Position numbers and translations under genes: made by a program
Assembly: GCF_901827155.1 (NCBI RefSeq)
Contig: NZ_LR594659.1
Coordinates: forward strand, 496,001 to 560,000
DNA: 64,000 bases
From: Variovorax sp. PBL-H6
GTDB lineage: Bacteria > Pseudomonadota > Gammaproteobacteria > Burkholderiales > Burkholderiaceae_C
Direction of reading: 5' to 3'
Shown here: positions 1 through 64,000 of the stretch, one piece after another
Layout of the letters: every line of letters begins with the position of its first letter
How positions within the stretch are numbered: position 1 is the stretch's first letter
Notes under the pieces: model-generated
The model's input: the letters and a program-made list of their open reading frames with translations, nothing else
What the model was told of the DNA's origin: nothing
Database searches by the model: none

Positions 1-52
1 GACATGACATTCATCGGAGTCTCGTGCCTCATGGAGTTGGAGGAGGGCCGCC

Positions 53-841
53 ATGAGTAATGCAGCCAATGTGCGGGTCGAAGGCGTCTCCAAGACCTAT
101 GAAGTGCGTGCCGGCGACGATGTCAGGGCGCTCGACCGCGTCGACCTCGACATCGCCCCCGGCAGCTTCGTGGCCATCGTCGGGCCCAGCGGATGCGGCA
201 AGAGCACGCTGCTGTCGCTCCTGGCCGGATTGACCCCCGTGTCCTCGGGCCGCCTGCGCATCGATGGCGACGAAATCCTCAAGCCGCATCCGAAGGCCGG
301 TGTGGTTTTTCAGTCCGATCTGCTGTTGCCTTGGAGGAGCATCATCGACAACGTGTTGCTGCCGGTCGAGATCAAGGGGCGGAACCGGGCCGCCAGCATC
401 GGCCGCGCGCGCGAACTGCTCGCGCAGGTGGGCCTGCAGGGATTCGACAACAAGTTCCCGTTCGAACTCTCGGGCGGTATGCGCCAGCGCGTGGCAATCT
501 GCCGCGCCCTGATCCAGGAACCGGGGCTGCTGCTGATGGACGAGCCCTTCGGCGCGCTGGACGCCCTGACGCGCGAGCAGATGATCATGGATCTGCAGAC
601 CATGTGGCTGCGGTTGGGCAACACCGTGTTGTTCATCACGCACGGCATCGACGAGGCGGTGTTTCTCGCGGACCGGGTGATCGTCATGTCCCCACGCCCA
701 GGCCGCGTGGACCTCGACCTGGCCATCGACATTCCGCGACCGCGCCGCTGGAGCGGCATCCACGAGAACCCCGCCTTTCAGCACCACGTGCGACAGGTGC
801 GGGAGATGTTCGAAGCCAAGGGCGTCCTGGTCGCACACTGA
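53..841 (+). CDS. ABC transporter ATPase, nitrate/sulfonate/taurine class
   Basis: A 262-residue cytoplasmic ATPase that would power import of a small anion or heterocycle. Walker A is GPSGCGKST (residues 44-52), the signature is LSGGMRQRV, and Walker B LLLMDEPFGALD is followed by the H-loop FITHGIDEAV. The MDEPFGALD/THGIDEA pattern is typical of the SsuB/TauB/NrtD group. The start follows a strong GGAGGAGGG ribosome site. The periplasmic-binding and permease partners are not downstream, so they should lie just left of the window. The gene is 8 nt upstream of the next one and probably heads or continues the operon running to 6051. The substrate is not readable from the ATPase; the downstream hydantoinase-like enzymes suggest a cyclic amide or opine-like compound. 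Confidence 0.9.
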   Translation: MSNAANVRVEGVSKTYEVRAGDDVRALDRVDLDIAPGSFVAIVGPSGCGKSTLLSLLAGLTPVSSGRLRIDGDEILKPHPKAGVVFQSDLLLPWRSIIDNVLLPVEIKGRNRAASIGRARELLAQVGLQGFDNKFPFELSGGMRQRVAICRALIQEPGLLLMDEPFGALDALTREQMIMDLQTMWLRLGNTVLFITHGIDEAVFLADRVIVMSPRPGRVDLDLAIDIPRPRRWSGIHENPAFQHHVRQVREMFEAKGVLVAH

Positions 842-849
842 GGTACAGC

Positions 850-1938
850 ATGAAAGTTTCGATTCTGGGCGCCGGCGCCGGCGGTGCCGCGTCCGTGGCC
901 GAGCTCACGCAGGCCGGCCATGACGTGGTTCTGTGGAACCGCTCTCCTGAAACCCTCGCGCCGTTTCAAGCGCTCGAGGGCGTTCGCTACGACGGCGTGC
1001 TCGGCACGGGAATCGCTCGTCCGCGCCTGATCACCGCCGATCTGAGGGCTGCCATCGAAGGCGCCGACGCGGCGGTGGTCACGCTTCCGACCTTTTCTCA
1101 CGCGCCGGTTGCTCGCGCACTGGCTGCTGCCGGCTGGCCGGCGAACCGGCCGGTCGTCCTGAACCCCGGCCATACCGGCGGCGCGCTGGAGTTCGCCCAT
1201 GCCTGGCGCGAAGTGCGCCCCGACCTGCCGCCCATCGCCGAGTTCTCCACGCTGACCTACGTGGCCCGCAAATACCAGGCCGACGGCGTGACCGTCACCG
1301 GCCGTGCGCGCCAGGTCCGCGCCGCAGCGCTGCCGGGCGGCAATGCGGCACTGACCGCGGCCTGTGCGCTGTTCCCGGGCGCCACGCCCGTCGGCGACGT
1401 GCTCGCCTCCGCACTCGCCAATGCCAACCTGGTCCTGCATCCGCCCGGTGCGGTGCTGGCCGCCGCATGGGTCGAGGCGACGCATGGCGATTTCACCTTC
1501 TACGTCCAGGCCATGACGCCAGGTGTCGCTCGCACGATGCGTGCGCTCGACGACGAACGACTTGCCGTTGCCGCGGCCTTCGGCCATCACCTGCCGAACT
1601 TGATCGGCGAGATGCAGCTGATCGGCACGGTGGAGTCCTCGGTGAGCGACACCCAGGACTTCGTGGCCGCGATCGCGGGGGGCGAGGCGAACAAGCGCAT
1701 CAAGGGGCCCGACTCGCTCCAGCATCGCTATTACCGCGAGGACTTCGGGCACGGCCTGTTGCCATTCCTCGAGCTTGCGGCGGTTGCCGCCGTCGCCACG
1801 CCGGTGGCGCGATCGCTCTACACGCTCGCGCAGGCCTTCGTCGGCGTCGATTACGCGAAGGGCGGGCGCACCGCAGAGGCGATGGGAATTGCCGGGATGT
1901 CCAAGAACGAACTTCTACAACATGTGAGGCAGCCATGA
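850..1938 (+). CDS. NAD/NADP octopine (opine) dehydrogenase family protein
   Basis: A 362-residue NAD(P)-dependent oxidoreductase. It starts at ATG 850, where the Rossmann strand MKVSILGAGAGG begins; the open frame extends further left but that part overlaps the ATPase gene. The glycine motif GAGAGG lies near residues 7-12. The C-terminal half is helical, as in octopine/opine dehydrogenases, with a histidine in GHHLPNLIGEMQLIG. Family members reversibly oxidise N-(carboxyalkyl) amino acids to an amino acid plus a 2-oxo acid. The stop overlaps the next start by 4 nt, so it should be co-translated with the dipicolinate-synthase-like protein. The substrate is unknown. An oxidative catabolic role fits the operon better than opine synthesis, but this is inference. 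Confidence 0.8.
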   Translation: MKVSILGAGAGGAASVAELTQAGHDVVLWNRSPETLAPFQALEGVRYDGVLGTGIARPRLITADLRAAIEGADAAVVTLPTFSHAPVARALAAAGWPANRPVVLNPGHTGGALEFAHAWREVRPDLPPIAEFSTLTYVARKYQADGVTVTGRARQVRAAALPGGNAALTAACALFPGATPVGDVLASALANANLVLHPPGAVLAAAWVEATHGDFTFYVQAMTPGVARTMRALDDERLAVAAAFGHHLPNLIGEMQLIGTVESSVSDTQDFVAAIAGGEANKRIKGPDSLQHRYYREDFGHGLLPFLELAAVAAVATPVARSLYTLAQAFVGVDYAKGGRTAEAMGIAGMSKNELLQHVRQP

Positions 1939-2825
1939 ACTGGGACCAAGCCGTCATCGCGATCGTCGGCGGCGATCGACGCGAACAGGAGATTGCGCGC
2001 TGCGCAGTGGCCGCCGGGGCGCAAGTGCGTGCCTACGGCTTTCCCTGGCCCGACCCGGGCATCGAAGGGGTGCGGCATGCGGCCAGTGCCCGCGAAGCGC
2101 TGGAGGGTGCCGACATCGCGCTCTTTCCGATTCCCGGCATCGCACCCGATGGGGCGCTGTTCGCGCCCCAATGCGCAGAACGCATCATTCCGGACGCCGC
2201 CATGCTCGGCGGCATGCGCCGCCCGGGCCACATCATCCTCGGATGGGCCGACCCCAAGCTCAAGGCACATTGCGAGAAACTCGGCATCGGCTTGCACGAG
2301 TACGAATGGGACGAGGACCTCATGCTGCTGCGCGGGCCGGCGATCGTCGAGGGGATGCTCAAGGTGCTGATCGAGAACACCGACATCACCATCCACAAGG
2401 CCAAGGTGTGCCTGGTGGGGCAGGGGACCATCGGCTCCCTGGTCACGCACACCCTGCTGGGGCTCGGCGCACGTGTCCATGTGGCGGCGCGCAATGCCGT
2501 GCAGCGCGCGGCCGCGCATGCGGCCGGCGCCGAATCGCACGAGTTGAGCGCGCTCGCCGACGTGCTGCCCGGCACCGACATCGTCATTGCGAGCGTGCCG
2601 GCGCGCGTGCTCGGGCGCGACCTTTTGGAGAAGCTGCCTGCGCATGCCCTGCTGGTCGACCTGGCCGCGCCCCCCGGCGGCATCGATCGCGATGCCGCCC
2701 AGGAACTGGGCCTCAAGTTCGTCTGGGCGCGCGGCCTCGGCGCCAGGGCACCCATCACGGTCGGGCGAAGCCAATGGAGCGGCGTACACCGGCGAATCGA
2801 CAACATCCTGAAGGAAACGCAATGA
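1935..2825 (+). CDS. dipicolinate synthase subunit A-like dehydrogenase
   Basis: 296 residues resembling DpaA/SpoVFA of spore formers. It has an N-terminal domain starting AVIAIVGGDRREQEIAR, the linker VEGMLKVLIENTDITIH (the same position as the conserved TDITIH of Bacillus DpaA), and a C-terminal NAD(P)-binding Rossmann domain with VCLVGQGTIGS. The protein ends with the D-isomer-dehydrogenase-like LLVDLAAPPGG. Bacillus DpaA works with the flavoprotein DpaB to make dipicolinate; no DpaB gene is visible here and the host group does not sporulate. The start overlaps the previous stop (ATGA) and the stop overlaps the next start. The protein likely oxidises or reduces a cyclic imino-dicarboxylate-like compound, but the reaction is not determinable from sequence. 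Confidence 0.72.
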   Translation: MNWDQAVIAIVGGDRREQEIARCAVAAGAQVRAYGFPWPDPGIEGVRHAASAREALEGADIALFPIPGIAPDGALFAPQCAERIIPDAAMLGGMRRPGHIILGWADPKLKAHCEKLGIGLHEYEWDEDLMLLRGPAIVEGMLKVLIENTDITIHKAKVCLVGQGTIGSLVTHTLLGLGARVHVAARNAVQRAAAHAAGAESHELSALADVLPGTDIVIASVPARVLGRDLLEKLPAHALLVDLAAPPGGIDRDAAQELGLKFVWARGLGARAPITVGRSQWSGVHRRIDNILKETQ

Positions 2826-4171
2826 GCAACGCCGACCTGGTGATTCGCAACGCGCGCGTGGTGCGCCATGACGGGGAGTTTCACGGCGGCGTGGCCGTGG
2901 AGGACGGAAAGATCATCATGACGGGTGCCGACAGCGCCCTGCCCAAGGGCCATCGCGAGATCGATGCGGGCGGCCGGGTGCTGATGCCCGGCGTCATCGA
3001 TCCGCACTGCCATCTCGGCGTCAAGTATCCGTATGCGGAGGACATGCGCACGGAAATGGCTGCGGCAGCCTCGGGCGGCGTGACCACCGCGCTGCTGTAC
3101 ATCCGCAACCTGAAGCCCTCCTACCTGCCGTTCTACGAAGAGCGCAAGGCGGTCGGCGAAGAGAACTCCATCATCGACTTCGGGTTTCACTTCGGCATCC
3201 AGCGCGAAGAGCACATCGCGGAGATTCCCGAGATCGTCGCCAAGACGGGCGTGCGCTCCTTCAAATGCTACTTCGGGTATGAGCCGGACAATCCGATCGG
3301 CATCGTGCCCGCGACCGATGGCTGGGTGTACGCGGCGATGCGGATCCTCGCGAAAATTCCAGGTGGGCTGATCAATGTGCACTGCGAGAACACGCAGATC
3401 GCCTCCTGGCTGAAGAACGAGATCAAGGCGACGGGGCGGCAGGACCTGGGCGCCTACACCGAGTCTCGCCCGGCCTTCTGCGAGGTGGAGACGATTCGCC
3501 GCATGATCTTCCTCGCCGAGCGCACGGGCTGCTCGCTGCACCTGGTGCACACGTCGGTCGGCATGGGGCCCGTCCTCGCCGCCGAGGCGCAGGCGCGCGG
3601 CGTGCACGTGACGGTCGAAACGTGCCAGCACTACCTCACGCGCACGGCCTACGACAGCGACCTCGACATGCGCGCAAAGATCTCGCCGCCGTTGCGCGAC
3701 AAGGAAGAGCAGGACGGCCTGTGGCGTGGAGTCCTGAACGGCTCCGTCTACAGCCTGGGCACCGACCACGTTCCCTTCCTGCCGAAGAAACTGGAAGACC
3801 TCTGGAGCGAACTGCCCGGCGTGGTGTCCTTCCCGTGGGAGCTTTCGCTGATGCTGCACTTCGGCGTTCACCAACGTGGGCTGCCTCTGTCGCGGCTGGT
3901 GCAGCTCAATTCGGCCAATCCTGCGCGCCGCTTCGGGCTGTGGCCGCGCAAGGGCAACATCGAGGTCGGTTTCGATGCCGACATGGTGCTGGTCGACCTC
4001 GACGAAGAGCGTACGGTCCGCCACACGGGCAAGGGCACCTGCATCTACGAAGGCTGGAAGCTCAAGGGATGGCCAGTGCTCACCGTGTCCCGGGGCGCGG
4101 TGCTTTACGAGAACGGCGCCGTCGACGAGAGCCAGTTCGGGCGAGGACGCTGTCTCTCGGTTCCCGCCTGA
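2822..4171 (+). CDS. dihydroorotase/hydantoinase-type cyclic amidohydrolase
   Basis: 449 residues, the usual length for dihydropyrimidinase/hydantoinase enzymes. The metal site looks complete: PGVIDPHCH near residues 57-65 (HxH), the carboxylated-lysine position in RSFKCYFGYEP, histidines in INVHCENTQ and LHLVHTS, and the aspartate in SLGTDHVPFLPKK. The C-terminal beta-sandwich contains NIEVGFDADMVLVDLD. The enzyme should open a cyclic amide (hydantoin, dihydropyrimidine or dihydroorotate type) in the cytoplasm. The start overlaps the preceding stop by 4 nt. The operon also encodes an isochorismatase-fold hydrolase, the fold of N-carbamoylsarcosine amidase and biuret hydrolases, which could process a carbamoyl product. 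The exact substrate is open. Pyrimidine synthesis is unlikely in this neighbourhood. Confidence 0.85.
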   Translation: MSNADLVIRNARVVRHDGEFHGGVAVEDGKIIMTGADSALPKGHREIDAGGRVLMPGVIDPHCHLGVKYPYAEDMRTEMAAAASGGVTTALLYIRNLKPSYLPFYEERKAVGEENSIIDFGFHFGIQREEHIAEIPEIVAKTGVRSFKCYFGYEPDNPIGIVPATDGWVYAAMRILAKIPGGLINVHCENTQIASWLKNEIKATGRQDLGAYTESRPAFCEVETIRRMIFLAERTGCSLHLVHTSVGMGPVLAAEAQARGVHVTVETCQHYLTRTAYDSDLDMRAKISPPLRDKEEQDGLWRGVLNGSVYSLGTDHVPFLPKKLEDLWSELPGVVSFPWELSLMLHFGVHQRGLPLSRLVQLNSANPARRFGLWPRKGNIEVGFDADMVLVDLDEERTVRHTGKGTCIYEGWKLKGWPVLTVSRGAVLYENGAVDESQFGRGRCLSVPA

Positions 4172-4185
4172 GGACGCGTACACGC

Positions 4186-4866
4186 ATGGAAACCGGGCTC
4201 GACACCCCGATCAGGGGCAGCGCTGCGCCCGCTGCGCACAGCCTCGACGAGCGCATCGACGCGCTGGCCGCCGCAGCGCGCGAACTCGCGCAGCGCAGCC
4301 CTCGCCCGCGGCAGGAATATCTGTCCGGCATCCACAACCCATGGGGCTATGGGACCCCGCAGGTCGATGCCTGGCTGCTGCTCGATCTGTGCCAGGACCC
4401 CTGCATCCTCGGCGGCGTGGAGCAGCTCGTCGGCCATGACATCGTCCTGTGGGATACCGAGCTGTATCTCGAAGCCGGCGCATACGAGCGCTTCGTGAGA
4501 GAAGGGCGGGAGGGGCGCTACTGGCCTGCGATGCCGCTGGAGGGCGCAGTCGTGCTGGTGCCGGCAGGGCCGGCGCCGAAGTCCGTGAGCTTCATGGACC
4601 TTGCGCGGATCGCACGGAAGGATTTGCCGGCGCTGGACCCGATGTCGCCGCTTTATGTCCTGCGCTACATGCCGGCGACGAGCCGCTTCGTGCGCGACGG
4701 CCGCTCGCTCGCGAACTGGGTGGCCATGGAGGAGCAGCCCCTTGTCAACTACGCGACCCGTCCTCTCTGGCTGATGCGTGGAGAGGATCGAGCCGGCAGT
4801 GATTTCGTGACAGGCTTTTCGCCGCCGGTGCCCCGCTGGGCCGGCACTCAACTCAAGGAGAAATGA
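4186..4866 (+). CDS. unrecognised operon protein, weakly phytanoyl-dioxygenase-like
   Basis: 226 residues with no signal peptide or membrane segment. I do not recognise the family with confidence. The stretch VEQLVGHDIVLWDTELYLE resembles the entry strand of phytanoyl-CoA dioxygenase-like proteins, but I cannot find the HxD...H iron motif of that family, so it may be a non-catalytic relative or something else. It is rich in aromatics and prolines towards the C-terminus (FSPPVPRWAGTQL). It lies 14 nt after the amidohydrolase and 1 nt before the tautomerase (TGACATG), so it is clearly part of the operon. ATG 4186 is preceded by a distant GAGGA. Confidence 0.6.
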   Translation: METGLDTPIRGSAAPAAHSLDERIDALAAAARELAQRSPRPRQEYLSGIHNPWGYGTPQVDAWLLLDLCQDPCILGGVEQLVGHDIVLWDTELYLEAGAYERFVREGREGRYWPAMPLEGAVVLVPAGPAPKSVSFMDLARIARKDLPALDPMSPLYVLRYMPATSRFVRDGRSLANWVAMEEQPLVNYATRPLWLMRGEDRAGSDFVTGFSPPVPRWAGTQLKEK

Positions 4867-4867
4867 C

Positions 4868-5062
4868 ATGCCATTCGTGATCGTCGAAATGTGGCAAGGC
4901 CGCACCGTCGAGCAGAAGCGCAACCTGGTCAAGGCCATCACGCAGGCCATGGTCGACCATGCCGGCTGCAAGCCTGACCACCTGCACGTGGTGATCCACG
5001 ACACGCCCAAGGACAGCTGGGGACGCGATGGCGTGCTCGGCATCGACATGAAGGAAAAATGA
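4868..5062 (+). CDS. 4-oxalocrotonate tautomerase family protein
   Basis: 64 residues, the standard length of a 4-OT subunit. It begins MPFVIVEMWQGRT, so processing would expose the catalytic N-terminal Pro1. The helix EQKRNLVKAITQAMVDHAG and the strand HLHVVIHDTPKDSWG are typical. Family members are hexamers that interconvert enol and keto forms of 2-oxo acids. Translation is tightly coupled: an AAGGAG ribosome site lies inside the end of the previous gene, and the stop overlaps the next start by 4 nt. In this operon it probably acts on a 2-hydroxydienoate or enamine product. The specific substrate cannot be inferred. Confidence 0.88.
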   Translation: MPFVIVEMWQGRTVEQKRNLVKAITQAMVDHAGCKPDHLHVVIHDTPKDSWGRDGVLGIDMKEK

Positions 5063-6051
5063 TGACTCTCGACAATCTCGACCCGCGCACCTCCGCCTTG
5101 TTGGTCATCGATCTTCAGAACGCCTTCATTCATGACAAGGGCACGCTCGGCATCTCGGGGGTCGACACCCAGCGGCTCTCGGCCATCGTGCCGACGCTTG
5201 CCGAGTTGATCCCGCGTTGCCAGGCGGCCGGCATTCCGGTGATCTGGACCGTGCAGGAACATTTCGCCGTCGATGCGAGTCGGGCCCGCAAGAAGCTCGC
5301 CGGCCACACCTCGCGGCGCAAGCAGGTTTCCGCGCTGGCGGGAAGCTGGGACGAGGAGATCGTCGAGGAGCTCAAGCCGCTCGCGGCGGTCAATCCGGCC
5401 TATGTGATCCGCAAGCACCGCTTCGGCGCCTTCTACGAGACGCGGCTCGAGATGATGCTGAAGATGCTCGGCACCCGGACCTTGTTCGTGGCCGGGACCA
5501 CCACCAACGCCTGCGTGGAGACCAGCATCCGCGAAGCCTATCTGCGCGACTATGACGTGGTGGCGCTCGACGATTGCATCTCCGGCGTCAATGGCGAATG
5601 GGAACAGACCGCCAAGAAGGTCTGGAAGCAGTACTTCTGCGAAGTCTCCGATTCGCAGGAGATGCGCGCGTGGATCGATGCGCAGTCGGCGCCGCGCACG
5701 CTCGGCTTCGGCCACATGCTGCTGATGGTGCAGGACGTGCCGCGCTCGGTCGGTTTCTATGTCGACCAGCTCGGCTTTTCGATCCGGCCAGCGAAGCCGC
5801 TCGCGGACGGGCGGCCGTTCACCGCCTTCCATCAAGGGATGGCCGTCGTGGGCGGTCGCGCACCATCGCATCGTCAGATCGACCACATCGCATTCGAGGT
5901 CAACGACGTGCGGGCGTTGCGCGACAAGCTGAAGCAATCCGACGTCGAGTTCCAGCAGGACCTGCATGACGGGCCCTATGGCCTGACGATCTACGTGACC
6001 GATCCGGACGGCACGCGCGTCGAGCTGTACCAGGTGGGCGCGACCGCCTGA
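5059..6051 (+). CDS. isochorismatase-family hydrolase fused to a VOC (glyoxalase) domain
   Basis: A 330-residue two-domain protein. Residues 1-205 are a cysteine hydrolase of the isochorismatase/nicotinamidase fold with the catalytic triad Asp18 (LLVIDLQNAF), Lys119 (VIRKHRFGAFYET) and Cys152 (GTTTNACVET). Residues about 215-328 form a vicinal-oxygen-chelate domain starting LGFGHMLLMVQDV. It retains His219, His276 (DHIAFEV) and Glu322 (RVELYQVG) as likely metal ligands. Most family hydrolases are 180-230 residues with no VOC domain, so the fusion is notable. Related enzymes hydrolyse N-carbamoyl or amide bonds (N-carbamoylsarcosine, biuret, ureidoacrylate). AAGGAA precedes the ATGATG start, and the first ATG overlaps the tautomerase stop. 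It is the last gene of the operon. Confidence 0.88.
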   Translation: MMTLDNLDPRTSALLVIDLQNAFIHDKGTLGISGVDTQRLSAIVPTLAELIPRCQAAGIPVIWTVQEHFAVDASRARKKLAGHTSRRKQVSALAGSWDEEIVEELKPLAAVNPAYVIRKHRFGAFYETRLEMMLKMLGTRTLFVAGTTTNACVETSIREAYLRDYDVVALDDCISGVNGEWEQTAKKVWKQYFCEVSDSQEMRAWIDAQSAPRTLGFGHMLLMVQDVPRSVGFYVDQLGFSIRPAKPLADGRPFTAFHQGMAVVGGRAPSHRQIDHIAFEVNDVRALRDKLKQSDVEFQQDLHDGPYGLTIYVTDPDGTRVELYQVGATA

Positions 6052-6091
6052 GCGGACTCGCCCGCATCCACGGAGGCGGGCTCATTTGCCA

Positions 6092-6122
6092 ACGATGCAC
6101 GGCCGTGCGAGCCGTGCATCGT
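6092..6122. promoter_or_regulatory. perfect 12-bp inverted repeat between operon end and pntAA
   Basis: ACGATGCACGGC (6092-6103) and GCCGTGCATCGT (6111-6122) are exact complements around a 7-nt loop. The element sits 40 nt after the preceding stop and about 30 nt before the pntAA start. It could be a terminator stem, but there is no T-run, or a dimeric operator or leader hairpin for pntAA. A weaker CCCGC/GCGGG hairpin lies just upstream (6061-6080). Confidence 0.55.
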
Positions 6123-6153
6123 CATGTCTGACCAACCAGAGAGAGAGATCCCC

Positions 6154-7269
<1,116 letters not shown>

Positions 7270-7288
7270 GAACGAGGAAGCACAGCCC

Positions 7289-7617
7289 ATGGACCCCGTC
7301 TCCCACACCGTCATCAACCTGATCATCTTCGTGCTCGCCATCTACGTGGGCTACCACGTCGTCTGGACCGTCACCCCCGCGCTGCACACCCCCCTGATGG
7401 CCGTGACCAACGCCATCTCCGCCATCGTCATCGTCGGCGCCATGCTCGCAGCCGCCCTCACCACCAGCTGGCTGGGCAAGGGCATGGGCGTGCTGGCCGT
7501 GGCGCTCGCCGCGGTCAACGTCTTCGGCGGCTTCCTCGTCACCCGGCGCATGCTCGAGATGTTCAGGAAGAAGGACAAGAAGGCCGCCCCCGCAGCCGCC
7601 AAGGCGGGGGCCACTGA
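7289..7617 (+). CDS. pntAB: NAD(P) transhydrogenase alpha subunit part 2, apparent C-terminal frameshift
   Basis: A small membrane subunit of about 108 residues with three or four helices ([52 protein letters not shown]). It ends in a basic tail, [19 protein letters not shown]. In the annotated frame there is no stop before pntB. The expected TGA (7615-7617), 2 nt before the pntB ATG, is in the -1 frame, so the frame as read would run about 500 codons across pntB. Runs of five C (7587-7591) and five G (7606-7610) are likely sites of a one-base sequencing or assembly loss, a genuine mutation, or less likely a programmed -1 shift. The end given assumes that TGA is used. Confidence 0.8.
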
Positions 7618-7619
7618 CC

Positions 7620-9107
7620 ATGTCGATGAACATCGTCACCCTGCTGTACCTGGTCGCCAGCGTCTGCTTCATCCAGGCCCTCAAGGGCCTGAGCCATCCC
7701 ACCACCTCCATCCGCGGCAACCTCTTCGGCATGGCGGGCATGACCATCGCCATCCTCACCACCGCCGCGCTGATCGTGCAGCTCGCCGGCGGCAAGGGCC
7801 AGGGCATGGCCTGGGTGCTGCTGGGCCTGGTCGTGGGCGGCGGCTACGGCGCCTGGCGCGCCAAGACCGTCGAGATGACCCAGATGCCCGAGCTGGTGGC
7901 CTTCTTCCACAGCATGATCGGCCTGGCGGCCGTCTTCATCGCGGTGGCCGCCGTGGTCGAGCCCTGGGCCTTCGGCATCACGCCGCCTCCGGTCGCCGCG
8001 GTCCTCGGCGCCAACACCCCCGAAGGCGCGTACCTGGTCGACGGCTTCGCGCGCTTCGCCATTCCCGCGGGCAACCGCCTCGAGCTCTTCCTGGGTGCCG
8101 CCATCGGCGCCATCACCTTCAGCGGCTCCGTCATCGCCTTCGGCAAGCTCTCGGGCAAGTACAAGTTCCGCCTGTTCCAGGGCGCACCGGTGCAGTTCAA
8201 GGGCCAGCACATGCTCAACCTGGTGCTCGGGCTGCTGACCATCGGGCTCGGGCTGGTCTACATGGCCACCGAGAGCTGGAGCGCCTTCTTCCTGATGCTG
8301 CTGCTGGCCTTCGTGATGGGCGTGCTGATCATCATCCCGATCGGCGGGGCGGACATGCCGGTGGTGGTCTCGATGCTCAACAGCTACTCGGGCTGGGCGG
8401 CCGCGGGCATCGGCTTCAGCTTGAACAACGCGATGCTCATCGTGGCCGGCTCGTTGGTGGGCAGCTCCGGCGCGATCCTGAGCTACATCATGTGCAAGGC
8501 GATGAACCGCTCGTTCTTCAACGTGATCCTGGGCGGCTTCGGCGGCGAGGCGACGGCTGCCACCGGCGCAGCCAAGGAGCAGCGCCCGGTCAAGAGCGGC
8601 AGTGCGGACGATGCGGCCTACATGCTCTCCAACGCCGAGACGGTGATCATCGTGCCGGGCTACGGCCTGGCGGTGGCGCGTGCGCAGCACGCGGTCAACG
8701 AGCTGGCGCAAAAGCTCACCGAGAAGGGCGTGACGGTGAAGTACGCGATCCACCCGGTGGCCGGGCGCATGCCGGGGCACATGAACGTGCTGCTGGCCGA
8801 GGCCGAGGTGCCCTACGACCAGGTGTTCGAGATGGAGGACATCAACGGCGAGTTCGCGCAGGCCGACGTGGCGATCATCCTGGGGGCCAACGACGTGGTG
8901 AACCCTGCTGCGCTCACCAAGGGCACGCCGATCTACGGCATGCCGATCCTGGAGGCGTACAAGGCCAAGACGGTGATCGTGAACAAGCGCTCGATGGCCG
9001 CGGGTTATGCCGGGCTGGACAACGAGCTGTTCTACATGGACAAGACCATGATGGTCTTCGGCGACGCCAAGAAGGTGGTCGAGGACATGGGCAAGGCGAT
9101 CGAGTAA
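7620..9107 (+). CDS. pntB: NAD(P) transhydrogenase beta subunit
   Basis: 495 residues. The N-terminal two thirds are multi-helix membrane domain II, which conducts protons (for example [19 protein letters not shown] and [20 protein letters not shown]). The C-terminal part is the NADP-binding dIII with [48 protein letters not shown] and the [16 protein letters not shown] loop. The enzyme makes NADPH from NADH using the proton gradient. It starts 2 nt after the presumed pntAB stop. A strong intrinsic terminator follows the gene. The protein is slightly longer than the Escherichia coli beta subunit. Confidence 0.95.
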
Positions 9108-9143
9108 CGCGAGGCGGCCCCCTGCTCGCAACAGGACGTGCGG

Positions 9144-9167
9144 GCGGGGCGTGGCCCCGCTCTTTTT
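9144..9167 (+). terminator. intrinsic terminator after pntB
   Basis: A perfect 7-bp stem GCGGGGC/GCCCCGC (9144-9150 with 9154-9160) has a GTG loop and is followed by TCTTTTT. It lies 37 nt past the pntB stop and 2 nt before the end of the convergent dadA gene, so it separates the two transcription units. Confidence 0.88.
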
Positions 9168-9168
9168 C

Positions 9169-10473
9169 CTAGGCCTGCGCCAACTGGATTGCCGGTCGCC
9201 TCGACAAGCCCCCGGTGAACGCGAAGTCCACCTCGGGCGCAAGCCCGCTCACGATGCGCGCGATCGACTTGCCCGAGCCGCATGAATGCGTCCAGCCGAG
9301 CGTGCCATGGCCCGTATTGAGGAAGAGGTTGGGCATCTTCGTCGCGCCGATCAAGGGGACATTGCTGGGTGTCGCTGGCCGAAGACCTGTCCAGAATTGC
9401 GCCTGCGTGCTGTCTCCGGCGCCGGGGAACAGTTCTTCGACGCGCCGCACGATCGCCTCGCAGCGAACGCGGTTCAGGTCGCGGTCGTAGCCGTTGAGTT
9501 CGGCCGTGCCCGCGACGCGCAGCCGGTCGCCGGCGGCCGACGTGTAGCGAGAAAACACGAGCTTGAATTCATCGTCCGTCAACGACACCTGGTAAGCCTT
9601 GGACGCATCCTTGACCGGCAGGGTGACCGAATAGCCTTTCGCCGGATAGATCGGCAGCCGGATGCCCAGCGGTGCCGCGTAGAGCGGGCTGAGCGAACCC
9701 ATGGCGAGCACGAAGGCATCGCCGCGGATGCGTTGGAAGCGACCTTCGTGGTCGGTCGCTTCGACGTGATCGACCTGACCGCCAGCCTCGCGAATCGCGG
9801 TGATCGTGTGGCTCATCAGGAACTTGACGCCCGCTGCTGCGCAGATGTTGACCAGTTCGCGCGCGAAGCGATTGGCGTCGCCCGACTCGTCTTCGGCCGT
9901 GTAGGTGGCGCCGGCCAGCTGCGGTCGGATGTGCGCCAGGGCGGGCTCGATCTTCACCGCCTCCTCGGCCGAAATTACCTCGCGCTCACAGCCCAGTGCG
10001 CGCATTTGCTGCGCCGGCTTCAACGCACCGTCGAACTCCTTCTGCGTGGTGTAGAAGTGCAGGATGCCCTGCGTGCGTTGCTCGTAGGCAAGACCGGTGT
10101 CGGCGCGCAATTGCTGCAGCGTCTCGCGGCTGTAGGTCCCCAGGCGCACGATCTGCTCGATGTTGTGGCGCGTGCGCGCGGGCGAGCATTCCCGCAGGAA
10201 TTGCAGGCCCCAGAGCCATTGACGCATATCCGCGCGAATGCGAAACAGCAGCGGCGCATCTTCCTTGCCGAGCCATTGCAGTACCTTGATGGGCGCACTC
10301 GGGTTAGCCCAGGGTTCGGCGTGGCTCACCGAGATCTGCCCGCCATTGGCGAAGCTGGTTTCGGCGGCCGGCGTGGCCTGGCGGTCGATGACCGTCACTT
10401 CGTGGCCGAGTTGCTGAAGGTAGTAAGCCGAGGTGACGCCGAGCAGGCCGGCGCCGAGAACGATCACGCGCAT
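9169..10473 (-). CDS. dadA: D-amino acid dehydrogenase (DadA-type FAD oxidoreductase)
   Basis: 434 residues. It begins with the FAD-binding motif [19 protein letters not shown] (GxGxxG), followed by the acidic end of the second strand (VTVIDR). Further DadA features are [19 protein letters not shown] and the C-terminal [16 protein letters not shown]. The family oxidatively deaminates D-amino acids, and some members also glycine, to 2-oxo acids, feeding electrons to the respiratory chain. Start ATG 10473 is chosen because the Rossmann strand begins there, with AAAGGG upstream. A tandem glycine riboswitch and terminator-like platform lie in the leader, implying glycine-dependent expression. A glycine- or glycine-betaine-derived role is therefore worth considering alongside D-alanine. 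Confidence 0.88.
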
Positions 10474-10527
10474 ATCAAACCCTTTGAAGGTTGCAGCGCT
10501 CGAACGCACGGAAACGGAAGCTCTTTG

Positions 10528-10563
10528 AAAAACGGGAGCAACCGGACTGTGAATCCGAGTTGC
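10528..10563 (-). terminator. riboswitch expression platform (terminator-like hairpin)
   Basis: On the minus strand GCAAC-T-CGG pairs with CCG-GTTGC around a 9-nt loop (10538-10563). TCCCG and a run of five T follow (10532-10528). It lies between the second glycine aptamer and the dadA start. It could be the switched terminator; glycine riboswitches usually turn genes on. Confidence 0.55.
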
Positions 10564-10566
10564 CGC

Positions 10567-10766
10567 TCCCCCTGTCCTCGGTACCTGAGAGTTTCACCCG
10601 CGGCGCCCGCGGCGGGTTTGCTCCTTCGGTGCATCACGTGCGTGATGGCTCTCCAGACGGCTTTGACACTTGGTGCAGTACAGGCTCGTTGCGTGAGCCG
10701 ACCTGAGCGTTCATGGGAGTTTGCGCCTTCGGTGGGACCGTCTTCTCAAGTCGGTCCGCTCTCCTG
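10567..10766 (-). promoter_or_regulatory. tandem glycine riboswitch upstream of dadA
   Basis: Read on the minus strand, two aptamers follow one another. Aptamer 1 (about 10766-10681) has GGAGAGC, CACCGAAGGCGCAAACTC and CGCTCAGG. Aptamer 2 (10656-10567) has GGAGAGCC, GCACCGAAGGAGCAAACC and ACTCTCAGGTACC, followed by GGACAGGGGG. These GGAGAG, ACCGAAGG-GCAAAC and CTCAGG blocks are the conserved core of the gcvT-type glycine aptamer, and two copies with a short linker are the classic cooperative arrangement. The next gene is dadA rather than gcvT. The trehalase gene ends 71 nt upstream on the same strand, so the promoter is in that gap or inside trehalase. Confidence 0.9.
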
Positions 10767-10836
10767 CGGCTGCGAGTCTAGTCGAGTCGCTGTTGAATGT
10801 CGAGGACGCAGCCGCCACGCCGGCGCCGACAACCGC

Positions 10837-12525
10837 TCACAGGTGCCGCGGCGACGGATCATGCGAGACGCAGCGCCCGGCACTGTGTCTCGGCCGTTTC
10901 TGCAACAGCGCGCTCGTGACGCCGTTCGTCCACCCGAACCCGTCCTGCAACGGATACTCCCCGCCGCCGCCGCCCGCGGATCGCTCTTCCTTTACCGAGC
11001 GCAGCGCATACTTTTCGACCAGCTTGCCCTCGCGTTCGTACACCGCCGCGACGGTGGCGAGCCAACGGCTCGCGATCGTGCTCGAGAGCGACCGGCATCC
11101 GTAGGCGGCGAATCCCCAAATCCCCATCCACTGCAGCGGCGCCCAACCATTGGGCCGGTCCCATTGCTGGTCACTCCAGTACTCCGTGGTCGACAGTCCG
11201 CCCGGGGCGAGCATCCTTGCCGACACGGTCCCGGCCAGCGCTCGTGCCTGCGCCGGATCGGCGAGTCCCACGAAAAGAGGGACGACGGATGCGGCCGTCA
11301 GGCAGTTCCGCCGCGCGTCGCTGCGCCAGTCGTAGTCGAAGAAGGCTGCTTGCCCGGAGTCCCAGCAAAGTTCGATGACCGCGGTCCGACGTTCACGGGC
11401 GCGATCCGCAAACTCGCGGGCGCTCGCCGCATCGCCGGTACGCTTCGCAAGTTCCGCGATCTTCGCCTCCAGCTTGTAGAGGAACGCGTTGAGGTCGACC
11501 GGCAGTATGTCCGTGGTGCAGATGCTCGTCAGCGAGGGTGCCGTGGCGGCGCGCGCGTGCAACGGCACCGGGCCGCGGCCACGTGGCGGCGCTTCGCGCA
11601 ACCAGCGCGTGCTGAAGTCCCAGCCCGATTCGCACGCAGCTCGCAGATGGCGGTAGACCTCGGCGGGCTCGCGCCGGCATGCCCTCACCGTTGCCACATC
11701 CTCGAGCCACGACTCCTCGCGGGGCGTGTCCCGGTCGTCCCAGTAGCGATTGAGCAGCTTGCCGTCGCGCAGGCGCACGACGCGGCGCCCCGCCTGGCCG
11801 GGTGCGAGCCCCTCGCATCCTGCCATCCAGTAGGCATGCTCCTGGCGCAGCTGCGGCAGGAACTTCGTCTCTTCCGCGGCACCGTACCGCTGCGCGAGCT
11901 CGACCATCAGCGCAAACACCGGCGGCTGCGAGCGGCTCAGGTAGTACGTTCGCGTCCCATTCGGAATGTGCCCGTAGGTGTCGACCAGGTAGGCGAAGTT
12001 GTGGACCATGTCGCCCACCATCTGCGAGTGACCAGCGCCGGCGAGTCCCAGCATCGTGAAGTACGAGTCCCAGTAGTAGAGCTCGCCGAAGCGCCCGCCC
12101 GGCACCACGTAGGGATGCGGCAGCTGCAGCAGCGAGGCATGCGGCGGATGCACGCGGGGATGCCGAGTCAGGACTTTCCAGAGGCTCCCGATGTGCTCGC
12201 CGATGGGTTGACCCGGAACCGAGACGTACTCGCCGGTTGGAGGATGCGTGGGCCTGAAGTTCGCGTGCACGAATTCCGCGAGGTCGAAACCCGGCTCTCG
12301 GAATCTGGCGCGGTAGGCCGCGAGGATGGCTGCCGGTTCGCCGCGCGGGGCGCAGTCCACGAAGGTCTTGCTGTCGGAGAAGATGCTCGACTGCTGGACC
12401 GCGGTGAACAGCTCCTGGTAGCGATCTGCCGGCGTGAGCGTGTCGGGCGCGGGCGCCTGCGCTGCCTTTCTCGAACGCTGCGCGTCACCTTGTGTGCCGA
12501 GCACCTCGTAGTCACTGCTCGGCAT
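10837..12525 (-). CDS. trehalase, GH37 family
   Basis: 562 residues; hydrolyses trehalose to two glucoses. Both trehalase signatures are present: PGGRFGELYYWDSYF and QWDRPNGWAPLQW. The likely catalytic acid is Asp303 in ESGWDFSTRW. There is no signal peptide from ATG 12525, which suggests a cytoplasmic TreF-like enzyme; a longer frame exists upstream but overlaps the SDR gene. The N-terminal 40 residues are polar and low-complexity. The start lies inside the last 14 nt of the SDR gene, so the two are translationally coupled. A glycine-rich insert (SAGGGGGEYPLQ) occurs near the C-terminal active-site loop. The product glucose could be oxidised by the coupled SDR. Confidence 0.92.
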   Translation of the reverse strand: MPSSDYEVLGTQGDAQRSRKAAQAPAPDTLTPADRYQELFTAVQQSSIFSDSKTFVDCAPRGEPAAILAAYRARFREPGFDLAEFVHANFRPTHPPTGEYVSVPGQPIGEHIGSLWKVLTRHPRVHPPHASLLQLPHPYVVPGGRFGELYYWDSYFTMLGLAGAGHSQMVGDMVHNFAYLVDTYGHIPNGTRTYYLSRSQPPVFALMVELAQRYGAAEETKFLPQLRQEHAYWMAGCEGLAPGQAGRRVVRLRDGKLLNRYWDDRDTPREESWLEDVATVRACRREPAEVYRHLRAACESGWDFSTRWLREAPPRGRGPVPLHARAATAPSLTSICTTDILPVDLNAFLYKLEAKIAELAKRTGDAASAREFADRARERRTAVIELCWDSGQAAFFDYDWRSDARRNCLTAASVVPLFVGLADPAQARALAGTVSARMLAPGGLSTTEYWSDQQWDRPNGWAPLQWMGIWGFAAYGCRSLSSTIASRWLATVAAVYEREGKLVEKYALRSVKEERSAGGGGGEYPLQDGFGWTNGVTSALLQKRPRHSAGRCVSHDPSPRHL

Positions 12526-13279
12526 AGTTCCAGAGCAAGCCGCCATCCACCACGCTCGTCGTGCCCGTGATGTAGTCGGCGTCCGCAGAGGCCAGGAAGG
12601 CGGCCATGCCCGCGACATCGCCGGGCCGGCCCAGGCGCTTCAGAGGAATGTTCGCGAGCAAGGCATCGCGCATGGCGGGGTCGTTCAGCACGCGCGCATT
12701 GATGGGTGTCTCGATGGCACCCGGCGCGATGTTGTTGACGGTGATTCCGAAAGGCGCGAGTTCGATCGCCAGATTGCGCGTCATCATCCTCATGCCGCCC
12801 TTGCTGATGCAATAGGCAGCGAAGTGAGGGAAGGGCAGGTCCTCGTGGACAGAGCTGATGTTGATGATCCTGCCGCCGCGGCCGGCCTGCTTGCACCGGG
12901 CCGCAAAGGCCTGGGCAAGGAAGAACGCCCCCTTCAGGTTCACGTTCATCACCTCGTCGTAGTCGGCTTCGGCCACGTCGAGAAAGTCCGCTCGCCTCTC
13001 GATGCCTGCGTTGTTGACCAGGATGTCGATCGCCCCGAGCTGATCGGCCACTCTCACGAACGCTGCCTGCAACGGCTCGATCTGCGACACGTCGCACGGC
13101 ATCACGACGCATCGGCGACCCAGGCCTTCGATCTGAACGCGCAGGGCTTCCGAGCGTTCATCAGCCTGGCGGACATTGAGGGCAACGTCGGCGCCCGACT
13201 CTGCAAGACGCAGTGCGATGGCCTTGCCGATCCCCTGCGAGGCGCCGGTGACCAAGGCAGTCTTGTCGTGCAGATCCAT
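12512..13279 (-). CDS. SDR oxidoreductase, glucose 1-dehydrogenase-like
   Basis: 255 residues with the classical SDR pattern: TGASQGIG (residues 11-18), DILVNNAG, NISSVHE and the catalytic Tyr156xxxLys160 (YCISK), with PGAIETP after it. The family includes bacterial glucose 1-dehydrogenases and 3-oxoacyl reductases; the call rests on overall similarity and on coupling to trehalase. Together the pair could turn trehalose into gluconolactone with NAD(P)H production, as in osmolyte recycling. A GGAGG ribosome site precedes ATG 13279. Confidence 0.75.
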   Translation of the reverse strand: MDLHDKTALVTGASQGIGKAIALRLAESGADVALNVRQADERSEALRVQIEGLGRRCVVMPCDVSQIEPLQAAFVRVADQLGAIDILVNNAGIERRADFLDVAEADYDEVMNVNLKGAFFLAQAFAARCKQAGRGGRIINISSVHEDLPFPHFAAYCISKGGMRMMTRNLAIELAPFGITVNNIAPGAIETPINARVLNDPAMRDALLANIPLKRLGRPGDVAGMAAFLASADADYITGTTSVVDGGLLWNYAEQ

Positions 13280-13635
13280 CGAACAGGCCTCCAGAACTTA
13301 CGGGCACGCGGTAAAGACGATTCCACATGGTGATCGAGCACCGTAGACCTTCGCGACGGCGGGTGCATGTAGGAGCGGGCCGCGCAAGCATCACCGCGGG
13401 AACGCACTTGCGCCGTGCCGGGTTTTGCGGAACCCTTTTGCTGCAACTTAGGGAATGGCCACTGCCCGGAAGGTGACCCCTCGTGCGATCGCAGTTCGGG
13501 CACCCGGCTTGCTCTGACCGGTGAAAGAAGCTTCTTCGTGCTTCGGGGAGATGCCTGCCGGCACTCCCGTAGGAGCGAGGATCCCCATGATCTGCGCGCA
13601 GGCGCAGCAACGCCGCACAGCCTGGAGGCTAGACG
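13280..13635. other. divergent intergenic region, 356 nt
   Basis: This gap separates the minus-strand SDR-trehalase unit from the plus-strand methyltransferase and must hold both promoters. Near its right end is GGAGG, the methyltransferase ribosome site. I see no convincing ORF, RNA gene or strong palindrome in it. Confidence 0.5.
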
Positions 13636-14328
13636 ATGAAGGAAAGCAGAGCACGATCGGAAGACTTCGGCCCGCCCAGTCTCTCCGTCGAATCGAAGCC
13701 CGAGAGGGCCCTATCGGAGGCAGGGGTCGCCCGGGCCTACAAGCGTCTCGCGCCGGTCTATGACCTGCTTTTCGGGCAAGTGCTCGAACCCGGTCGAAGG
13801 CGGATGGCGGAGATCGTGCGCAAGCTGCAGCCCGCGTCGCTTCTCGAGGTCGGCGTCGGGACCGGGCTCGCCTTGGCCCACTATCCGCACACTTCGAGAA
13901 TCGTGGGCATCGACCTGTCCCGCGAAATGCTCGAGCGGGCGCGCGAACGTGCGCGTGCCCTGCCGGACCACCAGATCACCGTCGAGTACATGAACGCGGA
14001 GCGCACAAGCTTCGCGGACGGATCGTTCGACTGCGTCACCCTGCCTTACGTACTCTCCGTCACGCCGCGGCCAGCCGAACTGGTGCGCGAGATCCGCCGC
14101 ATATGCAAGCCGGATGGGACGATCGTCGTGCTCAACCACTTCAGTGGAAGCAGGTTCTGGTGGCTCATGGAGCGGGCCTTTCGCTCTGCGGCCGAGCACG
14201 TCGGCTTTCGATCCGACTTCCGGTACGAGGAGCAGATCCTCTCGCACGATTGGCAAGTGGCCAGCATCGAGTCCGTCAATCTGCTCGGCCTCTCCAAGCT
14301 CATCGTGCTGAAGAACCGCCGGGCCTGA
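13636..14328 (+). CDS. SAM-dependent methyltransferase, phosphatidylethanolamine N-methyltransferase (PmtA)-like
   Basis: 230 residues of class I methyltransferase fold. The SAM site is LLEVGVGTGLALAHYP, the acidic ribose contact follows in GIDLSREMLERAR, and motif II is SFDCVTLPYVLSVTP. The entry helix AYKRLAPVYDLLFGQVLEPGR is typical of rhizobial and Rhodobacter PmtA, which methylates phosphatidylethanolamine towards phosphatidylcholine at the membrane. A GGAGG ribosome site sits 8 nt before the ATG. It stands alone on the plus strand. Ubiquinone or menaquinone methyltransferases of the UbiE group are the main alternative. Confidence 0.75.
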   Translation: MKESRARSEDFGPPSLSVESKPERALSEAGVARAYKRLAPVYDLLFGQVLEPGRRRMAEIVRKLQPASLLEVGVGTGLALAHYPHTSRIVGIDLSREMLERARERARALPDHQITVEYMNAERTSFADGSFDCVTLPYVLSVTPRPAELVREIRRICKPDGTIVVLNHFSGSRFWWLMERAFRSAAEHVGFRSDFRYEEQILSHDWQVASIESVNLLGLSKLIVLKNRRA

Positions 14329-14400
14329 ATGGGGGCTCCCTTCTTCGCACACCGACCGCCCTGCGGTACCCAGCATGCTGACTCCTTCGACGACGATGCG

Positions 14401-14535
14401 CTACCGGGAGCCCGGGGCCGAATGCGCGGCCAGTTCGCCCCAGTGGCCGGCGAGCCTTCGGCAGAACTCGTGTCCATAGGTCGCGGAGCCGACCGCGTTC
14501 AGCGCCAGGATGGCCCAGCCACGCGCGCACAGCAC
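14401..14535 (-). pseudogene. possible small or decayed ORF, 44 codons
   Basis: From a GTG at 14535 the minus strand reads a coherent peptide, VLCARGWAILALNAVGSATY followed by a polar helix, ending at TAG. The same frame is open further back to a TGA just upstream but has no ATG. It could be a remnant of a small membrane protein or chance coding in GC-rich DNA. It lies directly downstream of the TPP enzyme on the same strand. Confidence 0.2.
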
Positions 14536-14584
14536 CTGCCAGAAGACATCGGCCCCGCGGCGCTTCCATCAAGGCTGGAACTCG

Positions 14585-16375
14585 TCACTCCTTCTTTTCC
14601 GGAAGGATGTGACTGAGCACCTGCCGCGCCGTGTTCGCGATCATCGAGGCGCCTTCTGCATCGCCCTTGACCAGCGACGTGACGAAGTTGCGCGCCTGCT
14701 TCAGGTTGATGTGCGGCGGGAGCGGCGGCACCTCCGGGTCGGTCTTGAATTCGAGCAGCACGGGCCGGGTCGCTGAAAGCGCCCTGTCCCATGCGGGGCC
14801 GACGGCCTCTGGCTCGTCGACGTAGATGCCTTCCAGGCCGATGAGTTCTGCGAACTTGTGATACGGCACATTCGGCAGCGTCTGGCTGGCCTCGAACTTC
14901 GGATCGCCTTCCATGATGCGCTGCTCCCAGGTGACCTGGTTCAGGTCCTCGTTGTTGAGGACCATGACGATCCAGCGCGGATCGCTCCATTGACGCCAGT
15001 ATTTCGCCACCGTGATCAGCTCGGCCATGTTGTTCATCTGCATGGCACCGTCCCCGACCATCGCGATCACCGGGCGATCGGGATGCGCGAACTTCGCGGC
15101 AATCGCGTAGGGCACGGCGGCCCCCATCGAAGCGAGCCCGCCCGACAGCGAGCACATCATTCCGCGCCGCACCTGGATGTCGCGCGCATACCAGTTGGCG
15201 CAGGAGCCGGAGTCGGAGGTCAGGATGGCGCGGTCGGGCAGCCGCCGCGACAACTCCACGAACGGCAGCTGCGGATTGACGGGCGTGGCCGCCGCCATCG
15301 CACGTTCGTGAAGCGTCTTCGCCCACGCGTCCTTCCAGCCGGCGATGTCTTCGCGCCATCCGGTGTCGGTCTTCTGATCGAGCAGCGGGAGCAATGCCTG
15401 CAGCGTGGCCTTGACGTCGCCCTCGAGGTTGACTTCCATCGGATAGCGAAGCGACAGCATGCCGGGGTCGAGGTCGACCTGGACCCCGCGCGCCTGGCCC
15501 TCCTTAGGCAGGAACTCCGCATAGGGAAAGCCGGAGCCCAGCATCAGGAACGTGTCGCAGCCGGCGATGAGTTCGTCGCTGGGCTTGGTGCCCAGGAGCC
15601 CGATGGAACCGGTGACCCACGGCAGGTCGTCGGGCAGCGCCTGCTTGCCCAGCAGCGCCTTGGCGGCGCCGGCGCCGAGCTTGTCGGCGACGGCGATGAT
15701 CTCGTCGGTCGCCGCATTGCCGCCCGCGCCCACGAGCAGGGCCACTTTCCTGCCGGCGTTGAGCGCCTCCGCCGCCCGCGACAGCTCAGCCTCGGCGGGC
15801 AGCACGCGCGGCGCGGACCAGCCGACACCGGAGAAGACCGAGCCGTGTGCACGAGGCGGCTGCTCCATCGGCATGTCCTGCAGGTCGTTCGGGATGATGA
15901 GCGCGGTGACGCACCGGCGCCCGAGCGCAATGCGGGCGGCCCGGTCGATCAGGTGGCGAACCTGGGCGGGCACGCTCGCGGTGGCGACGAAGTCGGCGGC
16001 CACGTCCTTGAACATCGCGTTCAGGTCGAGTTCCTGTTGATAGTGCGAGCCGATCGCCGTTCTCGCCTGCTGCCCGACGATCGCCAGCACCGGCACGTGG
16101 TCCATGCGCGCGTCGTAGAGGCCGGTGATCAGGTGCGAAGCGCCGGGGCCGGAGGTGGCCAGGCACACGCCCAGTTCGCCTGTGAACTTGGCATGCGCCG
16201 AGGCCATGAACGCGGCCATCTCCTCGTGCCTGGCCTGCACGAACTCGAACTTGTCGCCGGCGCGCGCGAGCCCACCCAACAGTCCGTTGATGCCATCGCC
16301 CGGATAGCCGAAGATCCGGCGAATGCCCCATTGGTGCAGGCGCTGCCAGAAGAAATCGGAGACTTTTTCAGCCAT
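14585..16375 (-). CDS. thiamine-pyrophosphate enzyme, pyruvate oxidase/acetolactate synthase-like
   Basis: 596 residues in the three-domain TPP layout: PYR domain with the activating glutamate in RHEEMAAFMA, a central domain, and a PP domain with the TPP motif GDGAMQMN closed by VLNNEDLNQ. Family members decarboxylate pyruvate or related 2-oxo acids (pyruvate oxidase, acetolactate synthase, oxalyl-CoA decarboxylase). The GYPGDGINGLLGGLARAG opening is common in stress-associated pyruvate oxidase-like proteins. No small regulatory subunit gene follows, arguing against anabolic acetolactate synthase. An in-frame GTG at 16393 is an alternative start; neither has a clear ribosome site. Confidence 0.8.
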   Translation of the reverse strand: MAEKVSDFFWQRLHQWGIRRIFGYPGDGINGLLGGLARAGDKFEFVQARHEEMAAFMASAHAKFTGELGVCLATSGPGASHLITGLYDARMDHVPVLAIVGQQARTAIGSHYQQELDLNAMFKDVAADFVATASVPAQVRHLIDRAARIALGRRCVTALIIPNDLQDMPMEQPPRAHGSVFSGVGWSAPRVLPAEAELSRAAEALNAGRKVALLVGAGGNAATDEIIAVADKLGAGAAKALLGKQALPDDLPWVTGSIGLLGTKPSDELIAGCDTFLMLGSGFPYAEFLPKEGQARGVQVDLDPGMLSLRYPMEVNLEGDVKATLQALLPLLDQKTDTGWREDIAGWKDAWAKTLHERAMAAATPVNPQLPFVELSRRLPDRAILTSDSGSCANWYARDIQVRRGMMCSLSGGLASMGAAVPYAIAAKFAHPDRPVIAMVGDGAMQMNNMAELITVAKYWRQWSDPRWIVMVLNNEDLNQVTWEQRIMEGDPKFEASQTLPNVPYHKFAELIGLEGIYVDEPEAVGPAWDRALSATRPVLLEFKTDPEVPPLPPHINLKQARNFVTSLVKGDAEGASMIANTARQVLSHILPEKKE

Positions 16376-16481
16376 GCTGGCGTGGTCATACACGGCGGCG
16401 GTGCCCGCGGTCTGTCGGACATCCTCGATGGATTGCCGCAGGCAGGCCAGCGGCTGCCGTCACCTGCGCGTCGCTATCCCT

Positions 16482-17399
16482 TCAAAGGGCGCGGACGCGC
16501 CATTGCATGCGCATCTTCAGCGTCTGCCCGGACTGCAGCGTGCGCAGCCCCGGCCGTCCTTGCAGGTGAAAGGCGTCGATCGGCTGGGTGATCGGCTCGA
16601 AGCAGAAGGCATCGCCGTCCCGGGGCCGATACATCAGGCAATAGTGGCGCTCGGCACCTCCGTCCTGCGCGAAGTCCGGCATCGCCAGGCTGAGCTGCAA
16701 TCCGTGCTCCGGCCACTCGATGCGCGCGTGGCCGCCCCAGCCGGTGTAGGCGTTGTCGACGAAGCTGCCAAAGGCGGGTGCGCCGCGCCGGAGGTCCCAG
16801 TCCTGCGGAAGGTCCTGCGTGTGCCGCGTCGGCAGCGGGTCGCTGCCGCAGAGCCAGACACCTTGCACCGGCGCGACGACGCGCGTGCCCGCCGTTCGCA
16901 TGAACCAGGGATGCACGCCCAAGCCGTAGGGCAGCGGTGCCTGGCCCAGATGCCGGACCTCGAGCGTCTGATCGAGGCCGCCGTCGACCAGGCGAAAGTG
17001 CTGGCTTGCCTCGTATTCGTACGGGTTGTCGTCGAAGCGCCGTGACTGGAGCGTCATCGTGGCGGCATCGTCGGCCAGGCCGTCGAGCTGCCAACCCTGC
17101 AGCCAGCCATCGCCATGGATGGGGTAGGGCTCGCCCGCGCGATTGGGGCGCACCGGCTGGAATTCGCCCGCCGCTTCGAAGCCGCCGCCGCTGATGCGGT
17201 TGGACCACGGCACCATCGGGAAGGAGGCCGTGCGGTACAGGTCGGGCGTGGCGCCGTCCCACGGCCGCCACAGGTCGAAGGGCCCCTCCGCGCGTTCGAT
17301 CTGCCAGGCAGCGACGCTGCCGCCGAGCGAGGGCACGAGGCCCAGGCGCTGGCGATCATGGCGAAGCCAGACCACGGGGTGCGCAGGGTTCGCACTCAT
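16482..17399 (-). CDS. aldose 1-epimerase (galactose mutarotase family)
   Basis: 305 residues of the galactose-mutarotase beta-sandwich fold. FPMVPWSNRISGG and PIHGDGWLQGWQ near residues 60-105 supply the arginine and first histidine, and LPYGLGVHPWFMR carries the second histidine. The enzyme interconverts alpha and beta anomers so that the sugar dehydrogenase gets the right form. It starts 4 nt after the lactonase stop and is the second gene of a two-gene operon. It belongs to the non-phosphorylative sugar pathway encoded around it. Confidence 0.87.
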   Translation of the reverse strand: MSANPAHPVVWLRHDRQRLGLVPSLGGSVAAWQIERAEGPFDLWRPWDGATPDLYRTASFPMVPWSNRISGGGFEAAGEFQPVRPNRAGEPYPIHGDGWLQGWQLDGLADDAATMTLQSRRFDDNPYEYEASQHFRLVDGGLDQTLEVRHLGQAPLPYGLGVHPWFMRTAGTRVVAPVQGVWLCGSDPLPTRHTQDLPQDWDLRRGAPAFGSFVDNAYTGWGGHARIEWPEHGLQLSLAMPDFAQDGGAERHYCLMYRPRDGDAFCFEPITQPIDAFHLQGRPGLRTLQSGQTLKMRMQWRVRAL

Positions 17400-17403
17400 G
17401 GGT

Positions 17404-18324
17404 TCAGCCGCCGAAGCGGAAGGCCGGCAGTCCGGGGCTGTCGACCTCGATCGCGAACAGCCCGCCGGCCAGCGGCTCGGCTGCGCGGCGGGCTTCGTCC
17501 AGCCCGGTGCTGGCCGAGGTGATGTACAGCGTGCGCAAGTCGGGTCCCCCGAAGGTGCAGTTGGTGACCTGGCTCACCGGCAGCCCGATGCGCCCCAGCT
17601 CCTCGCCGCTGGATGGGTGGTGGCAGCTCACGCAAGCGCCGGCCCAATGGGCGATCCAGAGCCGGCCCGCCGCGTCGGTCGTCATGCCGTCGGGCAGGCC
17701 GTCGCCGCGCGCGAAGCGCAGCCAGAGCCGGCGATGGGCGACGGTGCCATGTTCCGGGTCGAAGTCGTAGGCATGGATGCCGCCCTGGGCCGTATCGTTG
17801 AAGTACATCGTGCGGCCGTCCAGCGACCAGGTCGGTCCGTTGGTGACCGCGAAGCCGCTGTCATGCTGGCTGCACTTTCCATCGGGGTCGAAGCGGTACA
17901 ACGCACCACTGGGAGCCACGCAGTCGAAGTCCATGGTGCCGCCCCAGAAGCGGCCGCGGGCATCGCACTTGCCATCGTTGAAGCGGTTGGTGAGAAGTTG
18001 CGGCTCGGGCCGGTGCAGCCACTGGGGCCCGGCGCCTGCGTTCGCCGGATCGAAGAAGGCGAAGCCGCGCCGCAGCGTCACGATCAGGCCCGGTGCGTTC
18101 TCGCGTTCCGCGAGGGCCGAGATCTCTTCGGTGAAGTCCCACTGGTCCTGCTTGCCCGTCGCGGGATCGAGCCGCCACAGGCGTTTTTCGAGAATGTCGA
18201 CCCAGTACAGCGCCTGTTCGCGCGCCGACCACAGCAGCCCTTCGCCGAGGCTCGCGCCCGCGGCGTGGATGCAGCGCAGCGTGCCTTCGAAGCGCGGGGC
18301 GGGAAAGGTCGAGGAAGGGCTCAC
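17404..18324 (-). CDS. SMP-30/gluconolactonase-family sugar lactonase
   Basis: 306 residues from GTG 18324, which has GGAGA at the right distance; the open frame to the left lacks family similarity. The six-bladed propeller metal ligands are visible as LGEGLLWS (Glu), RFNDGKCDARGRFWGGTM (Asn region) and GDGLPDGMTTDAAGRLWIA (Asp). The family hydrolyses aldonolactones. In this cluster it would open the L-arabinono- or galactonolactone made by the divergent SDR dehydrogenase (18466-19260), giving the aldonate used by the dehydratase at 30528. Confidence 0.88.
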   Translation of the reverse strand: MSPSSTFPAPRFEGTLRCIHAAGASLGEGLLWSAREQALYWVDILEKRLWRLDPATGKQDQWDFTEEISALAERENAPGLIVTLRRGFAFFDPANAGAGPQWLHRPEPQLLTNRFNDGKCDARGRFWGGTMDFDCVAPSGALYRFDPDGKCSQHDSGFAVTNGPTWSLDGRTMYFNDTAQGGIHAYDFDPEHGTVAHRRLWLRFARGDGLPDGMTTDAAGRLWIAHWAGACVSCHHPSSGEELGRIGLPVSQVTNCTFGGPDLRTLYITSASTGLDEARRAAEPLAGGLFAIEVDSPGLPAFRFGG

Positions 18325-18416
18325 GGGTTGTCTCCGGTGCAAAGTGCGCGGGCCACTCGGTGCCCTTGACGCGCCGCATCGTAGCAAGGCATATTGATAA
18401 GAGAAAGTAGTCAGAC

Positions 18417-18434
18417 GCGTATGCATCGATACGC
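18417..18434. promoter_or_regulatory. inverted repeat in the lactonase/SDR divergent promoter
   Basis: GCGTAT-N6-ATACGC is a perfect 18-bp palindrome located 31 nt before the chosen SDR start and 92 nt from the lactonase start. It could be an operator for a dimeric regulator of both divergent units. It does not match the operator candidate at 20293. Confidence 0.4.
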
Positions 18435-18465
18435 AGTTTGCAATGTCAACTCACAGGAGACCTTC

Positions 18466-19260
18466 TTGACCGACACCGTCGCAGGCGCGCACGCGTCTCC
18501 TGCTTCCACTTACCCGAGCCTGCGCGACAAGACCGTGTTCGTGACCGGCGGCGGCAGCGGCATCGGCGCCGCGATGGTCGCCGCCTTCGCCGAACAGGGC
18601 GCGCGGGTCGCCTTCATCGACATCGCGGAAGACGCCAGCGCGGCGCTCGCGGCGCAGATCGCCGAAGCCGGCCATCGCGCACCGTGGTGGCGGCGCTGCG
18701 ATGTGCGCGACATCGCCGCGTTGCAGGCTGCGATCGCCGATGCCGGGCGCGAGCTCGGCGACTTTTCCGTGCTGGTCAACAACGTGGCCAGCGACGACCG
18801 CCACACGCTCGAGTCCGTCACGCCCGACTACTACGACGAGCGCATGGCCATCAACGAGCGGCCGGCCTTCTTCGCGATCCAGTCTGTGGTGCCCGGCATG
18901 AAGCGCCTGGGCGGCGGGGCGGTCATCAACCTCGGCTCGACCGGGTGGCAGGGCAAGGGCGGTGCGTACCCGTGCTATGCCATTGCCAAGTCTTCGGTCA
19001 ACGGGCTCACCCGCGGGCTGGCCGTGAACCTGGGCCGCGACCGCATCCGCATCAACACCGTGTCGCCCGGCTGGGTCATGACCGAGCGCCAGGTGCGCCT
19101 GTGGCTGGATGCCGAGGGCGAGCAGGCCCTCGCGCGCAACCAGTGCCTGCCCGACCGCCTGCAGCCGCACGACATCGCGCGCATGGTGCTGTTCCTCGCC
19201 TCCGACGACGGGGCGATGTGCACCGCGCAGGAGTTCAAGGTCGACGCCGGCTGGGTTTGA
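18466..19260 (+). CDS. SDR sugar 1-dehydrogenase (L-arabinose/galactose type)
   Basis: 264 residues from TTG 18466, preceded by AGGAGA at 7 nt; in-frame ATG 18421 is the alternative. Cofactor motif TGGGSGIG, VLVNNVAS, INLGSTGWQGKG and catalytic YxxxK (YAIAK) are present, with SPGWVMTERQ after them. The family oxidises the anomeric carbon of aldoses to lactones with NAD(P). It is divergent from the lactonase and epimerase, its logical partners. The sugar is inferred from the cluster (pentose or galactose), not from the protein. Confidence 0.8.
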   Translation: MTDTVAGAHASPASTYPSLRDKTVFVTGGGSGIGAAMVAAFAEQGARVAFIDIAEDASAALAAQIAEAGHRAPWWRRCDVRDIAALQAAIADAGRELGDFSVLVNNVASDDRHTLESVTPDYYDERMAINERPAFFAIQSVVPGMKRLGGGAVINLGSTGWQGKGGAYPCYAIAKSSVNGLTRGLAVNLGRDRIRINTVSPGWVMTERQVRLWLDAEGEQALARNQCLPDRLQPHDIARMVLFLASDDGAMCTAQEFKVDAGWV

Positions 19261-19287
19261 GGATCGCCCCGGACCCAACATCGAAGT

Positions 19288-20250
19288 TCAGGCTTCGACC
19301 TCCAGCCGCCTTCCGTAGACGGTGAGGCTTGCCGCCTTGAGCGCGCGCATCATCACCTTCGCCGCTGGCGAGAGCAGCCGGTCGGTGTGCGTGATGATGC
19401 CGAAGGAATCCATGTGGCAAGGCACCGCCACAGGCAAGACCGCACCCAGGCCGTGCGCCGCGTAATAGCGCGCCACGTCGGTGGCCAGCACCGCGAGCAT
19501 GTCCGACTGCTGCAGCATGCGGGTGATGAAGAGCAGCGCCGAGCTCTCGATCACGTTCATCGGTGGCGCCAGTCCTTCTTCCCTGAACATCAGCTCGAAG
19601 CGGTGCCGCAGCACACTGCCCGCCTGCGGCACGATCCAGCCGGCGCTCACCAGGTCTCGCAGCGTGAGGCCGGTCATCCCCAGCAGCGGATGGCCGGTCC
19701 GCACCAGTGCCGACACCGGCTCTTCGGTGAGCGGTTCGTAATGCAGCTTGGCCTTGTCGTGCTCGGCGGAAAGCCGCGCCACCAGGATGTCGAGCTTGCC
19801 CTGCTCGAAGCGCTCCATCAGCACCCGGCTGGTCTCGATCTCGAGTGCGACACGCAGGTTGGGCTGGTCGCGCTTGACCAGCGCGATGGCCGGCGGCATC
19901 AGGGTCAGCCCCGGCGCGGTGATGGTGCCCACGCTGACCTGGCCGAAGCGTCCGGCCTTGAGCGCGACCAGTTCGTCATGCGCTTCGTTCAGGCTGGCCA
20001 GCGCCATGCGCGCGTGGCGGATCATGCTTTCGCCATACCAGGTGGGCCGCATCCCCCTCGGTAGCCGCTCGAACAGTGGCACCTCCAGCACGTCCTCCAG
20101 GTCCTTGAGCAGCTTCGACGCGGCCGGCTGGGTCATGTTCAGCACCTGCGCGGCGCGGTGGATGTTGCCTTCCTCCGCCAGCGCGACGAGCAGCAGCAGC
20201 TGCCGCGTCTTGAGGCGCGCACGGATGAACCAGTGCGTGTAGTTCGTCAT
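19288..20250 (-). CDS. LysR-family regulator, GbpR-like
   Basis: 320 residues. The N-terminal winged helix-turn-helix reads LLLVALAEEGNIHRAAQVLN then MTQPAASKLLKDLEDVL, and the co-inducer domain begins near residue 95 (GQVSVGTITAPGLTLMPPAI). The closest type is GbpR, which controls chvE-type sugar importer genes in Agrobacterium and Azospirillum, and chvE-gguAB indeed lies in the divergent operon. Start ATG 20250 is chosen over an upstream in-frame ATG because it leaves the promoter region free. It probably senses a sugar or aldonate and binds the inverted repeat at 20293-20311. Confidence 0.88.
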   Translation of the reverse strand: MTNYTHWFIRARLKTRQLLLLVALAEEGNIHRAAQVLNMTQPAASKLLKDLEDVLEVPLFERLPRGMRPTWYGESMIRHARMALASLNEAHDELVALKAGRFGQVSVGTITAPGLTLMPPAIALVKRDQPNLRVALEIETSRVLMERFEQGKLDILVARLSAEHDKAKLHYEPLTEEPVSALVRTGHPLLGMTGLTLRDLVSAGWIVPQAGSVLRHRFELMFREEGLAPPMNVIESSALLFITRMLQQSDMLAVLATDVARYYAAHGLGAVLPVAVPCHMDSFGIITHTDRLLSPAAKVMMRALKAASLTVYGRRLEVEA

Positions 20251-20292
20251 CGGGTTTTCCTGAATCCTGTTTCCGGTATCGATTCGATCCAA

Positions 20293-20311
20293 ATATCTAT
20301 TGGAAAGATAT
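20293..20311. promoter_or_regulatory. candidate LysR operator
   Basis: ATATCT-N7-AGATAT is a perfect inverted repeat, AT-rich against a GC-rich background, in the 109-nt gap between the regulator and the divergent dehydrogenase gene. Its size and dyad fit the T-N11-A type of LysR site. It is centred 52 nt from the LysR start and 58 nt from the dehydrogenase start. Confidence 0.6.
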
Positions 20312-20359
20312 CGGTGTGATTCCTACACTCCGCCCCACTCATCCATAGGAGTTCCGACG

Positions 20360-21814
20360 TTGAAGCGCAGCCCCGAGGTCCAGCTCAGTGCCCGCCATTA
20401 CATCAATGGCCGCTGGGAGACGGGCGTGACCAGCGGGCAGAGCACCAACCCTTCGGACCTGCGCGAGACCGTGGCCGAGTACGCCCGCGCCGATCGCAGC
20501 CAGACGGACCTGGCCGTGCGCGCCGCAGCCGACGCCTTCCGCGCCTGGAGCATGACCACGCCGCAGCGCCGCGCCGATGCGCTCGACCAGATCGGCAGCG
20601 AGATCCTGGCGCGCAAGGACGAGCTGGGCCTGCTGCTGGCGCGCGAGGAAGGCAAGACCCTGCCGGAAGCCGTTGCCGAAGCCGCTCGCGCCGGGCAGAT
20701 CTTCAAGTTCTTCGCGGGCGAGGCCCTGCGCGTCGGCGGCGAAACCATCGCCTCGTTGCGGCCCGGCGTCCACGTGGACGTCACGCGCGAGCCGGTGGGC
20801 GTGGCGGGCCTGATCACGCCCTGGAACTTTCCGCTGGCCATTCCCGCCTGGAAGATCGCGCCGGCGCTCGCCTGCGGCAACGCGGTGGTGTTCAAGCCTT
20901 CGGAGCTGGTGCCCGCCTGCGGCTGGGCGCTGGCCGAGATCATCAGCCGCGCCGCGCTGCCGGCAGGCACCTTCAACCTGGTGATGGGCAGCGGGCGCGA
21001 GGTCGGCCAGGCCCTGGTCGAGCATCCGCTGGTCGATGCGATCAGCTTCACCGGCTCGGCCGCGACCGGCGAGCGCGTGCTGCAGGCCGCCGCGGCGCGG
21101 CGGGCCAAGGTGCAGCTCGAGATGGGCGGCAAGAACCCCCTCGTGGTGCTGGCCGATGCCGATCTGGAACTGGCTGTCGACTGCGCGGTGCAGGGCGCCT
21201 ACTTCTCGACCGGCCAGCGCTGCACGGCCTCGAGCCGCCTCATCGTCGAGACGCCGCTGCATGATGCGTTCGTCGCGCGGCTCAAGCAGCGCATGGCTGC
21301 GTTGAAGGTCGGCCACGCGCTGGAGCCGGGCATCGACATCGGCCCGGTGGTCGATCGCGCGCAGCTCGAGGCAAACATCGCTGCCATCGCGAGCGCGCGC
21401 GAAGAGGGCGCCGAGCACGTCTGCGGGGGCGACCTGCTGCAGCGGCCGAGCGAAGGCCATTTCATGAGCCCCGCGCTGTTCATGGCCCGGCCCACGCACC
21501 GGATCGCCCGCGATGAAGTGTTCGGCCCGGTGGCGTGCGTGCTGCGCGCCGACGATGCCGAACACGCCCTCGCGCTGGCCAACGACACGCCCTACGGCCT
21601 GTGCGCCGGCATCTGCACCAACTCGCTGCGCCATGCGATGCACTTCCGCCGCCATGCGCGCGTGGGCATGACCATGGTCAACCTGCCGACGGCCGGCATC
21701 GACTACCACGTGCCCTTCGGCGGGCGCAAGGCGTCGAGCTACGGCGCACGGGAGCAGGGGCGCCACGCGGCCGAGTTCTACACCACGGTGAAGACCGGCT
21801 ACATGCGCGCTTGA
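20360..21814 (+). CDS. araE: alpha-ketoglutarate semialdehyde dehydrogenase
   Basis: 484 residues from TTG 20360 with AGGAG at 8 nt. It is an aldehyde dehydrogenase with TPWNFPLAIPAWKIAPAL, cofactor loop FTGSAATGERV, general base Glu254 (LEMGGKNPLVVL) and nucleophile Cys288 (STGQRCTASSR). The closest functional class is 2,5-dioxopentanoate (alpha-ketoglutarate semialdehyde) dehydrogenase, the last step of non-phosphorylative pentose oxidation. The downstream dehydratases (30528 and 32328) would make its substrate. It is the first gene of the long plus-strand sugar operon and is divergent from the LysR gene. The symbol follows Azospirillum L-arabinose pathway usage. Confidence 0.85.
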   Translation: MKRSPEVQLSARHYINGRWETGVTSGQSTNPSDLRETVAEYARADRSQTDLAVRAAADAFRAWSMTTPQRRADALDQIGSEILARKDELGLLLAREEGKTLPEAVAEAARAGQIFKFFAGEALRVGGETIASLRPGVHVDVTREPVGVAGLITPWNFPLAIPAWKIAPALACGNAVVFKPSELVPACGWALAEIISRAALPAGTFNLVMGSGREVGQALVEHPLVDAISFTGSAATGERVLQAAAARRAKVQLEMGGKNPLVVLADADLELAVDCAVQGAYFSTGQRCTASSRLIVETPLHDAFVARLKQRMAALKVGHALEPGIDIGPVVDRAQLEANIAAIASAREEGAEHVCGGDLLQRPSEGHFMSPALFMARPTHRIARDEVFGPVACVLRADDAEHALALANDTPYGLCAGICTNSLRHAMHFRRHARVGMTMVNLPTAGIDYHVPFGGRKASSYGAREQGRHAAEFYTTVKTGYMRA

Positions 21815-21842
21815 AGCATCTTTTCAACCAGGAGACGACAGC

Positions 21843-22808
21843 ATGAAACTCAACCGCCGCACATTGACCACCGCCTTCGCCGCGGCCTCGCTGGCCGCGC
21901 TTCTGCCGGCCACCGCGCTCGCGCAGAAGAAGATCGTCCTGGGCTTCAGCCAGGTCGGCGCCGAAAGCGAATGGCGCACCGCCAACACCGAGTCGATCAA
22001 GTCGGCCGCGAAGGACGCGGGCATCGAGCTCAAGTTCTCCGACGCGCAGCAGAAGCAGGAGAACCAGATCAAGGCCATCCGCTCCTTCATCGCGCAGAAG
22101 GTGGACGTGATCGCGTTCTCGCCGGTGGTCGAGTCGGGCTGGGAAACGGTGCTGCGCGAGGCCAAGGCCGCCAACATTCCGGTCGTGCTGACCGACCGCT
22201 CCGTCAACACCAAGGACGACTCGCTCTACGTGAGCTTCATGGGTTCTGACTTCGTCGAGGAAGGCCGCAAGGCCGGGCGCTGGCTGGTCGAGAAGATGAA
22301 GGACCAGAAGGGCGAGGTCAACATCGTCGAGCTGCAGGGCACCGTGGGCTCTGCGCCCGCGATCGACCGCAAGAAGGGCTTCGAGGAAATCATCAAGGCC
22401 GACCCCAAGTTCAAGATCATCCGATCGCAGACCGGCGACTTCACCCGGGCCAAGGGCAAGGAGGTCATGGAAGCGTTCCTCAAGGCCGACGGCAAGAAGA
22501 TCAACGTGCTCTACGCGCACAACGACGACATGGCCATCGGCGCCATCCAGGCGATCGAGGAGGCGGGCCTGAAGCCCGCGAAGGACATCACCATCATCTC
22601 CGTCGACGCGGTGAAGGGCGCCTTCGAGGCCATGATGGCCGGCAAGTTGAACGTCTCGGTCGAGTGCAGCCCGCTGCTCGGCCCGCAACTGATGTCTGCC
22701 GTGAAGGACATCAAGGCCGGCAAGTCGCTGCCCAAGCGCATCGTGACGGAAGAAACGATCTTCCCGATGGAAGTCGCGGCCAAGGAATTCCCGAAGCGCA
22801 AGTATTGA
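21843..22808 (+). CDS. ytfQ: sugar ABC transporter substrate-binding protein, YtfQ-like
   Basis: 321 residues, periplasmic. The signal peptide is about residues 1-27 (basic start, ATLAALLPATALA-type core) and the mature protein begins KKIVLGFSQVGAESEWRTAN. That opening, with DAQQKQENQIKAIRSFIAQKVD and the acidic loop SVDAVKGAFEAMMAGKLNVS, is characteristic of YtfQ, the galactofuranose/arabinofuranose binder. AGGAG precedes the ATG. Its cognate ytfR-ytfT-yjfF genes lie 4 kb downstream, separated by chvE-gguAB. An inverted 96-bp-family repeat starts right at its stop codon. Confidence 0.9.
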   Translation: MKLNRRTLTTAFAAASLAALLPATALAQKKIVLGFSQVGAESEWRTANTESIKSAAKDAGIELKFSDAQQKQENQIKAIRSFIAQKVDVIAFSPVVESGWETVLREAKAANIPVVLTDRSVNTKDDSLYVSFMGSDFVEEGRKAGRWLVEKMKDQKGEVNIVELQGTVGSAPAIDRKKGFEEIIKADPKFKIIRSQTGDFTRAKGKEVMEAFLKADGKKINVLYAHNDDMAIGAIQAIEEAGLKPAKDITIISVDAVKGAFEAMMAGKLNVSVECSPLLGPQLMSAVKDIKAGKSLPKRIVTEETIFPMEVAAKEFPKRKY

Positions 22809-22897
22809 GCTCGCCCCCAGGTTGGCTCACTTCGTGTAGCCGCCCACCCCCTACCGGGGGCAACACCAGCGGCCCGGCAAAGCCGGTTCCGCGGTGT
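22809..22897 (-). repeat. single inverted copy of the 95-96 bp hairpin repeat
   Basis: This 89-nt copy is the reverse complement of the units in the arrays at 44337 and 46782. Its minus strand begins ACACCGCGGAACCGGC and ends in GGGGGCGAGC. It fills most of the ytfQ-chvE gap, starting immediately after the ytfQ stop. It can fold into the same two hairpins (ACACCGCGG...CCGCTGGTGT and CCCCC...GGGGG). Confidence 0.95.
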
Positions 22898-22937
22898 TCC
22901 TCGAATGGGACCGATCAACATCAGGAGACACAAGTCC

Positions 22938-24017
22938 ATGAAACGCAGCTTTCTCAAGTCCGCGCTTGCCGCGGCCGCCCTAGCGATCGCCGGCTCGGCC
23001 GGCATTCCCTTGCTCGCCCAGGCACAGGACAAGGGCCCGATCGCGATCTCGATGCCCACCAAGTCCTCGGCCCGCTGGATCTCCGACGGCGCGAACATGG
23101 TCAAGTACTTCAAGGAGAAGGGCTACAAGACCGATCTGCAGTATGCCGACGACGACATCCCCAACCAGCTTGCGCAGATCGAGAACATGGTGACCAAGGG
23201 GTCGAAGGTGCTGGTGATCGCGGCCATCGACGGCAGCACGCTGTCGGACGTGCTGCAGAAGGCCGCGGACAAGGGCGTGAAGGTCATCGCCTACGACCGG
23301 CTCATCAAGGGCTCGAAGAACGTGGACTACTACGCGACTTTCGACAACTTCCAGGTCGGCGTGCTGCAGGCCCAGTCGATCGAGAAGGCGCTCGACCTCA
23401 AGTCCGGCAAGGGGCCTTTCAACATCGAGCTCTTCGGCGGCTCGCCCGACGACAACAACGCCTTCTTCTTCTACAACGGCGCCATGTCGGTGCTCGACCC
23501 CTACATCAAGAGCGGCAAGCTGGTGGTTCGCAGCAAGCAGATGGGCATGGACAAGGTCGGCACGCTGCGCTGGGACGGCGCGGTCGCGCAGTCGCGCATG
23601 GACAACCTGCTGTCGGCCTACTACACCAAGGATCGCGTCGACGCGGTGCTCTCGCCCTATGACGGGCTGTCGATCGGCATCCTCTCGTCGCTCAAGGGCG
23701 TGGGCTACGGCACGCCGCAGCAGCCGATGCCGGTGGTGTCGGGGCAGGATGCGGAAGTGCCTTCGGTCAAGTCGATCCTGCGCAAGGAGCAGACATCGAC
23801 CGTGTTCAAGGACACGCGCGAGCTGGCCAAGGTCACGGTCGCGATGGTCGACGCCATGCTGGCCGGCAAGACGCCGGAAGTGAACGACACCAAGACCTAC
23901 AACAACGGCGTGAAGGTGGTGCCTTCGTACCTGCTGAAACCGGTGAGCGTGGACGCATCCAACTGGAAGCCGGTGCTGATCGACAGCGGCTACTACAAGG
24001 AAAGCCAGGTCAAGTGA
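22938..24017 (+). CDS. chvE: multiple-sugar-binding periplasmic protein ChvE
   Basis: 359 residues with a signal peptide (about residues 1-30, ending near LLAQAQ). The mature protein begins [20 protein letters not shown] and contains the ChvE-diagnostic [40 protein letters not shown] and [15 protein letters not shown] stretches. ChvE binds galactose, arabinose, xylose and glucose for the GguAB importer, and in Agrobacterium it also feeds virulence and chemotaxis signalling. Start ATG 22938 follows AGGAGA. Its substrates match the pentose/galactose oxidation pathway encoded here. Confidence 0.94.
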
Positions 24018-24069
24018 GCGGGTGGCAGGGCGAGCGGGACCTTGGGCCCGCGGCTGCGAAGGAGGCCTC

Positions 24070-25662
24070 TTGAGCGAAGTGAGCGAAGTGATCGAACCGA
24101 GCGAGGCGAGCCGTGCGAAGAACGCCGTTCTTCTGGAAATGCGCGGCATCACCAAGACCTTCCCCGGCGTGAACGCGCTGGACAAGGTCAACCTCGCGGT
24201 GCGCCCGGCCGAGATCCATGCCGTGGTGGGCGAGAACGGCGCCGGCAAGTCCACGCTGATGAAGGTGCTCAGCGGCGTCTACCCCTGCGAGTCCTACACC
24301 GGCGAGATCCACTTCGACGGCGAGCCGCGCCGCTTCCGCGGCATCGCCGACAGCGAGGCACTCGGCATCATCATCATCCACCAGGAGCTGGCGCTGGTGC
24401 CGCTGCTCTCGATCGCCGAGAACATCTTCCTCGGCAACGAGACGGCGCGCGGCGGCATCATCGACTGGAGCGAGGCCTGGCGCCGCACGCGAGAGCTGCT
24501 GGCCAAGGTGGGCCTGAACGAGCGGCCGACCACACTGGTTTCCGACCTGGGCGTGGGCAAGCAGCAGCTGGTCGAGATCGCGAAGGCGCTGTCCAAGCGG
24601 GTGCGGCTGCTGATCCTCGACGAGCCCACCGCCAGCCTGAACGAGAGCGACAGCGAAGCACTGCTCGCGCTGTTGCTGGGGCTCAAGGCGCAGGGCATCG
24701 CCTCGATCCTGATCTCGCACAAGCTCAACGAGATCGCCAAGGTGGCCGATGCGATCACCGTGCTGCGCGACGGCAGCACGGTCGAGACCATCGACTGCCG
24801 GCGCGAGCCGATCAGCGAGGACCGCATCATCCGCGGCATGGTCGGGCGCGACATGGCGCACCGCTATCCGCAGCGCACGCCCCGCATCGGCGAGCGCATG
24901 CTCGAAGTGCGCGACTGGCGGGTGCACCATGCGCTGCACGCCGACCGCGAGCAGATCAAGGGCGTGAACCTGCACGTGTGCCGCGGCGAGATCGTCGGCA
25001 TCGCGGGCCTGATGGGCGCCGGGCGCACCGAGTTCGCGATGAGCGTCTTCGGCCGTTCGTACGGCCAGCGCATCAGCGGCACGGTGCGCATGCATGGCAA
25101 GGAGGTCGACGTCGGCACCATCCGCAAGGCCATCGACCACGGCATCGCCTACGTCACCGAGGACCGCAAGGGTGCCGGGCTGGTGCTGGAGGAAGACATC
25201 CGCACCAACATCAGCCTCGCGAACCTCGAGGCCGTCTCGAGCGCGATGGTGATCGACGAGGGCCGCGAGTACAAGGTGGCGAACGACTACCGCAAGGCGC
25301 TGCGCATCCGCAGCGCCGACGTCTACCAGCAGGTGGTGAACCTCTCGGGCGGCAACCAGCAGAAGGTGGTGCTGAGCAAGTGGCTCTTTGCCAACCCGCA
25401 GCTGCTGATCCTCGACGAGCCGACGCGCGGCATCGACGTGGGGGCCAAGTACGAGATCTACACCCTCATCGACCAGCTCGCGAGCGAGGGCAAGGGCATC
25501 CTGTTGATCTCTTCGGAAATGCCGGAACTGCTCGGGATGTGCGACCGGATCTATGTGATGAACGAGGGGCGCTTCGTGGCCGAATACCCGGTGGCCGAAG
25601 CGTCGCAGGAGCGCATCATGCGCGCGATCGTGAACTCGGGAGGTGGCGTCCATGGCCAATGA
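24070..25662 (+). CDS. gguA: sugar ABC transporter ATPase GguA
   Basis: 530 residues from TTG 24070, preceded by AAGGAGG; the frame further left has no family similarity. It has two tandem ABC cassettes. The first contains [12 protein letters not shown] and [14 protein letters not shown], and the second contains [13 protein letters not shown] and [16 protein letters not shown] with [18 protein letters not shown]. This duplicated layout is the sugar-importer CUT2 type. Partner genes are chvE upstream and the permease gguB, which overlaps its last codons by 11 nt. Confidence 0.93.
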
Positions 25663-26869
25663 AGCGCAGGCGGCAAAGGCCGTCACGGGCATGGAGGGCG
25701 CTGCCGCGAAGGCCTCCATCCATCAGGGATTCCTGAAGAGCAACCTGCGCGAGTACGGCATGCTGATCTCGCTGGTCGCGATCATGGTGCTGTTCCAGGT
25801 GCTGACGGACGGCACGCTGCTGCAGCCGCTCAACCTCACCAACCTGGTGCTGCAGAACAGCTATATCGTGATCATGGCGCTGGGCATGCTGCTGGTGATC
25901 GTGGCCGGCCACATCGACCTGTCGGTGGGCTCCGTGTGTGGCTTCATCGGCGCGCTGGCGGCGGTGCTGATGGTGGAGTACGAGTGGCATTTCGTTCCCA
26001 CCTTTCTCGCCTGCCTGATCGCCGGTGGCGCGGTTGGTGCCGCACAGGGCTGGTTCGTCGCCTACTTTCGCATCCCGTCCTTCATCGTCACGCTGGCGGG
26101 CATGCTGGTGTTCAAGGGCCTGACGCTGGCGCTCCTGGCGGGGCAATCGGTCGGCCCCTTTCCGGTCGCTTTCCAGCGCCTGAGCTCGGGCTTCATCCCC
26201 GAAGGCCTGGCGACCAGTGGGCTGCGGCTGACCTCGCTGCTCCTCGGCGCGTTGGCCGCTGGGGCCCTCGTGTTCTTCAAGCTGCGCGGACGCGCCCGGC
26301 TGGCGCGCCACGGCATGGAGGCGGAGCCCTTCGCCTTCTTCCTGCTGAAGAACGTGCTGTTCGCGGCCATCATCCTGTTCTTCAGCTGGCTGCTGGCTTC
26401 GTACAAGGGGCTGCCCAACGTGCTGATCGTGATGGCGGTGCTGATCGTGGCCTACGACTTCGTGACCACGCGGACCACGGTCGGGCGCCGCATCTATGCG
26501 CTCGGCGGCAACGAGAAGGCGGCGCGGCTCTCGGGCATCAAGACGCAGCGCCTGGCCTTCCTGGCCTTCGTCAACATGGGCGTGCTGGCCGCGCTGGCAG
26601 GGCTGGTGTTCGCGGCGCGCCTGAACACCGCCACGCCCAAGGCGGGCCTGGGCTTCGAGCTGGACGTGATCGCGGCCTGCTTCATCGGCGGCGCCTCGGC
26701 CTCGGGCGGCGTGGGCAAGGTGATGGGCGCGGTGATCGGCGCCTTCGTGATGGGCGTGATGAACAACGGCATGTCGATCCTCGGCGTCGGCATCGACTAC
26801 CAGCAGGTCATCAAGGGCCTCGTGCTGCTGGCGGCGGTGTTCGTCGACGTGTACAACAAGAACAAGTGA
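25652..26869 (+). CDS. gguB: sugar ABC transporter permease GguB
   Basis: 405 residues, polytopic inner-membrane protein of the CUT2/BPD_transp_2 class. It has [20 protein letters not shown], a central cytoplasmic loop ([17 protein letters not shown]) and a C-terminal [20 protein letters not shown] motif that contacts the ATPase. It is longer than the usual 330 residues, as is normal for GguB/XylH. ATG 25652 is set by GGGAGG 8 nt upstream. The gene overlaps gguA and is 7 nt before ytfR. Confidence 0.92.
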
Positions 26870-26876
26870 GGCCGCG

Positions 26877-28397
26877 ATGAGTGCAGACATGCAGCCGGTC
26901 CTGGAACTCTCGGGCATCCACAAGCAGTTTGCCGGCGTCAGCGCGCTGCGCGACGTTCAGTTGCGCCTGCATGCGGGCGAGATCCATGCGCTGATGGGGC
27001 AGAACGGCGCGGGCAAGTCCACGCTGATCAAGGTACTCACCGGCGCGCTGCCCTCGGGCGGCGGCACCATGCGGCTGGAAGGGCAGCCGATCCGGCCCGC
27101 CTCGCCGCTGGAGGCGCAGAAGCTGGGCATCAGCACCGTCTACCAGGAGGTCAATCTCTGTCCTAACCTCTCGGTGGCCGAGAACGTGTTCGCAGGCCGC
27201 TATCCGCGCCGCGGCGCGATCGAGGGCTTTCGCATCGACTGGTCGGCCGTGCACCGGCGTGCGCGCGAGCTGCTGGCGCGCATCGGGCTGGAGATCGACG
27301 TTGGCCGGCTGCTGTCGAGCTACCCGGTGGCGGTGCAGCAGATGGTCGCAATCGCGCGCGCACTCGGCCTGTCCTCCAAGGTGCTGATCCTCGATGAGCC
27401 GACCTCCAGCCTGGACGATGACGAGGTGCGCAAGCTCTTCGAGGTGCTGCGCCGGCTGCGCGGTGAAGGCCTGGCGATCGTGTTCGTCACGCACTTCCTG
27501 AACCAGGTGTACGAGGTGTCGGACCGCATTACCGTGCTGCGCAACGGCGCGTGGGTCGGCGAGTGGCGGGCGAGCGAGCTGGGGCCGCAGGCGCTGATCG
27601 CCGCGATGCTCGGGCGTGAGTTGGCGGCGCAGTCGGCGCGGCCGGCTGCGCTGCCCGTGGTCGCCATCGACAGCCCCGCGATGCTGGAAACGCAGGGCCT
27701 CGGCCAGTCGGGGCTGCTGCAGCCGATCGACCTGCGCATTCGCGCCGGCGAGATCGTCGGCCTCGCCGGCCTGCTGGGTGCCGGGCGAACGGAACTCGCG
27801 CGGCTGCTCTTCGGCCTGGAGGTGCCCGACCGCGGGCAGCTGCGCATCGATGGCGAGTGGGTGCGCTTCGCCAGCCCGGCCGACGCGGTGCGGCACGGCC
27901 TGGCGCTGTGCCCGGAGGAGCGCAAGACCGACGGCATCGTGGCGGAGCTGTCGGTGCGCGAGAACATCGTGCTGGCGCTGCAGGCGAGGCGGGGCGCACG
28001 GCGCTTCCTCTCGCGCGCGGATCAGACCGCGCTGGCCGAGCGCTACGTGGCTGCGCTCGGCATCAAGACGGCGAGCATCGAGACGCCGATCGGCCTGCTC
28101 TCCGGCGGAAACCAGCAGAAGGCCATGATCGCGCGCTGGCTCGCCACCGAGCCTCGGCTGCTGATCCTCGACGAGCCGACGCGCGGAATCGACGTCGGGG
28201 CCAAGCAGGAAATCATGGACCAGATCCTGCGGCTCGCGCAGGCCGGCATGGCGGTGCTCTTCATCTCGTCGGAGATGAGCGAGGTGGTGCGCGTGGCGCA
28301 CCGCATCGTGGTGCTCCGGGACCGCCGCAAGGTGGGCGAACTGCCCGCCGGCAGCAGCGAGGAAGATGTATGCGAAATGATCGCGGCCACGCCATGA
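26877..28397 (+). CDS. ytfR: sugar ABC transporter ATPase, YtfR-like
   Basis: 506 residues with two ABC cassettes. The first has [19 protein letters not shown] and VYQEVNLCPNLSVAENVF; the second has AGLLGAGRTELARLLFG, CPEERKTDGIVAELSVRENI and [29 protein letters not shown] is characteristic of YtfR-type galactofuranose importers rather than of GguA/XylG. The stop overlaps the ytfT start (ATGA). It works with ytfQ, which lies four genes upstream. Confidence 0.9.
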   Translation: MSADMQPVLELSGIHKQFAGVSALRDVQLRLHAGEIHALMGQNGAGKSTLIKVLTGALPSGGGTMRLEGQPIRPASPLEAQKLGISTVYQEVNLCPNLSVAENVFAGRYPRRGAIEGFRIDWSAVHRRARELLARIGLEIDVGRLLSSYPVAVQQMVAIARALGLSSKVLILDEPTSSLDDDEVRKLFEVLRRLRGEGLAIVFVTHFLNQVYEVSDRITVLRNGAWVGEWRASELGPQALIAAMLGRELAAQSARPAALPVVAIDSPAMLETQGLGQSGLLQPIDLRIRAGEIVGLAGLLGAGRTELARLLFGLEVPDRGQLRIDGEWVRFASPADAVRHGLALCPEERKTDGIVAELSVRENIVLALQARRGARRFLSRADQTALAERYVAALGIKTASIETPIGLLSGGNQQKAMIARWLATEPRLLILDEPTRGIDVGAKQEIMDQILRLAQAGMAVLFISSEMSEVVRVAHRIVVLRDRRKVGELPAGSSEEDVCEMIAATP

Positions 28398-29467
28398 GCC
28401 GCACGGCCGCTCCAGTGAGCACCGCTCCCTCTTCTGGTTTCGCGGCCACGGCCTTGCGGCACCGGCTCGTTTGGCCGCTGCTCACGTTGGCACTGCTGCT
28501 CGCGCTCAACGCGGCATTCAACCCCGGCTTCCTGCGCCTCGAGTGGCGCGACGGCCATCTCTACGGCAGCCTGATCGACATCCTCAACCGCGCGGCGCCT
28601 CTCGTGCTGGTCTCGCTGGGCATGACGCTGGTGATCGCGACGCGCGGCATCGACATCTCGGTGGGCGCGGTGGTCGCCATCGCGGCGGCGCTCGCGGCCT
28701 GGATGATCGGCGGCTCCGTCTCGGGCAACGTCAGCCGCTTTCCGATGCCGGTGGCCATCGCCTCGGCCATCGGCGTGGCCCTGGTTTGCGGGTTGTGGAA
28801 CGGCCTGCTGGTCGCACGCGTGGGCATGCAGCCCATCATCGCCACGCTGATCCTGATGGTGGCGGGCCGCGGCATCGCGCAGCTCATCACCGGTGGACAG
28901 ATCATCACCATCTACTACCAGCCCTTCTTCTTCCTGGGCAGCGGCTACCTGCTGGGCTTGCCGTTCTCGCTTTTCGTCGCGGCGATGGTGTTCATCGTGC
29001 TCTATCTCGCGCTCACGCGCACCGCGCTCGGCCTGTTCATCCAGGCGGTGGGCATCAACCCGACGGCGGCGCGCGTGGCCGGTGTGCAAGCGCGCCGCCT
29101 GGTCGTGGGCGCGTATGCCTTCTGCGGCGCATGCGCGGGCGTCGCGGGGCTCTTGATCAGCTCGAACGTGAAGAGCGCGGACGGCAACAACGCCGGCCAG
29201 CTGCTCGAGCTCGACGCGATCCTGGCCGTCACGCTGGGCGGTACCGCGCTTACCGGCGGGCGATTCAGCCTGGTGGGCAGCGTGATCGGCGCGCTCATCA
29301 TCCAGACGCTGACCTATGCGATCTACTCGCTGGGCGTACCGCCCGAGATCAACCTGGTTGTGAAGGCGGCGGTGGTGTTCGCAGTGATGCTGCTGCAGTC
29401 GCCGGAGTTCCGTGCTGCAGTCGGCAGCCTGGCGCGGCGCCCGGCGCTCGAAGGAGCGGACCGATGA
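28394..29467 (+). CDS. ytfT: sugar ABC transporter permease, YtfT-like
   Basis: 357 residues with about ten membrane helices. Conserved YtfT stretches are DILNRAAPLVLVSLGMTLVI, ATRGIDISVGAVVAIAAALA, ATLILMVAGRGIAQLITGGQ and GNNAGQLLELDAILAVTLGG. It forms a heterodimeric channel with YjfF, whose start overlaps its stop by 4 nt. Confidence 0.9.
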   Translation: MSRTAAPVSTAPSSGFAATALRHRLVWPLLTLALLLALNAAFNPGFLRLEWRDGHLYGSLIDILNRAAPLVLVSLGMTLVIATRGIDISVGAVVAIAAALAAWMIGGSVSGNVSRFPMPVAIASAIGVALVCGLWNGLLVARVGMQPIIATLILMVAGRGIAQLITGGQIITIYYQPFFFLGSGYLLGLPFSLFVAAMVFIVLYLALTRTALGLFIQAVGINPTAARVAGVQARRLVVGAYAFCGACAGVAGLLISSNVKSADGNNAGQLLELDAILAVTLGGTALTGGRFSLVGSVIGALIIQTLTYAIYSLGVPPEINLVVKAAVVFAVMLLQSPEFRAAVGSLARRPALEGADR

Positions 29468-30492
29468 GCGCTGTGATGCGAGAGCACGAGACGGCCGTGC
29501 CCGGTGCAGCGGCCGGCACGACACGGCACCCGCGCTTCAACCCCAAGTACCTGCCGCTGGCCGCCACCATCTCGCTTTTCGTCGGGATGGCCGCGCTCGG
29601 CTCGGTGCTCTACGACGGCTTCTTCTCGGCGCAGGTCTTCCTCAACCTGCTGATCGACAACGCCTTCCTGATCGTGGTGGCCGTCGGCATGAGCTTCGTG
29701 ATCCTGTCGGGCGGCATCGACCTGTCGGTGGGATCGGTCATCGCGCTGACGACCATGGTTTCGGCGTCGCTGGTCGAGAAGCAGGGCTGGCACCCCGCTG
29801 CGGTGATCCCGCTGGTGCTGCTGATGGGCACGGCCTTCGGCGGGGTGATGGGCGTGCTGATCGAGCGCTTCCGGCTGCAGCCCTTCATCGTCACGCTCGC
29901 GGGCATGTTCCTGGCACGCGGGCTCTGCTACCTGATCAGCATCGATTCGATCAGCATCACCAACGAGCTCTATTCGTCCGTTTCCCAGCTGCGCATTCCG
30001 GTGGGCTTCGGGGCTTCGCTGTCGGTCAGCGCCTTGATCGCCCTGGCGGTGCTGGTGCTCGCGGTGTTCGTCGCCCACTGGACGCCCTTCGGCCGCACCG
30101 TCTACGCGATCGGCGGGAGCGAGCACTCGGCGATGCTGATGGGCTTGCCGGTGCGCTCCACGCTCGTCGGGGTGTATGCGCTCTCGGGCTTCTGCTCGGC
30201 GCTGGCGGGCGTGATCTTCACCTTCTACATGCTCTCGGGCTATGGGCTGCACGCGATGGGGCTGGAGCTCGACGCCATCGCGGCCGTAGTGATCGGCGGC
30301 ACGCTGCTGACCGGCGGCGTGGGTTATGTGGCCGGCACGCTGTTCGGCGTGCTCACGCTCGGAATCATCCAGACGCTGATCGCCTTCGACGGCACGCTGA
30401 GCTCCTGGTGGACGCGCATCGTCGTGGGCGCTCTGCTCTTCTTCTTCTGCCTGCTGCAGCGCTTCTTCACGGCGCGCGCGCCGCGGCGCTGA
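29464..30492 (+). CDS. yjfF: sugar ABC transporter permease, YjfF-like
   Basis: 342 residues and polytopic, with [39 protein letters not shown] and YGLHAMGLELDAIAAVVIGG, matching YjfF. It completes the YtfQRT-YjfF importer. It ends 35 nt before the aldonate dehydratase gene, so import and catabolism are likely on one transcript. Confidence 0.9.
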   Translation: MSAVMREHETAVPGAAAGTTRHPRFNPKYLPLAATISLFVGMAALGSVLYDGFFSAQVFLNLLIDNAFLIVVAVGMSFVILSGGIDLSVGSVIALTTMVSASLVEKQGWHPAAVIPLVLLMGTAFGGVMGVLIERFRLQPFIVTLAGMFLARGLCYLISIDSISITNELYSSVSQLRIPVGFGASLSVSALIALAVLVLAVFVAHWTPFGRTVYAIGGSEHSAMLMGLPVRSTLVGVYALSGFCSALAGVIFTFYMLSGYGLHAMGLELDAIAAVVIGGTLLTGGVGYVAGTLFGVLTLGIIQTLIAFDGTLSSWWTRIVVGALLFFFCLLQRFFTARAPRR

Positions 30493-30527
30493 GCCTCTTC
30501 CACCACCGTTCCCGAGAAAGCCCGCCC

Positions 30528-32285
30528 ATGCCGGATGCTCCCAAGAAACTACGTTCCGCCCAATGGTTCGGCCCGGCCGACAAGAACGGCTTCATGTACC
30601 GCAGCTGGATGAAGAACCAGGGCATTCCGGACCACGAGTTCGACGGCCGGCCCATTGTCGGCATCTGCAACACCTGGTCGGAGCTCACGCCGTGCAACGC
30701 GCACTTCCGCAAGATTGCCGAGCATGTGAAGCGCGGCATCTCGGAGGCCGGCGGCTTCCCGGTGGAGTTCCCGGTGTTTTCCAATGGCGAGTCGAACCTG
30801 CGGCCGACTGCGATGTTCACGCGCAATCTTGCGAGCATGGACGTGGAGGAGGCGATCCGCGGCAACCCGATCGATGCGGTGGTGCTGCTCACGGGTTGCG
30901 ACAAGACCACGCCTGCGCTGCTGATGGGCGCGGCCAGCTGCGACATCCCTGCGATCGTTGTGACCGGCGGGCCGATGCTCAACGGCAAGCTCGAGGGACG
31001 CAACATCGGCTCGGGGACGGCGGTGTGGCAGCTGCACGAGTCGTTGAAGGCGGGCGAGATCGACCTGCACCACTTTCTCGCGGCCGAAGGCGGCATGTCG
31101 CGCTCGGCCGGCACCTGCAACACCATGGGCACGGCCTCGACCATGGCCTGCATGGCGGAGGCGCTGGGCACATCGCTGCCGCACAACGCGGCGATCCCGG
31201 CGGTCGATGCGCGCCGCTACGTGCTGGCGCAGATGTCGGGCGCGCGTGCGGTCGCCATGGCGCGCGAGGGCCTGACGCTGTCGAAGATCCTCACGCGCGA
31301 AGCCTTCGAGAACGCCATCCGCGTGAATGCGGCGATCGGCGGATCGACCAACGCGGTGATCCACCTCAAGGCCATCGCCGGGCGCATCGGCGTCGAACTG
31401 GCGCTGGAAGACTGGACCCGCATCGGCCGCGGCACGCCGACCATCGTCGACCTGCTGCCTTCGGGGCGCTTCCTCATGGAGGAGTTCTATTACGCGGGTG
31501 GCCTGCCCGCGGTGCTGCGCCGGCTGGGCGAGGCGGGGCTGCTGCCGCATCCGGGCGCGCTCACCGTCAACGGCCGCACGCTGTGGGACAACGTGCGCGA
31601 GGCGCCCAGCTACGACGACGAGGTGATCCGCCCGCTCGACCGGCCGCTGATGGACGACGGCAGCATCCGCATCCTGCGCGGCAACCTGTCGCCGCGCGGC
31701 GCGGTGCTCAAGCCCTCCGCCGCCACGCCCGAACTGCTGCAGCACCGGGGGCGTGCGGTGGTGTTCGAGGACTTCGACCATTACAAGCAGCGCATCGACG
31801 ACGAGTCCTTGGACGTCGACGCGAGCTCGGTGCTGGTGATGAAGAACTGCGGCCCCCGCGGCTATCCCGGCATGGCCGAGGTCGGCAACATGGGCCTGCC
31901 GCCCAAGCTGCTGCGCCAGGGTGTCAAGGACATGGTGCGCATCTCCGACGCGCGCATGAGCGGCACCGCCTACGGCACGGTGGTGCTGCATGTCGCGCCC
32001 GAGGCCGCGGCAGGCGGTCCGCTTGCGGCGGTGCGCGATGGCGACTGGATTGAGCTGGACTGCGAAGGGGGGCGCCTGCACCTGGATATCAGCGACGAGG
32101 AACTCGCCGCTCGCCTGGCCGCGCTGGCGGCGTCGGCCGAACGGACCGACGAGCCGCCCGCCGCCAAGGCACGGGGCGGCTACCGGCGCCTGTACATCGA
32201 CCATGTGCTGCAGGCCGACGAGGGATGCGACTTCGACTTCCTGGTGGGCTGCCGCGGTGCCGAGGTGCCGCGGCACTCGCACTGA
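30528..32285 (+). CDS. araC: L-arabonate dehydratase (IlvD/Edd family)
   Basis: 585 residues. Iron-sulfur ligands are Cys56 (SELTPCNAH), Cys124 (LLTGCDKTTPA) and Cys197 (AGTCNTMGTAS), the pattern of pentonate dehydratases with a [2Fe-2S] cluster, and the Mg-binding lysine follows Cys124 in CDKTT. The C-terminal domain has CGPRGYPGMAEVG and SDARMSGTAYGTVVLH. It removes water from L-arabonate, or a related sugar acid such as D-fuconate or D-galactonate, to give a 2-keto-3-deoxy acid. The order importer, dehydratase, second dehydratase supports the pentose route. The symbol follows Azospirillum usage and is not the AraC regulator. Confidence 0.88.
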   Translation: MPDAPKKLRSAQWFGPADKNGFMYRSWMKNQGIPDHEFDGRPIVGICNTWSELTPCNAHFRKIAEHVKRGISEAGGFPVEFPVFSNGESNLRPTAMFTRNLASMDVEEAIRGNPIDAVVLLTGCDKTTPALLMGAASCDIPAIVVTGGPMLNGKLEGRNIGSGTAVWQLHESLKAGEIDLHHFLAAEGGMSRSAGTCNTMGTASTMACMAEALGTSLPHNAAIPAVDARRYVLAQMSGARAVAMAREGLTLSKILTREAFENAIRVNAAIGGSTNAVIHLKAIAGRIGVELALEDWTRIGRGTPTIVDLLPSGRFLMEEFYYAGGLPAVLRRLGEAGLLPHPGALTVNGRTLWDNVREAPSYDDEVIRPLDRPLMDDGSIRILRGNLSPRGAVLKPSAATPELLQHRGRAVVFEDFDHYKQRIDDESLDVDASSVLVMKNCGPRGYPGMAEVGNMGLPPKLLRQGVKDMVRISDARMSGTAYGTVVLHVAPEAAAGGPLAAVRDGDWIELDCEGGRLHLDISDEELAARLAALAASAERTDEPPAAKARGGYRRLYIDHVLQADEGCDFDFLVGCRGAEVPRHSH

Positions 32286-32327
32286 CTTTCCGATCGCTTC
32301 GATCGGCCTCTTCTCCGTGGAGCCAGC

Positions 32328-33254
32328 ATGACCCTCGACAACCCCCGCCATCGCGGCATCTATCCCGTCGCGCCTACCACCTTCACCGAATCCGGCGAGC
32401 TCGACCTCGAGAGCCAGAAGCGCTGCATCGACTTCATGATCGACGCCGGCTCGGACGGCATCTGCATCCTGGCGAACTTCTCCGAGCAGTTCCTGCTATC
32501 GGACGAGGAGCGCGAGGTGCTCACGCGCGCCGTGCTCGAACATGTCGCGGGCCGTGTGCCGGTGATCGTCACCACCACGCACACCAGCACCCGCGTCTGC
32601 GCCGAGCGCAGTCGCCGTGCGCAGGACATGGGCGCTGCCATGGTGATGGTGATGCCGCCCTACCACGGCGCCACCTTCCGCTGCATCGAGCCGCAGATCC
32701 AGCAGTTCTATGCGCGCCTGTCGGACGCCATCGACATCCCCATCATGATCCAGGATGCGCCGGCGAGCGGCACGCCGCTGTCGGCTTCGTTCCTCGCGCG
32801 CCTGGCCGTGGAGATCGAGCATGTCGCCTACTTCAAGATCGAGACTGCGGGTGCCGCATCGAAGCTGCGGGAGCTGATCCGCCTGGGTGGCCAGGCGATC
32901 GAGGGGCCTTGGGATGGCGAAGAGGCGATCACGCTGCTGCCCGACCTGGACGCCGGCGCCACGGGGTCGATGACGGGCGGGGGCTATCCCGATGGCATCC
33001 GCCCCATCATCGAGGCACATCGCAACGGAGACCGCGAGCGGGCCTATGCGCTCTACGAGCGTTGGCTGCCGCTGATCAACTACGAGAACCGGCAGGCGGG
33101 CTTCCTGGCCGCCAAGGCGCTGATGAAGGAGGGCGGCGTGATCGCCTGCGAGGCGCCGCGCCACCCGTGGCCGGCGCTGCATCCGGAGACGCGCAAGGGG
33201 CTGATCGAGACGGCCAGGCGGCTCGATCCGATGGTGCTGCGCTGGGGGCGTTGA
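32328..33254 (+). CDS. araD: L-2-keto-3-deoxyarabonate dehydratase (DapA family)
   Basis: 308 residues of the DHDPS/NAL TIM-barrel class I aldolase fold. It begins HRGIYPVAPTTFTESGELD and has VMVMPPYHGATF for the tyrosine and Lys170 (YFKIETAG) as the Schiff-base lysine. In this context it should dehydrate 2-keto-3-deoxyarabonate to alpha-ketoglutarate semialdehyde, the substrate of the enzyme at 20360. It lies 42 nt after the arabonate dehydratase. Aldolase activity instead of dehydratase activity is the main alternative. The symbol follows Azospirillum usage. Confidence 0.85.
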   Translation: MTLDNPRHRGIYPVAPTTFTESGELDLESQKRCIDFMIDAGSDGICILANFSEQFLLSDEEREVLTRAVLEHVAGRVPVIVTTTHTSTRVCAERSRRAQDMGAAMVMVMPPYHGATFRCIEPQIQQFYARLSDAIDIPIMIQDAPASGTPLSASFLARLAVEIEHVAYFKIETAGAASKLRELIRLGGQAIEGPWDGEEAITLLPDLDAGATGSMTGGGYPDGIRPIIEAHRNGDRERAYALYERWLPLINYENRQAGFLAAKALMKEGGVIACEAPRHPWPALHPETRKGLIETARRLDPMVLRWGR

Positions 33255-33297
33255 CGGAGAAACGTGGCGCGATAGCATGCGCGCGAAAGGACGCGAC

Positions 33298-34026
33298 GTG
33301 ACTTATCAGCTCCACTACTGGCCCACCATCCAGGGCCGCGGCGAATTCGTGCGGCTCGCACTCGAGGCGGCCGGCGCCGAGTACGTCGACGTTGCGCGCG
33401 AGCCGGCGGGCCGGGGCGGCGGCGAGGCGGCCTTGGGACGGCGGCTGAGCGATCTTGACAATCCGCGCGCTTCCTTCGCGCCGCCCTTCCTGGTCGACGG
33501 CGACATCGTGGTCGGCCAGACGGCCGCGATCCTCCTGTACCTGGGCCCGCGCCTCGGGTTGGCCGGCACCGGCGAGCGTGACGCCCTCTGGACGCACCAG
33601 TTGCAGCTCACCATTGCCGACGTCGTGGCCGAAGCGCACGACGCGCACCACCCGATTTCCGTCGGCGACTACTACGAGGACCAGCGCGAGGCCGCGCAGG
33701 CGCGCGCCAAGTGCTTCCGCGAGGAGCGGATTCCGAAGTACCTGGACTGGTTCGAGCGCGTGTTGCAACGCAACCCGGCGGGCGACCTGCACCTGGTGGG
33801 GGACAGCCTGACCTACGCCGACCTCTCGCTGTTCCAGCTGGTGGCGGGCCTGCGTTACGCCTTCCCGAAGGCGACGTCGCGGGCGCTGGCGCGTACGCCG
33901 GCTGTGGTCAAGCTGCACGCGAACATCGCGCGACGGCAGCGGGTGCGTGAGTACCTACAGAGTGCACGGCGCATCGCATTCAATGAGGAGGGCATTTTCA
34001 GATGCTATCCGGAGTTGGATGGTTGA
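33298..34026 (+). CDS. glutathione S-transferase family protein
   Basis: 242 residues from GTG 33298 with AAAGGA upstream. The N-terminal thioredoxin-like domain begins YQLHYWPTIQGRGEFVRLAL and includes APPFLVDGDIVVGQTAAILLYL, where GQTAAI is the glutathione-contact segment. The C-terminal helical domain has VGDSLTYADLSLFQLVAGLR, the N-capping-box region of GSTs. It is the last gene of the sugar operon direction. Its link to sugar use is unclear; it may be independent. Confidence 0.85.
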   Translation: MTYQLHYWPTIQGRGEFVRLALEAAGAEYVDVAREPAGRGGGEAALGRRLSDLDNPRASFAPPFLVDGDIVVGQTAAILLYLGPRLGLAGTGERDALWTHQLQLTIADVVAEAHDAHHPISVGDYYEDQREAAQARAKCFREERIPKYLDWFERVLQRNPAGDLHLVGDSLTYADLSLFQLVAGLRYAFPKATSRALARTPAVVKLHANIARRQRVREYLQSARRIAFNEEGIFRCYPELDG

Positions 34027-34056
34027 TGTGACCGGAGCGGCCGTTGGGCTCAACGA

Positions 34057-34204
34057 CTACCTCGATATCAAGGGCTCCACGAGTCCCCGCACAACTTCGC
34101 GCCGCCTGTCATCGACCCGCGTCGGCGTAACTCCGCGCCCCTGGATTTGGCCGAGTGAGTGCCCCGTGAAATCCCGTCCGTCAATTCTTACCGGCTCGCG
34201 AATT
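34057..34204 (-). pseudogene. decayed Rhs/CDI toxin-tail remnant
   Basis: On the minus strand the frame ending at TAG 34059-34057 reads VRIDGRDFTGHSLGQIQGRG then VTPTRV before losing family character. FTGHxLxQxQxRGVTP is a recurring C-terminal motif of polymorphic Rhs and CDI toxins. There is no start codon, and the motif is followed by apparent frame decay. It lies downstream of the intact rhs and immunity genes in the same direction, as expected for a displaced orphan tip. The remaining bases of the 34027-34335 gap hold the tiny ORF listed next. Confidence 0.45.
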
Positions 34205-34207
34205 GGT

Positions 34208-34339
34208 TCAGGGTGAGCACACCAACCCTCGTGCGATTGTGACGATCCGTTCTGGATGATCCTCTATGATCGTTGCGCCGCCTTTGACGTGTCCTACCGA
34301 TTGATCGCTATAGATGTGGACGTTGAGGTTGTTCCTCAC
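34208..34339 (-). CDS. tiny ORF coupled to the Rhs immunity gene, 43 aa
   Basis: The GTG at 34339 overlaps the stop of the upstream gene in the sequence ATGTGAGG. The frame reads VRNNLNVHIYSDQSVGHVKG then GATIIEDHPERIVTIARG and stops at 34208. It has no GC-skewed codon pattern and resembles no family I know. It may be a real coupled peptide, the truncated end of another immunity or toxin gene, or chance. Confidence 0.35.
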   Translation of the reverse strand: MRNNLNVHIYSDQSVGHVKGGATIIEDHPERIVTIARGLVCSP

Positions 34340-34773
34340 ATTCTGGACAGAGTCGTTTTCAGCGCATTCTCAATCCTGAAGTCTTCAGCCAGAACCAGGA
34401 TCGTTGCGCCGTAGACCGGCTCGATCTCGAGCAATGCGAGCGCTCCCTTTTGGACGCGAGTCAGTTTCTCTCGAAGAGCAGGCCATTCCAAGTCCAACGC
34501 GCTCGGCTCTTCCCCCCGCATCAAGAAGAACAAGCGTCGCGCAATCTCAAGGTCTTCGCCATTGCTGGCGTTCGCCTCGTATCGGCGCACTCGATCAACA
34601 ATGTTCGAGAGCCGCATTTCATTCACAACGAAATCATCGACGCCTGTCGCTACGATTCGCACTCGGTCCTTGCTTTCCCAGGCGCATGTCAACTCAATGC
34701 AGATTTTGTTGCACACCGAATCAACGTAGACGGCGTCGATAGTCGCCTCAACCAAAGAGTCCCAGTTACTCAT
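34336..34773 (-). CDS. candidate Rhs immunity protein
   Basis: 145 residues, soluble and acidic with mixed alpha/beta character, beginning MSNWDSLVEATIDAVYVDSV. I do not recognise the family. Position makes the case: it starts 1 nt after the rhs stop (TGACATG) on the same strand, with GGGGA as ribosome site inside the rhs end. Immunity genes of Rhs and CDI toxins occupy exactly this place and are small and acidic. It has lower GC than its neighbours, consistent with exchangeable toxin-immunity cassettes. An in-frame upstream ATG at 34851 lies inside rhs and is not preferred. Confidence 0.65.
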   Translation of the reverse strand: MSNWDSLVEATIDAVYVDSVCNKICIELTCAWESKDRVRIVATGVDDFVVNEMRLSNIVDRVRRYEANASNGEDLEIARRLFFLMRGEEPSALDLEWPALREKLTRVQKGALALLEIEPVYGATILVLAEDFRIENALKTTLSRM

Positions 34774-34774
34774 G

Positions 34775-37700
34775 TCAATCCCCTTGCTTCGGCCACGGCG
34801 AATAGTCACGCCCCGGATGCTCCCGAACTCCGTTCTGCCACTCATGGACATGGGGCCGTTCGTAGCCTTGATGTGGCTTGTCGTAGTCCCGCATTGGAAC
34901 GCCGTCTAGTCCGTATTCCCTTGTGCGGCGCTGACCTTCCTTTGTGCCTCCCGGCTCACCGCGATTGGGCACATCCTTCTCCTTGCCCGTGGAGGCCCCA
35001 TCTGCTTGGGCGTCGACTCCGTCATTAAACATCCAATTCCCAAGCGCAGCCGCTCCTTGCGCGAGGCCGTCGCGGCACGAAGGCATTGCCTGGCAGACCA
35101 GAAGGCCACCTATCACAGGCACCCCAACCACAGCAGCATTGGTCCTGATCATGTTGGGATCGGAGCCACTGCCGATGACGTAGTCCGCCGGGCCCGATCC
35201 GCTACCAGCTCCTCCAACGCCAGCAGCCAGCGCTGCTGCTTCGCTGGCTCTCAATCCGGAGGGGTCCGTCCGGTTTGCCGGGTTGTTGCCCACGTAGGCG
35301 TACAGGTTGACATCGTCTTTGTAGCCAATCGGGTCCGTCTGCAGGAACCTGCCGAGGCCCGGCAAGTAAAAGCGTGCCTTGTAGTAGTACAGCCCCAGCT
35401 CGCCGATGAGCTGCTGGCCGGTGTACCGGAACCTCGGTCCCGTCGCCGTGTTCGGCTCGCCGTAGGGCCCGTAGCTGTAGGTGCCCGTGGAGGCGCCTGT
35501 CGCATTGGCCGTGGCCACGATGCTGCCCAGGTGGTCCGCGTAGAACCAGTTCTTGGCCGTGGTGCCTGATCCTTCGTACCAGACGATCGGCTCGTCGGTG
35601 CCGGGGCCATGTACATAGCGTCGTTGCAGCGTCGTGCCCGCCGCGTCGTACTCGGCGATCAGGTTCACCACGTCGTACAGCAGGTTCGCCGTGCTGGCTC
35701 CGATCGCCGTTTGCCGCAGGCGCCCTTCCGCGTCATAGCTCAAGGTCGCTGCAGTGCCCGTCTTGCTCGCCGTCTTCAGCCGGTTGTCCAGGTCGTAGCC
35801 ATAGCTCCAGGTGCCATCGCCCGTGAGGTTGCCGTTGGCGTCGTAGCTCTGCGTTGCGCCACCCGCCGCGGTGTACTGGTTCAGCCCATTGCTGGTGTAG
35901 CTCTTCGTGCCCGCGCTTGCCCCGCTCCACTGGTACAGGTTGTTGGTCCAGGCGACGCTCTTGAGTTCTCTGACTTGGTTGCGCGTGTAGCTGTATTGCA
36001 CTTCCTGAGACGGCGAAGCGAGGAAGTTCTTCAGCGTGGCGAGTGCCCCCTGGTTGTCGTAGCTGCGCTGGATGGTGGTCCCATTGCCGAGCGTCACGGT
36101 GGTGCGCCGTCCCAGGTCGTCGTAGGCGTAGCTGGCGAGGCTGACGCTGCCGTTCTCCTGGATGACGCTCGGCCGGTTGGCCGCGTCGTAGCTGGTGGTC
36201 GTGTAGAACGCATCGGGCCACGTGGTGCGGATGCGGTTGCCCGCGGCGTCGTACTGTTGGCTCAGGGTCTTGCCGCCCGCGGTGGTGCTCGCGAGGCGCC
36301 CGGCGTTGTCCCAGGCGTAGCTGATGGCGTGCGTGCCGTTGGCGAACTGGGCCGAGGTGCGCAGCCCTCGCAGGTCGTAGCCGAACTGGACGTTGTCGGC
36401 GGTGTTGGGATAGCTGCGTGTGCTCAGGCGGTTGAGGTTGTCCCAGGCCTGAGTGACCACCTGCCCGTTGCGCCTGCGCATCGAGATGATGTTGCCGTTG
36501 GCGTCGTACGCGTTCTCCTCGTAGTCGTTCGCGTTGCCGTAGAGAGGGGTGGCCGGCAGCGGGTAGTACGTCCTGGCGAGCCGGTCGAAGCCGTCGTAGG
36601 TGTGGACGGTGAGGTTGTTCTTGGCGTCCTTGACCGAATCGACATTGCCGTTGGGCGTGTAGGTGTAGGTCGCATAAGCCTGGGCCAGTGCCGTGCCCAC
36701 GGCCTTGTTGATCGCCTGCACGGTGTCGTCGAGGTTGTAGACGGTCTCGGTGACGCGGTTGCCCCCATCGGCGGCGGCGAGGTACTGGGTCGTCCGGAAC
36801 GGCCGGTCCAGGTCGTCGTAGGCCGTGTCGGTGATGGGGACGGGAGCCGCTTCGGTCGGACAGGTCGTGGCCGCGGCGGTGACGCCCGGGCCCCAAGTCC
36901 GGGTGACCTTGCCGGTCTCGCTGTAGCGGCGGCAGCTCACGAGCCATTGAGTCCCCTGCTGCGCCGCGCTCTTGACCGCGCGGCCGTCCGCGTCATAGGC
37001 CACGCGGCTCTGCTTGCCCACCGCATCGGTGACCTGCGTAGGCCGGCGCTCAGTGTCGTAAGCCGTGGCGATCGTGTCCGCCACATCGGTGCGGGGCCCA
37101 TCGACCCCGGTAAGGTTTCCGGTCAGGTCATACGTAAAGCTGGTCGTCAGATTCAGCTTGCCGGTGCCCGCATCAACCGTGCTGGTCTGCGGCACGTACT
37201 TGTTCGCAGCGTTGTAGGTGGTGGCGGTCACCACGCTGTTGCTGGCGCTGGTCTTGACGGTCTGCGAGCTCGGCAGGTAGAAGCTCGGGAAGCCGCTCGG
37301 CGTGAAGGCGCTGTAGGCGTAGGTGGTCTGAGGTGCCACTCCGGCCGCATCGGCCGGCGCGGTGATGGCCAGCGGCAGGCCTTGCGCGGTGTAGGTGTAG
37401 GTGGTGGTTTTGCCCCGCGCGTCGATGGCGGTGGCCACCTTGTTGAAGGCGTTCTCGTAGTAGAAGCGCTGCACCCGGTTGGCCAGGCCGCTGCCGGGCT
37501 TGGCAATGCTGGTGATGCTCTGGACGTTGTGCGTGCAGCGGAACGTCGGGTTGGTGCAGGTAGCGTCGTCGTAGGCGTACTCGGTGGCGTTGCCCTCGGG
37601 GAGTTGCTTGCGGATCAGTCGCGACTGGCCGTCGTAGGTGTTGGTGGTCCAGTTGCCCGCGGGGGTGCTGAACTGAATGACATTGCCCTGCCCATCGAGA

Positions 37701-40700
37701 TAGCTGGTGCGGGCGACTGCGCCCGGACCCACTTCCTCGGTTCGAGATCCGGCGAAGTAGTAGTCGTAGCTCTTGCCCCGCGCATTCACCTGGTTCTTCA
37801 CGCGCCCGAGGCTGTCGTAGGTGTTGGTGAGCGCGGCGGTGGCCGGGAGGCTGGGGTTGTAGATGCTGCGGATCTGTCCCGGTAGGGTGTACGAGAAGGT
37901 CGTGCCTTGACCCAGTGTGTTGGTGAAGGTGGCGAGGTTCGAGTTGGCGTCGTAGCCGAAGCTCACGGAGCGCGTTCCGTCGCTGACCTGCGCGATGCGC
38001 CCGTTGGCGTTAGTAAAGGTCAACGTGCGGCCCAGGCTGTTCTGGACCTGCGCGAGGTCGTTGCCCGAGTAGGTGAACTTGGCCTGGACGCCGCTGGGCT
38101 CGGTGTAGGTTTCGGCCTTGCCGGCGGCGTTGAACTTCAGGGCGGCGCGGTTGAGGAACTCATACGCGTAGGTGCCGTCGGTGCTCTTCGTCAGCTTGCC
38201 GGATTTGCCAGGGGGCGGGTTGTACATGCCGGTTCCGTCGGGCAGCTTGACGAACACCTCGGCATTGAGACCCTGGGTCACCACCACGGTGTTGTTGATC
38301 AGTTGGTCGCCGAACCAGCGTTGGCCGAGCGTGGCGGCCACGAGCTTGGCAAGCGGGCGTGCCGGGTCCATCAGCAGGTCGAAGGAGGCCTTGTGCTCGA
38401 CGATGGTGCCCACGGCATCCAGGGCGGAGTCCTCGCCCATGGCTTGGAAGCCATCGGAGTTGACGGCGGCAGTGGCGTTGAAGTTGTGGGTCCAGCCCTT
38501 GCCCAGAGGGCCGTTCTGGTTGCGCATGCCGGAGCTGTACAGGCGCTGGAAGCCCAGGCTCTGCGGGAAGCTGCCGACGCCGACATTGAGGTCCTCGTGG
38601 TTGTAAAGGAAGTGGCCCTGGACCATGTCGATCGGGTCGCCGAGGAGTTGCGGGCCGGCTTGGGTCAGATCGCTTTGTTCTCTGGTTGCTTGGACCACGG
38701 TCGCGCTGGCCGCCCCTGCCGACTGCTCGTACGTCGCGTAGCCGCCCGACAGGCCATTGCTGATGACGGAGCCCAGGTAAAGGCCCGAGCCCACGGTGAA
38801 GTAGCCCGCGCCGCTCCAGCTGTTCTCGGCGATGTCGCAGCGCGCGGGCAGGATCAGGCGCAGCCCGGAGGCCAAATAGCTGCTGAAGTTGCCGAGATGC
38901 GCCCCGCAGTTCACCAGGTTGGGCTGCACGGCGCTCGCGTAGTTGGCCGACGTGGCGTTGTAGATGCGCTGGCCGGCCGCCGAGGCGAGGTCCATGAGCT
39001 TGACCGTTGATACGGCCGGAACCCCGGTGGTCTGCTGCACCGCCGTGGACTCGAGGATGCTCAGGTGCATGGCCCAGTTGGCGAACGCCGCGCTCTCCTT
39101 GTCGGTGTTGCCTGCGAGGTTGGCCACGGCCAGCACGTTGCTGGGCAGGTCGACGTAGGCGCTGCCGGTGTAGCCCACGATGCCCACCTGGTGCTGGTGC
39201 AGCAAGGTGGTGTCGGCGATGCGCTCGGTGATGGTGCCGGCGTGGGTGTTCTGGGCGATCCACTGGGCGCCGATGACGCCCAGGGTGCTGCCCAGCAGCG
39301 GTTCGGAAGCGTCGGCGGCACCGGAGGCCTTGAGGTCGCTCAACACGCGCCGGTAGTTCTCGGCCGGGCCACGGCCTGCGGGACCCCATCCGTTCGCAAT
39401 GAGGAAGGTGTTGGTGCCGCCACCCAAGATCCTCTGGGTGAAGCTGTGGTTCGCCCAGGTGGAGACGTAGGCGTTGTGGGTGACGGTGAAGGTGACGGCG
39501 GTCGAGGCACCGGGAGTGACGGCCGTGCCGGGCGCACCGACGGCGACGCCATCGAGCTTGAGGATGGGTTGATTCGCCCCGTTGTAGGTGAGGGTCAGGC
39601 GCTTGCCGTAGATCGCATCGGAGGTGTAGGTCTGGTCGATGCCTTGGTACTGCACGCGCAGGGTGGGCTTCATGTAGCCCGGGAGCTCGGCCAGCTCCTC
39701 GCTGCCCCAGGCGGTGTTCTGGTAAGGCAGTGATGTCTGGCGCAAGGCGCCGTAGAAGGGGACGATGGTCTTGCCGCCGAGGACGTCGTCCAGGGTGGCG
39801 GTTTGTTTGGAGGTGCGCAGGGAGACCGCGAGGATGCCAGCGTACTTCTCGAGGTTGAAGCGGATGTTGTTGCGGTTGATGTTCTGGACGTAGTCGGCCG
39901 CGACGGTGGCGCCGCTCTGGGCGGAGGCCAGGTAGTTGGCGGCGTTGTAGCCGGCGTAGCTGGCGAGGTCGATGCCGCTCTTGAAGGTGTGGGGCTTGTA
40001 GCTCGGGTCGAAGACGTACCAGCTGCCGTTGATCTTGGTCTTGACCCAGACGTGCTCGATGGAGACATCCGTCAATGCGGCGACGGTGCCGGGGCAACTG
40101 CCCGCGGTGGTGGCGTTGATCTCGTAGACCGGGATCTGGGCCTGGCCCAGGAGCGAGAGGACACCGCAGGCATTGGCGGTGCTCACGCCCCACCACTCAG
40201 TCAACTGAGCGGCGCTGAGCTTGGCGATGCCGCGCACGTAGTTGGCCTCCATGCCGGAGGCGCGCAGCAGCTCGACCATCAAGGCCGCCTGGTCGTGGGC
40301 GGTGGCCTGGTTGTCGAGCACGGCGCCGAGGGCACCCTTCTGGATGCCGAAGGTGGGGTAGTACTCGACGTTGTTGCGCACGTACTGGTAGATGAGGTCG
40401 GGGTGATTGCGCAGGGACCGGGCGAGCTCGGCGATGGAGGCCGGACCGGAGGCAGCGGCGTCGCCGGAGATCTTTGCGGCGGAGGTGGATCTCGAAGTCT
40501 TGCTGGTCTTGGTCGCCGTGGATGCCGCAGTGACGCCTTGATTGACGTTGGCCGGAAGGACTCTCGACTTCAGGATGCGCTGGGCATCGGCGAAGGTGAC
40601 CGGGGGCATGTTGGCGCGAAGGACGCCGGGGGCGGGAGCGAATTCGCCGGGGGTGCCGGGGGTGCTCGTGGTGCTGCCGGTAGCGGCTGCACCTCGCGCC

Positions 40701-41014
40701 GAGACGTTGGCCTCCTTGGCGCCGTCCTTGACGGCCTCGCGTCGCACCGGGTCCTTGGCGGTGGGAAGGTCCACAGGTTGGTAGCGCAGAGCGGGCTGGC
40801 CGCTTGCGAAGCTCAACGAACTGCCCGAGCCTGATGTGCTGGTGGAGGAAGAACGCAGGCTGACACCGGACTTGGTACCCGGAACGCCGAGGGCGATGGC
40901 CGGCGGTGCAGCCTTGCGCGCAACGCCTCCCTGGATCTGTGCAGCCGCAATGCCGCCTACAAGCGATGTGGCAACGACCACGGCAACGGCGCACGCGCGC
41001 GCGAGCTTGGACAT
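34775..41014 (-). CDS. Rhs/YD-repeat polymorphic toxin with transglutaminase-like N-terminal domain
   Basis: 2079 residues. A signal peptide (residues 1-25, [16 protein letters not shown]) predicts export. A low-complexity Ser/Thr/Ala region follows, then a transglutaminase-like domain (about 195-375) with His240-Asp-Gln and [20 protein letters not shown], where the usual cysteine appears absent. An Rhs-shell entry domain starts near 790 ([20 protein letters not shown]). Many YD repeats follow (YDxxGR), then the Rhs core boundary near 1890-1918 ([20 protein letters not shown] ... DPSGL). The last about 160 residues are the variable tail, with a hydrophobic [16 protein letters not shown] and a histidine-rich end ([16 protein letters not shown]), probably the toxin. 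Its chemistry is unassigned. Confidence 0.85.
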
Positions 41015-41082
41015 GGGAACTCCCTGGGGTTTTTATTCGAGAACGGGCTGCACGCGCTTGTCGTGCAGCGGGAACCGGCCGA

Positions 41083-41373
41083 CTACGACGAGGTGGCCGC
41101 GACCGAGCTGCGATTGCCTGCTGCGTCGTAGCTGTAGGTGATCGTGGTGGTGGAGGCGCCGTCGCTGTACACGGCACTGGCCAGTCGGCCCAGCGCGTCG
41201 TAGCTGTAACTCACGGAACCCGCGTTGGCCGGATGGCCTGCGAGCGCGGCGGCGCACAGGCAAGCGGCAAGAACTGTGCGGCTCAACATCCGTGTCGGCA
41301 CATGGCGATCGGATGGCATCGGTGCGTGCGAGCTCGATGCATGCGCTGGCAATACAGCAGTCTTCTTATTCAT
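41083..41373 (-). CDS. small exported YD-repeat protein
   Basis: 96 residues from ATG 41373; in-frame ATGs at 41319 and 41289 are alternatives. From the last of these the N-terminus is a clean signal peptide (MLSRTVLAACLCAAALAGHP then ANA). The mature part has two YD repeats, VSYSYDALGRLASAVYSD and ITYSYDAAGNRSSVAA. It lies 68 nt upstream of the large rhs gene on the same strand. It may be a stand-alone accessory or the leftover front of an older Rhs gene. Confidence 0.55.
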   Translation of the reverse strand: MNKKTAVLPAHASSSHAPMPSDRHVPTRMLSRTVLAACLCAAALAGHPANAGSVSYSYDALGRLASAVYSDGASTTTITYSYDAAGNRSSVAATSS

Positions 41374-41426
41374 TGGGGGAACTCGATTCTTTTTGGTGCC
41401 GCGGACTGTAGTCGAGCCGGACGCAA

Positions 41427-41445
41427 ACAAAAAATCGTTTTTTGT
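41427..41445. other. A/T palindrome downstream of rsmI
   Basis: ACAAAAAA-TCG-TTTTTTGT is a perfect 8-bp inverted repeat, striking in GC-rich DNA. It lies 96 nt past the rsmI stop and 54 nt before the small YD-protein start, both on the minus strand. It could end rsmI transcription or be a promoter/curvature element; the stem is weak. Confidence 0.35.
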
Positions 41446-41540
41446 CGCGCAAATCTTGCACGCGCCCTCATGCGCGCGTGGCCGTGGAGGCGGTGCAAGC
41501 CCAGAACGGCTGCAGGTTGTGAGCCCGTTCGGGGGCCCGC

Positions 41541-42473
41541 TCAGCGCTCGTCTTCGCGCAGGCGCAGCGCCAGCTCGTAGAGCGCGTTGCGCGGCGCGCC
41601 GCTGATCTCGGCCGCGAGGCGCACCGCGCTCTTGAGCGGCAGCTCGGCGAGCAGCAACTGCAGGACGCGCCGGGCTTCGGCGTCGTCGTCCCCTGCCGCC
41701 GGCGCAGGATGCAGCGCCAGCGCGAACTCGCCGCGCGTGCGGTCGCGGCTGGCCGCGAGCCAGGCGGGCAGCTCGGCGGCGGGCAGCGTGGCGATTTCCT
41801 CGAACTGCTTGGTGAGCTCGCGCCCGACCGTCACGCGCCGTTCGCCCAGCACGGCCAGCGAGCGCGCCAGCGCCTCGATGCGATGCGGCGCCTCCAGCAG
41901 CACCACACTGCGAGGCTCGGCGGCGAGCGTCTGCACGGCGGCATCGCGCTCGCCGGGCTTGGCGGGCAGGAAGCCGGCGAAGACGAAGGCACTCTCGGCA
42001 TCGCCGCCAGCGATCAGCCCTGCGGCCGACACGAGCGTGGTCACGCTGCTCGCGCCCGGCAGCGGCAGCACGCGCAGGCCCGCTGCGCGCACCGCGGTGG
42101 CCAAGCGTGCGCCCGGGTCGCTGACGCCGGGGGTGCCGGCATCACTGACATAGGCGATGCGCTCACCGGCGGCGAGCCGCGCGATCACGGCCTGCGCCGC
42201 CTCGGCCTCGTTGTGCTGGTGCAGCGCCAGCAGGCTGGCCGCGGGCCGCTCGATGCCGTAGGCGCGCAGCAGGCCCTGCGTGTGCCGCGTGTCCTCGCAG
42301 GCCACGGCATCGACCAGCTGCAGCACGTGGAGCGCGCGCAGCGTGATGTCCGCCAGGTTACCGATCGGCGTGGCGACGACGTACAGCGTGCCTTCGGGAT
42401 AATGCTGCGCGCCCGCGGCATCGCGCGCTGCCGGAAGGGCTGCGCCGAAGGAAGCAGGGGCGAGGGAGGTCAA
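41541..42473 (-). CDS. rsmI: 16S rRNA (cytidine1402-2'-O)-methyltransferase RsmI
   Basis: 310 residues. The tetrapyrrole-methylase-like fold begins [20 protein letters not shown], with [32 protein letters not shown] and [16 protein letters not shown], all RsmI hallmarks. It methylates C1402 in the ribosomal P site. Translation seems to start at TTG 42473 after GGAG. The gene is head-to-head with yraN, with only 2 nt between start codons. The rsmI/yraN/diaA/dolP neighbourhood is conserved in proteobacteria, but no lpoA gene is present here. Confidence 0.95.
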
Positions 42474-42475
42474 AG

Positions 42476-42862
42476 GTGTTTCTCCAGAACAAGAAGGTGG
42501 CCGAGGCCACCACCAAGCAGCGCGGCGATGCGGCCGAGGCGGCCGCGCTCGCGCATCTGCAGTCGGCCGGCCTGGTGCTGGTCGCGCGCAATTATCGAAC
42601 CCCGGGCCGCGGTGGCGGCGAGATCGACCTGATCATGCGCGAGCCGCGCGACGGCACGCTGGTCTTCGTCGAGGTGCGCCATCGCGCCGGGGCAAGCCAT
42701 GGCGGCGCGGCCTCCAGCATCACCGGCGTGAAGCGGCGGCGCATCGTCTTCGCGGCGCGACACTACCTGAGCCGCCTGCGCACGCTGCCGCCCTGCCGCT
42801 TCGACGTGGTGCTGGTCGAGGCGCACATCGAATGGATCCGCGCCGCCTTCGATGCCGATTGA
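42476..42862 (+). CDS. yraN: YraN/UPF0102 endonuclease-like protein
   Basis: 128 residues, normal length. The nuclease-like motif is [28 protein letters not shown], seen here as [18 protein letters not shown] with FVEVRHRAG after it (the ExD...ExK-like core, here with Arg in place of the last Lys). GTG 42476 is set by GGGAGG. The function is unproven in the family; an RNA or DNA processing role is proposed because of the Holliday-junction-resolvase-like fold. Confidence 0.9.
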
Positions 42863-42954
42863 TGTTCTTCCGGAACGGGGAACCCGGGCCGGCCGCCGCA
42901 CTCAAGTGAGGCAATAACCTTTTGTTGCGCGAGCCGCAGTTATCATCCCGCCCC

Positions 42955-43584
42955 ATGCTCGAGCAACGGATCCAGCAGCACTTCATCGACAGCGCGGACC
43001 TCAAATACCAGGCCGGCCCGCTTCTCGGCAAACCGATCTCCCAGGCCATGCAGGCGCTGCTTGCCTGCGTGACCAGCGGCGGCAAGATCCTGGCGTGTGG
43101 CGCGGGAGTCTCCGGCCTGCTGGCGGCGCAGTTCGCCGCGCAGTTCGTCGGCCGCTTCGAACGTGATCGCCCCGGGCTCGGCGCCATCGCGCTGCCGCTC
43201 GACGCCATCGACCCCACCGCGGATACGCCCGAGGTCGGCGACCCGGACCGCTTCGCGCGCCAGGTGCGTGCGCTCGGACAGGGCGGCGACGTGCTGCTGG
43301 CCCTCAGCGCCAGCGGTCAATCCGCCGCGGTGCTGGCCGCCGTCGAGGCGGCGCACGCGCGCGACATGACGGTCGTCGCGCTGCTGGGCAACGCCACGAA
43401 CGGAGGCGCCAGCAGCAGCAATCCCGGCGGCGCCGTCGGGCGTGCCCTGCGCGAAACCGATGTCCAGATCTGCGTGCCGCACGAGCGCGCGGCGCGCATC
43501 CACGAAGTCCACCTGCTCGTGCTGCACTGCCTGTGCGACGGCGTGGATGCCCAGTTACTCGGAGAACAGGAAGGTTCCTTATGA
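42955..43584 (+). CDS. diaA: SIS-domain protein, DiaA-like
   Basis: 209 residues with one sugar-isomerase (SIS) domain: GGKILACGAGVSGLLAAQFA, DVLLALSASGQSAAVLAAVE and the C-terminal VCHERAARIHEVHLLVLHCL-type motif (here CVPHERAARIHEVHLLVLHC). DiaA stimulates DnaA assembly at oriC; phosphoheptose isomerase is the homologous alternative. The yraN and dolP neighbours favour DiaA. The stop overlaps the dolP start by 4 nt. Confidence 0.85.
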   Translation: MLEQRIQQHFIDSADLKYQAGPLLGKPISQAMQALLACVTSGGKILACGAGVSGLLAAQFAAQFVGRFERDRPGLGAIALPLDAIDPTADTPEVGDPDRFARQVRALGQGGDVLLALSASGQSAAVLAAVEAAHARDMTVVALLGNATNGGASSSNPGGAVGRALRETDVQICVPHERAARIHEVHLLVLHCLCDGVDAQLLGEQEGSL

Positions 43585-44324
43585 CGACGACATCCCTCCA
43601 GCGCCTCGCGCTGGCCTTGACCGCGGGCGCTGCACTGGCTGCCAGCCTTTCCGCTTGCGTTCCGCTGGTGGTTGGCGGTGCAGCGGTGGTGGGCGCGGGC
43701 ATGGTGGCGACCGACCGCCGCAGCTCAGGCGCGCAGCTCGACGATCAGGGCATCGAACTGCGCGCGAGCGCGCGGGTGCGCGAAATCGCGAACGACCAGA
43801 TGTACGTCAGCGTCACCAGCTACAACCGCCAGGTGCTTCTGACCGGCGCGGTGGGCAGCGAGGCCGACCGCCGCCGCGTCGAGGACGTGGTGCGCCGCGT
43901 CGACAACGTGCGCTCGGTGGTCAACGAGCTGACGATCGGCGCGCCCAGCACCTTCCAGGAGCGCTCCAGCGACACCCTCGTCGCCGGCAAGATCAAGGCT
44001 TCGCTGCTTGACGCCAAGGACATCTTCGCCAATTCCTTCAAGGTGGTCGTGGAGCGCGGCACGGTCTACCTGATGGGCCTGGCCACGCGGCGCGAGACCG
44101 ATCGCGCCACAGAAGTCGCCCGCGGCGTCTCCGGCGTGCAGAAGGTCGTGCGCGTCGTCGAGATTGTCAGCGAGGCGGAGTTGGCTGGCCAGCCGCAGCA
44201 GGGCGGCACCGGTACAGCGCCGGGCGGCTCGCGCTCCAACGTACCGCTCCCGCCGATGGAGCCGCTGCCCCCAGCCGGGTCTTCGCAGCCCTCCGGCGGT
44301 GCGATCACCACCCCCGTCCGATAG
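43581..44324 (+). CDS. dolP: BON-domain outer-membrane lipoprotein DolP (YraP)
   Basis: 247 residues. The signal peptide ends in the lipobox LSAC (about residues 23-26). Two BON domains follow: about 58-125 (LRASARVREIANDQMYVSVT ... VVNELTIG) and about 135-205 (VAGKIKASLLDAKDIFANSF ... VVRVVEIV). The tail is Pro/Gly/Ser-rich (PLPPMEPLPPAG). DolP maintains outer-membrane integrity at division sites. The C-terminal proline tail is an addition relative to the 191-residue Escherichia coli protein. Confidence 0.92.
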   Translation: MTTTSLQRLALALTAGAALAASLSACVPLVVGGAAVVGAGMVATDRRSSGAQLDDQGIELRASARVREIANDQMYVSVTSYNRQVLLTGAVGSEADRRRVEDVVRRVDNVRSVVNELTIGAPSTFQERSSDTLVAGKIKASLLDAKDIFANSFKVVVERGTVYLMGLATRRETDRATEVARGVSGVQKVVRVVEIVSEAELAGQPQQGGTGTAPGGSRSNVPLPPMEPLPPAGSSQPSGGAITTPVR

Positions 44325-44336
44325 GCGATTCCAGGA

Positions 44337-44616
44337 ACACCGCGGAACCGGCTTTGCCGGGCCGCTGGTGTTGCCCCCGGTAGGGGGTGGGCGGCTACAC
44401 GAAGTGAGCCAACCTGGGGGCGAGCCAAGTGACACCGCGGAACCGGCTTTGCCGGGCCGCTGGTGTTGCCCCCGGTGAGGGGTGGGCGGCTACACGAAGT
44501 GAGCCAACCTGGGGGAGAGCCAAGTGACACCGCGGAACCGGCTTTGCCGGGCCGCTGGTGTTGCCCCCGGTGAGGGGGTGGGCGGCTACACGAAGTGAGC
44601 CAACCTGGGGGCGAGC
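44337..44616 (+). repeat. array A: three tandem copies of a 95-bp hairpin repeat
   Basis: Units begin at 44337, 44432 and 44527, a constant 95-bp period. Each starts ACACCGCGGAACCGGC, forms a long stem ACACCGCGG...CCGCTGGTGT with an inner CCGGC/GCCGG, then CCCCCGG-GGGGG, and ends TGAGCCAACCTGGGGG. The units differ mainly at GGTAGGGGG versus GGTGAGGGG. The array fills the gap between convergent dolP and the dehydrogenase gene and touches the latter's stop. The conceptual translation ([12 protein letters not shown]) is repeat-derived, not a protein. Confidence 0.97.
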
Positions 44617-45537
44617 TTATTTCAGCCGCGTGATCAGGCTCGACGTATCCCAACGCCGCCCGCCGGCCTGCTGCACGTCGGCATAGAACTGGTCCACCAG
44701 CGCGGTCACCGGCAGCCGCGCGCCGTTGCGCTTGGCCTCGTCGAGCACCAGGCCGAGGTCCTTGCGCATCCAGTCGACGGCGAAGCCGAAGTCGAACTTG
44801 CCTTCGGCCATCGTCTTGCCGCGGTTGTCCATTTGCCAGCTCTGCGCTGCGCCCTTGCCGATCACGGCCAGTACCTCGTTCATGTCGAGACCGGCGCGCT
44901 GGCCGAAGGCGATGGCTTCCGACAGGCCCTGCACCAGGCCCGCGATGGCGATCTGGTTGACCATCTTCGCGAGCTGGCCGGCGCCGCTGTCACCGAGCCG
45001 CGTGACGGCGCGCGCGAACGCCGCGATGACGGGTTCCACGCGCGCGAAGGCCGTCGCATCGCCGCCGCACATCACCGTCAATGCGCCGTTTTGCGCACCG
45101 GCCTGGCCGCCGGAGACGGGCGCATCGATGAACTGCACGCCGCGTTCCAACGCAGCCTTCGACAGCTCGCGCGCCACGTCGGCCGAAGCGGTGGTGTGGT
45201 CGACGAAGACCGTGCCCTTGGCCGTGCCGGCGAGGGCGCCGTCCTCGCCCAGCACCACCGAGCGCAGGTCGTCGTCGTTGCCGACGCAGCAGAACACGAT
45301 GTCGGCGCCGGCCGCGGCTTCGCGCGGGGTGGGCGCATGGCGCAGGCTGCCCTTGGCCTGGGAGCCGAACTCCTGCTGCCAGGCGGTGGACTTCGCCGCG
45401 GTGCGGTTGTAGACCGCGACGCTGTGGCCGGCCAGGGCGAGGTGCCCGGCCATGGGGTAGCCCATCACACCGAGGCCGAGGAAGGCGGTTCGGTGCGCCG
45501 GAATGGGGTCGTAGGATTTGGGGTTGAGACTGCTCAT
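44617..45537 (-). CDS. NAD(P)-dependent beta-hydroxyacid dehydrogenase (3-hydroxyisobutyrate/tartronate semialdehyde type)
   Basis: 306 residues. The N-terminal Rossmann motif is TAFLGLGVMGYPMAGHLALA, and the substrate motif is FIDAPVSGGQAGAQNGALTV. The catalytic lysine is in GAGQLAKMVNQIAIAGLV, and the dimer-forming C-terminal domain ends SSLITRLK. Family members oxidise 3-hydroxyisobutyrate or reduce tartronate semialdehyde; the neighbours (repeat array, pilU) do not help choose. ATG 45537 has no strong ribosome site. Confidence 0.85.
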   Translation of the reverse strand: MSSLNPKSYDPIPAHRTAFLGLGVMGYPMAGHLALAGHSVAVYNRTAAKSTAWQQEFGSQAKGSLRHAPTPREAAAGADIVFCCVGNDDDLRSVVLGEDGALAGTAKGTVFVDHTTASADVARELSKAALERGVQFIDAPVSGGQAGAQNGALTVMCGGDATAFARVEPVIAAFARAVTRLGDSGAGQLAKMVNQIAIAGLVQGLSEAIAFGQRAGLDMNEVLAVIGKGAAQSWQMDNRGKTMAEGKFDFGFAVDWMRKDLGLVLDEAKRNGARLPVTALVDQFYADVQQAGGRRWDTSSLITRLK

Positions 45538-45572
45538 GAGGGCGAGCTTATCGCCCCTTGCCGCCTTCGTGC

Positions 45573-46709
45573 TCAGACGATCGCGAAGTGCTCGGTGCCG
45601 GCGGACAGGTCGGTCGTGCGCGCGCGCTGGCTGTTGAGCTTGATCTGCAGCCGCAGGTCGTTGGCCGAGTCCGCATTGCGCAGCGCGTCCTCGAAGGAAA
45701 TCATGTTGGTCTCGAACAGGTCGAACAGTGCCTGGTCGAAGGTCTGCATGCCGAGGTTGCGGCTCTTCTTCATGACCTCCTTGATCTCGCCCACCTCGCC
45801 CTTGTAGATCAGGTCGGTGATGAGCGGCGTGTTCAGCAGGATCTCCACTGCGGCGATGCGGCCGCGGCCGTCCTCGGTGGGGATCAGGCGCTGCGAGATC
45901 AGCGAGCGCAGGTTCAGCGACAGGTCCATCAGCAGCTGGGCGCGGCGCTCCTCGGGGAAGAAGTTGATGATGCGGTCGAGCGCCTGGTTGGCGCTGTTGG
46001 CATGCAGCGTGGCCATGCACAGGTGGCCGGTCTCGGCGAAGGCTACCGCATGCTCCATGGTCTCGCGGTCGCGAATCTCGCCCATCAAGATGACGTCGGG
46101 CGCCTGGCGCAGCGTGTTCTTGAGCGCGGCCTCCCAGCTGTCGGTGTCGATGCCCACTTCGCGCTGCGTCACCACGCAGTTCTTGTGCGGGTGCACGAAT
46201 TCGACCGGGTCCTCTACCGTCACGATGTGGCCGAAGGAGTTCTCGTTGCGCCAGTCGATCATCGCGGCCAGCGTGGTCGATTTGCCCGAGCCGGTGGCGC
46301 CGACCAGGATGCACAGGCCGCGCTTGGTCATCGTCACGTCCTTCAGCACCTGCGGCATGCCCAGTCCGTCGATGGTGGGGAGCTTGGCGGGGATGGTCCG
46401 CAGCACCATGCCGACCTTGCCCTGCTGCACGAAGGCGTTGACGCGGAAGCGGCCGATGGCGGTGGGCGAGATCGCGAAGTTGCACTCCTTGGTGCGCTCG
46501 AACTCGGCCGTCTGTCGGTCGTTCATGACGGAGCGCGTGAGCGCCAGCGTGTGCTGCGCGCCCAGCGCCTGCTGCGACACCTTGGTGACCTTGCCGTCGA
46601 CCTTGATCGCGGGCGGGAAGTCGGCCGTGATGAACAGGTCGCTGCCATTGCGGCTCACCATGAGCTTGAGCAGTTCGTTGATGAACTGGCTGGCTTGATC
46701 GCGTTCCAT
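45573..46709 (-). CDS. pilU: type IV pilus retraction ATPase PilU
   Basis: 378 residues, the standard PilU length. It has an N-terminal PAS-like domain (GSDLFITADFPPAIKVDGKV), Walker A GATGSGKSTTLAAMIDWRN, the Asp box EDPVEFVHPHKN, Walker B DVILMGEIRDRETMEHA and the His box CMATLHANSANQ. The PilU-specific C-terminal tail is SFEDALRNADSANDLRLQIK. It is a hexameric cytoplasmic motor helper for pilus retraction with PilT. It lies downstream of pilT on the same strand, with array B of the repeat between them. Confidence 0.95.
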   Translation of the reverse strand: MERDQASQFINELLKLMVSRNGSDLFITADFPPAIKVDGKVTKVSQQALGAQHTLALTRSVMNDRQTAEFERTKECNFAISPTAIGRFRVNAFVQQGKVGMVLRTIPAKLPTIDGLGMPQVLKDVTMTKRGLCILVGATGSGKSTTLAAMIDWRNENSFGHIVTVEDPVEFVHPHKNCVVTQREVGIDTDSWEAALKNTLRQAPDVILMGEIRDRETMEHAVAFAETGHLCMATLHANSANQALDRIINFFPEERRAQLLMDLSLNLRSLISQRLIPTEDGRGRIAAVEILLNTPLITDLIYKGEVGEIKEVMKKSRNLGMQTFDQALFDLFETNMISFEDALRNADSANDLRLQIKLNSQRARTTDLSAGTEHFAIV

Positions 46710-46781
46710 CTGACGACTCCTGGTTCAGTTTGGCCGGCGTCGCTGGCCGAGCGCGGCATTCAAGGTTATCCCATTCGGGAA

Positions 46782-47258
46782 ACACCGCGGAACCGGCTTT
46801 GCCGGGCCGCTGGTGTTGCCCCCGGAGAGGGGGTGGGCGGCTACACGAAGTGAGCCAACCTGGGGGTGAGCCAAGTGACACCGCGGAACCGGCTTTGCCG
46901 GGCCGCTGGTGTTGCCCCCGGAGAGGGGGTGGGCGGCTACACGAAGTGAGCCAACCTGGGGGTGAGCCAAGTGACACCGCGGAACCGGCTTTGCCGGGCC
47001 GCTGGTGTTGCCCCCGGAGAGGGGGTGGGCGGCTACACGAAGTGAGCCAACCTGGGGGTGAGCCAAGTAACACCGCGGAACCGGCTTTGCCGGGCCGCTG
47101 GTGTTGCCCCCGGTAGGGGGGTGGGCGGCTACACGAAGTGAGCCAACCTGGGGATGAGCCAAGTGACACCGCGGAACCGGCTTTGCCGGGCCGCTGGTGT
47201 TGCCCCCGGAGAGGGGGTGGGCGGCTACACGAAGTGAGCCAACCTGGGGGTGAGCCAT
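46782..47258 (+). repeat. array B: five tandem copies of a 96-bp hairpin repeat between pilT and pilU
   Basis: Units begin at 46782, 46878, 46974, 47070 and 47166, an exact 96-bp period, the last ending 2 nt before the pilT stop. Copies 1, 2, 3 and 5 carry CCCCCGGAGAGGGGG; copy 4 carries CCCCCGGTAGGGGGG. The rest is almost identical across copies, suggesting recent amplification or gene conversion. There are no unique spacers, so it is not a CRISPR. The pilT-pilU transcript would read the reverse complement and could form five large hairpins. Confidence 0.97.
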
Positions 47259-47260
47259 AT

Positions 47261-48304
<1,044 letters not shown>

Positions 48305-48341
48305 GAAGCTCCTCGGTGACGTTTTGATACGTTTGACGATT

Positions 48342-49028
48342 ATGACGATGATTGGTGACAAGCTCCAGCAAGTTCGGGCCCGGATCGTGACCGCATGCAC
48401 GGCCGCCGGCCGCGATACGGCGAGCGTGCGCTTGCTTGCGGTGTCGAAGACCTTCCCCGCCGAGGCGGTGCGCGAGGCCCGCGCCGCCGGCCAGATTGCC
48501 TTTGGCGAGAACTATGTGCAAGAGGGCGTCGCGAAGATCGAGGCGTTGTCCGAACTGCGCGGCGAGCTCGAATGGCACTGCATCGGCCCCCTGCAGAGCA
48601 ACAAGACGCGGCTGGTGGCGACGCACTTCGATTGGGTGCACAGCATCGATCGGCTGAAGATCGCCGAGCGCCTCGCCGAGCAGCGCCCGGCCGAGCTGCC
48701 ACCGCTTCAGGTCTGTCTGCAGGTCAATGTGGACGGCGGCGCCAACAAGTCCGGCGTCGCGCCGAAAGACGCGCTGGCCTTGGCGCTGGGTGTTGCTGGC
48801 TTGCCACGCTTGCGCCTGCGCGGGCTGATGGCGATTCCCGAGCCGGCGGCGGATTTCGAGGCGCAACGTGCCTTGTTCCTCCGCGCCGCAGCCGTCTTCG
48901 AGGAGATGCGCGGCGCAGGGCTCGAGGTCGATACGCTCTCGTTGGGCATGTCGTCGGATCTCGAGGCCGCGATTGCGGCGGGCAGCACGATGGTGCGTGT
49001 CGGCACTGCGATCTTCGGCGCACGCTGA
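48342..49028 (+). CDS. yggS: YggS-family pyridoxal phosphate homeostasis protein
   Basis: 228 residues, a single TIM-barrel-like PLP-binding domain of the alanine racemase N-terminal family. The PLP lysine lies in VRLLAVSKTFPAEAV, with ELEWHCIGPLQSNKTRLVAT and LSLGMSSDLEAAIAAGSTMV R-type phosphate-binding ends. It buffers free PLP and affects amino-acid pools. ATG 48342 is used; ATG 48348 is a near alternative. Its divergent partner pilT matches the conserved pilT-yggS-proC neighbourhood, although proC does not follow here. Confidence 0.93.
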   Translation: MTMIGDKLQQVRARIVTACTAAGRDTASVRLLAVSKTFPAEAVREARAAGQIAFGENYVQEGVAKIEALSELRGELEWHCIGPLQSNKTRLVATHFDWVHSIDRLKIAERLAEQRPAELPPLQVCLQVNVDGGANKSGVAPKDALALALGVAGLPRLRLRGLMAIPEPAADFEAQRALFLRAAAVFEEMRGAGLEVDTLSLGMSSDLEAAIAAGSTMVRVGTAIFGAR

Positions 49029-49029
49029 G

Positions 49030-49060
49030 CGCCCTCTCGACAGCTGCGGCGGGTTTTTTT
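49030..49060 (+). terminator. possible terminator after yggS
   Basis: CGCC and GGCG (49030-49033 and 49048-49051) can pair, followed by GG and a run of seven T. The stem is short, so this is tentative, but the T-run is unusual for the region. Confidence 0.35.
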
Positions 49061-49119
49061 GCTGAATCACTCGGCGAAGAATGGCGGACCATCGGCAAAT
49101 CGCCCACCGGAGTCCTGTC

Positions 49120-52083
49120 ATGCGCCTGCCCACTGCCTACCAGCCCGAAGCCGAGATCGTTTCCCATCGCCTGGCTTCGTTGAAAGGTGCTCTCGACTGG
49201 CCGTCGGCCGCCCCCGCAGCCGCACCCTGGGTGCGGGCCGTGCGCGAGCATCCTCCGCATTTCTGGGCCATGGAAAGCCTGCTGCGCGAATACCCGATCT
49301 CCAGTGCCGAGGGCTTGGCGTTGATGCGGCTCGCCGAGGCGCTGCTGCGGGTGCCCGATGCCGAGACCGCCATCGCGCTGACGGCCGATCAGCTGGGCCG
49401 CGCCGATTTCGAGGGCGCCGCCGATTCCACGTTGGCGCGCCTGTCTGGTTCCGCCATCGCGCTGTCGAAGAAGTTCCTGCCCGACCCGGGTGAGTCCGGC
49501 GGCGAGCCGGGCCTGATGGCCCGCGTCGGCGCCCGCACGGTAGTGGCCGCCACCTTGCGGGCGGTGCAGTTGCTGGGCCGCCAGTTCGTGCTGGGCCAGA
49601 CCATCGACGAGGCGATGAGCGAGGCGCGCTCGGCGCACCAGAAGCACCAGGCCCTGCGCTTCAGCTACGACATGCTCGGCGAGGGGGCGCGCACCGAGGC
49701 CGATGCGCGGCGCTACCTCGACAGCTATGCGAACGCCATCCGCTCGATCGCCGCGCACGCGGACCGCGAGGGCGCGCCCGAGCACAACGACGGGATCTCC
49801 ATCAAGCTCAGCGCCTTGCATCCGCGCTACGAGGACGCGCAGCGCGAGCGCGTGCTGCGCGAGCTGGTGCCGTGCGTGTGGCAGCTCTGCGAGCTGGCCG
49901 CCGACGCACGCCTGAACTTCACGATCGACGCGGAGGAGGTCGACCGTCTCGAGCTCTCGCTCGATGTCTTCGAGGCCCTGGCGGCGCGCGTCGCGGCAGA
50001 ACGGCCGAGTTGGCGCGGCTTCGGCCTTGCCATACAGGCCTACCAGACGCGCGCTCTTGAGCTGGTCGAGCATCTGGTCGTCCTCGCGCGCCGCTACAAG
50101 CTGCGCCTGATGTGCCGGCTGGTCAAGGGCGCCTATTGGGATGCGGAGATCAAGCGCGCCCAGGAACTGGGCCTGCCGCACTACCCGGTGTTCACGCACA
50201 AGCACCACAGCGACATCAGCTATCTCGCGTGCGCCCGCGTGCTGCTCGCCGCGCCCGACGCCATCTATCCGCAGTTCGCGACGCACAACGCAGGCACCAT
50301 CGCGGCCATCCTCCAGATGGCTGGGAACACGCCTTTCGAGCTGCAGCGGCTGCATGGAATGGGCGAGGGCATCTACCGCGAAGTGATGAAGCACACCAGC
50401 GCGCCCGTGCGCATCTATGCCCCGGTCGGCCGCCATAAGGACCTGCTGGCCTACCTGGTGCGCCGGCTGTTGGAGAACGGCGCCAATTCCTCCTTCGTCA
50501 ACCAGCTGGGTGACAAAAACGTCGGCGTGGACGAGCTGCTGGTCTCACCGCTATGGCTGGACAACCGCGCCGCGCTGCCCTTGCCCAGCGACCTCTACGG
50601 CCCGCCACCGGCGCGGCGCAACAGCCTCGGGCTGGACCTGGCCGATGCCTCGATGCGAGCGCCGCTGCTGGCCGCCCATGCGGATTGCGTGGTGCCCGCC
50701 ATCGCCGAGTTCGATCCTTCGCAGGCGGCCGTGGCCGTGGCGAAGTCGATGGCCAGCTACACCGCGTGGCGCAAGGCGCCGGTTTTGCAGCGCGCCACCA
50801 TCCTGCGCCACGCCGCTGACGCGCTGCAGGCCCAACTGCCGCGCTTCTGCGCGCTGCTGGTCAAGGAAGCCTGCAAGACATGGGGCGACGCGGTCGCCGA
50901 GGTGCGCGAGGCCATCGACTTCCTGCGCTACTACGCCGACGAGGCCGAGCGCGTGATGCAGCCGGTCGCGCTGCCCGGCCCCACCGGCGAGAGCAACGAG
51001 CTGCGGCTGACCGGGCGCGGCCCCTGGGTCTGCATCAGCCCGTGGAACTTTCCGCTCGCGATCTTCCTGGGCCAGGTGGCGGCCGCGCTCGCGACGGGCA
51101 ACACGGTGCTTGCCAAGCCAGCCGAGCAGACGCCGGCCGTTGCCTCGGAAGCCGTCCGCCTGCTGCACGCGGCTGGCGTACCGGCCGATGCGCTGCAGCT
51201 GCTGCACGGCCCTGGCGACACTGTCGGCGCTGCGCTGGTCGCGGCGCCAGGCGTCGCGGGCGTGGTGTTCACCGGCTCGACGCAGGTCGCAAAGACCATC
51301 CACCGCGCGCTGGCCGTCAAGGACGGGCCCATCGTGCCGCTGATCGCCGAGACCGGCGGGATCAACGCCATGCTGGTGGATTCCAGTGCGCTGCCCGAGC
51401 AGGTGGTCGATGCAGTGGTGCAGAGCGCCTTCCGCTCGGCCGGGCAGCGCTGCTCGGCACTGCGCCTGCTGATCCTGCACGAGAGCATCGCCGACGAAGT
51501 GATCCGCATGCTTCAGGGCGCGGCGGCCGAACTGGCGGCCGGCGACCCGGCCCTGCTCTCGACCGATGTCGGGCCGGTGATCGACCGCGAAGCCTGCGAA
51601 GGCATCCGGCAGCACCTGAGGCGCCTGGATTCGGAAGCCCGCGTGCTGGTGGGCGGCAGCAGCCCGACCGACGGCGTCCCCCACCTGATCGCGCCGCATG
51701 CCTACGAGTTGCCTTCGATCGAGCGCGTGCACTGCGAGATCTTCGGCCCCGTGCTGCACGTGGTGCGCTGGTCGGGCGAGCCGCAGGCGGTGATCGACCG
51801 CATCAACGCGCTGGGCTTCGGCCTCACGCTCGGCATCCAGACGCGCATCGACAGCCGTGCCCGGGCGCTGGCCGCGCGCGCCCACGTGGGCAACGTGTAC
51901 GTCAACCGCAACATCATCGGCGCGGTGGTCGGCGTGCAGCCCTTCGGCGGCGAAGGCCTGAGCGGCACCGGCCCGAAGGCCGGCGGTCCCCATTACCTGG
52001 TGCGTTTTTGCGCGGAGCAGACGCTCACCATCAACACCACCGCTGCTGGCGGCAATGCGGCCCTGCTTGCCGCAAGCGCATAA
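49120..52083 (+). CDS. putA: bifunctional proline dehydrogenase/P5C dehydrogenase PutA
   Basis: 987 residues from ATG 49120, chosen because CGGAG precedes it at 7 nt; in-frame ATG 49081 is the alternative. The FAD-dependent proline dehydrogenase barrel is about residues 180-490 (GISIKLSALHPRYEDAQRER, LMCRLVKGAYWDAEIKRAQ). The NAD-dependent P5C dehydrogenase is about 550-985, with ISPWNFPLAIFLGQVAAAL, FTGSTQVAKTIHRAL and nucleophile Cys778 (SAGQRCSALRLL). It converts proline to glutamate at the inner membrane. There is no N-terminal ribbon-helix-helix DNA-binding domain and no long C-terminal domain, so it is the short, non-autoregulatory PutA type. Confidence 0.95.
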   Translation: MRLPTAYQPEAEIVSHRLASLKGALDWPSAAPAAAPWVRAVREHPPHFWAMESLLREYPISSAEGLALMRLAEALLRVPDAETAIALTADQLGRADFEGAADSTLARLSGSAIALSKKFLPDPGESGGEPGLMARVGARTVVAATLRAVQLLGRQFVLGQTIDEAMSEARSAHQKHQALRFSYDMLGEGARTEADARRYLDSYANAIRSIAAHADREGAPEHNDGISIKLSALHPRYEDAQRERVLRELVPCVWQLCELAADARLNFTIDAEEVDRLELSLDVFEALAARVAAERPSWRGFGLAIQAYQTRALELVEHLVVLARRYKLRLMCRLVKGAYWDAEIKRAQELGLPHYPVFTHKHHSDISYLACARVLLAAPDAIYPQFATHNAGTIAAILQMAGNTPFELQRLHGMGEGIYREVMKHTSAPVRIYAPVGRHKDLLAYLVRRLLENGANSSFVNQLGDKNVGVDELLVSPLWLDNRAALPLPSDLYGPPPARRNSLGLDLADASMRAPLLAAHADCVVPAIAEFDPSQAAVAVAKSMASYTAWRKAPVLQRATILRHAADALQAQLPRFCALLVKEACKTWGDAVAEVREAIDFLRYYADEAERVMQPVALPGPTGESNELRLTGRGPWVCISPWNFPLAIFLGQVAAALATGNTVLAKPAEQTPAVASEAVRLLHAAGVPADALQLLHGPGDTVGAALVAAPGVAGVVFTGSTQVAKTIHRALAVKDGPIVPLIAETGGINAMLVDSSALPEQVVDAVVQSAFRSAGQRCSALRLLILHESIADEVIRMLQGAAAELAAGDPALLSTDVGPVIDREACEGIRQHLRRLDSEARVLVGGSSPTDGVPHLIAPHAYELPSIERVHCEIFGPVLHVVRWSGEPQAVIDRINALGFGLTLGIQTRIDSRARALAARAHVGNVYVNRNIIGAVVGVQPFGGEGLSGTGPKAGGPHYLVRFCAEQTLTINTTAAGGNAALLAASA

Positions 52084-52167
52084 GACGCGACGGATTGCGC
52101 ATAGGCCATGGCGCGGCAGCGCCGGCAGGGCTATCGTGCACCGCTTCGCAACAACGCCTGGAGCGCC

Positions 52168-53442
52168 ATGTCCGCCGCCGATCTGTCCTACGTCCAACCG
52201 ACCCCCAACAGCCCCTGGGGCACCTACCTCTCGCAGGTGGACCGCGTGGTGCCCTACCTGGGCGAGCTGTCCCGCTGGGTCGAGACGCTCAAGCGCCCCA
52301 AGCGCGCGCTGATCGTCGACGTGCCGATCGAGATGGACGACGGCAGCATCGCCCACTTCGAGGGCTACCGCGTGCAGCACAACATGTCGCGCGGCCCGGG
52401 CAAGGGCGGCGTGCGCTTCCACCCGGACGTGACGCTGGAGGAAGTGATGGCCCTGTCGGCCTGGATGACCGTCAAGACCGCCGCGGTGAACCTGCCCTAC
52501 GGTGGCGCCAAGGGCGGCATCCGCGTCGACCCGAAGAAGCTCACGCACAAGGAACTCGAGCGGGTGACGCGCCGCTACACCAGCGAGATCGGCATCATCA
52601 TCGGCCCGCAGCAGGACATTCCCGCGCCCGACGTCAACACCAACGCCCAGATCATGGCCTGGATGATGGACACCTACTCGATGAACGTGGGCGGCACGGC
52701 AACCGGCGTCGTCACCGGAAAGCCGCTGCACCTGGGCGGATCGCTCGGCCGGGTCAAGGCGACCGGGCGCGGCGTGTTCGTCACGGGCCGCGAGGCGGCG
52801 CGCCGGCTGGGCCTGGACCTGCGCGGCGCGCGCATCGCGGTGCAGGGCTTCGGCAACGTCGGCTCGGTGGCGGCGGAATTGTTTGCCGAGGCCGGCGCGA
52901 AGATCGTGGCGGTGCAGGACCACACCGGCACCATCGTCAACGCCAACGGGCTCGACTTGAAAACCCTGCTGCCGCTGGCGCGCACCGAAGGGGTGGCCGG
53001 CTTCGAGGGCGGTGACGTGATTGCCAACGAGTCCTTCTGGGACGTGGCCTGCGACATCCTCATCCCCGCGGCCCTCGAGGGCCAGGTGACCGCCGAACGC
53101 GCGCAGAAGACCCGGGCCAGGCTCGTGCTCGAAGGCGCCAACGGTCCCACCGTGCCGGCGGCCGACGACATCCTGGCCGAGCGCGGCGTGCTGGTGGTGC
53201 CGGACGTGATCTGCAACGCCGGCGGCGTGACGGTCAGCTATTTCGAGTGGGTGCAGGACTTCTCGTCGTTCTTCTGGGACGAGGACGAGATCAACCAGCG
53301 GCTGGACCGCATCATGATGAACGCGCTCAACCAGATCTGGGACACCGCCGACAGGCACCGGATCACACTGCGCACTGCGACCTTCGCAGTGGCCTGCGAG
53401 CGCATTCTCATGGCGCGCCAGGAGCGCGGGCTCTACCCCTGA
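52168..53442 (+). CDS. gdhA: glutamate dehydrogenase (Glu/Leu/Phe/Val family)
   Basis: 424 residues. The N-terminal substrate domain has [17 protein letters not shown] (catalytic lysine region) and [20 protein letters not shown]; the NAD(P) domain has [20 protein letters not shown]. The ending [14 protein letters not shown] is typical of hexameric NAD-linked enzymes. It interconverts glutamate and 2-oxoglutarate plus ammonia. GGAG precedes ATG 52168. Directly downstream of putA, it extends proline catabolism into the TCA cycle. Confidence 0.93.
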
Positions 53443-53581
53443 TCGCTGCGCCGGACATCCAGGCTGCGAACGTCGCAAGAAGTCGGGGAACGCGGCGCGG
53501 CCCCCCGCATCGAATCGGGACTGCGAAAAGGCGGCGGGGTGCCGCTAGCATTCCATGCCCCGATATCGGCTTCTGTTCTCC

Positions 53582-54205
53582 ATGCGTCCTCTCTTATCCC
53601 GCTCAGCCCTCGCGCTGCTGTTCACGCTCGTTCTCGCGGGCTGCAGCATCACTTCCCCCAAGCAGGTCTCCTACGACCCCGAGGAATTCGATTCGACCAC
53701 CACCCACACGCGCAGCTTTCGCGCATCTCAGGCCGACACCTGCGAGGCGGCGCGACGGGCGCTGCTGAGCCAGGGCTACCTGGTGACGGCGGCCAACGGC
53801 GACCTCGTGGCCGGCCGCAAGAGCTTCCAGCCTGCCAGCGAGGTTCATGTGGAAGTCGAACTGCGCGTGGTCTGCGCGCGCGACAGCGGGGGCGTGAGCA
53901 CCATCGCCTTCGCCAGCGCACTGCAGGACCGCTACGGCCTCAAGAAGGTCAACAACTCGGCGAGCGTCGGCGTCGGCGCGCTCGGTTCGCTGTCGCTGCC
54001 CTTCTCATCGAGCGATGACGCGCTGGTCAAGGTTGCCAGCGAGACGCTGACCGACGAGCGCTTCTACGATCGCTTCTTCGCCCTGATCGACCGCTTCCTC
54101 GTGCCCGAGGCGGTGCAGAGCACGCCCATCGCACCGCCCGCGTTGCCGGCGCCGAGCACCGATACGCCGCTGCGTCCGGTGCCGCTGTCGCCCTCGCGGG
54201 GCTGA
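53582..54205 (+). CDS. DUF2242-type lipoprotein
   Basis: 207 residues. The signal peptide ends in the lipobox LAGC (FTLVLAGCSITSP), so it is membrane anchored. The soluble domain includes ACEAARRALLSQGYLVTAAN-type sequence (here DTCEAARRALLSQGYLVTAA), VHVEVELRVVCARDSGGVST and LKKVNNSASVGVGALGSLSL, matching the DUF2242 family of Burkholderiales; the function is unknown. The C-terminal 40 residues are proline-rich. ATG 53582 gives the cleanest signal peptide; ATG 53555 is in frame. Confidence 0.75.
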   Translation: MRPLLSRSALALLFTLVLAGCSITSPKQVSYDPEEFDSTTTHTRSFRASQADTCEAARRALLSQGYLVTAANGDLVAGRKSFQPASEVHVEVELRVVCARDSGGVSTIAFASALQDRYGLKKVNNSASVGVGALGSLSLPFSSSDDALVKVASETLTDERFYDRFFALIDRFLVPEAVQSTPIAPPALPAPSTDTPLRPVPLSPSRG

Positions 54206-54213
54206 GCCTCGGG

Positions 54214-54441
54214 TCAGATCGACACGGAGCGCGCCGCGTGGGCCGGCAGGCCGGTCAGGCCGCAGAGGCGTTGCAGCACGCCATAACCCTGCGCGAGCGC
54301 GGCGGCATAAGTCGCGAAGGGGCGCTCGGCGCGCTGCATCGCCTCGAAGCGGCCGTCGTGGCGCACGTCCTCGTGGATCACCCAGTAGTAGGAACCGTCG
54401 AACGGTTGTTCCACCAGCAACCCGATCTTTCTCACATCCAT
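54214..54441 (-). CDS. small conserved-looking hypothetical protein, 75 aa
   Basis: Starts MDVRKIGLLVEQPFDGSYYW, with GAGGAG as ribosome site 8 nt upstream. The sequence is well mixed, with aromatic residues in YYWVIHEDVRHDGRFEAMQ and a helical end (TYAAALAQGYGVLQRL). It resembles small single-domain proteins of Burkholderiales of unknown role. It is convergent with the lipoprotein gene, 8 nt apart. No function is assigned. Confidence 0.55.
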   Translation of the reverse strand: MDVRKIGLLVEQPFDGSYYWVIHEDVRHDGRFEAMQRAERPFATYAAALAQGYGVLQRLCGLTGLPAHAARSVSI

Positions 54442-54532
54442 GTCCTGCTCCTCGCTCTTGATATTGAGTACCAAAGAATGTAAGACTATGTGACTACTTT
54501 CGAGCGCTTAAAAGTTCACGGTTCATCTTCTT

Positions 54533-54742
54533 TTGCGGTCGCCACGAGCTCGTTTTCGCGGGGTTCTCAGAAGCGCCGAGGCTTCGAACGTCGAACCAGA
54601 GGAATTCAAAGGTTCTACATTCTCAGGAGTTCGTGATGTTGCGTTTGGCTTTTCGTACTCTTTGGTGAACTATTCACTGCGGCTGCGTGAGAGGGACCGG
54701 TACGCTTCGCCCATCTTGTTCGTCGATGGAGATTTCGCGTGA
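54533..54742 (+). CDS. questionable small ORF in low-GC patch, 69 aa
   Basis: Reads from TTG 54533, beginning LRSPRARFRGVLRSAEASN, and ends in TGATG, which couples it to the next small ORF. It has no ribosome site and no recognised family. The surrounding 54470-54735 DNA is clearly poorer in GC than its neighbours, hinting at recent acquisition or a non-coding regulatory stretch. Confidence 0.22.
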   Translation: MRSPRARFRGVLRSAEASNVEPEEFKGSTFSGVRDVAFGFSYSLVNYSLRLRERDRYASPILFVDGDFA

Positions 54743-54939
54743 TGTCCTCCTGCCATCCAAAGCGCACTTTTGAAGAGTGGGCCCGGTCCCTTGAAGAGAG
54801 CGATGCGGGCACGCTGCCCGAGACCGGCCAGCCGCTGGTCTCGTCCACCGAGTGGGCGAGGCTGGAGGACGTGGCCGTGCGGCGCAGCCTCGGCCTTTCG
54901 GTGCGCGTGTTCCCCAGCGTGTTCGCGCGCCTGATTTGA
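54742..54939 (+). CDS. small hypothetical protein, 65 aa
   Basis: From ATG 54742, overlapping the previous TGA (TGATG). It reads MSSCHPKRTFEEWARSLEES with a mostly helical, charged remainder ending VFPSVFARLI. GC and codon use return to the regional norm. No family is recognised. It is convergent with rocF, whose stop is 10 nt away. Confidence 0.35.
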   Translation: MSSCHPKRTFEEWARSLEESDAGTLPETGQPLVSSTEWARLEDVAVRRSLGLSVRVFPSVFARLI

Positions 54940-54948
54940 CGACGCGCT

Positions 54949-55866
54949 TCAGCGCACCAGCGTCGACTTGCCGAACAGGCTCTCGATGAGTTCCACCGCC
55001 ACTTCCGCCGTGCGGTTGCGCACATCCAGCGCGGGATTGAGCTCGACGACATCGAGCGAGGCGAGCCGGCCGGTGTCGGCGATCATTTCCACACACAGCT
55101 GCATCTCGCGCCAGGTCGGGCCGCCACGCACGCCGGTGCCCACGCCCGGCGCGTAGTCCGGGTCCAGGCAATCGAGGTCGAAGCTCACGTGCAGGTGAGT
55201 GTCCTCGTCGATGTCCTGCAGCGCCTCGGTCATGGTGGTGCGCATGCCGTGCTCGTCGATGTGGCGCATGTCGAAGACATTGAGGCCGAGCGCGCGGATC
55301 GCCGCCTTCTCCTCCGCGTCGACGCTGCGGATGCCGATGAAGCGGATCGCATCGTGCTCCAGCGCCGCGGATTCGCCGCTCCAGCCGGTCAGCGCTTGCG
55401 GTCCGTGCCCGAGCAGGCAGGCGACCGGCATGCCGTGGATGTTGCCGCTGGGGCTGGTGCGCTCGGTGTTGACGTCGGAATGCGCATCCAGCCACAGCAC
55501 GCGCAGCTTCTTGCCGCGGCGGCGCGCATGCCATGCAATGGCGCTGATCGAGCCGATCGCGAGGCAGTGGTCGCCGCCCATCAGGAGCGGCAGGTGGCCA
55601 GCGCCGAGCGCGCCGTCCACGGCGTCGTACACGGCGCGGTTCCAGCTCACCACTTCGTCCAGGTGCCGCAGCCCGTTGGCCGGATCGGCCCAAGGCGTCG
55701 CGGGGCCGGCGAGGTTGCCGCGGTCCACGATTTCGAAGCCCAGGCGCGAGAGCGTGCCGGCGATGTCCGCCACGCGCAGCGCGTCCGGCCCCATGCCGGC
55801 GCCGCGCACGCTGGCGCCGATGTCCGTGGGAGCGCCGATCAGTTCGACCGTGGTGAAGGTGTTCAT
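54949..55866 (-). CDS. rocF: arginase
   Basis: 305 residues, typical length. The binuclear manganese ligands are all visible: LMGGDHCLAIG (His), LWLDAHSDVNTERT (Asp-His-Asp) and VSFDLDCLDPDYAPG (Asp-x-Asp). It begins VELIGAPTDIGASVRGAGMG. It hydrolyses arginine to ornithine and urea in the cytoplasm. Near putA and gdhA it extends a local arginine/proline/glutamate degradation set. Confidence 0.95.
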   Translation of the reverse strand: MNTFTTVELIGAPTDIGASVRGAGMGPDALRVADIAGTLSRLGFEIVDRGNLAGPATPWADPANGLRHLDEVVSWNRAVYDAVDGALGAGHLPLLMGGDHCLAIGSISAIAWHARRRGKKLRVLWLDAHSDVNTERTSPSGNIHGMPVACLLGHGPQALTGWSGESAALEHDAIRFIGIRSVDAEEKAAIRALGLNVFDMRHIDEHGMRTTMTEALQDIDEDTHLHVSFDLDCLDPDYAPGVGTGVRGGPTWREMQLCVEMIADTGRLASLDVVELNPALDVRNRTAEVAVELIESLFGKSTLVR

Positions 55867-55896
55867 GGGCGAATCTCCGGAAGTGTCATCTTCCTT

Positions 55897-56715
55897 TCAG
55901 GCATGGGCGGGCGCCAGGCCGCGCCGAAGGAGGGCGCTCGCCGTGTCCACGATGAAGACCAGCACGAACATGGCGCCGATCACGGTCGCCGACTGCGCCT
56001 GCTGGAACAGCGAAAGGTGAAAGTACAGCATCTGCCCGAGCCCGCCGGCACCGACGAAGCCGAGCACGGCGGCCATGCGGATATTCATTTCCCAACGGTA
56101 CAGCGCATAGGCCAGCCATTGGGGCCATGCCATCGGCAAGCTGCCGTAGGCGAAGGCCGCGACCGCGCCGCTGCCGGCGTCGCGCAGCGCGCGCTCCGGC
56201 GCGGGCGGCACGTTCTCCAGCGTCTCGCCGAATAGCCGGCCGAACACGCCGCTGGTGTGCAGTGCCAGGGCCAGCACGCCGGCGAACGGACCCAGCCCGG
56301 CCGCCAGCACCATCAGCGCGGCCCACACCAGCTCGGGCACGCTGCGCAGCAGGTTCAGCACGAAGCGCGAAGCTTGGCGAAGTGCCGGGCCGAAGCGGCC
56401 CGATGCAGGCAGCGCCAGCGCGGCGCCGCCCAGCATCGCGAGCAGCGTGCCCAGCGCCGAGACCGCCAGCGTCTGCAGCGCGCCCCAGGCTGTCTTGGCG
56501 AGGAAGGCGGGCGACAGGTCGGGCGGAAAGAATTCGGCCACGAACTTCGCCATGGAAACCAGCGACTCGCGTGCCACGAGCGCGCGGAAGTCGATGCCCA
56601 GGTAGAGGAAGCTGGCGATCACCGCGGCCAGCACTGCGACGGTTGCCAGCATGCAGCCGAGGCAGGGCCCGGCGGCGCGGGCACGTTCGGCGGCCGTGGG
56701 ACGAATCGAATTCAC
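55897..56715 (-). CDS. PhnE-type ABC permease (second), putative selenium-oxyanion importer
   Basis: 272 residues from GTG 56715; an upstream TTG at 56757 overlaps the preceding gene. It is a membrane protein with the binding-protein-dependent transport fold: SVPELVWAALMVLAAGLGPF, GSLPMAWPQWLAYALYRWEM and [20 protein letters not shown]. It pairs with the homologous permease immediately upstream; two PhnE-like permeases are common in such systems. The assignment to selenium transport comes from the neighbouring senABC genes and is inference; phosphonate is the alternative. Confidence 0.78.
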   Translation of the reverse strand: MNSIRPTAAERARAAGPCLGCMLATVAVLAAVIASFLYLGIDFRALVARESLVSMAKFVAEFFPPDLSPAFLAKTAWGALQTLAVSALGTLLAMLGGAALALPASGRFGPALRQASRFVLNLLRSVPELVWAALMVLAAGLGPFAGVLALALHTSGVFGRLFGETLENVPPAPERALRDAGSGAVAAFAYGSLPMAWPQWLAYALYRWEMNIRMAAVLGFVGAGGLGQMLYFHLSLFQQAQSATVIGAMFVLVFIVDTASALLRRGLAPAHA

Positions 56716-56749
56716 TGGAGTACCTTCGCCATCGGAACGGCCGTGCGGC

Positions 56750-57586
56750 TCATGCAAGCCACTTTCGCAAGCCCGCGCTCAAGGCGTCGGCCATCAGCAC
56801 CAGCAGCAGGAACACGATCAGGATGCTGCAGGCCTCGCCGCCGTTGAGCATTTTCATGGACTGGTCCATCAGCTGGCCCAGGCCGCCGGCACCGACGAAG
56901 CCCATCACCACCGAGGCGCGCACTGCGCATTCCCAGCGGTAGACGGTGTAGGAAGCCAGCTCCTGCGCCGCGCCCGGCAGCAGCCCGTAGAACAGCGCGG
57001 CGATGCGCCCGCTGCCGGCTTCGAGCAGTGCACGGGCGGGCCGCGTGTCGCCCGATTCGAGAATCTCCGCGTAGACCTTGCCGAGCATGCCGCCGTAGGT
57101 GATCGCCAGCGCCAGCACGCCTGCCGCCGGGCCCAGGCCGAAGGCTCGCACCAGCAGCAGCGCCCACACCAGTTCCGGAATCGCGCGCAGCACGGTGAGC
57201 AGGCCGCGCGCCACCGTCCGGATGCCCGCGCCGCGCCATCGCCCGGTGCCGGGCCCGATGCGCGAGATCGACAGCGAGCGCGTCACCACGCAGGCCAGCG
57301 GCACTGCCAGCAGGAAGGCGAGTGCGATGCCCGCGGTCGCCATCGCGAGGGTTTCCAGTGTCGCGCGCGCCAGCAGGCCGAGAAAATCCGCGTTCAGGGC
57401 GGGCGGCAGGAAGCCGGCCAGGAAGGTGCCCATCACGCGCAATGTGCCGGGCGCGAGCAGCGCCTGCGGCTTGAACTCGGCGATCACCAGCATCGGCCAC
57501 AGCATCACCATCGCAAGCAGCAGCGCGGCCAGCCGCCCGCGCGCAAGTGGGTCGCGCAAGGCCGGCGGGTGCTGCACCGCGTTCAT
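56750..57586 (-). CDS. PhnE-type ABC permease (first), putative selenium-oxyanion importer
   Basis: 278 residues beginning [20 protein letters not shown], then several helices. Core motifs are [40 protein letters not shown] and [20 protein letters not shown]. The ATG overlaps the ATPase stop by 4 nt (ATGA). Its partner is the next permease. It acts in the inner membrane. Confidence 0.8.
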
Positions 57587-58413
57587 CGGCAGAGACCCGG
57601 CAGCACCTGCGCGCGACGCTCCTCGAGCAAGAAGTCCGGCGCCTGGGTCGGCAGCGCGCTGCCCTCGGTTGCATAGAGCTCCTGCAGCATCGTGCGGCTG
57701 ACGGCGGCGGCCGGCGCATCGAAGACCACCACGCCGGCACGCAGGCCGACGATGCGGTCGAACCACTTCAGCGCCAGGTCCACCGCGTGCAGCGAAGCGA
57801 CCAGCGTGGCACCGGTGGACCGGCTCTGCGCGATCAGCTCGCCCACCGCCAGGTCGGCCAGCGCGGGGTCGAGCGCCGACACCGGCTCGTCGGCCAGCAG
57901 CAGTTCGGGCGCCTGGTAGAGCACGCGCGCCATGCCGACGCGCTGCAGCTGGCCGCCGGAAAGCCGGTCGCAGCGGTCGAACAGCCGGTCCGCCAGGTCC
58001 AGCCGGGCCAGCGCGGCCTGCGCGCCGGCGATGTCGCCCGGCACCATCAGCGAGGCCAGGGCGTGCGCGCCCGACCAGGCGCCCAGCCGGCCGGCCAGCA
58101 CCGCCGTGATCACGCGCAGCCGAGGCGGGATCGGCGGCACCTGGTGGATCAGCCCGATGCGCGCGCGCAGCGCCTTCAGTGGGCGGGCGCGCAACTGCCA
58201 CGGCCGCTCGCCCAGCAGCTCGACGCGCCCCTCGCCGGCGCGCAGCGCGCAAGCGGCGATGCGCAGCAGGCTGGTCTTGCCGGCTCCCGAAGGACCGATG
58301 ATGGCTACCCGCGCTCCCCGCGGCACCCGGAGCGTCACGCCCTGCAGTGCGCGCTGCCCGTTGGCATGGACCAGGCCGACGTCCTCCAGCGTGAGCGCGG
58401 CTTCGGCAGTCAA
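57583..58413 (-). CDS. PhnC-type ABC ATPase, putative selenium-oxyanion importer
   Basis: 276 residues from TTG 58413, the only start that both precedes the cassette and clears the binding-protein gene (13-nt gap); the longer frame to the right overlaps that gene. Walker A is [18 protein letters not shown], the Q-loop region [16 protein letters not shown], the signature [16 protein letters not shown] and Walker [14 protein letters not shown], a PhnC-like pattern. It powers the two permeases downstream. Confidence 0.85.
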
Positions 58414-58426
58414 CGGCGCGGCCCGC

Positions 58427-59293
58427 CTACTTGATGAGCCCGGCCGAGCGGGCCGCCGACTCGATGCTGTCGTAGTTCGAGGCCTTCGTCGGGATGAACT
58501 TCGAGGCGCGCTGCAGCGCGAGGATCTCGCGGTGCGCGGGGTTGCCCGCATCCAGCTTGAGGAAGGCCTCGGTGAGCTTCTTTTGAACAGCGGGATCGAG
58601 GCCGGGCCTCGCCGTCCAGTTGTAGTCGTAATAGGGCGCGGTGGTGGCCAGCACCCGCACCTTGGAAGCGTTCGGGTTCTTCGCCTCGACCAGCTTGTCC
58701 CAGACCGAGGCGTTGAGCACGCCGGCCTCGGCCCGGCCCGCCGCCACGAAGGCCACCGTGGCGTCGTGCGCACCCGAGTAGGCGACGGTCTTGAAATCTT
58801 TTTCAGGATCGATGCCGGCCTGCAGCAGGAAGTGGCGCGGCATCAGGCTGCCCGAGGTGGAAGAGGGGGCCCCGAAGGTGAAGGTCGCGCCCTTCAGATC
58901 GGCCAGGGTCTTCGCCTTGCTGTCGACCGGCACGATGAACTTGCTGGTGAAGACCTCGTCCTCGGCGCGCTGCACCAGCGGCACCACGCCACCTTGCGTG
59001 CGCAGCCTCGCCTGCACGAAGGTGAAGCCGCCGAGCCAGGCCAGGTCGATCTTGTTGCCGGCCAGGCCCTCGACCACGGCGGCATAGTCGGTGACCGGCG
59101 TGAACTGCACGTCGAGGCCGGTCTCCTTCTTCAGGTACTCGCCCAGCGGCTTGAACTTGCGCTGCAGCTCGGTCGGCGCCTCATCGGGGATGGCCGAGAC
59201 GCGCAGCGTGGTTGGGGTCTGCGCATGGACCGACAGGCCGGCGGCCAGCCCGAGCAGGCACAAGAGGAGGGTCTGGAGGAAGTGTCGTTTCAT
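58427..59293 (-). CDS. PhnD-type binding protein, putative selenate/selenite ABC transporter
   Basis: 288 residues with a signal peptide (residues 1-24, [16 protein letters not shown]). The mature domain has [40 protein letters not shown] and [20 protein letters not shown], the PhnD-like oxyanion-binding fold. Proteins of this exact kind are often annotated as putative selenate binders when they occur by selD. Here senA, senB and a selD gene follow, which supports selenium uptake. It is 33 nt after senA on the same strand, so it may be co-transcribed with senA. Confidence 0.82.
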
Positions 59294-59326
59294 GAATGGC
59301 GTCGCGGATGGGAAGAGGTCCGCAGT

Positions 59327-60517
59327 TTAAGGAGCCGCGGTCCTGAACCCGGCGAACACATCATTGCGGCCGGGCTGGAAGAAGTTGCGGTAACGCAGGT
59401 CGTGCAGCCGCGCATGCGTGGCGAAGGCGCCGCCGCGCAGTTCCCGGTGGTCACCGAACCATGGGGCGGAATAGTCGCGGTAAGGGCCGGGCGCGAAGCC
59501 CGGATAAGGCGCGAAGGTGCTGGCGGTCCATTCCCACACGCCGTGGCCCCAGGCGAAGCCGGGCTGCGTGGCGGCCGCATGCTCCCATTCGGCGGCCGTG
59601 GGCAGGCGGCGGCCGGCCCAGCGCGCATAGGCCTCGGCTTCCCAGGCGCTCACATGGATCACCGGCTGCGCGGGGTCGAGCGGCAGCCAGCGTTCGAACC
59701 AGCGCGCCTCCCATTGCTGCGAGACGCGGGAGACGCGCCGCCAACGCGCAGGGTGGCTGCGGGACTGCATCGCTCGCCAGCGCCCACCCTCCCCGGGCCA
59801 GAAGCTCGGATCGTCGTACCCGCCGGCTTCCACGAAGCGCAGGTAGCGGCCCGCCGTGACCGGCGTGGCGTCGATCTCGTAGCCCGGCAGGCTGACCGTG
59901 TGCTCGCCGAGTTCGTTGTCGAAGGCGAAGCCGCCGCGCGCCGCGGGCCAGCCGATGCGGGCCTGCGAGGCGGGCACTTCGATCGCGGGCGCATCGGCCA
60001 GCCGCGGCAGCGCGGCGAGCCCGTCGGGCGCGGGGTAGCCCAGCGTCGCGCGCAGCCAGGCGAAAGCCTCGGCGTGCATGTCCTCGTGGAAAAGCGCCAG
60101 TCGATGGAAATAGAGGGCCTCGTCGCTGCCTTCGCAGGTAGCGAGCGCGGCGAGGCAGGCGTCGAGCTGGGCATCGAGGCGCGCGTCGATCTGCTCGCGT
60201 GTCGGCAGCCGCGCGGACCAGCGGGCGATATGGGCCAGCCGCGACGAGTCGAACAGGGCGTCGGGCCCCGCGATGCGCGCCGGCGCACCGGGCTGCACAT
60301 GACCGAGCGCGTCGACCGCGTGCGGGCCGCGCAGCACCCAGAACTCACCGAACCAGGCGAGGTGCGACAACTCCCACGCGACGAGGTTCACGCCGGCTTG
60401 GCGCGGCATCCGCCATTGCATGTCGCTCAGGTCGAAGGTCCAGGCGCGCGTGCGCGCGCGGCATTCGCGCAGTGCGGCTGCGAGCGAGTCGCCGGCGAGG
60501 GTGCGCGCCTCAGCCAT
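59327..60517 (-). CDS. senA: SenA-like selenoneine synthase (EgtB-family)
   Basis: 396 residues. The N-terminal DinB-like domain carries the iron ligands His52 (AWELSHLAWFGEFW), His144 and His148 (LFHEDMHAE). The C-terminal formylglycine-generating-enzyme-like domain has YEIDATPVTAGRYLRFVEAG, RLPTAAEWEHAAATQPGF, GHGVWEWTAS and FFQPGRNDVFAGFRTAAP. EgtB makes the ergothioneine C-S bond. SenA homologues instead join hercynine to a selenosugar to make selenoneine, as described for Variovorax. Adjacent senB and selD support SenA over EgtB. No egtD is in the window, so hercynine must be made elsewhere. ATG 60517 faces senB, 28 nt away. Confidence 0.88.
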   Translation of the reverse strand: MAEARTLAGDSLAAALRECRARTRAWTFDLSDMQWRMPRQAGVNLVAWELSHLAWFGEFWVLRGPHAVDALGHVQPGAPARIAGPDALFDSSRLAHIARWSARLPTREQIDARLDAQLDACLAALATCEGSDEALYFHRLALFHEDMHAEAFAWLRATLGYPAPDGLAALPRLADAPAIEVPASQARIGWPAARGGFAFDNELGEHTVSLPGYEIDATPVTAGRYLRFVEAGGYDDPSFWPGEGGRWRAMQSRSHPARWRRVSRVSQQWEARWFERWLPLDPAQPVIHVSAWEAEAYARWAGRRLPTAAEWEHAAATQPGFAWGHGVWEWTASTFAPYPGFAPGPYRDYSAPWFGDHRELRGGAFATHARLHDLRYRNFFQPGRNDVFAGFRTAAP

Positions 60518-60545
60518 GCCGACCTTGCCCTGCCAGAATCGACCG

Positions 60546-61508
60546 ATGAGCAAGAAGCCGCGGGTGCTGATCGTCTCGCCCGCGCTGGCGGATGCGAACA
60601 ATGGCAACTGGCGTACCGCTTCGCGCTGGGCCTCGTTTCTCTCGGGCGTGGCCGAGGTCGAGATCGCGCGGTCCTGGAACGGCACGGCCTGCGACGCCAT
60701 GATCGCCCTGCATGCCCGCCGCTCCGCCGAGGCCATCTCGCAGCTGCGCGCGGCGCGGCCGGGCTGCCCGATCGCGCTGGTCCTGACCGGCACCGACGTG
60801 TATCGCGACATCGAAGAGAACGAGGCTGCCCGGCATTCGCTGCAGTGTGCCAGCCAACTGGTGGTGCTGCAGCCTGATGCGCTCGATCGCCTCGGCGCGG
60901 CCGAGCGCGCGAAGTGCCGGGTCATCCTGCAGTCGGCCGCCCGGCTGCGCCGCGGCGCAGCGGTTCGCAGCTTCAACCTGGTTGCGGTCGGGCATCTGCG
61001 CGACGAGAAGGACCCGCTCACCCTGATGGCCGCCGCGCGCCGCTTGCCCGCGACAACGCCGATCCGCATCGTCCACATCGGCGACGCGCTCGCGCCTGAG
61101 CTCGGCGATGCGGCGCGCCGCACGATGGCCGAGTGTCCGAACTACTGCTGGTTCGGCGGGCTCCCGCCCGACGCGACGCGGCGCTGGATCGCGCGCGGCC
61201 GGGCGTTGGTGCACATGAGCCGGATGGAGGGCGGCGCGCAGGTCGTGATCGAGGCCGTGCGCTCGGGCGTGCCGGTGCTGGCCAGCCGCATCGGCGGCAA
61301 TCTGGGGCTGCTGGGCGCGGACTACGAGGGCTGCTTTCCGGCCGGCGACGCCGCGGCGCTGGCGGCGCTGATGGAACGCTTCGCGGCCGAACCCGCCTTC
61401 GCGGCGCGCCTGGCAGCGCAGTGCGCGCTGCGCGAGCCGCTGTTCACCCCGGTGGCCGAACGTGAATGCGTGCGGCGCCTGCTGCGCGATCTGCTCGCGC
61501 CACCATAA
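60546..61508 (+). CDS. senB: SenB-like selenosugar synthase (glycosyltransferase)
   Basis: 320 residues with a GT-B glycosyltransferase fold (TIGR04348-like). The N-terminal domain starts PRVLIVSPALADANNGNWRT and has LVLTGTDVYRDIEENEAARH. The C-terminal nucleotide-sugar domain has FNLVAVGHLRDEKDPLTLMA, HMSRMEGGAQVVIEAVRSGV and PVLASRIGGNLGLLG. SenB forms a C-Se bond from selenophosphate and a UDP-sugar to give the selenosugar donor for SenA. It is divergent from senA and 27 nt upstream of selD/senC. Confidence 0.88.
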   Translation: MSKKPRVLIVSPALADANNGNWRTASRWASFLSGVAEVEIARSWNGTACDAMIALHARRSAEAISQLRAARPGCPIALVLTGTDVYRDIEENEAARHSLQCASQLVVLQPDALDRLGAAERAKCRVILQSAARLRRGAAVRSFNLVAVGHLRDEKDPLTLMAAARRLPATTPIRIVHIGDALAPELGDAARRTMAECPNYCWFGGLPPDATRRWIARGRALVHMSRMEGGAQVVIEAVRSGVPVLASRIGGNLGLLGADYEGCFPAGDAAALAALMERFAAEPAFAARLAAQCALREPLFTPVAERECVRRLLRDLLAPP

Positions 61509-61535
61509 TTGGCCAGACCTCGAAAGCGAGACACC

Positions 61536-62597
61536 ATGAACGATCGAATCACCGCCCCGGCCATCCGCCTCACCAGCTTTTCTCACGGAGGCGGCTGCGG
61601 CTGCAAGATCGCGCCGGGCGTGCTGTCGGAAATCCTGCGAAACAGCGGCAGCGGCATCATCCCGCCCGAGCTGCTGGTCGGCATCGAGACCGCCGACGAC
61701 GCCGCGGTGTACCAGCTCAACGACGAGCAGGCGCTGATCGCCACCACCGATTTCTTCATGCCGATCGTCGACGACCCCTACGACTTCGGCCGCATCGCCG
61801 CGACGAACGCCATCAGCGATGTCTACGCCATGGGCGGCACGCCGATCATGGCGCTGGCGCTGGTCGCGATGCCGGTCAACCAGTTGCCGCTGGAGGTCAT
61901 CGGCGAGGTGGTGCGCGGCGGCCAGGCGGTGTGCCGCGAAGCCGGCATCCCGATCGCGGGCGGTCACACGATCGACTCGGTCGAGCCGATCTACGGGCTG
62001 GTCGTCATGGGGCTGGTGCACCCGAAACGCCTCAAGCGCAATGCCGATGCGAAGGCGGGCGACGTGCTGGTGCTCGGCAAGCCGTTGGGCGTGGGCGTGC
62101 TGTCGGCTGCGCTCAAGAAAGAGAAGCTCGACGCGGAGGGCTATGCGCAGCTGGTTGCCAACACCACGCGGCTCAACAAGCCGGGCATCGCATTGGCCGC
62201 GCTCGAGGGCGTGCATGCGCTGACCGACGTGACCGGCTTCGGCCTGGCCGGCCACATGCTCGAAATGGCCCGCGGCGCCGGACTGCGGGCGGTGATCGAC
62301 TGGCCGCTGGTGCCGCTGCTGCCCCGTGTCGCCGAGATGGCGGCCGACGGCTTCGTCACCGGCGCCTCGGGCCGCAACTGGGCCGGCTATGGCGCCGAGG
62401 TGCAGCTCGATGCCGCGCTGCCGCCGGTCGCGCAGGATCTGCTGAGCGACCCGCAGACCTCGGGCGGGCTGCTCGTGAGCTGCGCACCTGACAGCGTGGC
62501 GCAGGTGCTGGCGTTGTTCCACGAACAAGGCTTCGACGCCGCCTGTGCGATCGGCCGCATGGAGGCTGGGCCCGCCGGTCTGCGCGTCAACGCGTAG
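61536..62597 (+). CDS. selD: selenide, water dikinase (SelD/SenC)
   Basis: 353 residues. The active-site loop is SHGGGCGCKIAPG, with Cys21 at the catalytic position and Lys24 beside it, a cysteine rather than a selenocysteine form. Other SelD features are DDAAVYQLNDEQALIATTDF, GRIAATNAISDVYAMGGTPI, GGHTIDSVEPIYGL and LTDVTGFGLAGHMLEMARGA. It makes selenophosphate from selenide and ATP. Directly downstream of senB it supplies the selenosugar step (senC). It could also serve selenoprotein or selenouridine synthesis, but no selA/selB is in the window. Confidence 0.95.
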   Translation: MNDRITAPAIRLTSFSHGGGCGCKIAPGVLSEILRNSGSGIIPPELLVGIETADDAAVYQLNDEQALIATTDFFMPIVDDPYDFGRIAATNAISDVYAMGGTPIMALALVAMPVNQLPLEVIGEVVRGGQAVCREAGIPIAGGHTIDSVEPIYGLVVMGLVHPKRLKRNADAKAGDVLVLGKPLGVGVLSAALKKEKLDAEGYAQLVANTTRLNKPGIALAALEGVHALTDVTGFGLAGHMLEMARGAGLRAVIDWPLVPLLPRVAEMAADGFVTGASGRNWAGYGAEVQLDAALPPVAQDLLSDPQTSGGLLVSCAPDSVAQVLALFHEQGFDAACAIGRMEAGPAGLRVNA

Positions 62598-62695
62598 CGA
62601 ACTTCGAAGAAATTGGGGCAGTTGGCCTAACTATCCGACGCTTCTAGTTTTCAAGGCCTAGGGCTTTGCGAAGAAGATGCGGCCATCGCGTCGGA

Positions 62696-62738
62696 AACAT
62701 GACGCGAGCGATGACGGGATGGTTCCCGGCGTCATGTT
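62696..62738. promoter_or_regulatory. nested inverted repeat upstream of the phasin-like gene
   Basis: AACATGACGC (62696-62705) pairs perfectly with GCGTCATGTT (62729-62738), and an inner CGGGA-TGGT-TCCCG stem sits against the right arm. It lies 25 nt before the ATG at 62764, so it is either a leader-RNA hairpin or an operator overlapping the promoter. The rest of the 166-nt gap after selD shows nothing else. Confidence 0.5.
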
Positions 62739-62763
62739 CTCATCCCACTTCAAGGAAATCGTC

Positions 62764-63315
62764 ATGTCCACGCAAAACTTCTCCAGCGCCGCCGTCCACG
62801 TGGTTGGCCAGTACAACGAGGCCGGCAAGACCCTCATCGGCGCCTATCGCGCCGGCGCTCATCGCCTGCTGAACGGCGCCGCTTCGCGCTCCAGCGAATT
62901 CCTCAATGCCCGCCAGCTGCCGCTGGTGAGCGAGACCTTGAAGGCCCGCCTGATCGGCGCGCAGGAGAAGGTCAACGGCTTCCTGGCCAACCGGCTCGAC
63001 ATCGACACGGGTCGCGTGGTCGCGGTGCTGGATCGCATCGCCGGCACGACCACGAGCGGTATCGAATCGGCCGCCAACGCCGCTGCCCGCATCGAGTCGC
63101 CCTTGGGCGGCTCGGTGCTGCAGGCGCTGGGCAACCTGCACCAGCCGATCGCCGCTGTCTCGGTGCAGATCGCTGACCGCATCGCCGCCGGCGCCAAGCA
63201 GATCGAGAGTCGCGTGGCAGGTACCTCCGACGAAGCTGCGCCGGTCAAGACCATGAAGACCAAAGCCCGCACGGCCGTGCGCCGCCCGGTGCGCACCGCC
63301 CGCAAGGCCGCCTGA
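62764..63315 (+). CDS. phasin-like protein, 183 aa
   Basis: Begins MSTQNFSSAAVHVVGQYNEA after the ribosome site AAGGAAA. It is mostly amphipathic helix, rich in Ala, with no cysteine, and has a basic Lys/Arg/Ala tail (KARTAVRRPVRTARKAA). This composition fits polyhydroxyalkanoate granule-associated proteins or nucleoid-binding tails. The next gene is a second phasin-like protein, which supports the assignment. The family is not recognised with certainty. Confidence 0.55.
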   Translation: MSTQNFSSAAVHVVGQYNEAGKTLIGAYRAGAHRLLNGAASRSSEFLNARQLPLVSETLKARLIGAQEKVNGFLANRLDIDTGRVVAVLDRIAGTTTSGIESAANAAARIESPLGGSVLQALGNLHQPIAAVSVQIADRIAAGAKQIESRVAGTSDEAAPVKTMKTKARTAVRRPVRTARKAA

Positions 63316-63376
63316 GCGCAAGCGCTACGGCGCGCCGGCCGGCCCTCTTTCCGATCGACCTGTCCTGGAGCAACGC

Positions 63377-63847
63377 ATGGCAACTCGCCGCGATGAAACT
63401 GTCAGCCTGAAGAAGAAGGCGTCCATCGCCGGCAAGAAGGCCGTGGTTGCCAGGAAGACGGCGGCGCCGCGCAAGAAGGCGGCGCCGGCGAAGAAACTGG
63501 TGCCCGCCAGGAAGGCAGCGCAAGACAACAAGCAGCCAGGCGCACAAGGCCTGCTGCGAGCCGGGCTCAAGGCCTTGGGCAACGTGCGTGACGACGTGGT
63601 CAAGCGCCAGACCAACGTCATCGAGAGTCTGCTCGGCATGGGCCAGGCCAAAGGCGACGGGACGCCGCGCGGCTTCGCGCTCGAAAGCTTCGGTATCCGC
63701 AAGTTCGAGGACGTGTTCGATCAGCGCGTCGCCACGGCCCTGCAGCGGCTGGGCATGCCAACGGCGCAGGAGGTCCAGGAACTTCGCGAGCAGATCAAGC
63801 GTCTGCTCGAACACCTGGAACGCATCGAGTCCGGCCGCAAACGCTGA
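63377..63847 (+). CDS. PhaF/PhaI-type polyhydroxyalkanoate granule protein
   Basis: 156 residues. The N-terminal 45 residues are a Lys/Ala-rich low-complexity stretch (KKKASIAGKKAVVARKTAAP), the kind of segment that binds DNA in PhaF, although in PhaF it is C-terminal. A phasin domain follows (LLRAGLKALGNVRDDVVKRQ, ATALQRLGMPTAQEVQELRE) and ends in a coiled coil (IKRLLEHLERIESG). It would coat PHA granules in the cytoplasm. GGAG precedes the ATG. The reversed order of basic tail and phasin domain is a small oddity. Confidence 0.7.
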   Translation: MATRRDETVSLKKKASIAGKKAVVARKTAAPRKKAAPAKKLVPARKAAQDNKQPGAQGLLRAGLKALGNVRDDVVKRQTNVIESLLGMGQAKGDGTPRGFALESFGIRKFEDVFDQRVATALQRLGMPTAQEVQELREQIKRLLEHLERIESGRKR

Positions 63848-63863
63848 CAAGCCTGTCGAGACC

Positions 63864-64000
63864 GTGGCGAGTCCCACCACCCGCGAGCGCATCCTCGAGA
63901 CCAGCCTGGCGCTGTTCAACGCGCAGGGGCTCGCCGCCGTGTCCACGCACCGCATCGCGGCCGAGCTGGAGATGAGCTCCGGCAACCTGCACTACCACTT
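63864..64000 (+). CDS. TetR-family regulator, 5' part only
   Basis: Starts at GTG 63864, 16 nt after the phasin stop, and runs off the window. The visible 45 codons read ASPTTRERILETSLALFNAQ and then a helix-turn-helix ending MSSGNLHYH, the hallmark of TetR DNA-binding domains. It probably regulates nearby lipid or granule genes; that is a guess from position. Confidence 0.8.
   Translation, partial: MASPTTRERILETSLALFNAQGLAAVSTHRIAAELEMSSGNLHYH

Follow-up and report, generated by a model that had tools for sequence, protein, structure and literature searches.

A conserved operon of Burkholderiales and Hyphomicrobiales combining opine-dehydrogenase-family, DpaA-like and hydantoinase-like proteins, with a probable role in the catabolism of a cyclic nitrogen compound

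The closest described systems share components with the locus of Variovorax sp. PBL-H6 studied here. With the Rut pyrimidine pathway it has in common a RutB-like isochorismatase-fold hydrolase and a protein of the RidA/RutC type, but it adds a hydantoinase-type enzyme and two dehydrogenases, its isochorismatase-fold protein scores far under the RutB cut-off, and no RutA-type monooxygenase is named in the cluster in the annotations of the plasmid records examined. Hydantoin-utilisation (hyu) clusters also combine a hydantoinase with an N-carbamoyl hydrolase; in Aminobacter DSM24754 a dihydropyrimidinase is paired with an N-carbamoyl-D-amino-acid amidohydrolase (PMC3546935). In our locus, by contrast, the hydantoinase-like protein does not reach the score required for a D-hydantoinase, and carbamoyl hydrolysis would fall to an isochorismatase-type protein. 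Sporulation DpaA shows nearly full-length similarity to a locus protein of the same family, which nevertheless scores below both DpaA cut-offs and sits in Proteobacteria, in an apparently catabolic context. N-carboxyethyl-norvaline and octopine dehydrogenases share the Octopine_DH helical domain with a second locus protein, which is similar to structure 1bg6 over nearly its full length but has NR after the second strand, pointing to NADP(H). Members of the PhyH family (PhyH, EctD, SyrB2) resemble a third in fold and sequence, although the His-x-Asp...His iron triad is gone from it. Finally, a Mo-hydroxylase, an Amidohydro_2 protein and hydrolases, found near the core of a reduced form of the locus, recall picolinate and nicotinate pathways, of which DpaA, enolase and M24 proteins are not known to be a part.

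An earlier sequence-only reading of this DNA knew of no named pathway with this exact gene set, and we found none in the titles and abstracts of open-licence PMC papers. A published function list for plasmid pUSP1 does not name this cluster (PMC8460812).

Gene order, spread and two types of the locus

The window, meaning the whole 64,000-nucleotide stretch analysed (contig NZ_LR594659.1, positions 496,001 to 560,000), starts inside the operon. Seven intact co-directional open reading frames, each with an ATG start and a single terminal stop, occupy 53-6051 with intergenic distances of 8, -4, -4, 14, 1 and -4 nt, identical to those given in the sequence-only reading. The single operon for import and catabolism proposed there is supported and extends upstream, where binding-protein and permease genes immediately precede the ATPase gene in the same genome (gaps of 19 and 63 nt along the three genes). 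The transcription unit is thus at least nine genes long and the wider conserved locus has about fifteen to twenty; the seven-gene run is real, but it is only the visible part of this larger locus. The genes of the operon and those downstream are as follows:

Region L009 6144-7145, upstream of the window: ABC binding protein (start position checked)
Region L009 7165-7989, upstream of the window: ABC permease
53..841, + strand: ABC transporter ATPase, SsuB/TauB/NrtD type (Pfam ABC_tran, 112 bits)
850..1938, + strand: OpDH, octopine/nopaline-dehydrogenase-family oxidoreductase (PF02317, 122 bits)
1935..2825, + strand: DpaA-like NAD(P)-dependent oxidoreductase (PF16924, DpaA_N, 79 bits)
2822..4171, + strand: Hyd, hydantoinase/dihydropyrimidinase-like cyclic amidohydrolase (Amidohydro_1; structure match 1gkr)
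4186..4866, + strand: g5, phytanoyl-CoA-dioxygenase-fold protein without the iron triad (VIA-align and sequence)
4868..5062, + strand: Taut, 4-oxalocrotonate-tautomerase-family protein (PF01361, 69 bits)
5059..6051, + strand: IsoVOC, isochorismatase-fold hydrolase fused to a single VOC domain (PF00857, 137 bits; PF00903, 59 bits)
6124..7269, + strand: PntA, NAD(P) transhydrogenase alpha (AlaDh_PNT_N and _C; 72 nt past IsoVOC)
7620..9107, + strand: PntB, NAD(P) transhydrogenase beta (PNTB, 623 bits)
9169..10509, - strand: FAD-dependent oxidoreductase (DAO, 227 bits), which reads by eye as DadA, D-amino-acid dehydrogenase

The upstream side of the same genome also holds a divergent GntR-RidA-CobW unit and genes for two amidohydrolases (AH1 and AH2), a member of the enolase superfamily and an M24 protein. 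The GntR regulator, divergently transcribed and of the FCD type, accompanies the import transporter, and AH1, an AtzA/guanine-deaminase-type amidohydrolase, is part of the conserved locus, as are GntR, RidA, CobW and the M24 and enolase-superfamily proteins. A consensus scan returned one promoter-like site (1.4 expected) and three terminator-like sites (5.2 expected) and was uninformative.

OpDH, DpaA, Hyd, g5, Taut and IsoVOC form an uninterrupted block in 26 of the 27 loci annotated in Burkholderiales and Hyphomicrobiales, with OpDH displaced by about 5.7 kb in the single exception (L044), and OpDH, DpaA, tautomerase, VOC and g5 are present in all 27; 18 of these loci were fetched via g5, whose presence there is by construction, and the other nine are the window's own, three Variovorax regions and five plasmid regions reached via DpaA. 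This gene order is far beyond chance. The sequence-only reading had proposed a search for the same families in the same order and had named scattering of the genes as evidence against its operon; the same order recurs in these 26 loci and the linkage is kept in all 12 plasmid records examined, of 14 with DpaA at an identity of at least 60%. The locus is repeatedly plasmid-borne, once flanked by duplicated transposition genes, and its hosts belong to rhizosphere and soil genera (Variovorax, Aminobacter, Mesorhizobium, Phyllobacterium and Shinella). It is an accessory trait, since a DpaA homologue occurs in 7 of 100 Variovorax genomes; in a class-level sample the window's own genome was the sole match (1/369). 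A conserved, repeatedly plasmid-borne locus in such genera would imply a widespread nitrogen compound whose breakdown genes are undescribed in the open literature searched.

A second, reduced type of locus contains DpaA, a tautomerase and a stand-alone VOC protein. Because the isochorismatase-VOC fusion is found in 27/27 full loci and the isochorismatase domain is absent from 7/7 reduced ones, a ureide-hydrolysing module seems to have been joined onto a DpaA-tautomerase-VOC core. The core occurs without hydantoinase or isochorismatase and is thus separable, so that the linear order of import, ring opening, decarbamoylation, oxidation and tautomerisation put forward in the sequence-only reading stays a proposal. 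The two types offer a natural experiment, in which the substrate of the reduced type would reveal the role of the core and the full type would add a hydrolytic front end. In the DpaA tree the reduced-type rows need three changes, and bootstrap support for grouping them as a single clade is 0% (200 trees), though the starred branches force only one change.

The surroundings of the cluster vary. PntA homologues stand beside it in 15/27 loci and were not seen in 12/27, where in some cases the contig ends. In 13/27 loci the genes ahead of OpDH encode malate synthase G and a GlcG/HbpS-like protein; malate synthase was not seen in the other 14, and the Variovorax and Shinella loci examined are without it. 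DadA is also present in 10 of the 13 malate-synthase loci, the contig beginning inside malate synthase in the other three, and in genome G051 (L066) DadA stands at the same place as in the window; in L046, gcvT, gcvH and gcvP lie downstream. Genes for Mo-hydroxylase large subunits follow the operon in 3/27 full loci and are found close to the core in 5/7 reduced ones (Pfam-checked in L037 only). The core is also seen in other settings, with an FAA hydrolase and an acyl-CoA-dehydrogenase-like protein (L068) or with a PLP-fold enzyme (L063), and therefore the shared core intermediate may be something other than a ureide product.

The encoded proteins and their relatives

Pfam confirmed the families ABC_tran, Octopine_DH, DpaA_N, Amidohydro_1, Tautomerase, Isochorismatase and Glyoxalase (VOC). 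Among the matches listed, no gene reached an NCBIfam cut-off that would fix a substrate, and only Taut passes any cut-off, that of 2-hydroxymuconate tautomerase NF002571 (57 vs 55; NF001966, 66 vs 80; TIGR00013, 53.6 vs 56.9). The ATPase is below cut-off for the best 25 of 189 models, led by a taurine-type model (230 vs 357). The binding protein, from which the sequence-only reading had hoped to learn the ligand, gave two weak and uninformative PDB matches (4nmy and 3qsl, E about 1e-4) with no ligand hint.

OpDH exceeds the PF02317 gathering score widely (122 bits vs 30), and its nearest solved structure is CENDH (1bg6, E 3e-45). The DpaA-like protein matches dipicolinate synthase A chains 3d4o (E 4e-29) and 2rir (E 5e-25), but it remains under both DpaA/DpsA equivalog cut-offs (TIGR02853, 184 vs 320; NF006162, 198 vs 261), so that its assignment as canonical DpaA was rejected. 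In both dehydrogenases the second Rossmann strand is followed by an Arg (WNRS in OpDH, AARN in the DpaA-like protein), which suggests that they use NADP(H) rather than the NAD assumed in the sequence-only reading. In metallophore and spore systems, members of the OpDH and DpaA families serve biosynthesis, and these roles would be in keeping with a locus that builds an opine- or dipicolinate-like chelator instead of degrading a compound. We regard this as very unlikely, given the import-type ABC transporter with its binding protein, the GntR-FCD regulator, the several hydrolases and the malate synthase, and since neither a chelator synthase nor an exporter is named in the conserved cluster in the annotations of the plasmid records examined.

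The nearest solved structure to Hyd is the L-hydantoinase 1gkr (E 9e-62). Hyd was rejected as a canonical hydantoinase or allantoinase, as it is under cut-off for the best 25 of 67 NCBIfam models, among them allantoinase NF004839 (287 vs 631) and AllB TIGR03178 (275 vs 358), and scores 268 against the 393 of D-hydantoinase TIGR02033. Its motifs PHCHLG, SFKCYFGY, VHCEN, LVHTS and GTDHVP, which we take to be the metal-site and carbamylated-Lys motifs, are conserved in a 26-row alignment in which the window protein is counted twice. IsoVOC consists of an isochorismatase fold (about residues 1-205) and a VOC domain (about 206-330); RutB is its nearest solved structure (8bkd, E 6e-21), although it was rejected as RutB itself with 96.5 bits against the TIGR03614 cut-off of 377.95. 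The D-K-C residues and His-His-Glu are conserved in its alignment, as is the Pro following Met in Taut (31 rows). With their active-site residues conserved, Hyd, the isochorismatase and VOC domains and the tautomerase are therefore probably active.

In the M24 protein three of the five dinuclear-metal ligands are replaced (D to E in 14/14, D to G in 14/14 and E to K in 16/16 of the rows reaching the position, from 15 distinct proteins). This loss can be likened to that in creatinase and ectoine hydrolase, metal-free M24 relatives that cleave guanidine or cyclic-amidine C-N bonds. In overall similarity prolidases are nearest (102 bits) and creatinases next (73 and 70 bits). Ectoine hydrolase DoeA was rejected (NF038259, 73 vs 575; TIGR02993, 68 vs 613; query minus its first 36 residues).

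The folate/pterin-deaminating amidohydrolase of Variovorax F1 is described as a cytosine-deaminase-related protein of 399 aa whose N-terminus MKLEAVR is coded by a published primer (PMC9513972). AH2 comes from the same genus and matches it in length (399 aa), but its N-terminus is MRILRSV and it is 29-36% identical to paralogues among the matches listed for the genus sample, so that its identification with the F1 enzyme is not supported.

Proposed chemistry

We consider, with a probability of roughly 0.6, that the operon serves to break down a cyclic nitrogen compound that has a ureide or amidine group as a cyclic part. In the route that we infer, the compound would be taken up by the NMT1/THI5-type ABC transporter and would lose an exocyclic amine to AH1, of the guanine-deaminase/AtzA family. 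Hyd would then hydrolyse the cyclic amide and the isochorismatase domain of IsoVOC would remove the carbamoyl group, two steps whose succession, as proposed in the sequence-only reading, is plausible. The leftover skeleton would pass to the core, formed by DpaA, the tautomerase, the VOC domain, the enolase-superfamily protein and the metal-ligand-poor, creatinase-like M24 protein, while OpDH would cleave or form an opine-type C-N bond, this C-N chemistry being probably NADP(H)-linked. RidA might clear imines, CobW might deliver metal to the amidohydrolases and PntAB might balance NADPH and NADH, and DadA would carry the products towards glyoxylate and malate, joined in Hyphomicrobiales by malate synthase G. 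An N-heteroaromatic substrate fits the Mo-hydroxylase neighbours, as expected.

In a simple creatinine/hydantoin route, a creatinine-like compound could be deaminated to a hydantoin; Hyd would open its ring, the isochorismatase domain would take off the carbamoyl group and DadA would turn the resulting amino acid into glyoxylate by oxidation. Deaminase-family, hydantoinase-like, isochorismatase-fold, creatinase-related M24 and DadA-like genes are all present, with malate synthase genes in 13/27 loci. Such a route leaves no role for OpDH, DpaA, the tautomerase, VOC, the enolase or g5, of which OpDH, DpaA, the tautomerase, VOC and g5 are present in 27/27 loci, and we think it improbable. Similarly, opine-like secondary amines (N-carboxyalkyl amino acids, glycation products) could yield a 2-oxo acid through OpDH while the hydrolases take their lactam or hydantoin derivatives. 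The family membership of OpDH and the malate synthase G neighbours in 13/27 loci would agree with this, as would the presence in G023 (L063) of another dehydrogenase-like protein next to the core (recognised by eye in the sequence, with no Pfam match), but the seven reduced DpaA-core loci show no OpDH within the stretches covered, and the deaminase, the Mo-hydroxylase and VOC are not needed, which makes it an unlikely explanation too.

A more specific form of the ureide/amidine reading, to which we give a low chance, is that the substrate broken down by the full locus is a 2-amino-4-oxo-pyrimidine with a second, fused nitrogen ring, as in pterins. AH1 would deaminate, Hyd would open the dioxopyrimidine and IsoVOC would decarbamoylate to an aminopyrazine- (or other heteroaromatic) carboxylate, whose remaining ring would be opened by the DpaA-tautomerase-VOC core, elsewhere found beside Mo-hydroxylases; OpDH would release glyoxylate or glycine by cleaving an opine-like N-C-C-N fragment. 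If true, the locus would encode the complete degradation of the pteridine rings, with an obligate pseudo-oxygenase.

An oxygenase fold without its iron site

The fifth gene was omitted from the family-based chemistry of the sequence-only reading, yet g5 is a conserved oxygenase-fold protein lacking the iron triad. No family matched it in Pfam or NCBIfam at E 0.01, and its fold was assigned by VIA-align together with sequence similarity, which links it to PhyH-family paralogues of Variovorax and other Burkholderiales. These paralogues were chosen by the motif W-[HA]-x-[DE]-G-x-Y-W-P, so the His present in 17/17 of them is partly by construction (18 loci were tried and one without the motif stretch, L017, was dropped). 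None of 121 g5 sequences has a His at either iron-ligand column, the Asp ligand is Glu in 121/121 beside an invariant Tyr-Trp, and at the Arg column that follows the second His position only 1/121 has kept Arg. The YWP-to-RY distance is about 45 residues in g5 vs 97 in the paralogues, so that g5 has a shorter version of the segment in which the distal ligand lay.

The uniform Glu and the invariant Tyr-Trp could also mean that g5 is still catalytic, with its oxygenase-type pocket now serving a different reaction, either metal-free or Glu-ligated. This is possible but doubtful, as the His residues are missing at both ligand columns and the distal-ligand part is cut short. Most likely, g5 is a non-catalytic partner protein descended from a 2-oxoglutarate oxygenase, and it is a clear example of an operon that has retained an oxygenase-fold protein despite the loss of the iron site. 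In public records g5 is annotated as 'resolvase' or 'hypothetical'.

The operon and its surroundings

The locus at the start of the window is real, conserved and sometimes plasmid-borne, and it combines known families in a new way, has a modular history and includes an iron-less partner with an oxygenase fold; no description of it was found in the literature searched. Re-reading of the sequence returned exactly the seven ORFs and the spacing proposed in the sequence-only reading, and Pfam and NCBIfam confirmed six families: ABC ATPase, octopine/nopaline-dehydrogenase family (OpDH), DpaA-like oxidoreductase, hydantoinase-like (Hyd), tautomerase (Taut) and an isochorismatase-fold hydrolase fused to VOC (IsoVOC). 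Gene 5 (g5, 226 aa), the phytanoyl-CoA-dioxygenase-fold protein, matched neither database, and its nearest named relatives are from Variovorax. The window (positions 496001-560000 of the contig) starts inside the operon in this 6.87-Mb genome, and the binding-protein and permease genes upstream were read in region L009, where position 8001 onwards corresponds to the window from 1 on.

Genes around the operon, in relation to its strand
Farther upstream, co-directional: member of the enolase superfamily whose closest matches are muconate lactonizing enzymes
Farther upstream, co-directional: M24 protein
Farther upstream, co-directional: AH1, amidohydrolase of the 5'-deoxyadenosine/8-oxoguanine-deaminase and AtzA family
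Farther upstream, co-directional: AH2, cytosine-deaminase-like amidohydrolase
Upstream, divergent from the binding protein and permease: GntR (FCD type), RidA and CobW genes (Pfam)
Upstream of the ATPase at 53, same strand: NMT1/THI5-family binding protein and permease (Pfam)
72 nt after IsoVOC (5059..6051): PntA, then PntB
After PntB, opposite strand: DadA-like FAD oxidoreductase

AH1 scored under the cut-off of every model among the 25 of 38 models listed. At 7289-9172 of the window, an ORF that opens like a small transhydrogenase subunit reaches its first in-frame stop only at 9172 and overlaps the whole of PntB in a different frame, possibly through an indel or as an odd overlap. Trehalase-like and SDR-like ORFs, named by eye, follow DadA at 10837-12618 and 12512-13279 (minus strand). 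Directly upstream of the locus (L051 2809-11980; about 476800-486000 of the contig) lies another cluster with an NMT1-type transporter, which has amidohydrolase, CobW-like and LysR-like genes of its own, partly named by eye.

Distribution and partner genes of the full locus

Scanning named genomes with a g5 alignment yielded 18 loci, in Variovorax JS1663, seven Aminobacter, Mesorhizobium, Afifella and MAGs labelled Pseudolabrys, Rhizobiales, Burkholderiales or Proteobacteria. Five plasmid loci, three further regions of Variovorax and the locus of the window itself brought the set of annotated full loci to 27. Scatter of the genes, which the sequence-only reading had named as a refuting outcome, was not seen: the six-gene block OpDH-DpaA-Hyd-g5-Taut-IsoVOC is contiguous in 26 of the 27, with OpDH displaced in L044. 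A search anchored on DpaA, which does not presuppose g5, matched 18 plasmid records, of which 14 share at least 60% identity; the block order was kept in all 12 of these 14 that were inspected (H5 and H7 left out), and the remaining four of the 18 are DpaA of Bacillota with low identity. With the window's genome included in every count, DpaA (E 1e-30 or better) was present in 7 of 100 Variovorax genomes; the order sample had it in 11 of 399 genomes and the class sample in 1 of 369. Among the seven Variovorax, full regions were read for G000 (the window's genome), G482, G501 and G051, shorter loci with the same order over the part covered were found in G490 and G057, which are probably counted also as L030 (JS1663) and L031, respectively, and the seventh, G023, has a variant arrangement.

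Malate synthase G and a GlcG/HbpS-like protein precede OpDH in Aminobacter, Mesorhizobium and Phyllobacterium loci; malate synthase is present in 13 of the 27, accompanied by DadA in ten, and the other three contigs start inside malate synthase. In two Shinella records inspected, malate synthase was absent at that position. CobW-side genes follow IsoVOC in the 13 loci with malate synthase and in Shinella L049, with an opposite-strand cytosine deaminase in between in 13 of the 14 (exception, L033) and a transporter after CobW in 13 (none in the stretch covered of L048). PntA adjoins the cluster in 15 of 27 loci. In L037 the genes after IsoVOC encode, by Pfam, a Mo-hydroxylase of three subunits; a homologue of its large subunit comes after IsoVOC in L034 and L047 (98% and 38% identity, respectively). 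Pfam also identified gcvT, gcvH and gcvP downstream in L046. On a Phyllobacterium zundukense plasmid (L050 11474-14742), DadA and malate synthase each matched in two pieces where no such gene is listed, and both may be broken in that strain.

Aminobacter aminovorans carries one copy of the block on pAA01 and another on pAA03 (L048), a plasmid typed conjugative. The pAA03 copy, with AH1 shortened and the transporter absent, is flanked by two sets of TniQ/TniB/Mu-type transposition genes (8137-11492 and 26444-29799) with identical protein accessions.

Active-site residues and proposed chemistry

Alignments across loci showed that the metal and Lys motifs of Hyd, the Asp-Lys-Cys set of the isochorismatase domain, two His and one Glu of VOC and the N-terminal Pro of the tautomerase are kept. 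DpaA and OpDH have an Arg after the second Rossmann strand, which suggests that they use NADP(H), in line with the presence of PntAB. Aligned with prolidases, the M24 protein has three of five metal ligands replaced, resembling in this the metal-free creatinase and ectoine hydrolase, although in score it comes closest, among solved structures, to prolidases (102 bits, against 73 and 70 for creatinase).

All the reactions proposed for the locus are ones that we infer. A front end of AH1, Hyd and the isochorismatase domain would fit a cyclic amidine or ureide, and the core of DpaA, tautomerase and VOC would fit chemistry on a six-membered N-ring, since DpaA is known to act on a cyclic imine dicarboxylate. 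Release of two-carbon units would fit the presence of OpDH, DadA, malate synthase and, in one locus, the glycine cleavage genes. The boldest reading, pteridine breakdown by the full locus, we regard as improbable; nothing was found tying the locus to pterins. In Variovorax F1, folate is broken down to deaminopteroate by known enzymes, with the further fate of that compound left open (PMC9513972).

Reduced loci and modular history

Apart from the window's genome, the order sample held DpaA homologues in ten genomes of other Burkholderiales, and seven regions were taken from these. L067-L072 (6/6) have DpaA directly followed by the tautomerase and then by a stand-alone VOC, and the contig of L073 stops after DpaA. 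In the Variovorax variant G023 (L063), DpaA is accompanied by convergent VOC and tautomerase genes. With a split query, isochorismatase and VOC domains proved to be fused in all 27 full loci, and none of the seven reduced loci has the isochorismatase domain within the stretches covered (only 5.3 kb in L072). Enolase and M24 genes occur in four of the seven, GntR in five and a Mo-hydroxylase large subunit, at 36-38% identity, in five. Mapped on a DpaA tree, the reduced type requires three changes, and none of 200 bootstrap trees groups it as a single clade, though the well-supported branches force only one change of locus type. The simplest reading is that the core gained a ureide-hydrolysing front end, or that this front end was lost more than once.

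Near the DpaA-tautomerase-VOC core of Variovorax G023, at L063 2700-5055, a PLP-fold enzyme (PF00291), diaminopropionate ammonia-lyase-like by eye, and a dehydrogenase-like protein (by eye; no Pfam match) adjoin another NMT1-type transporter.
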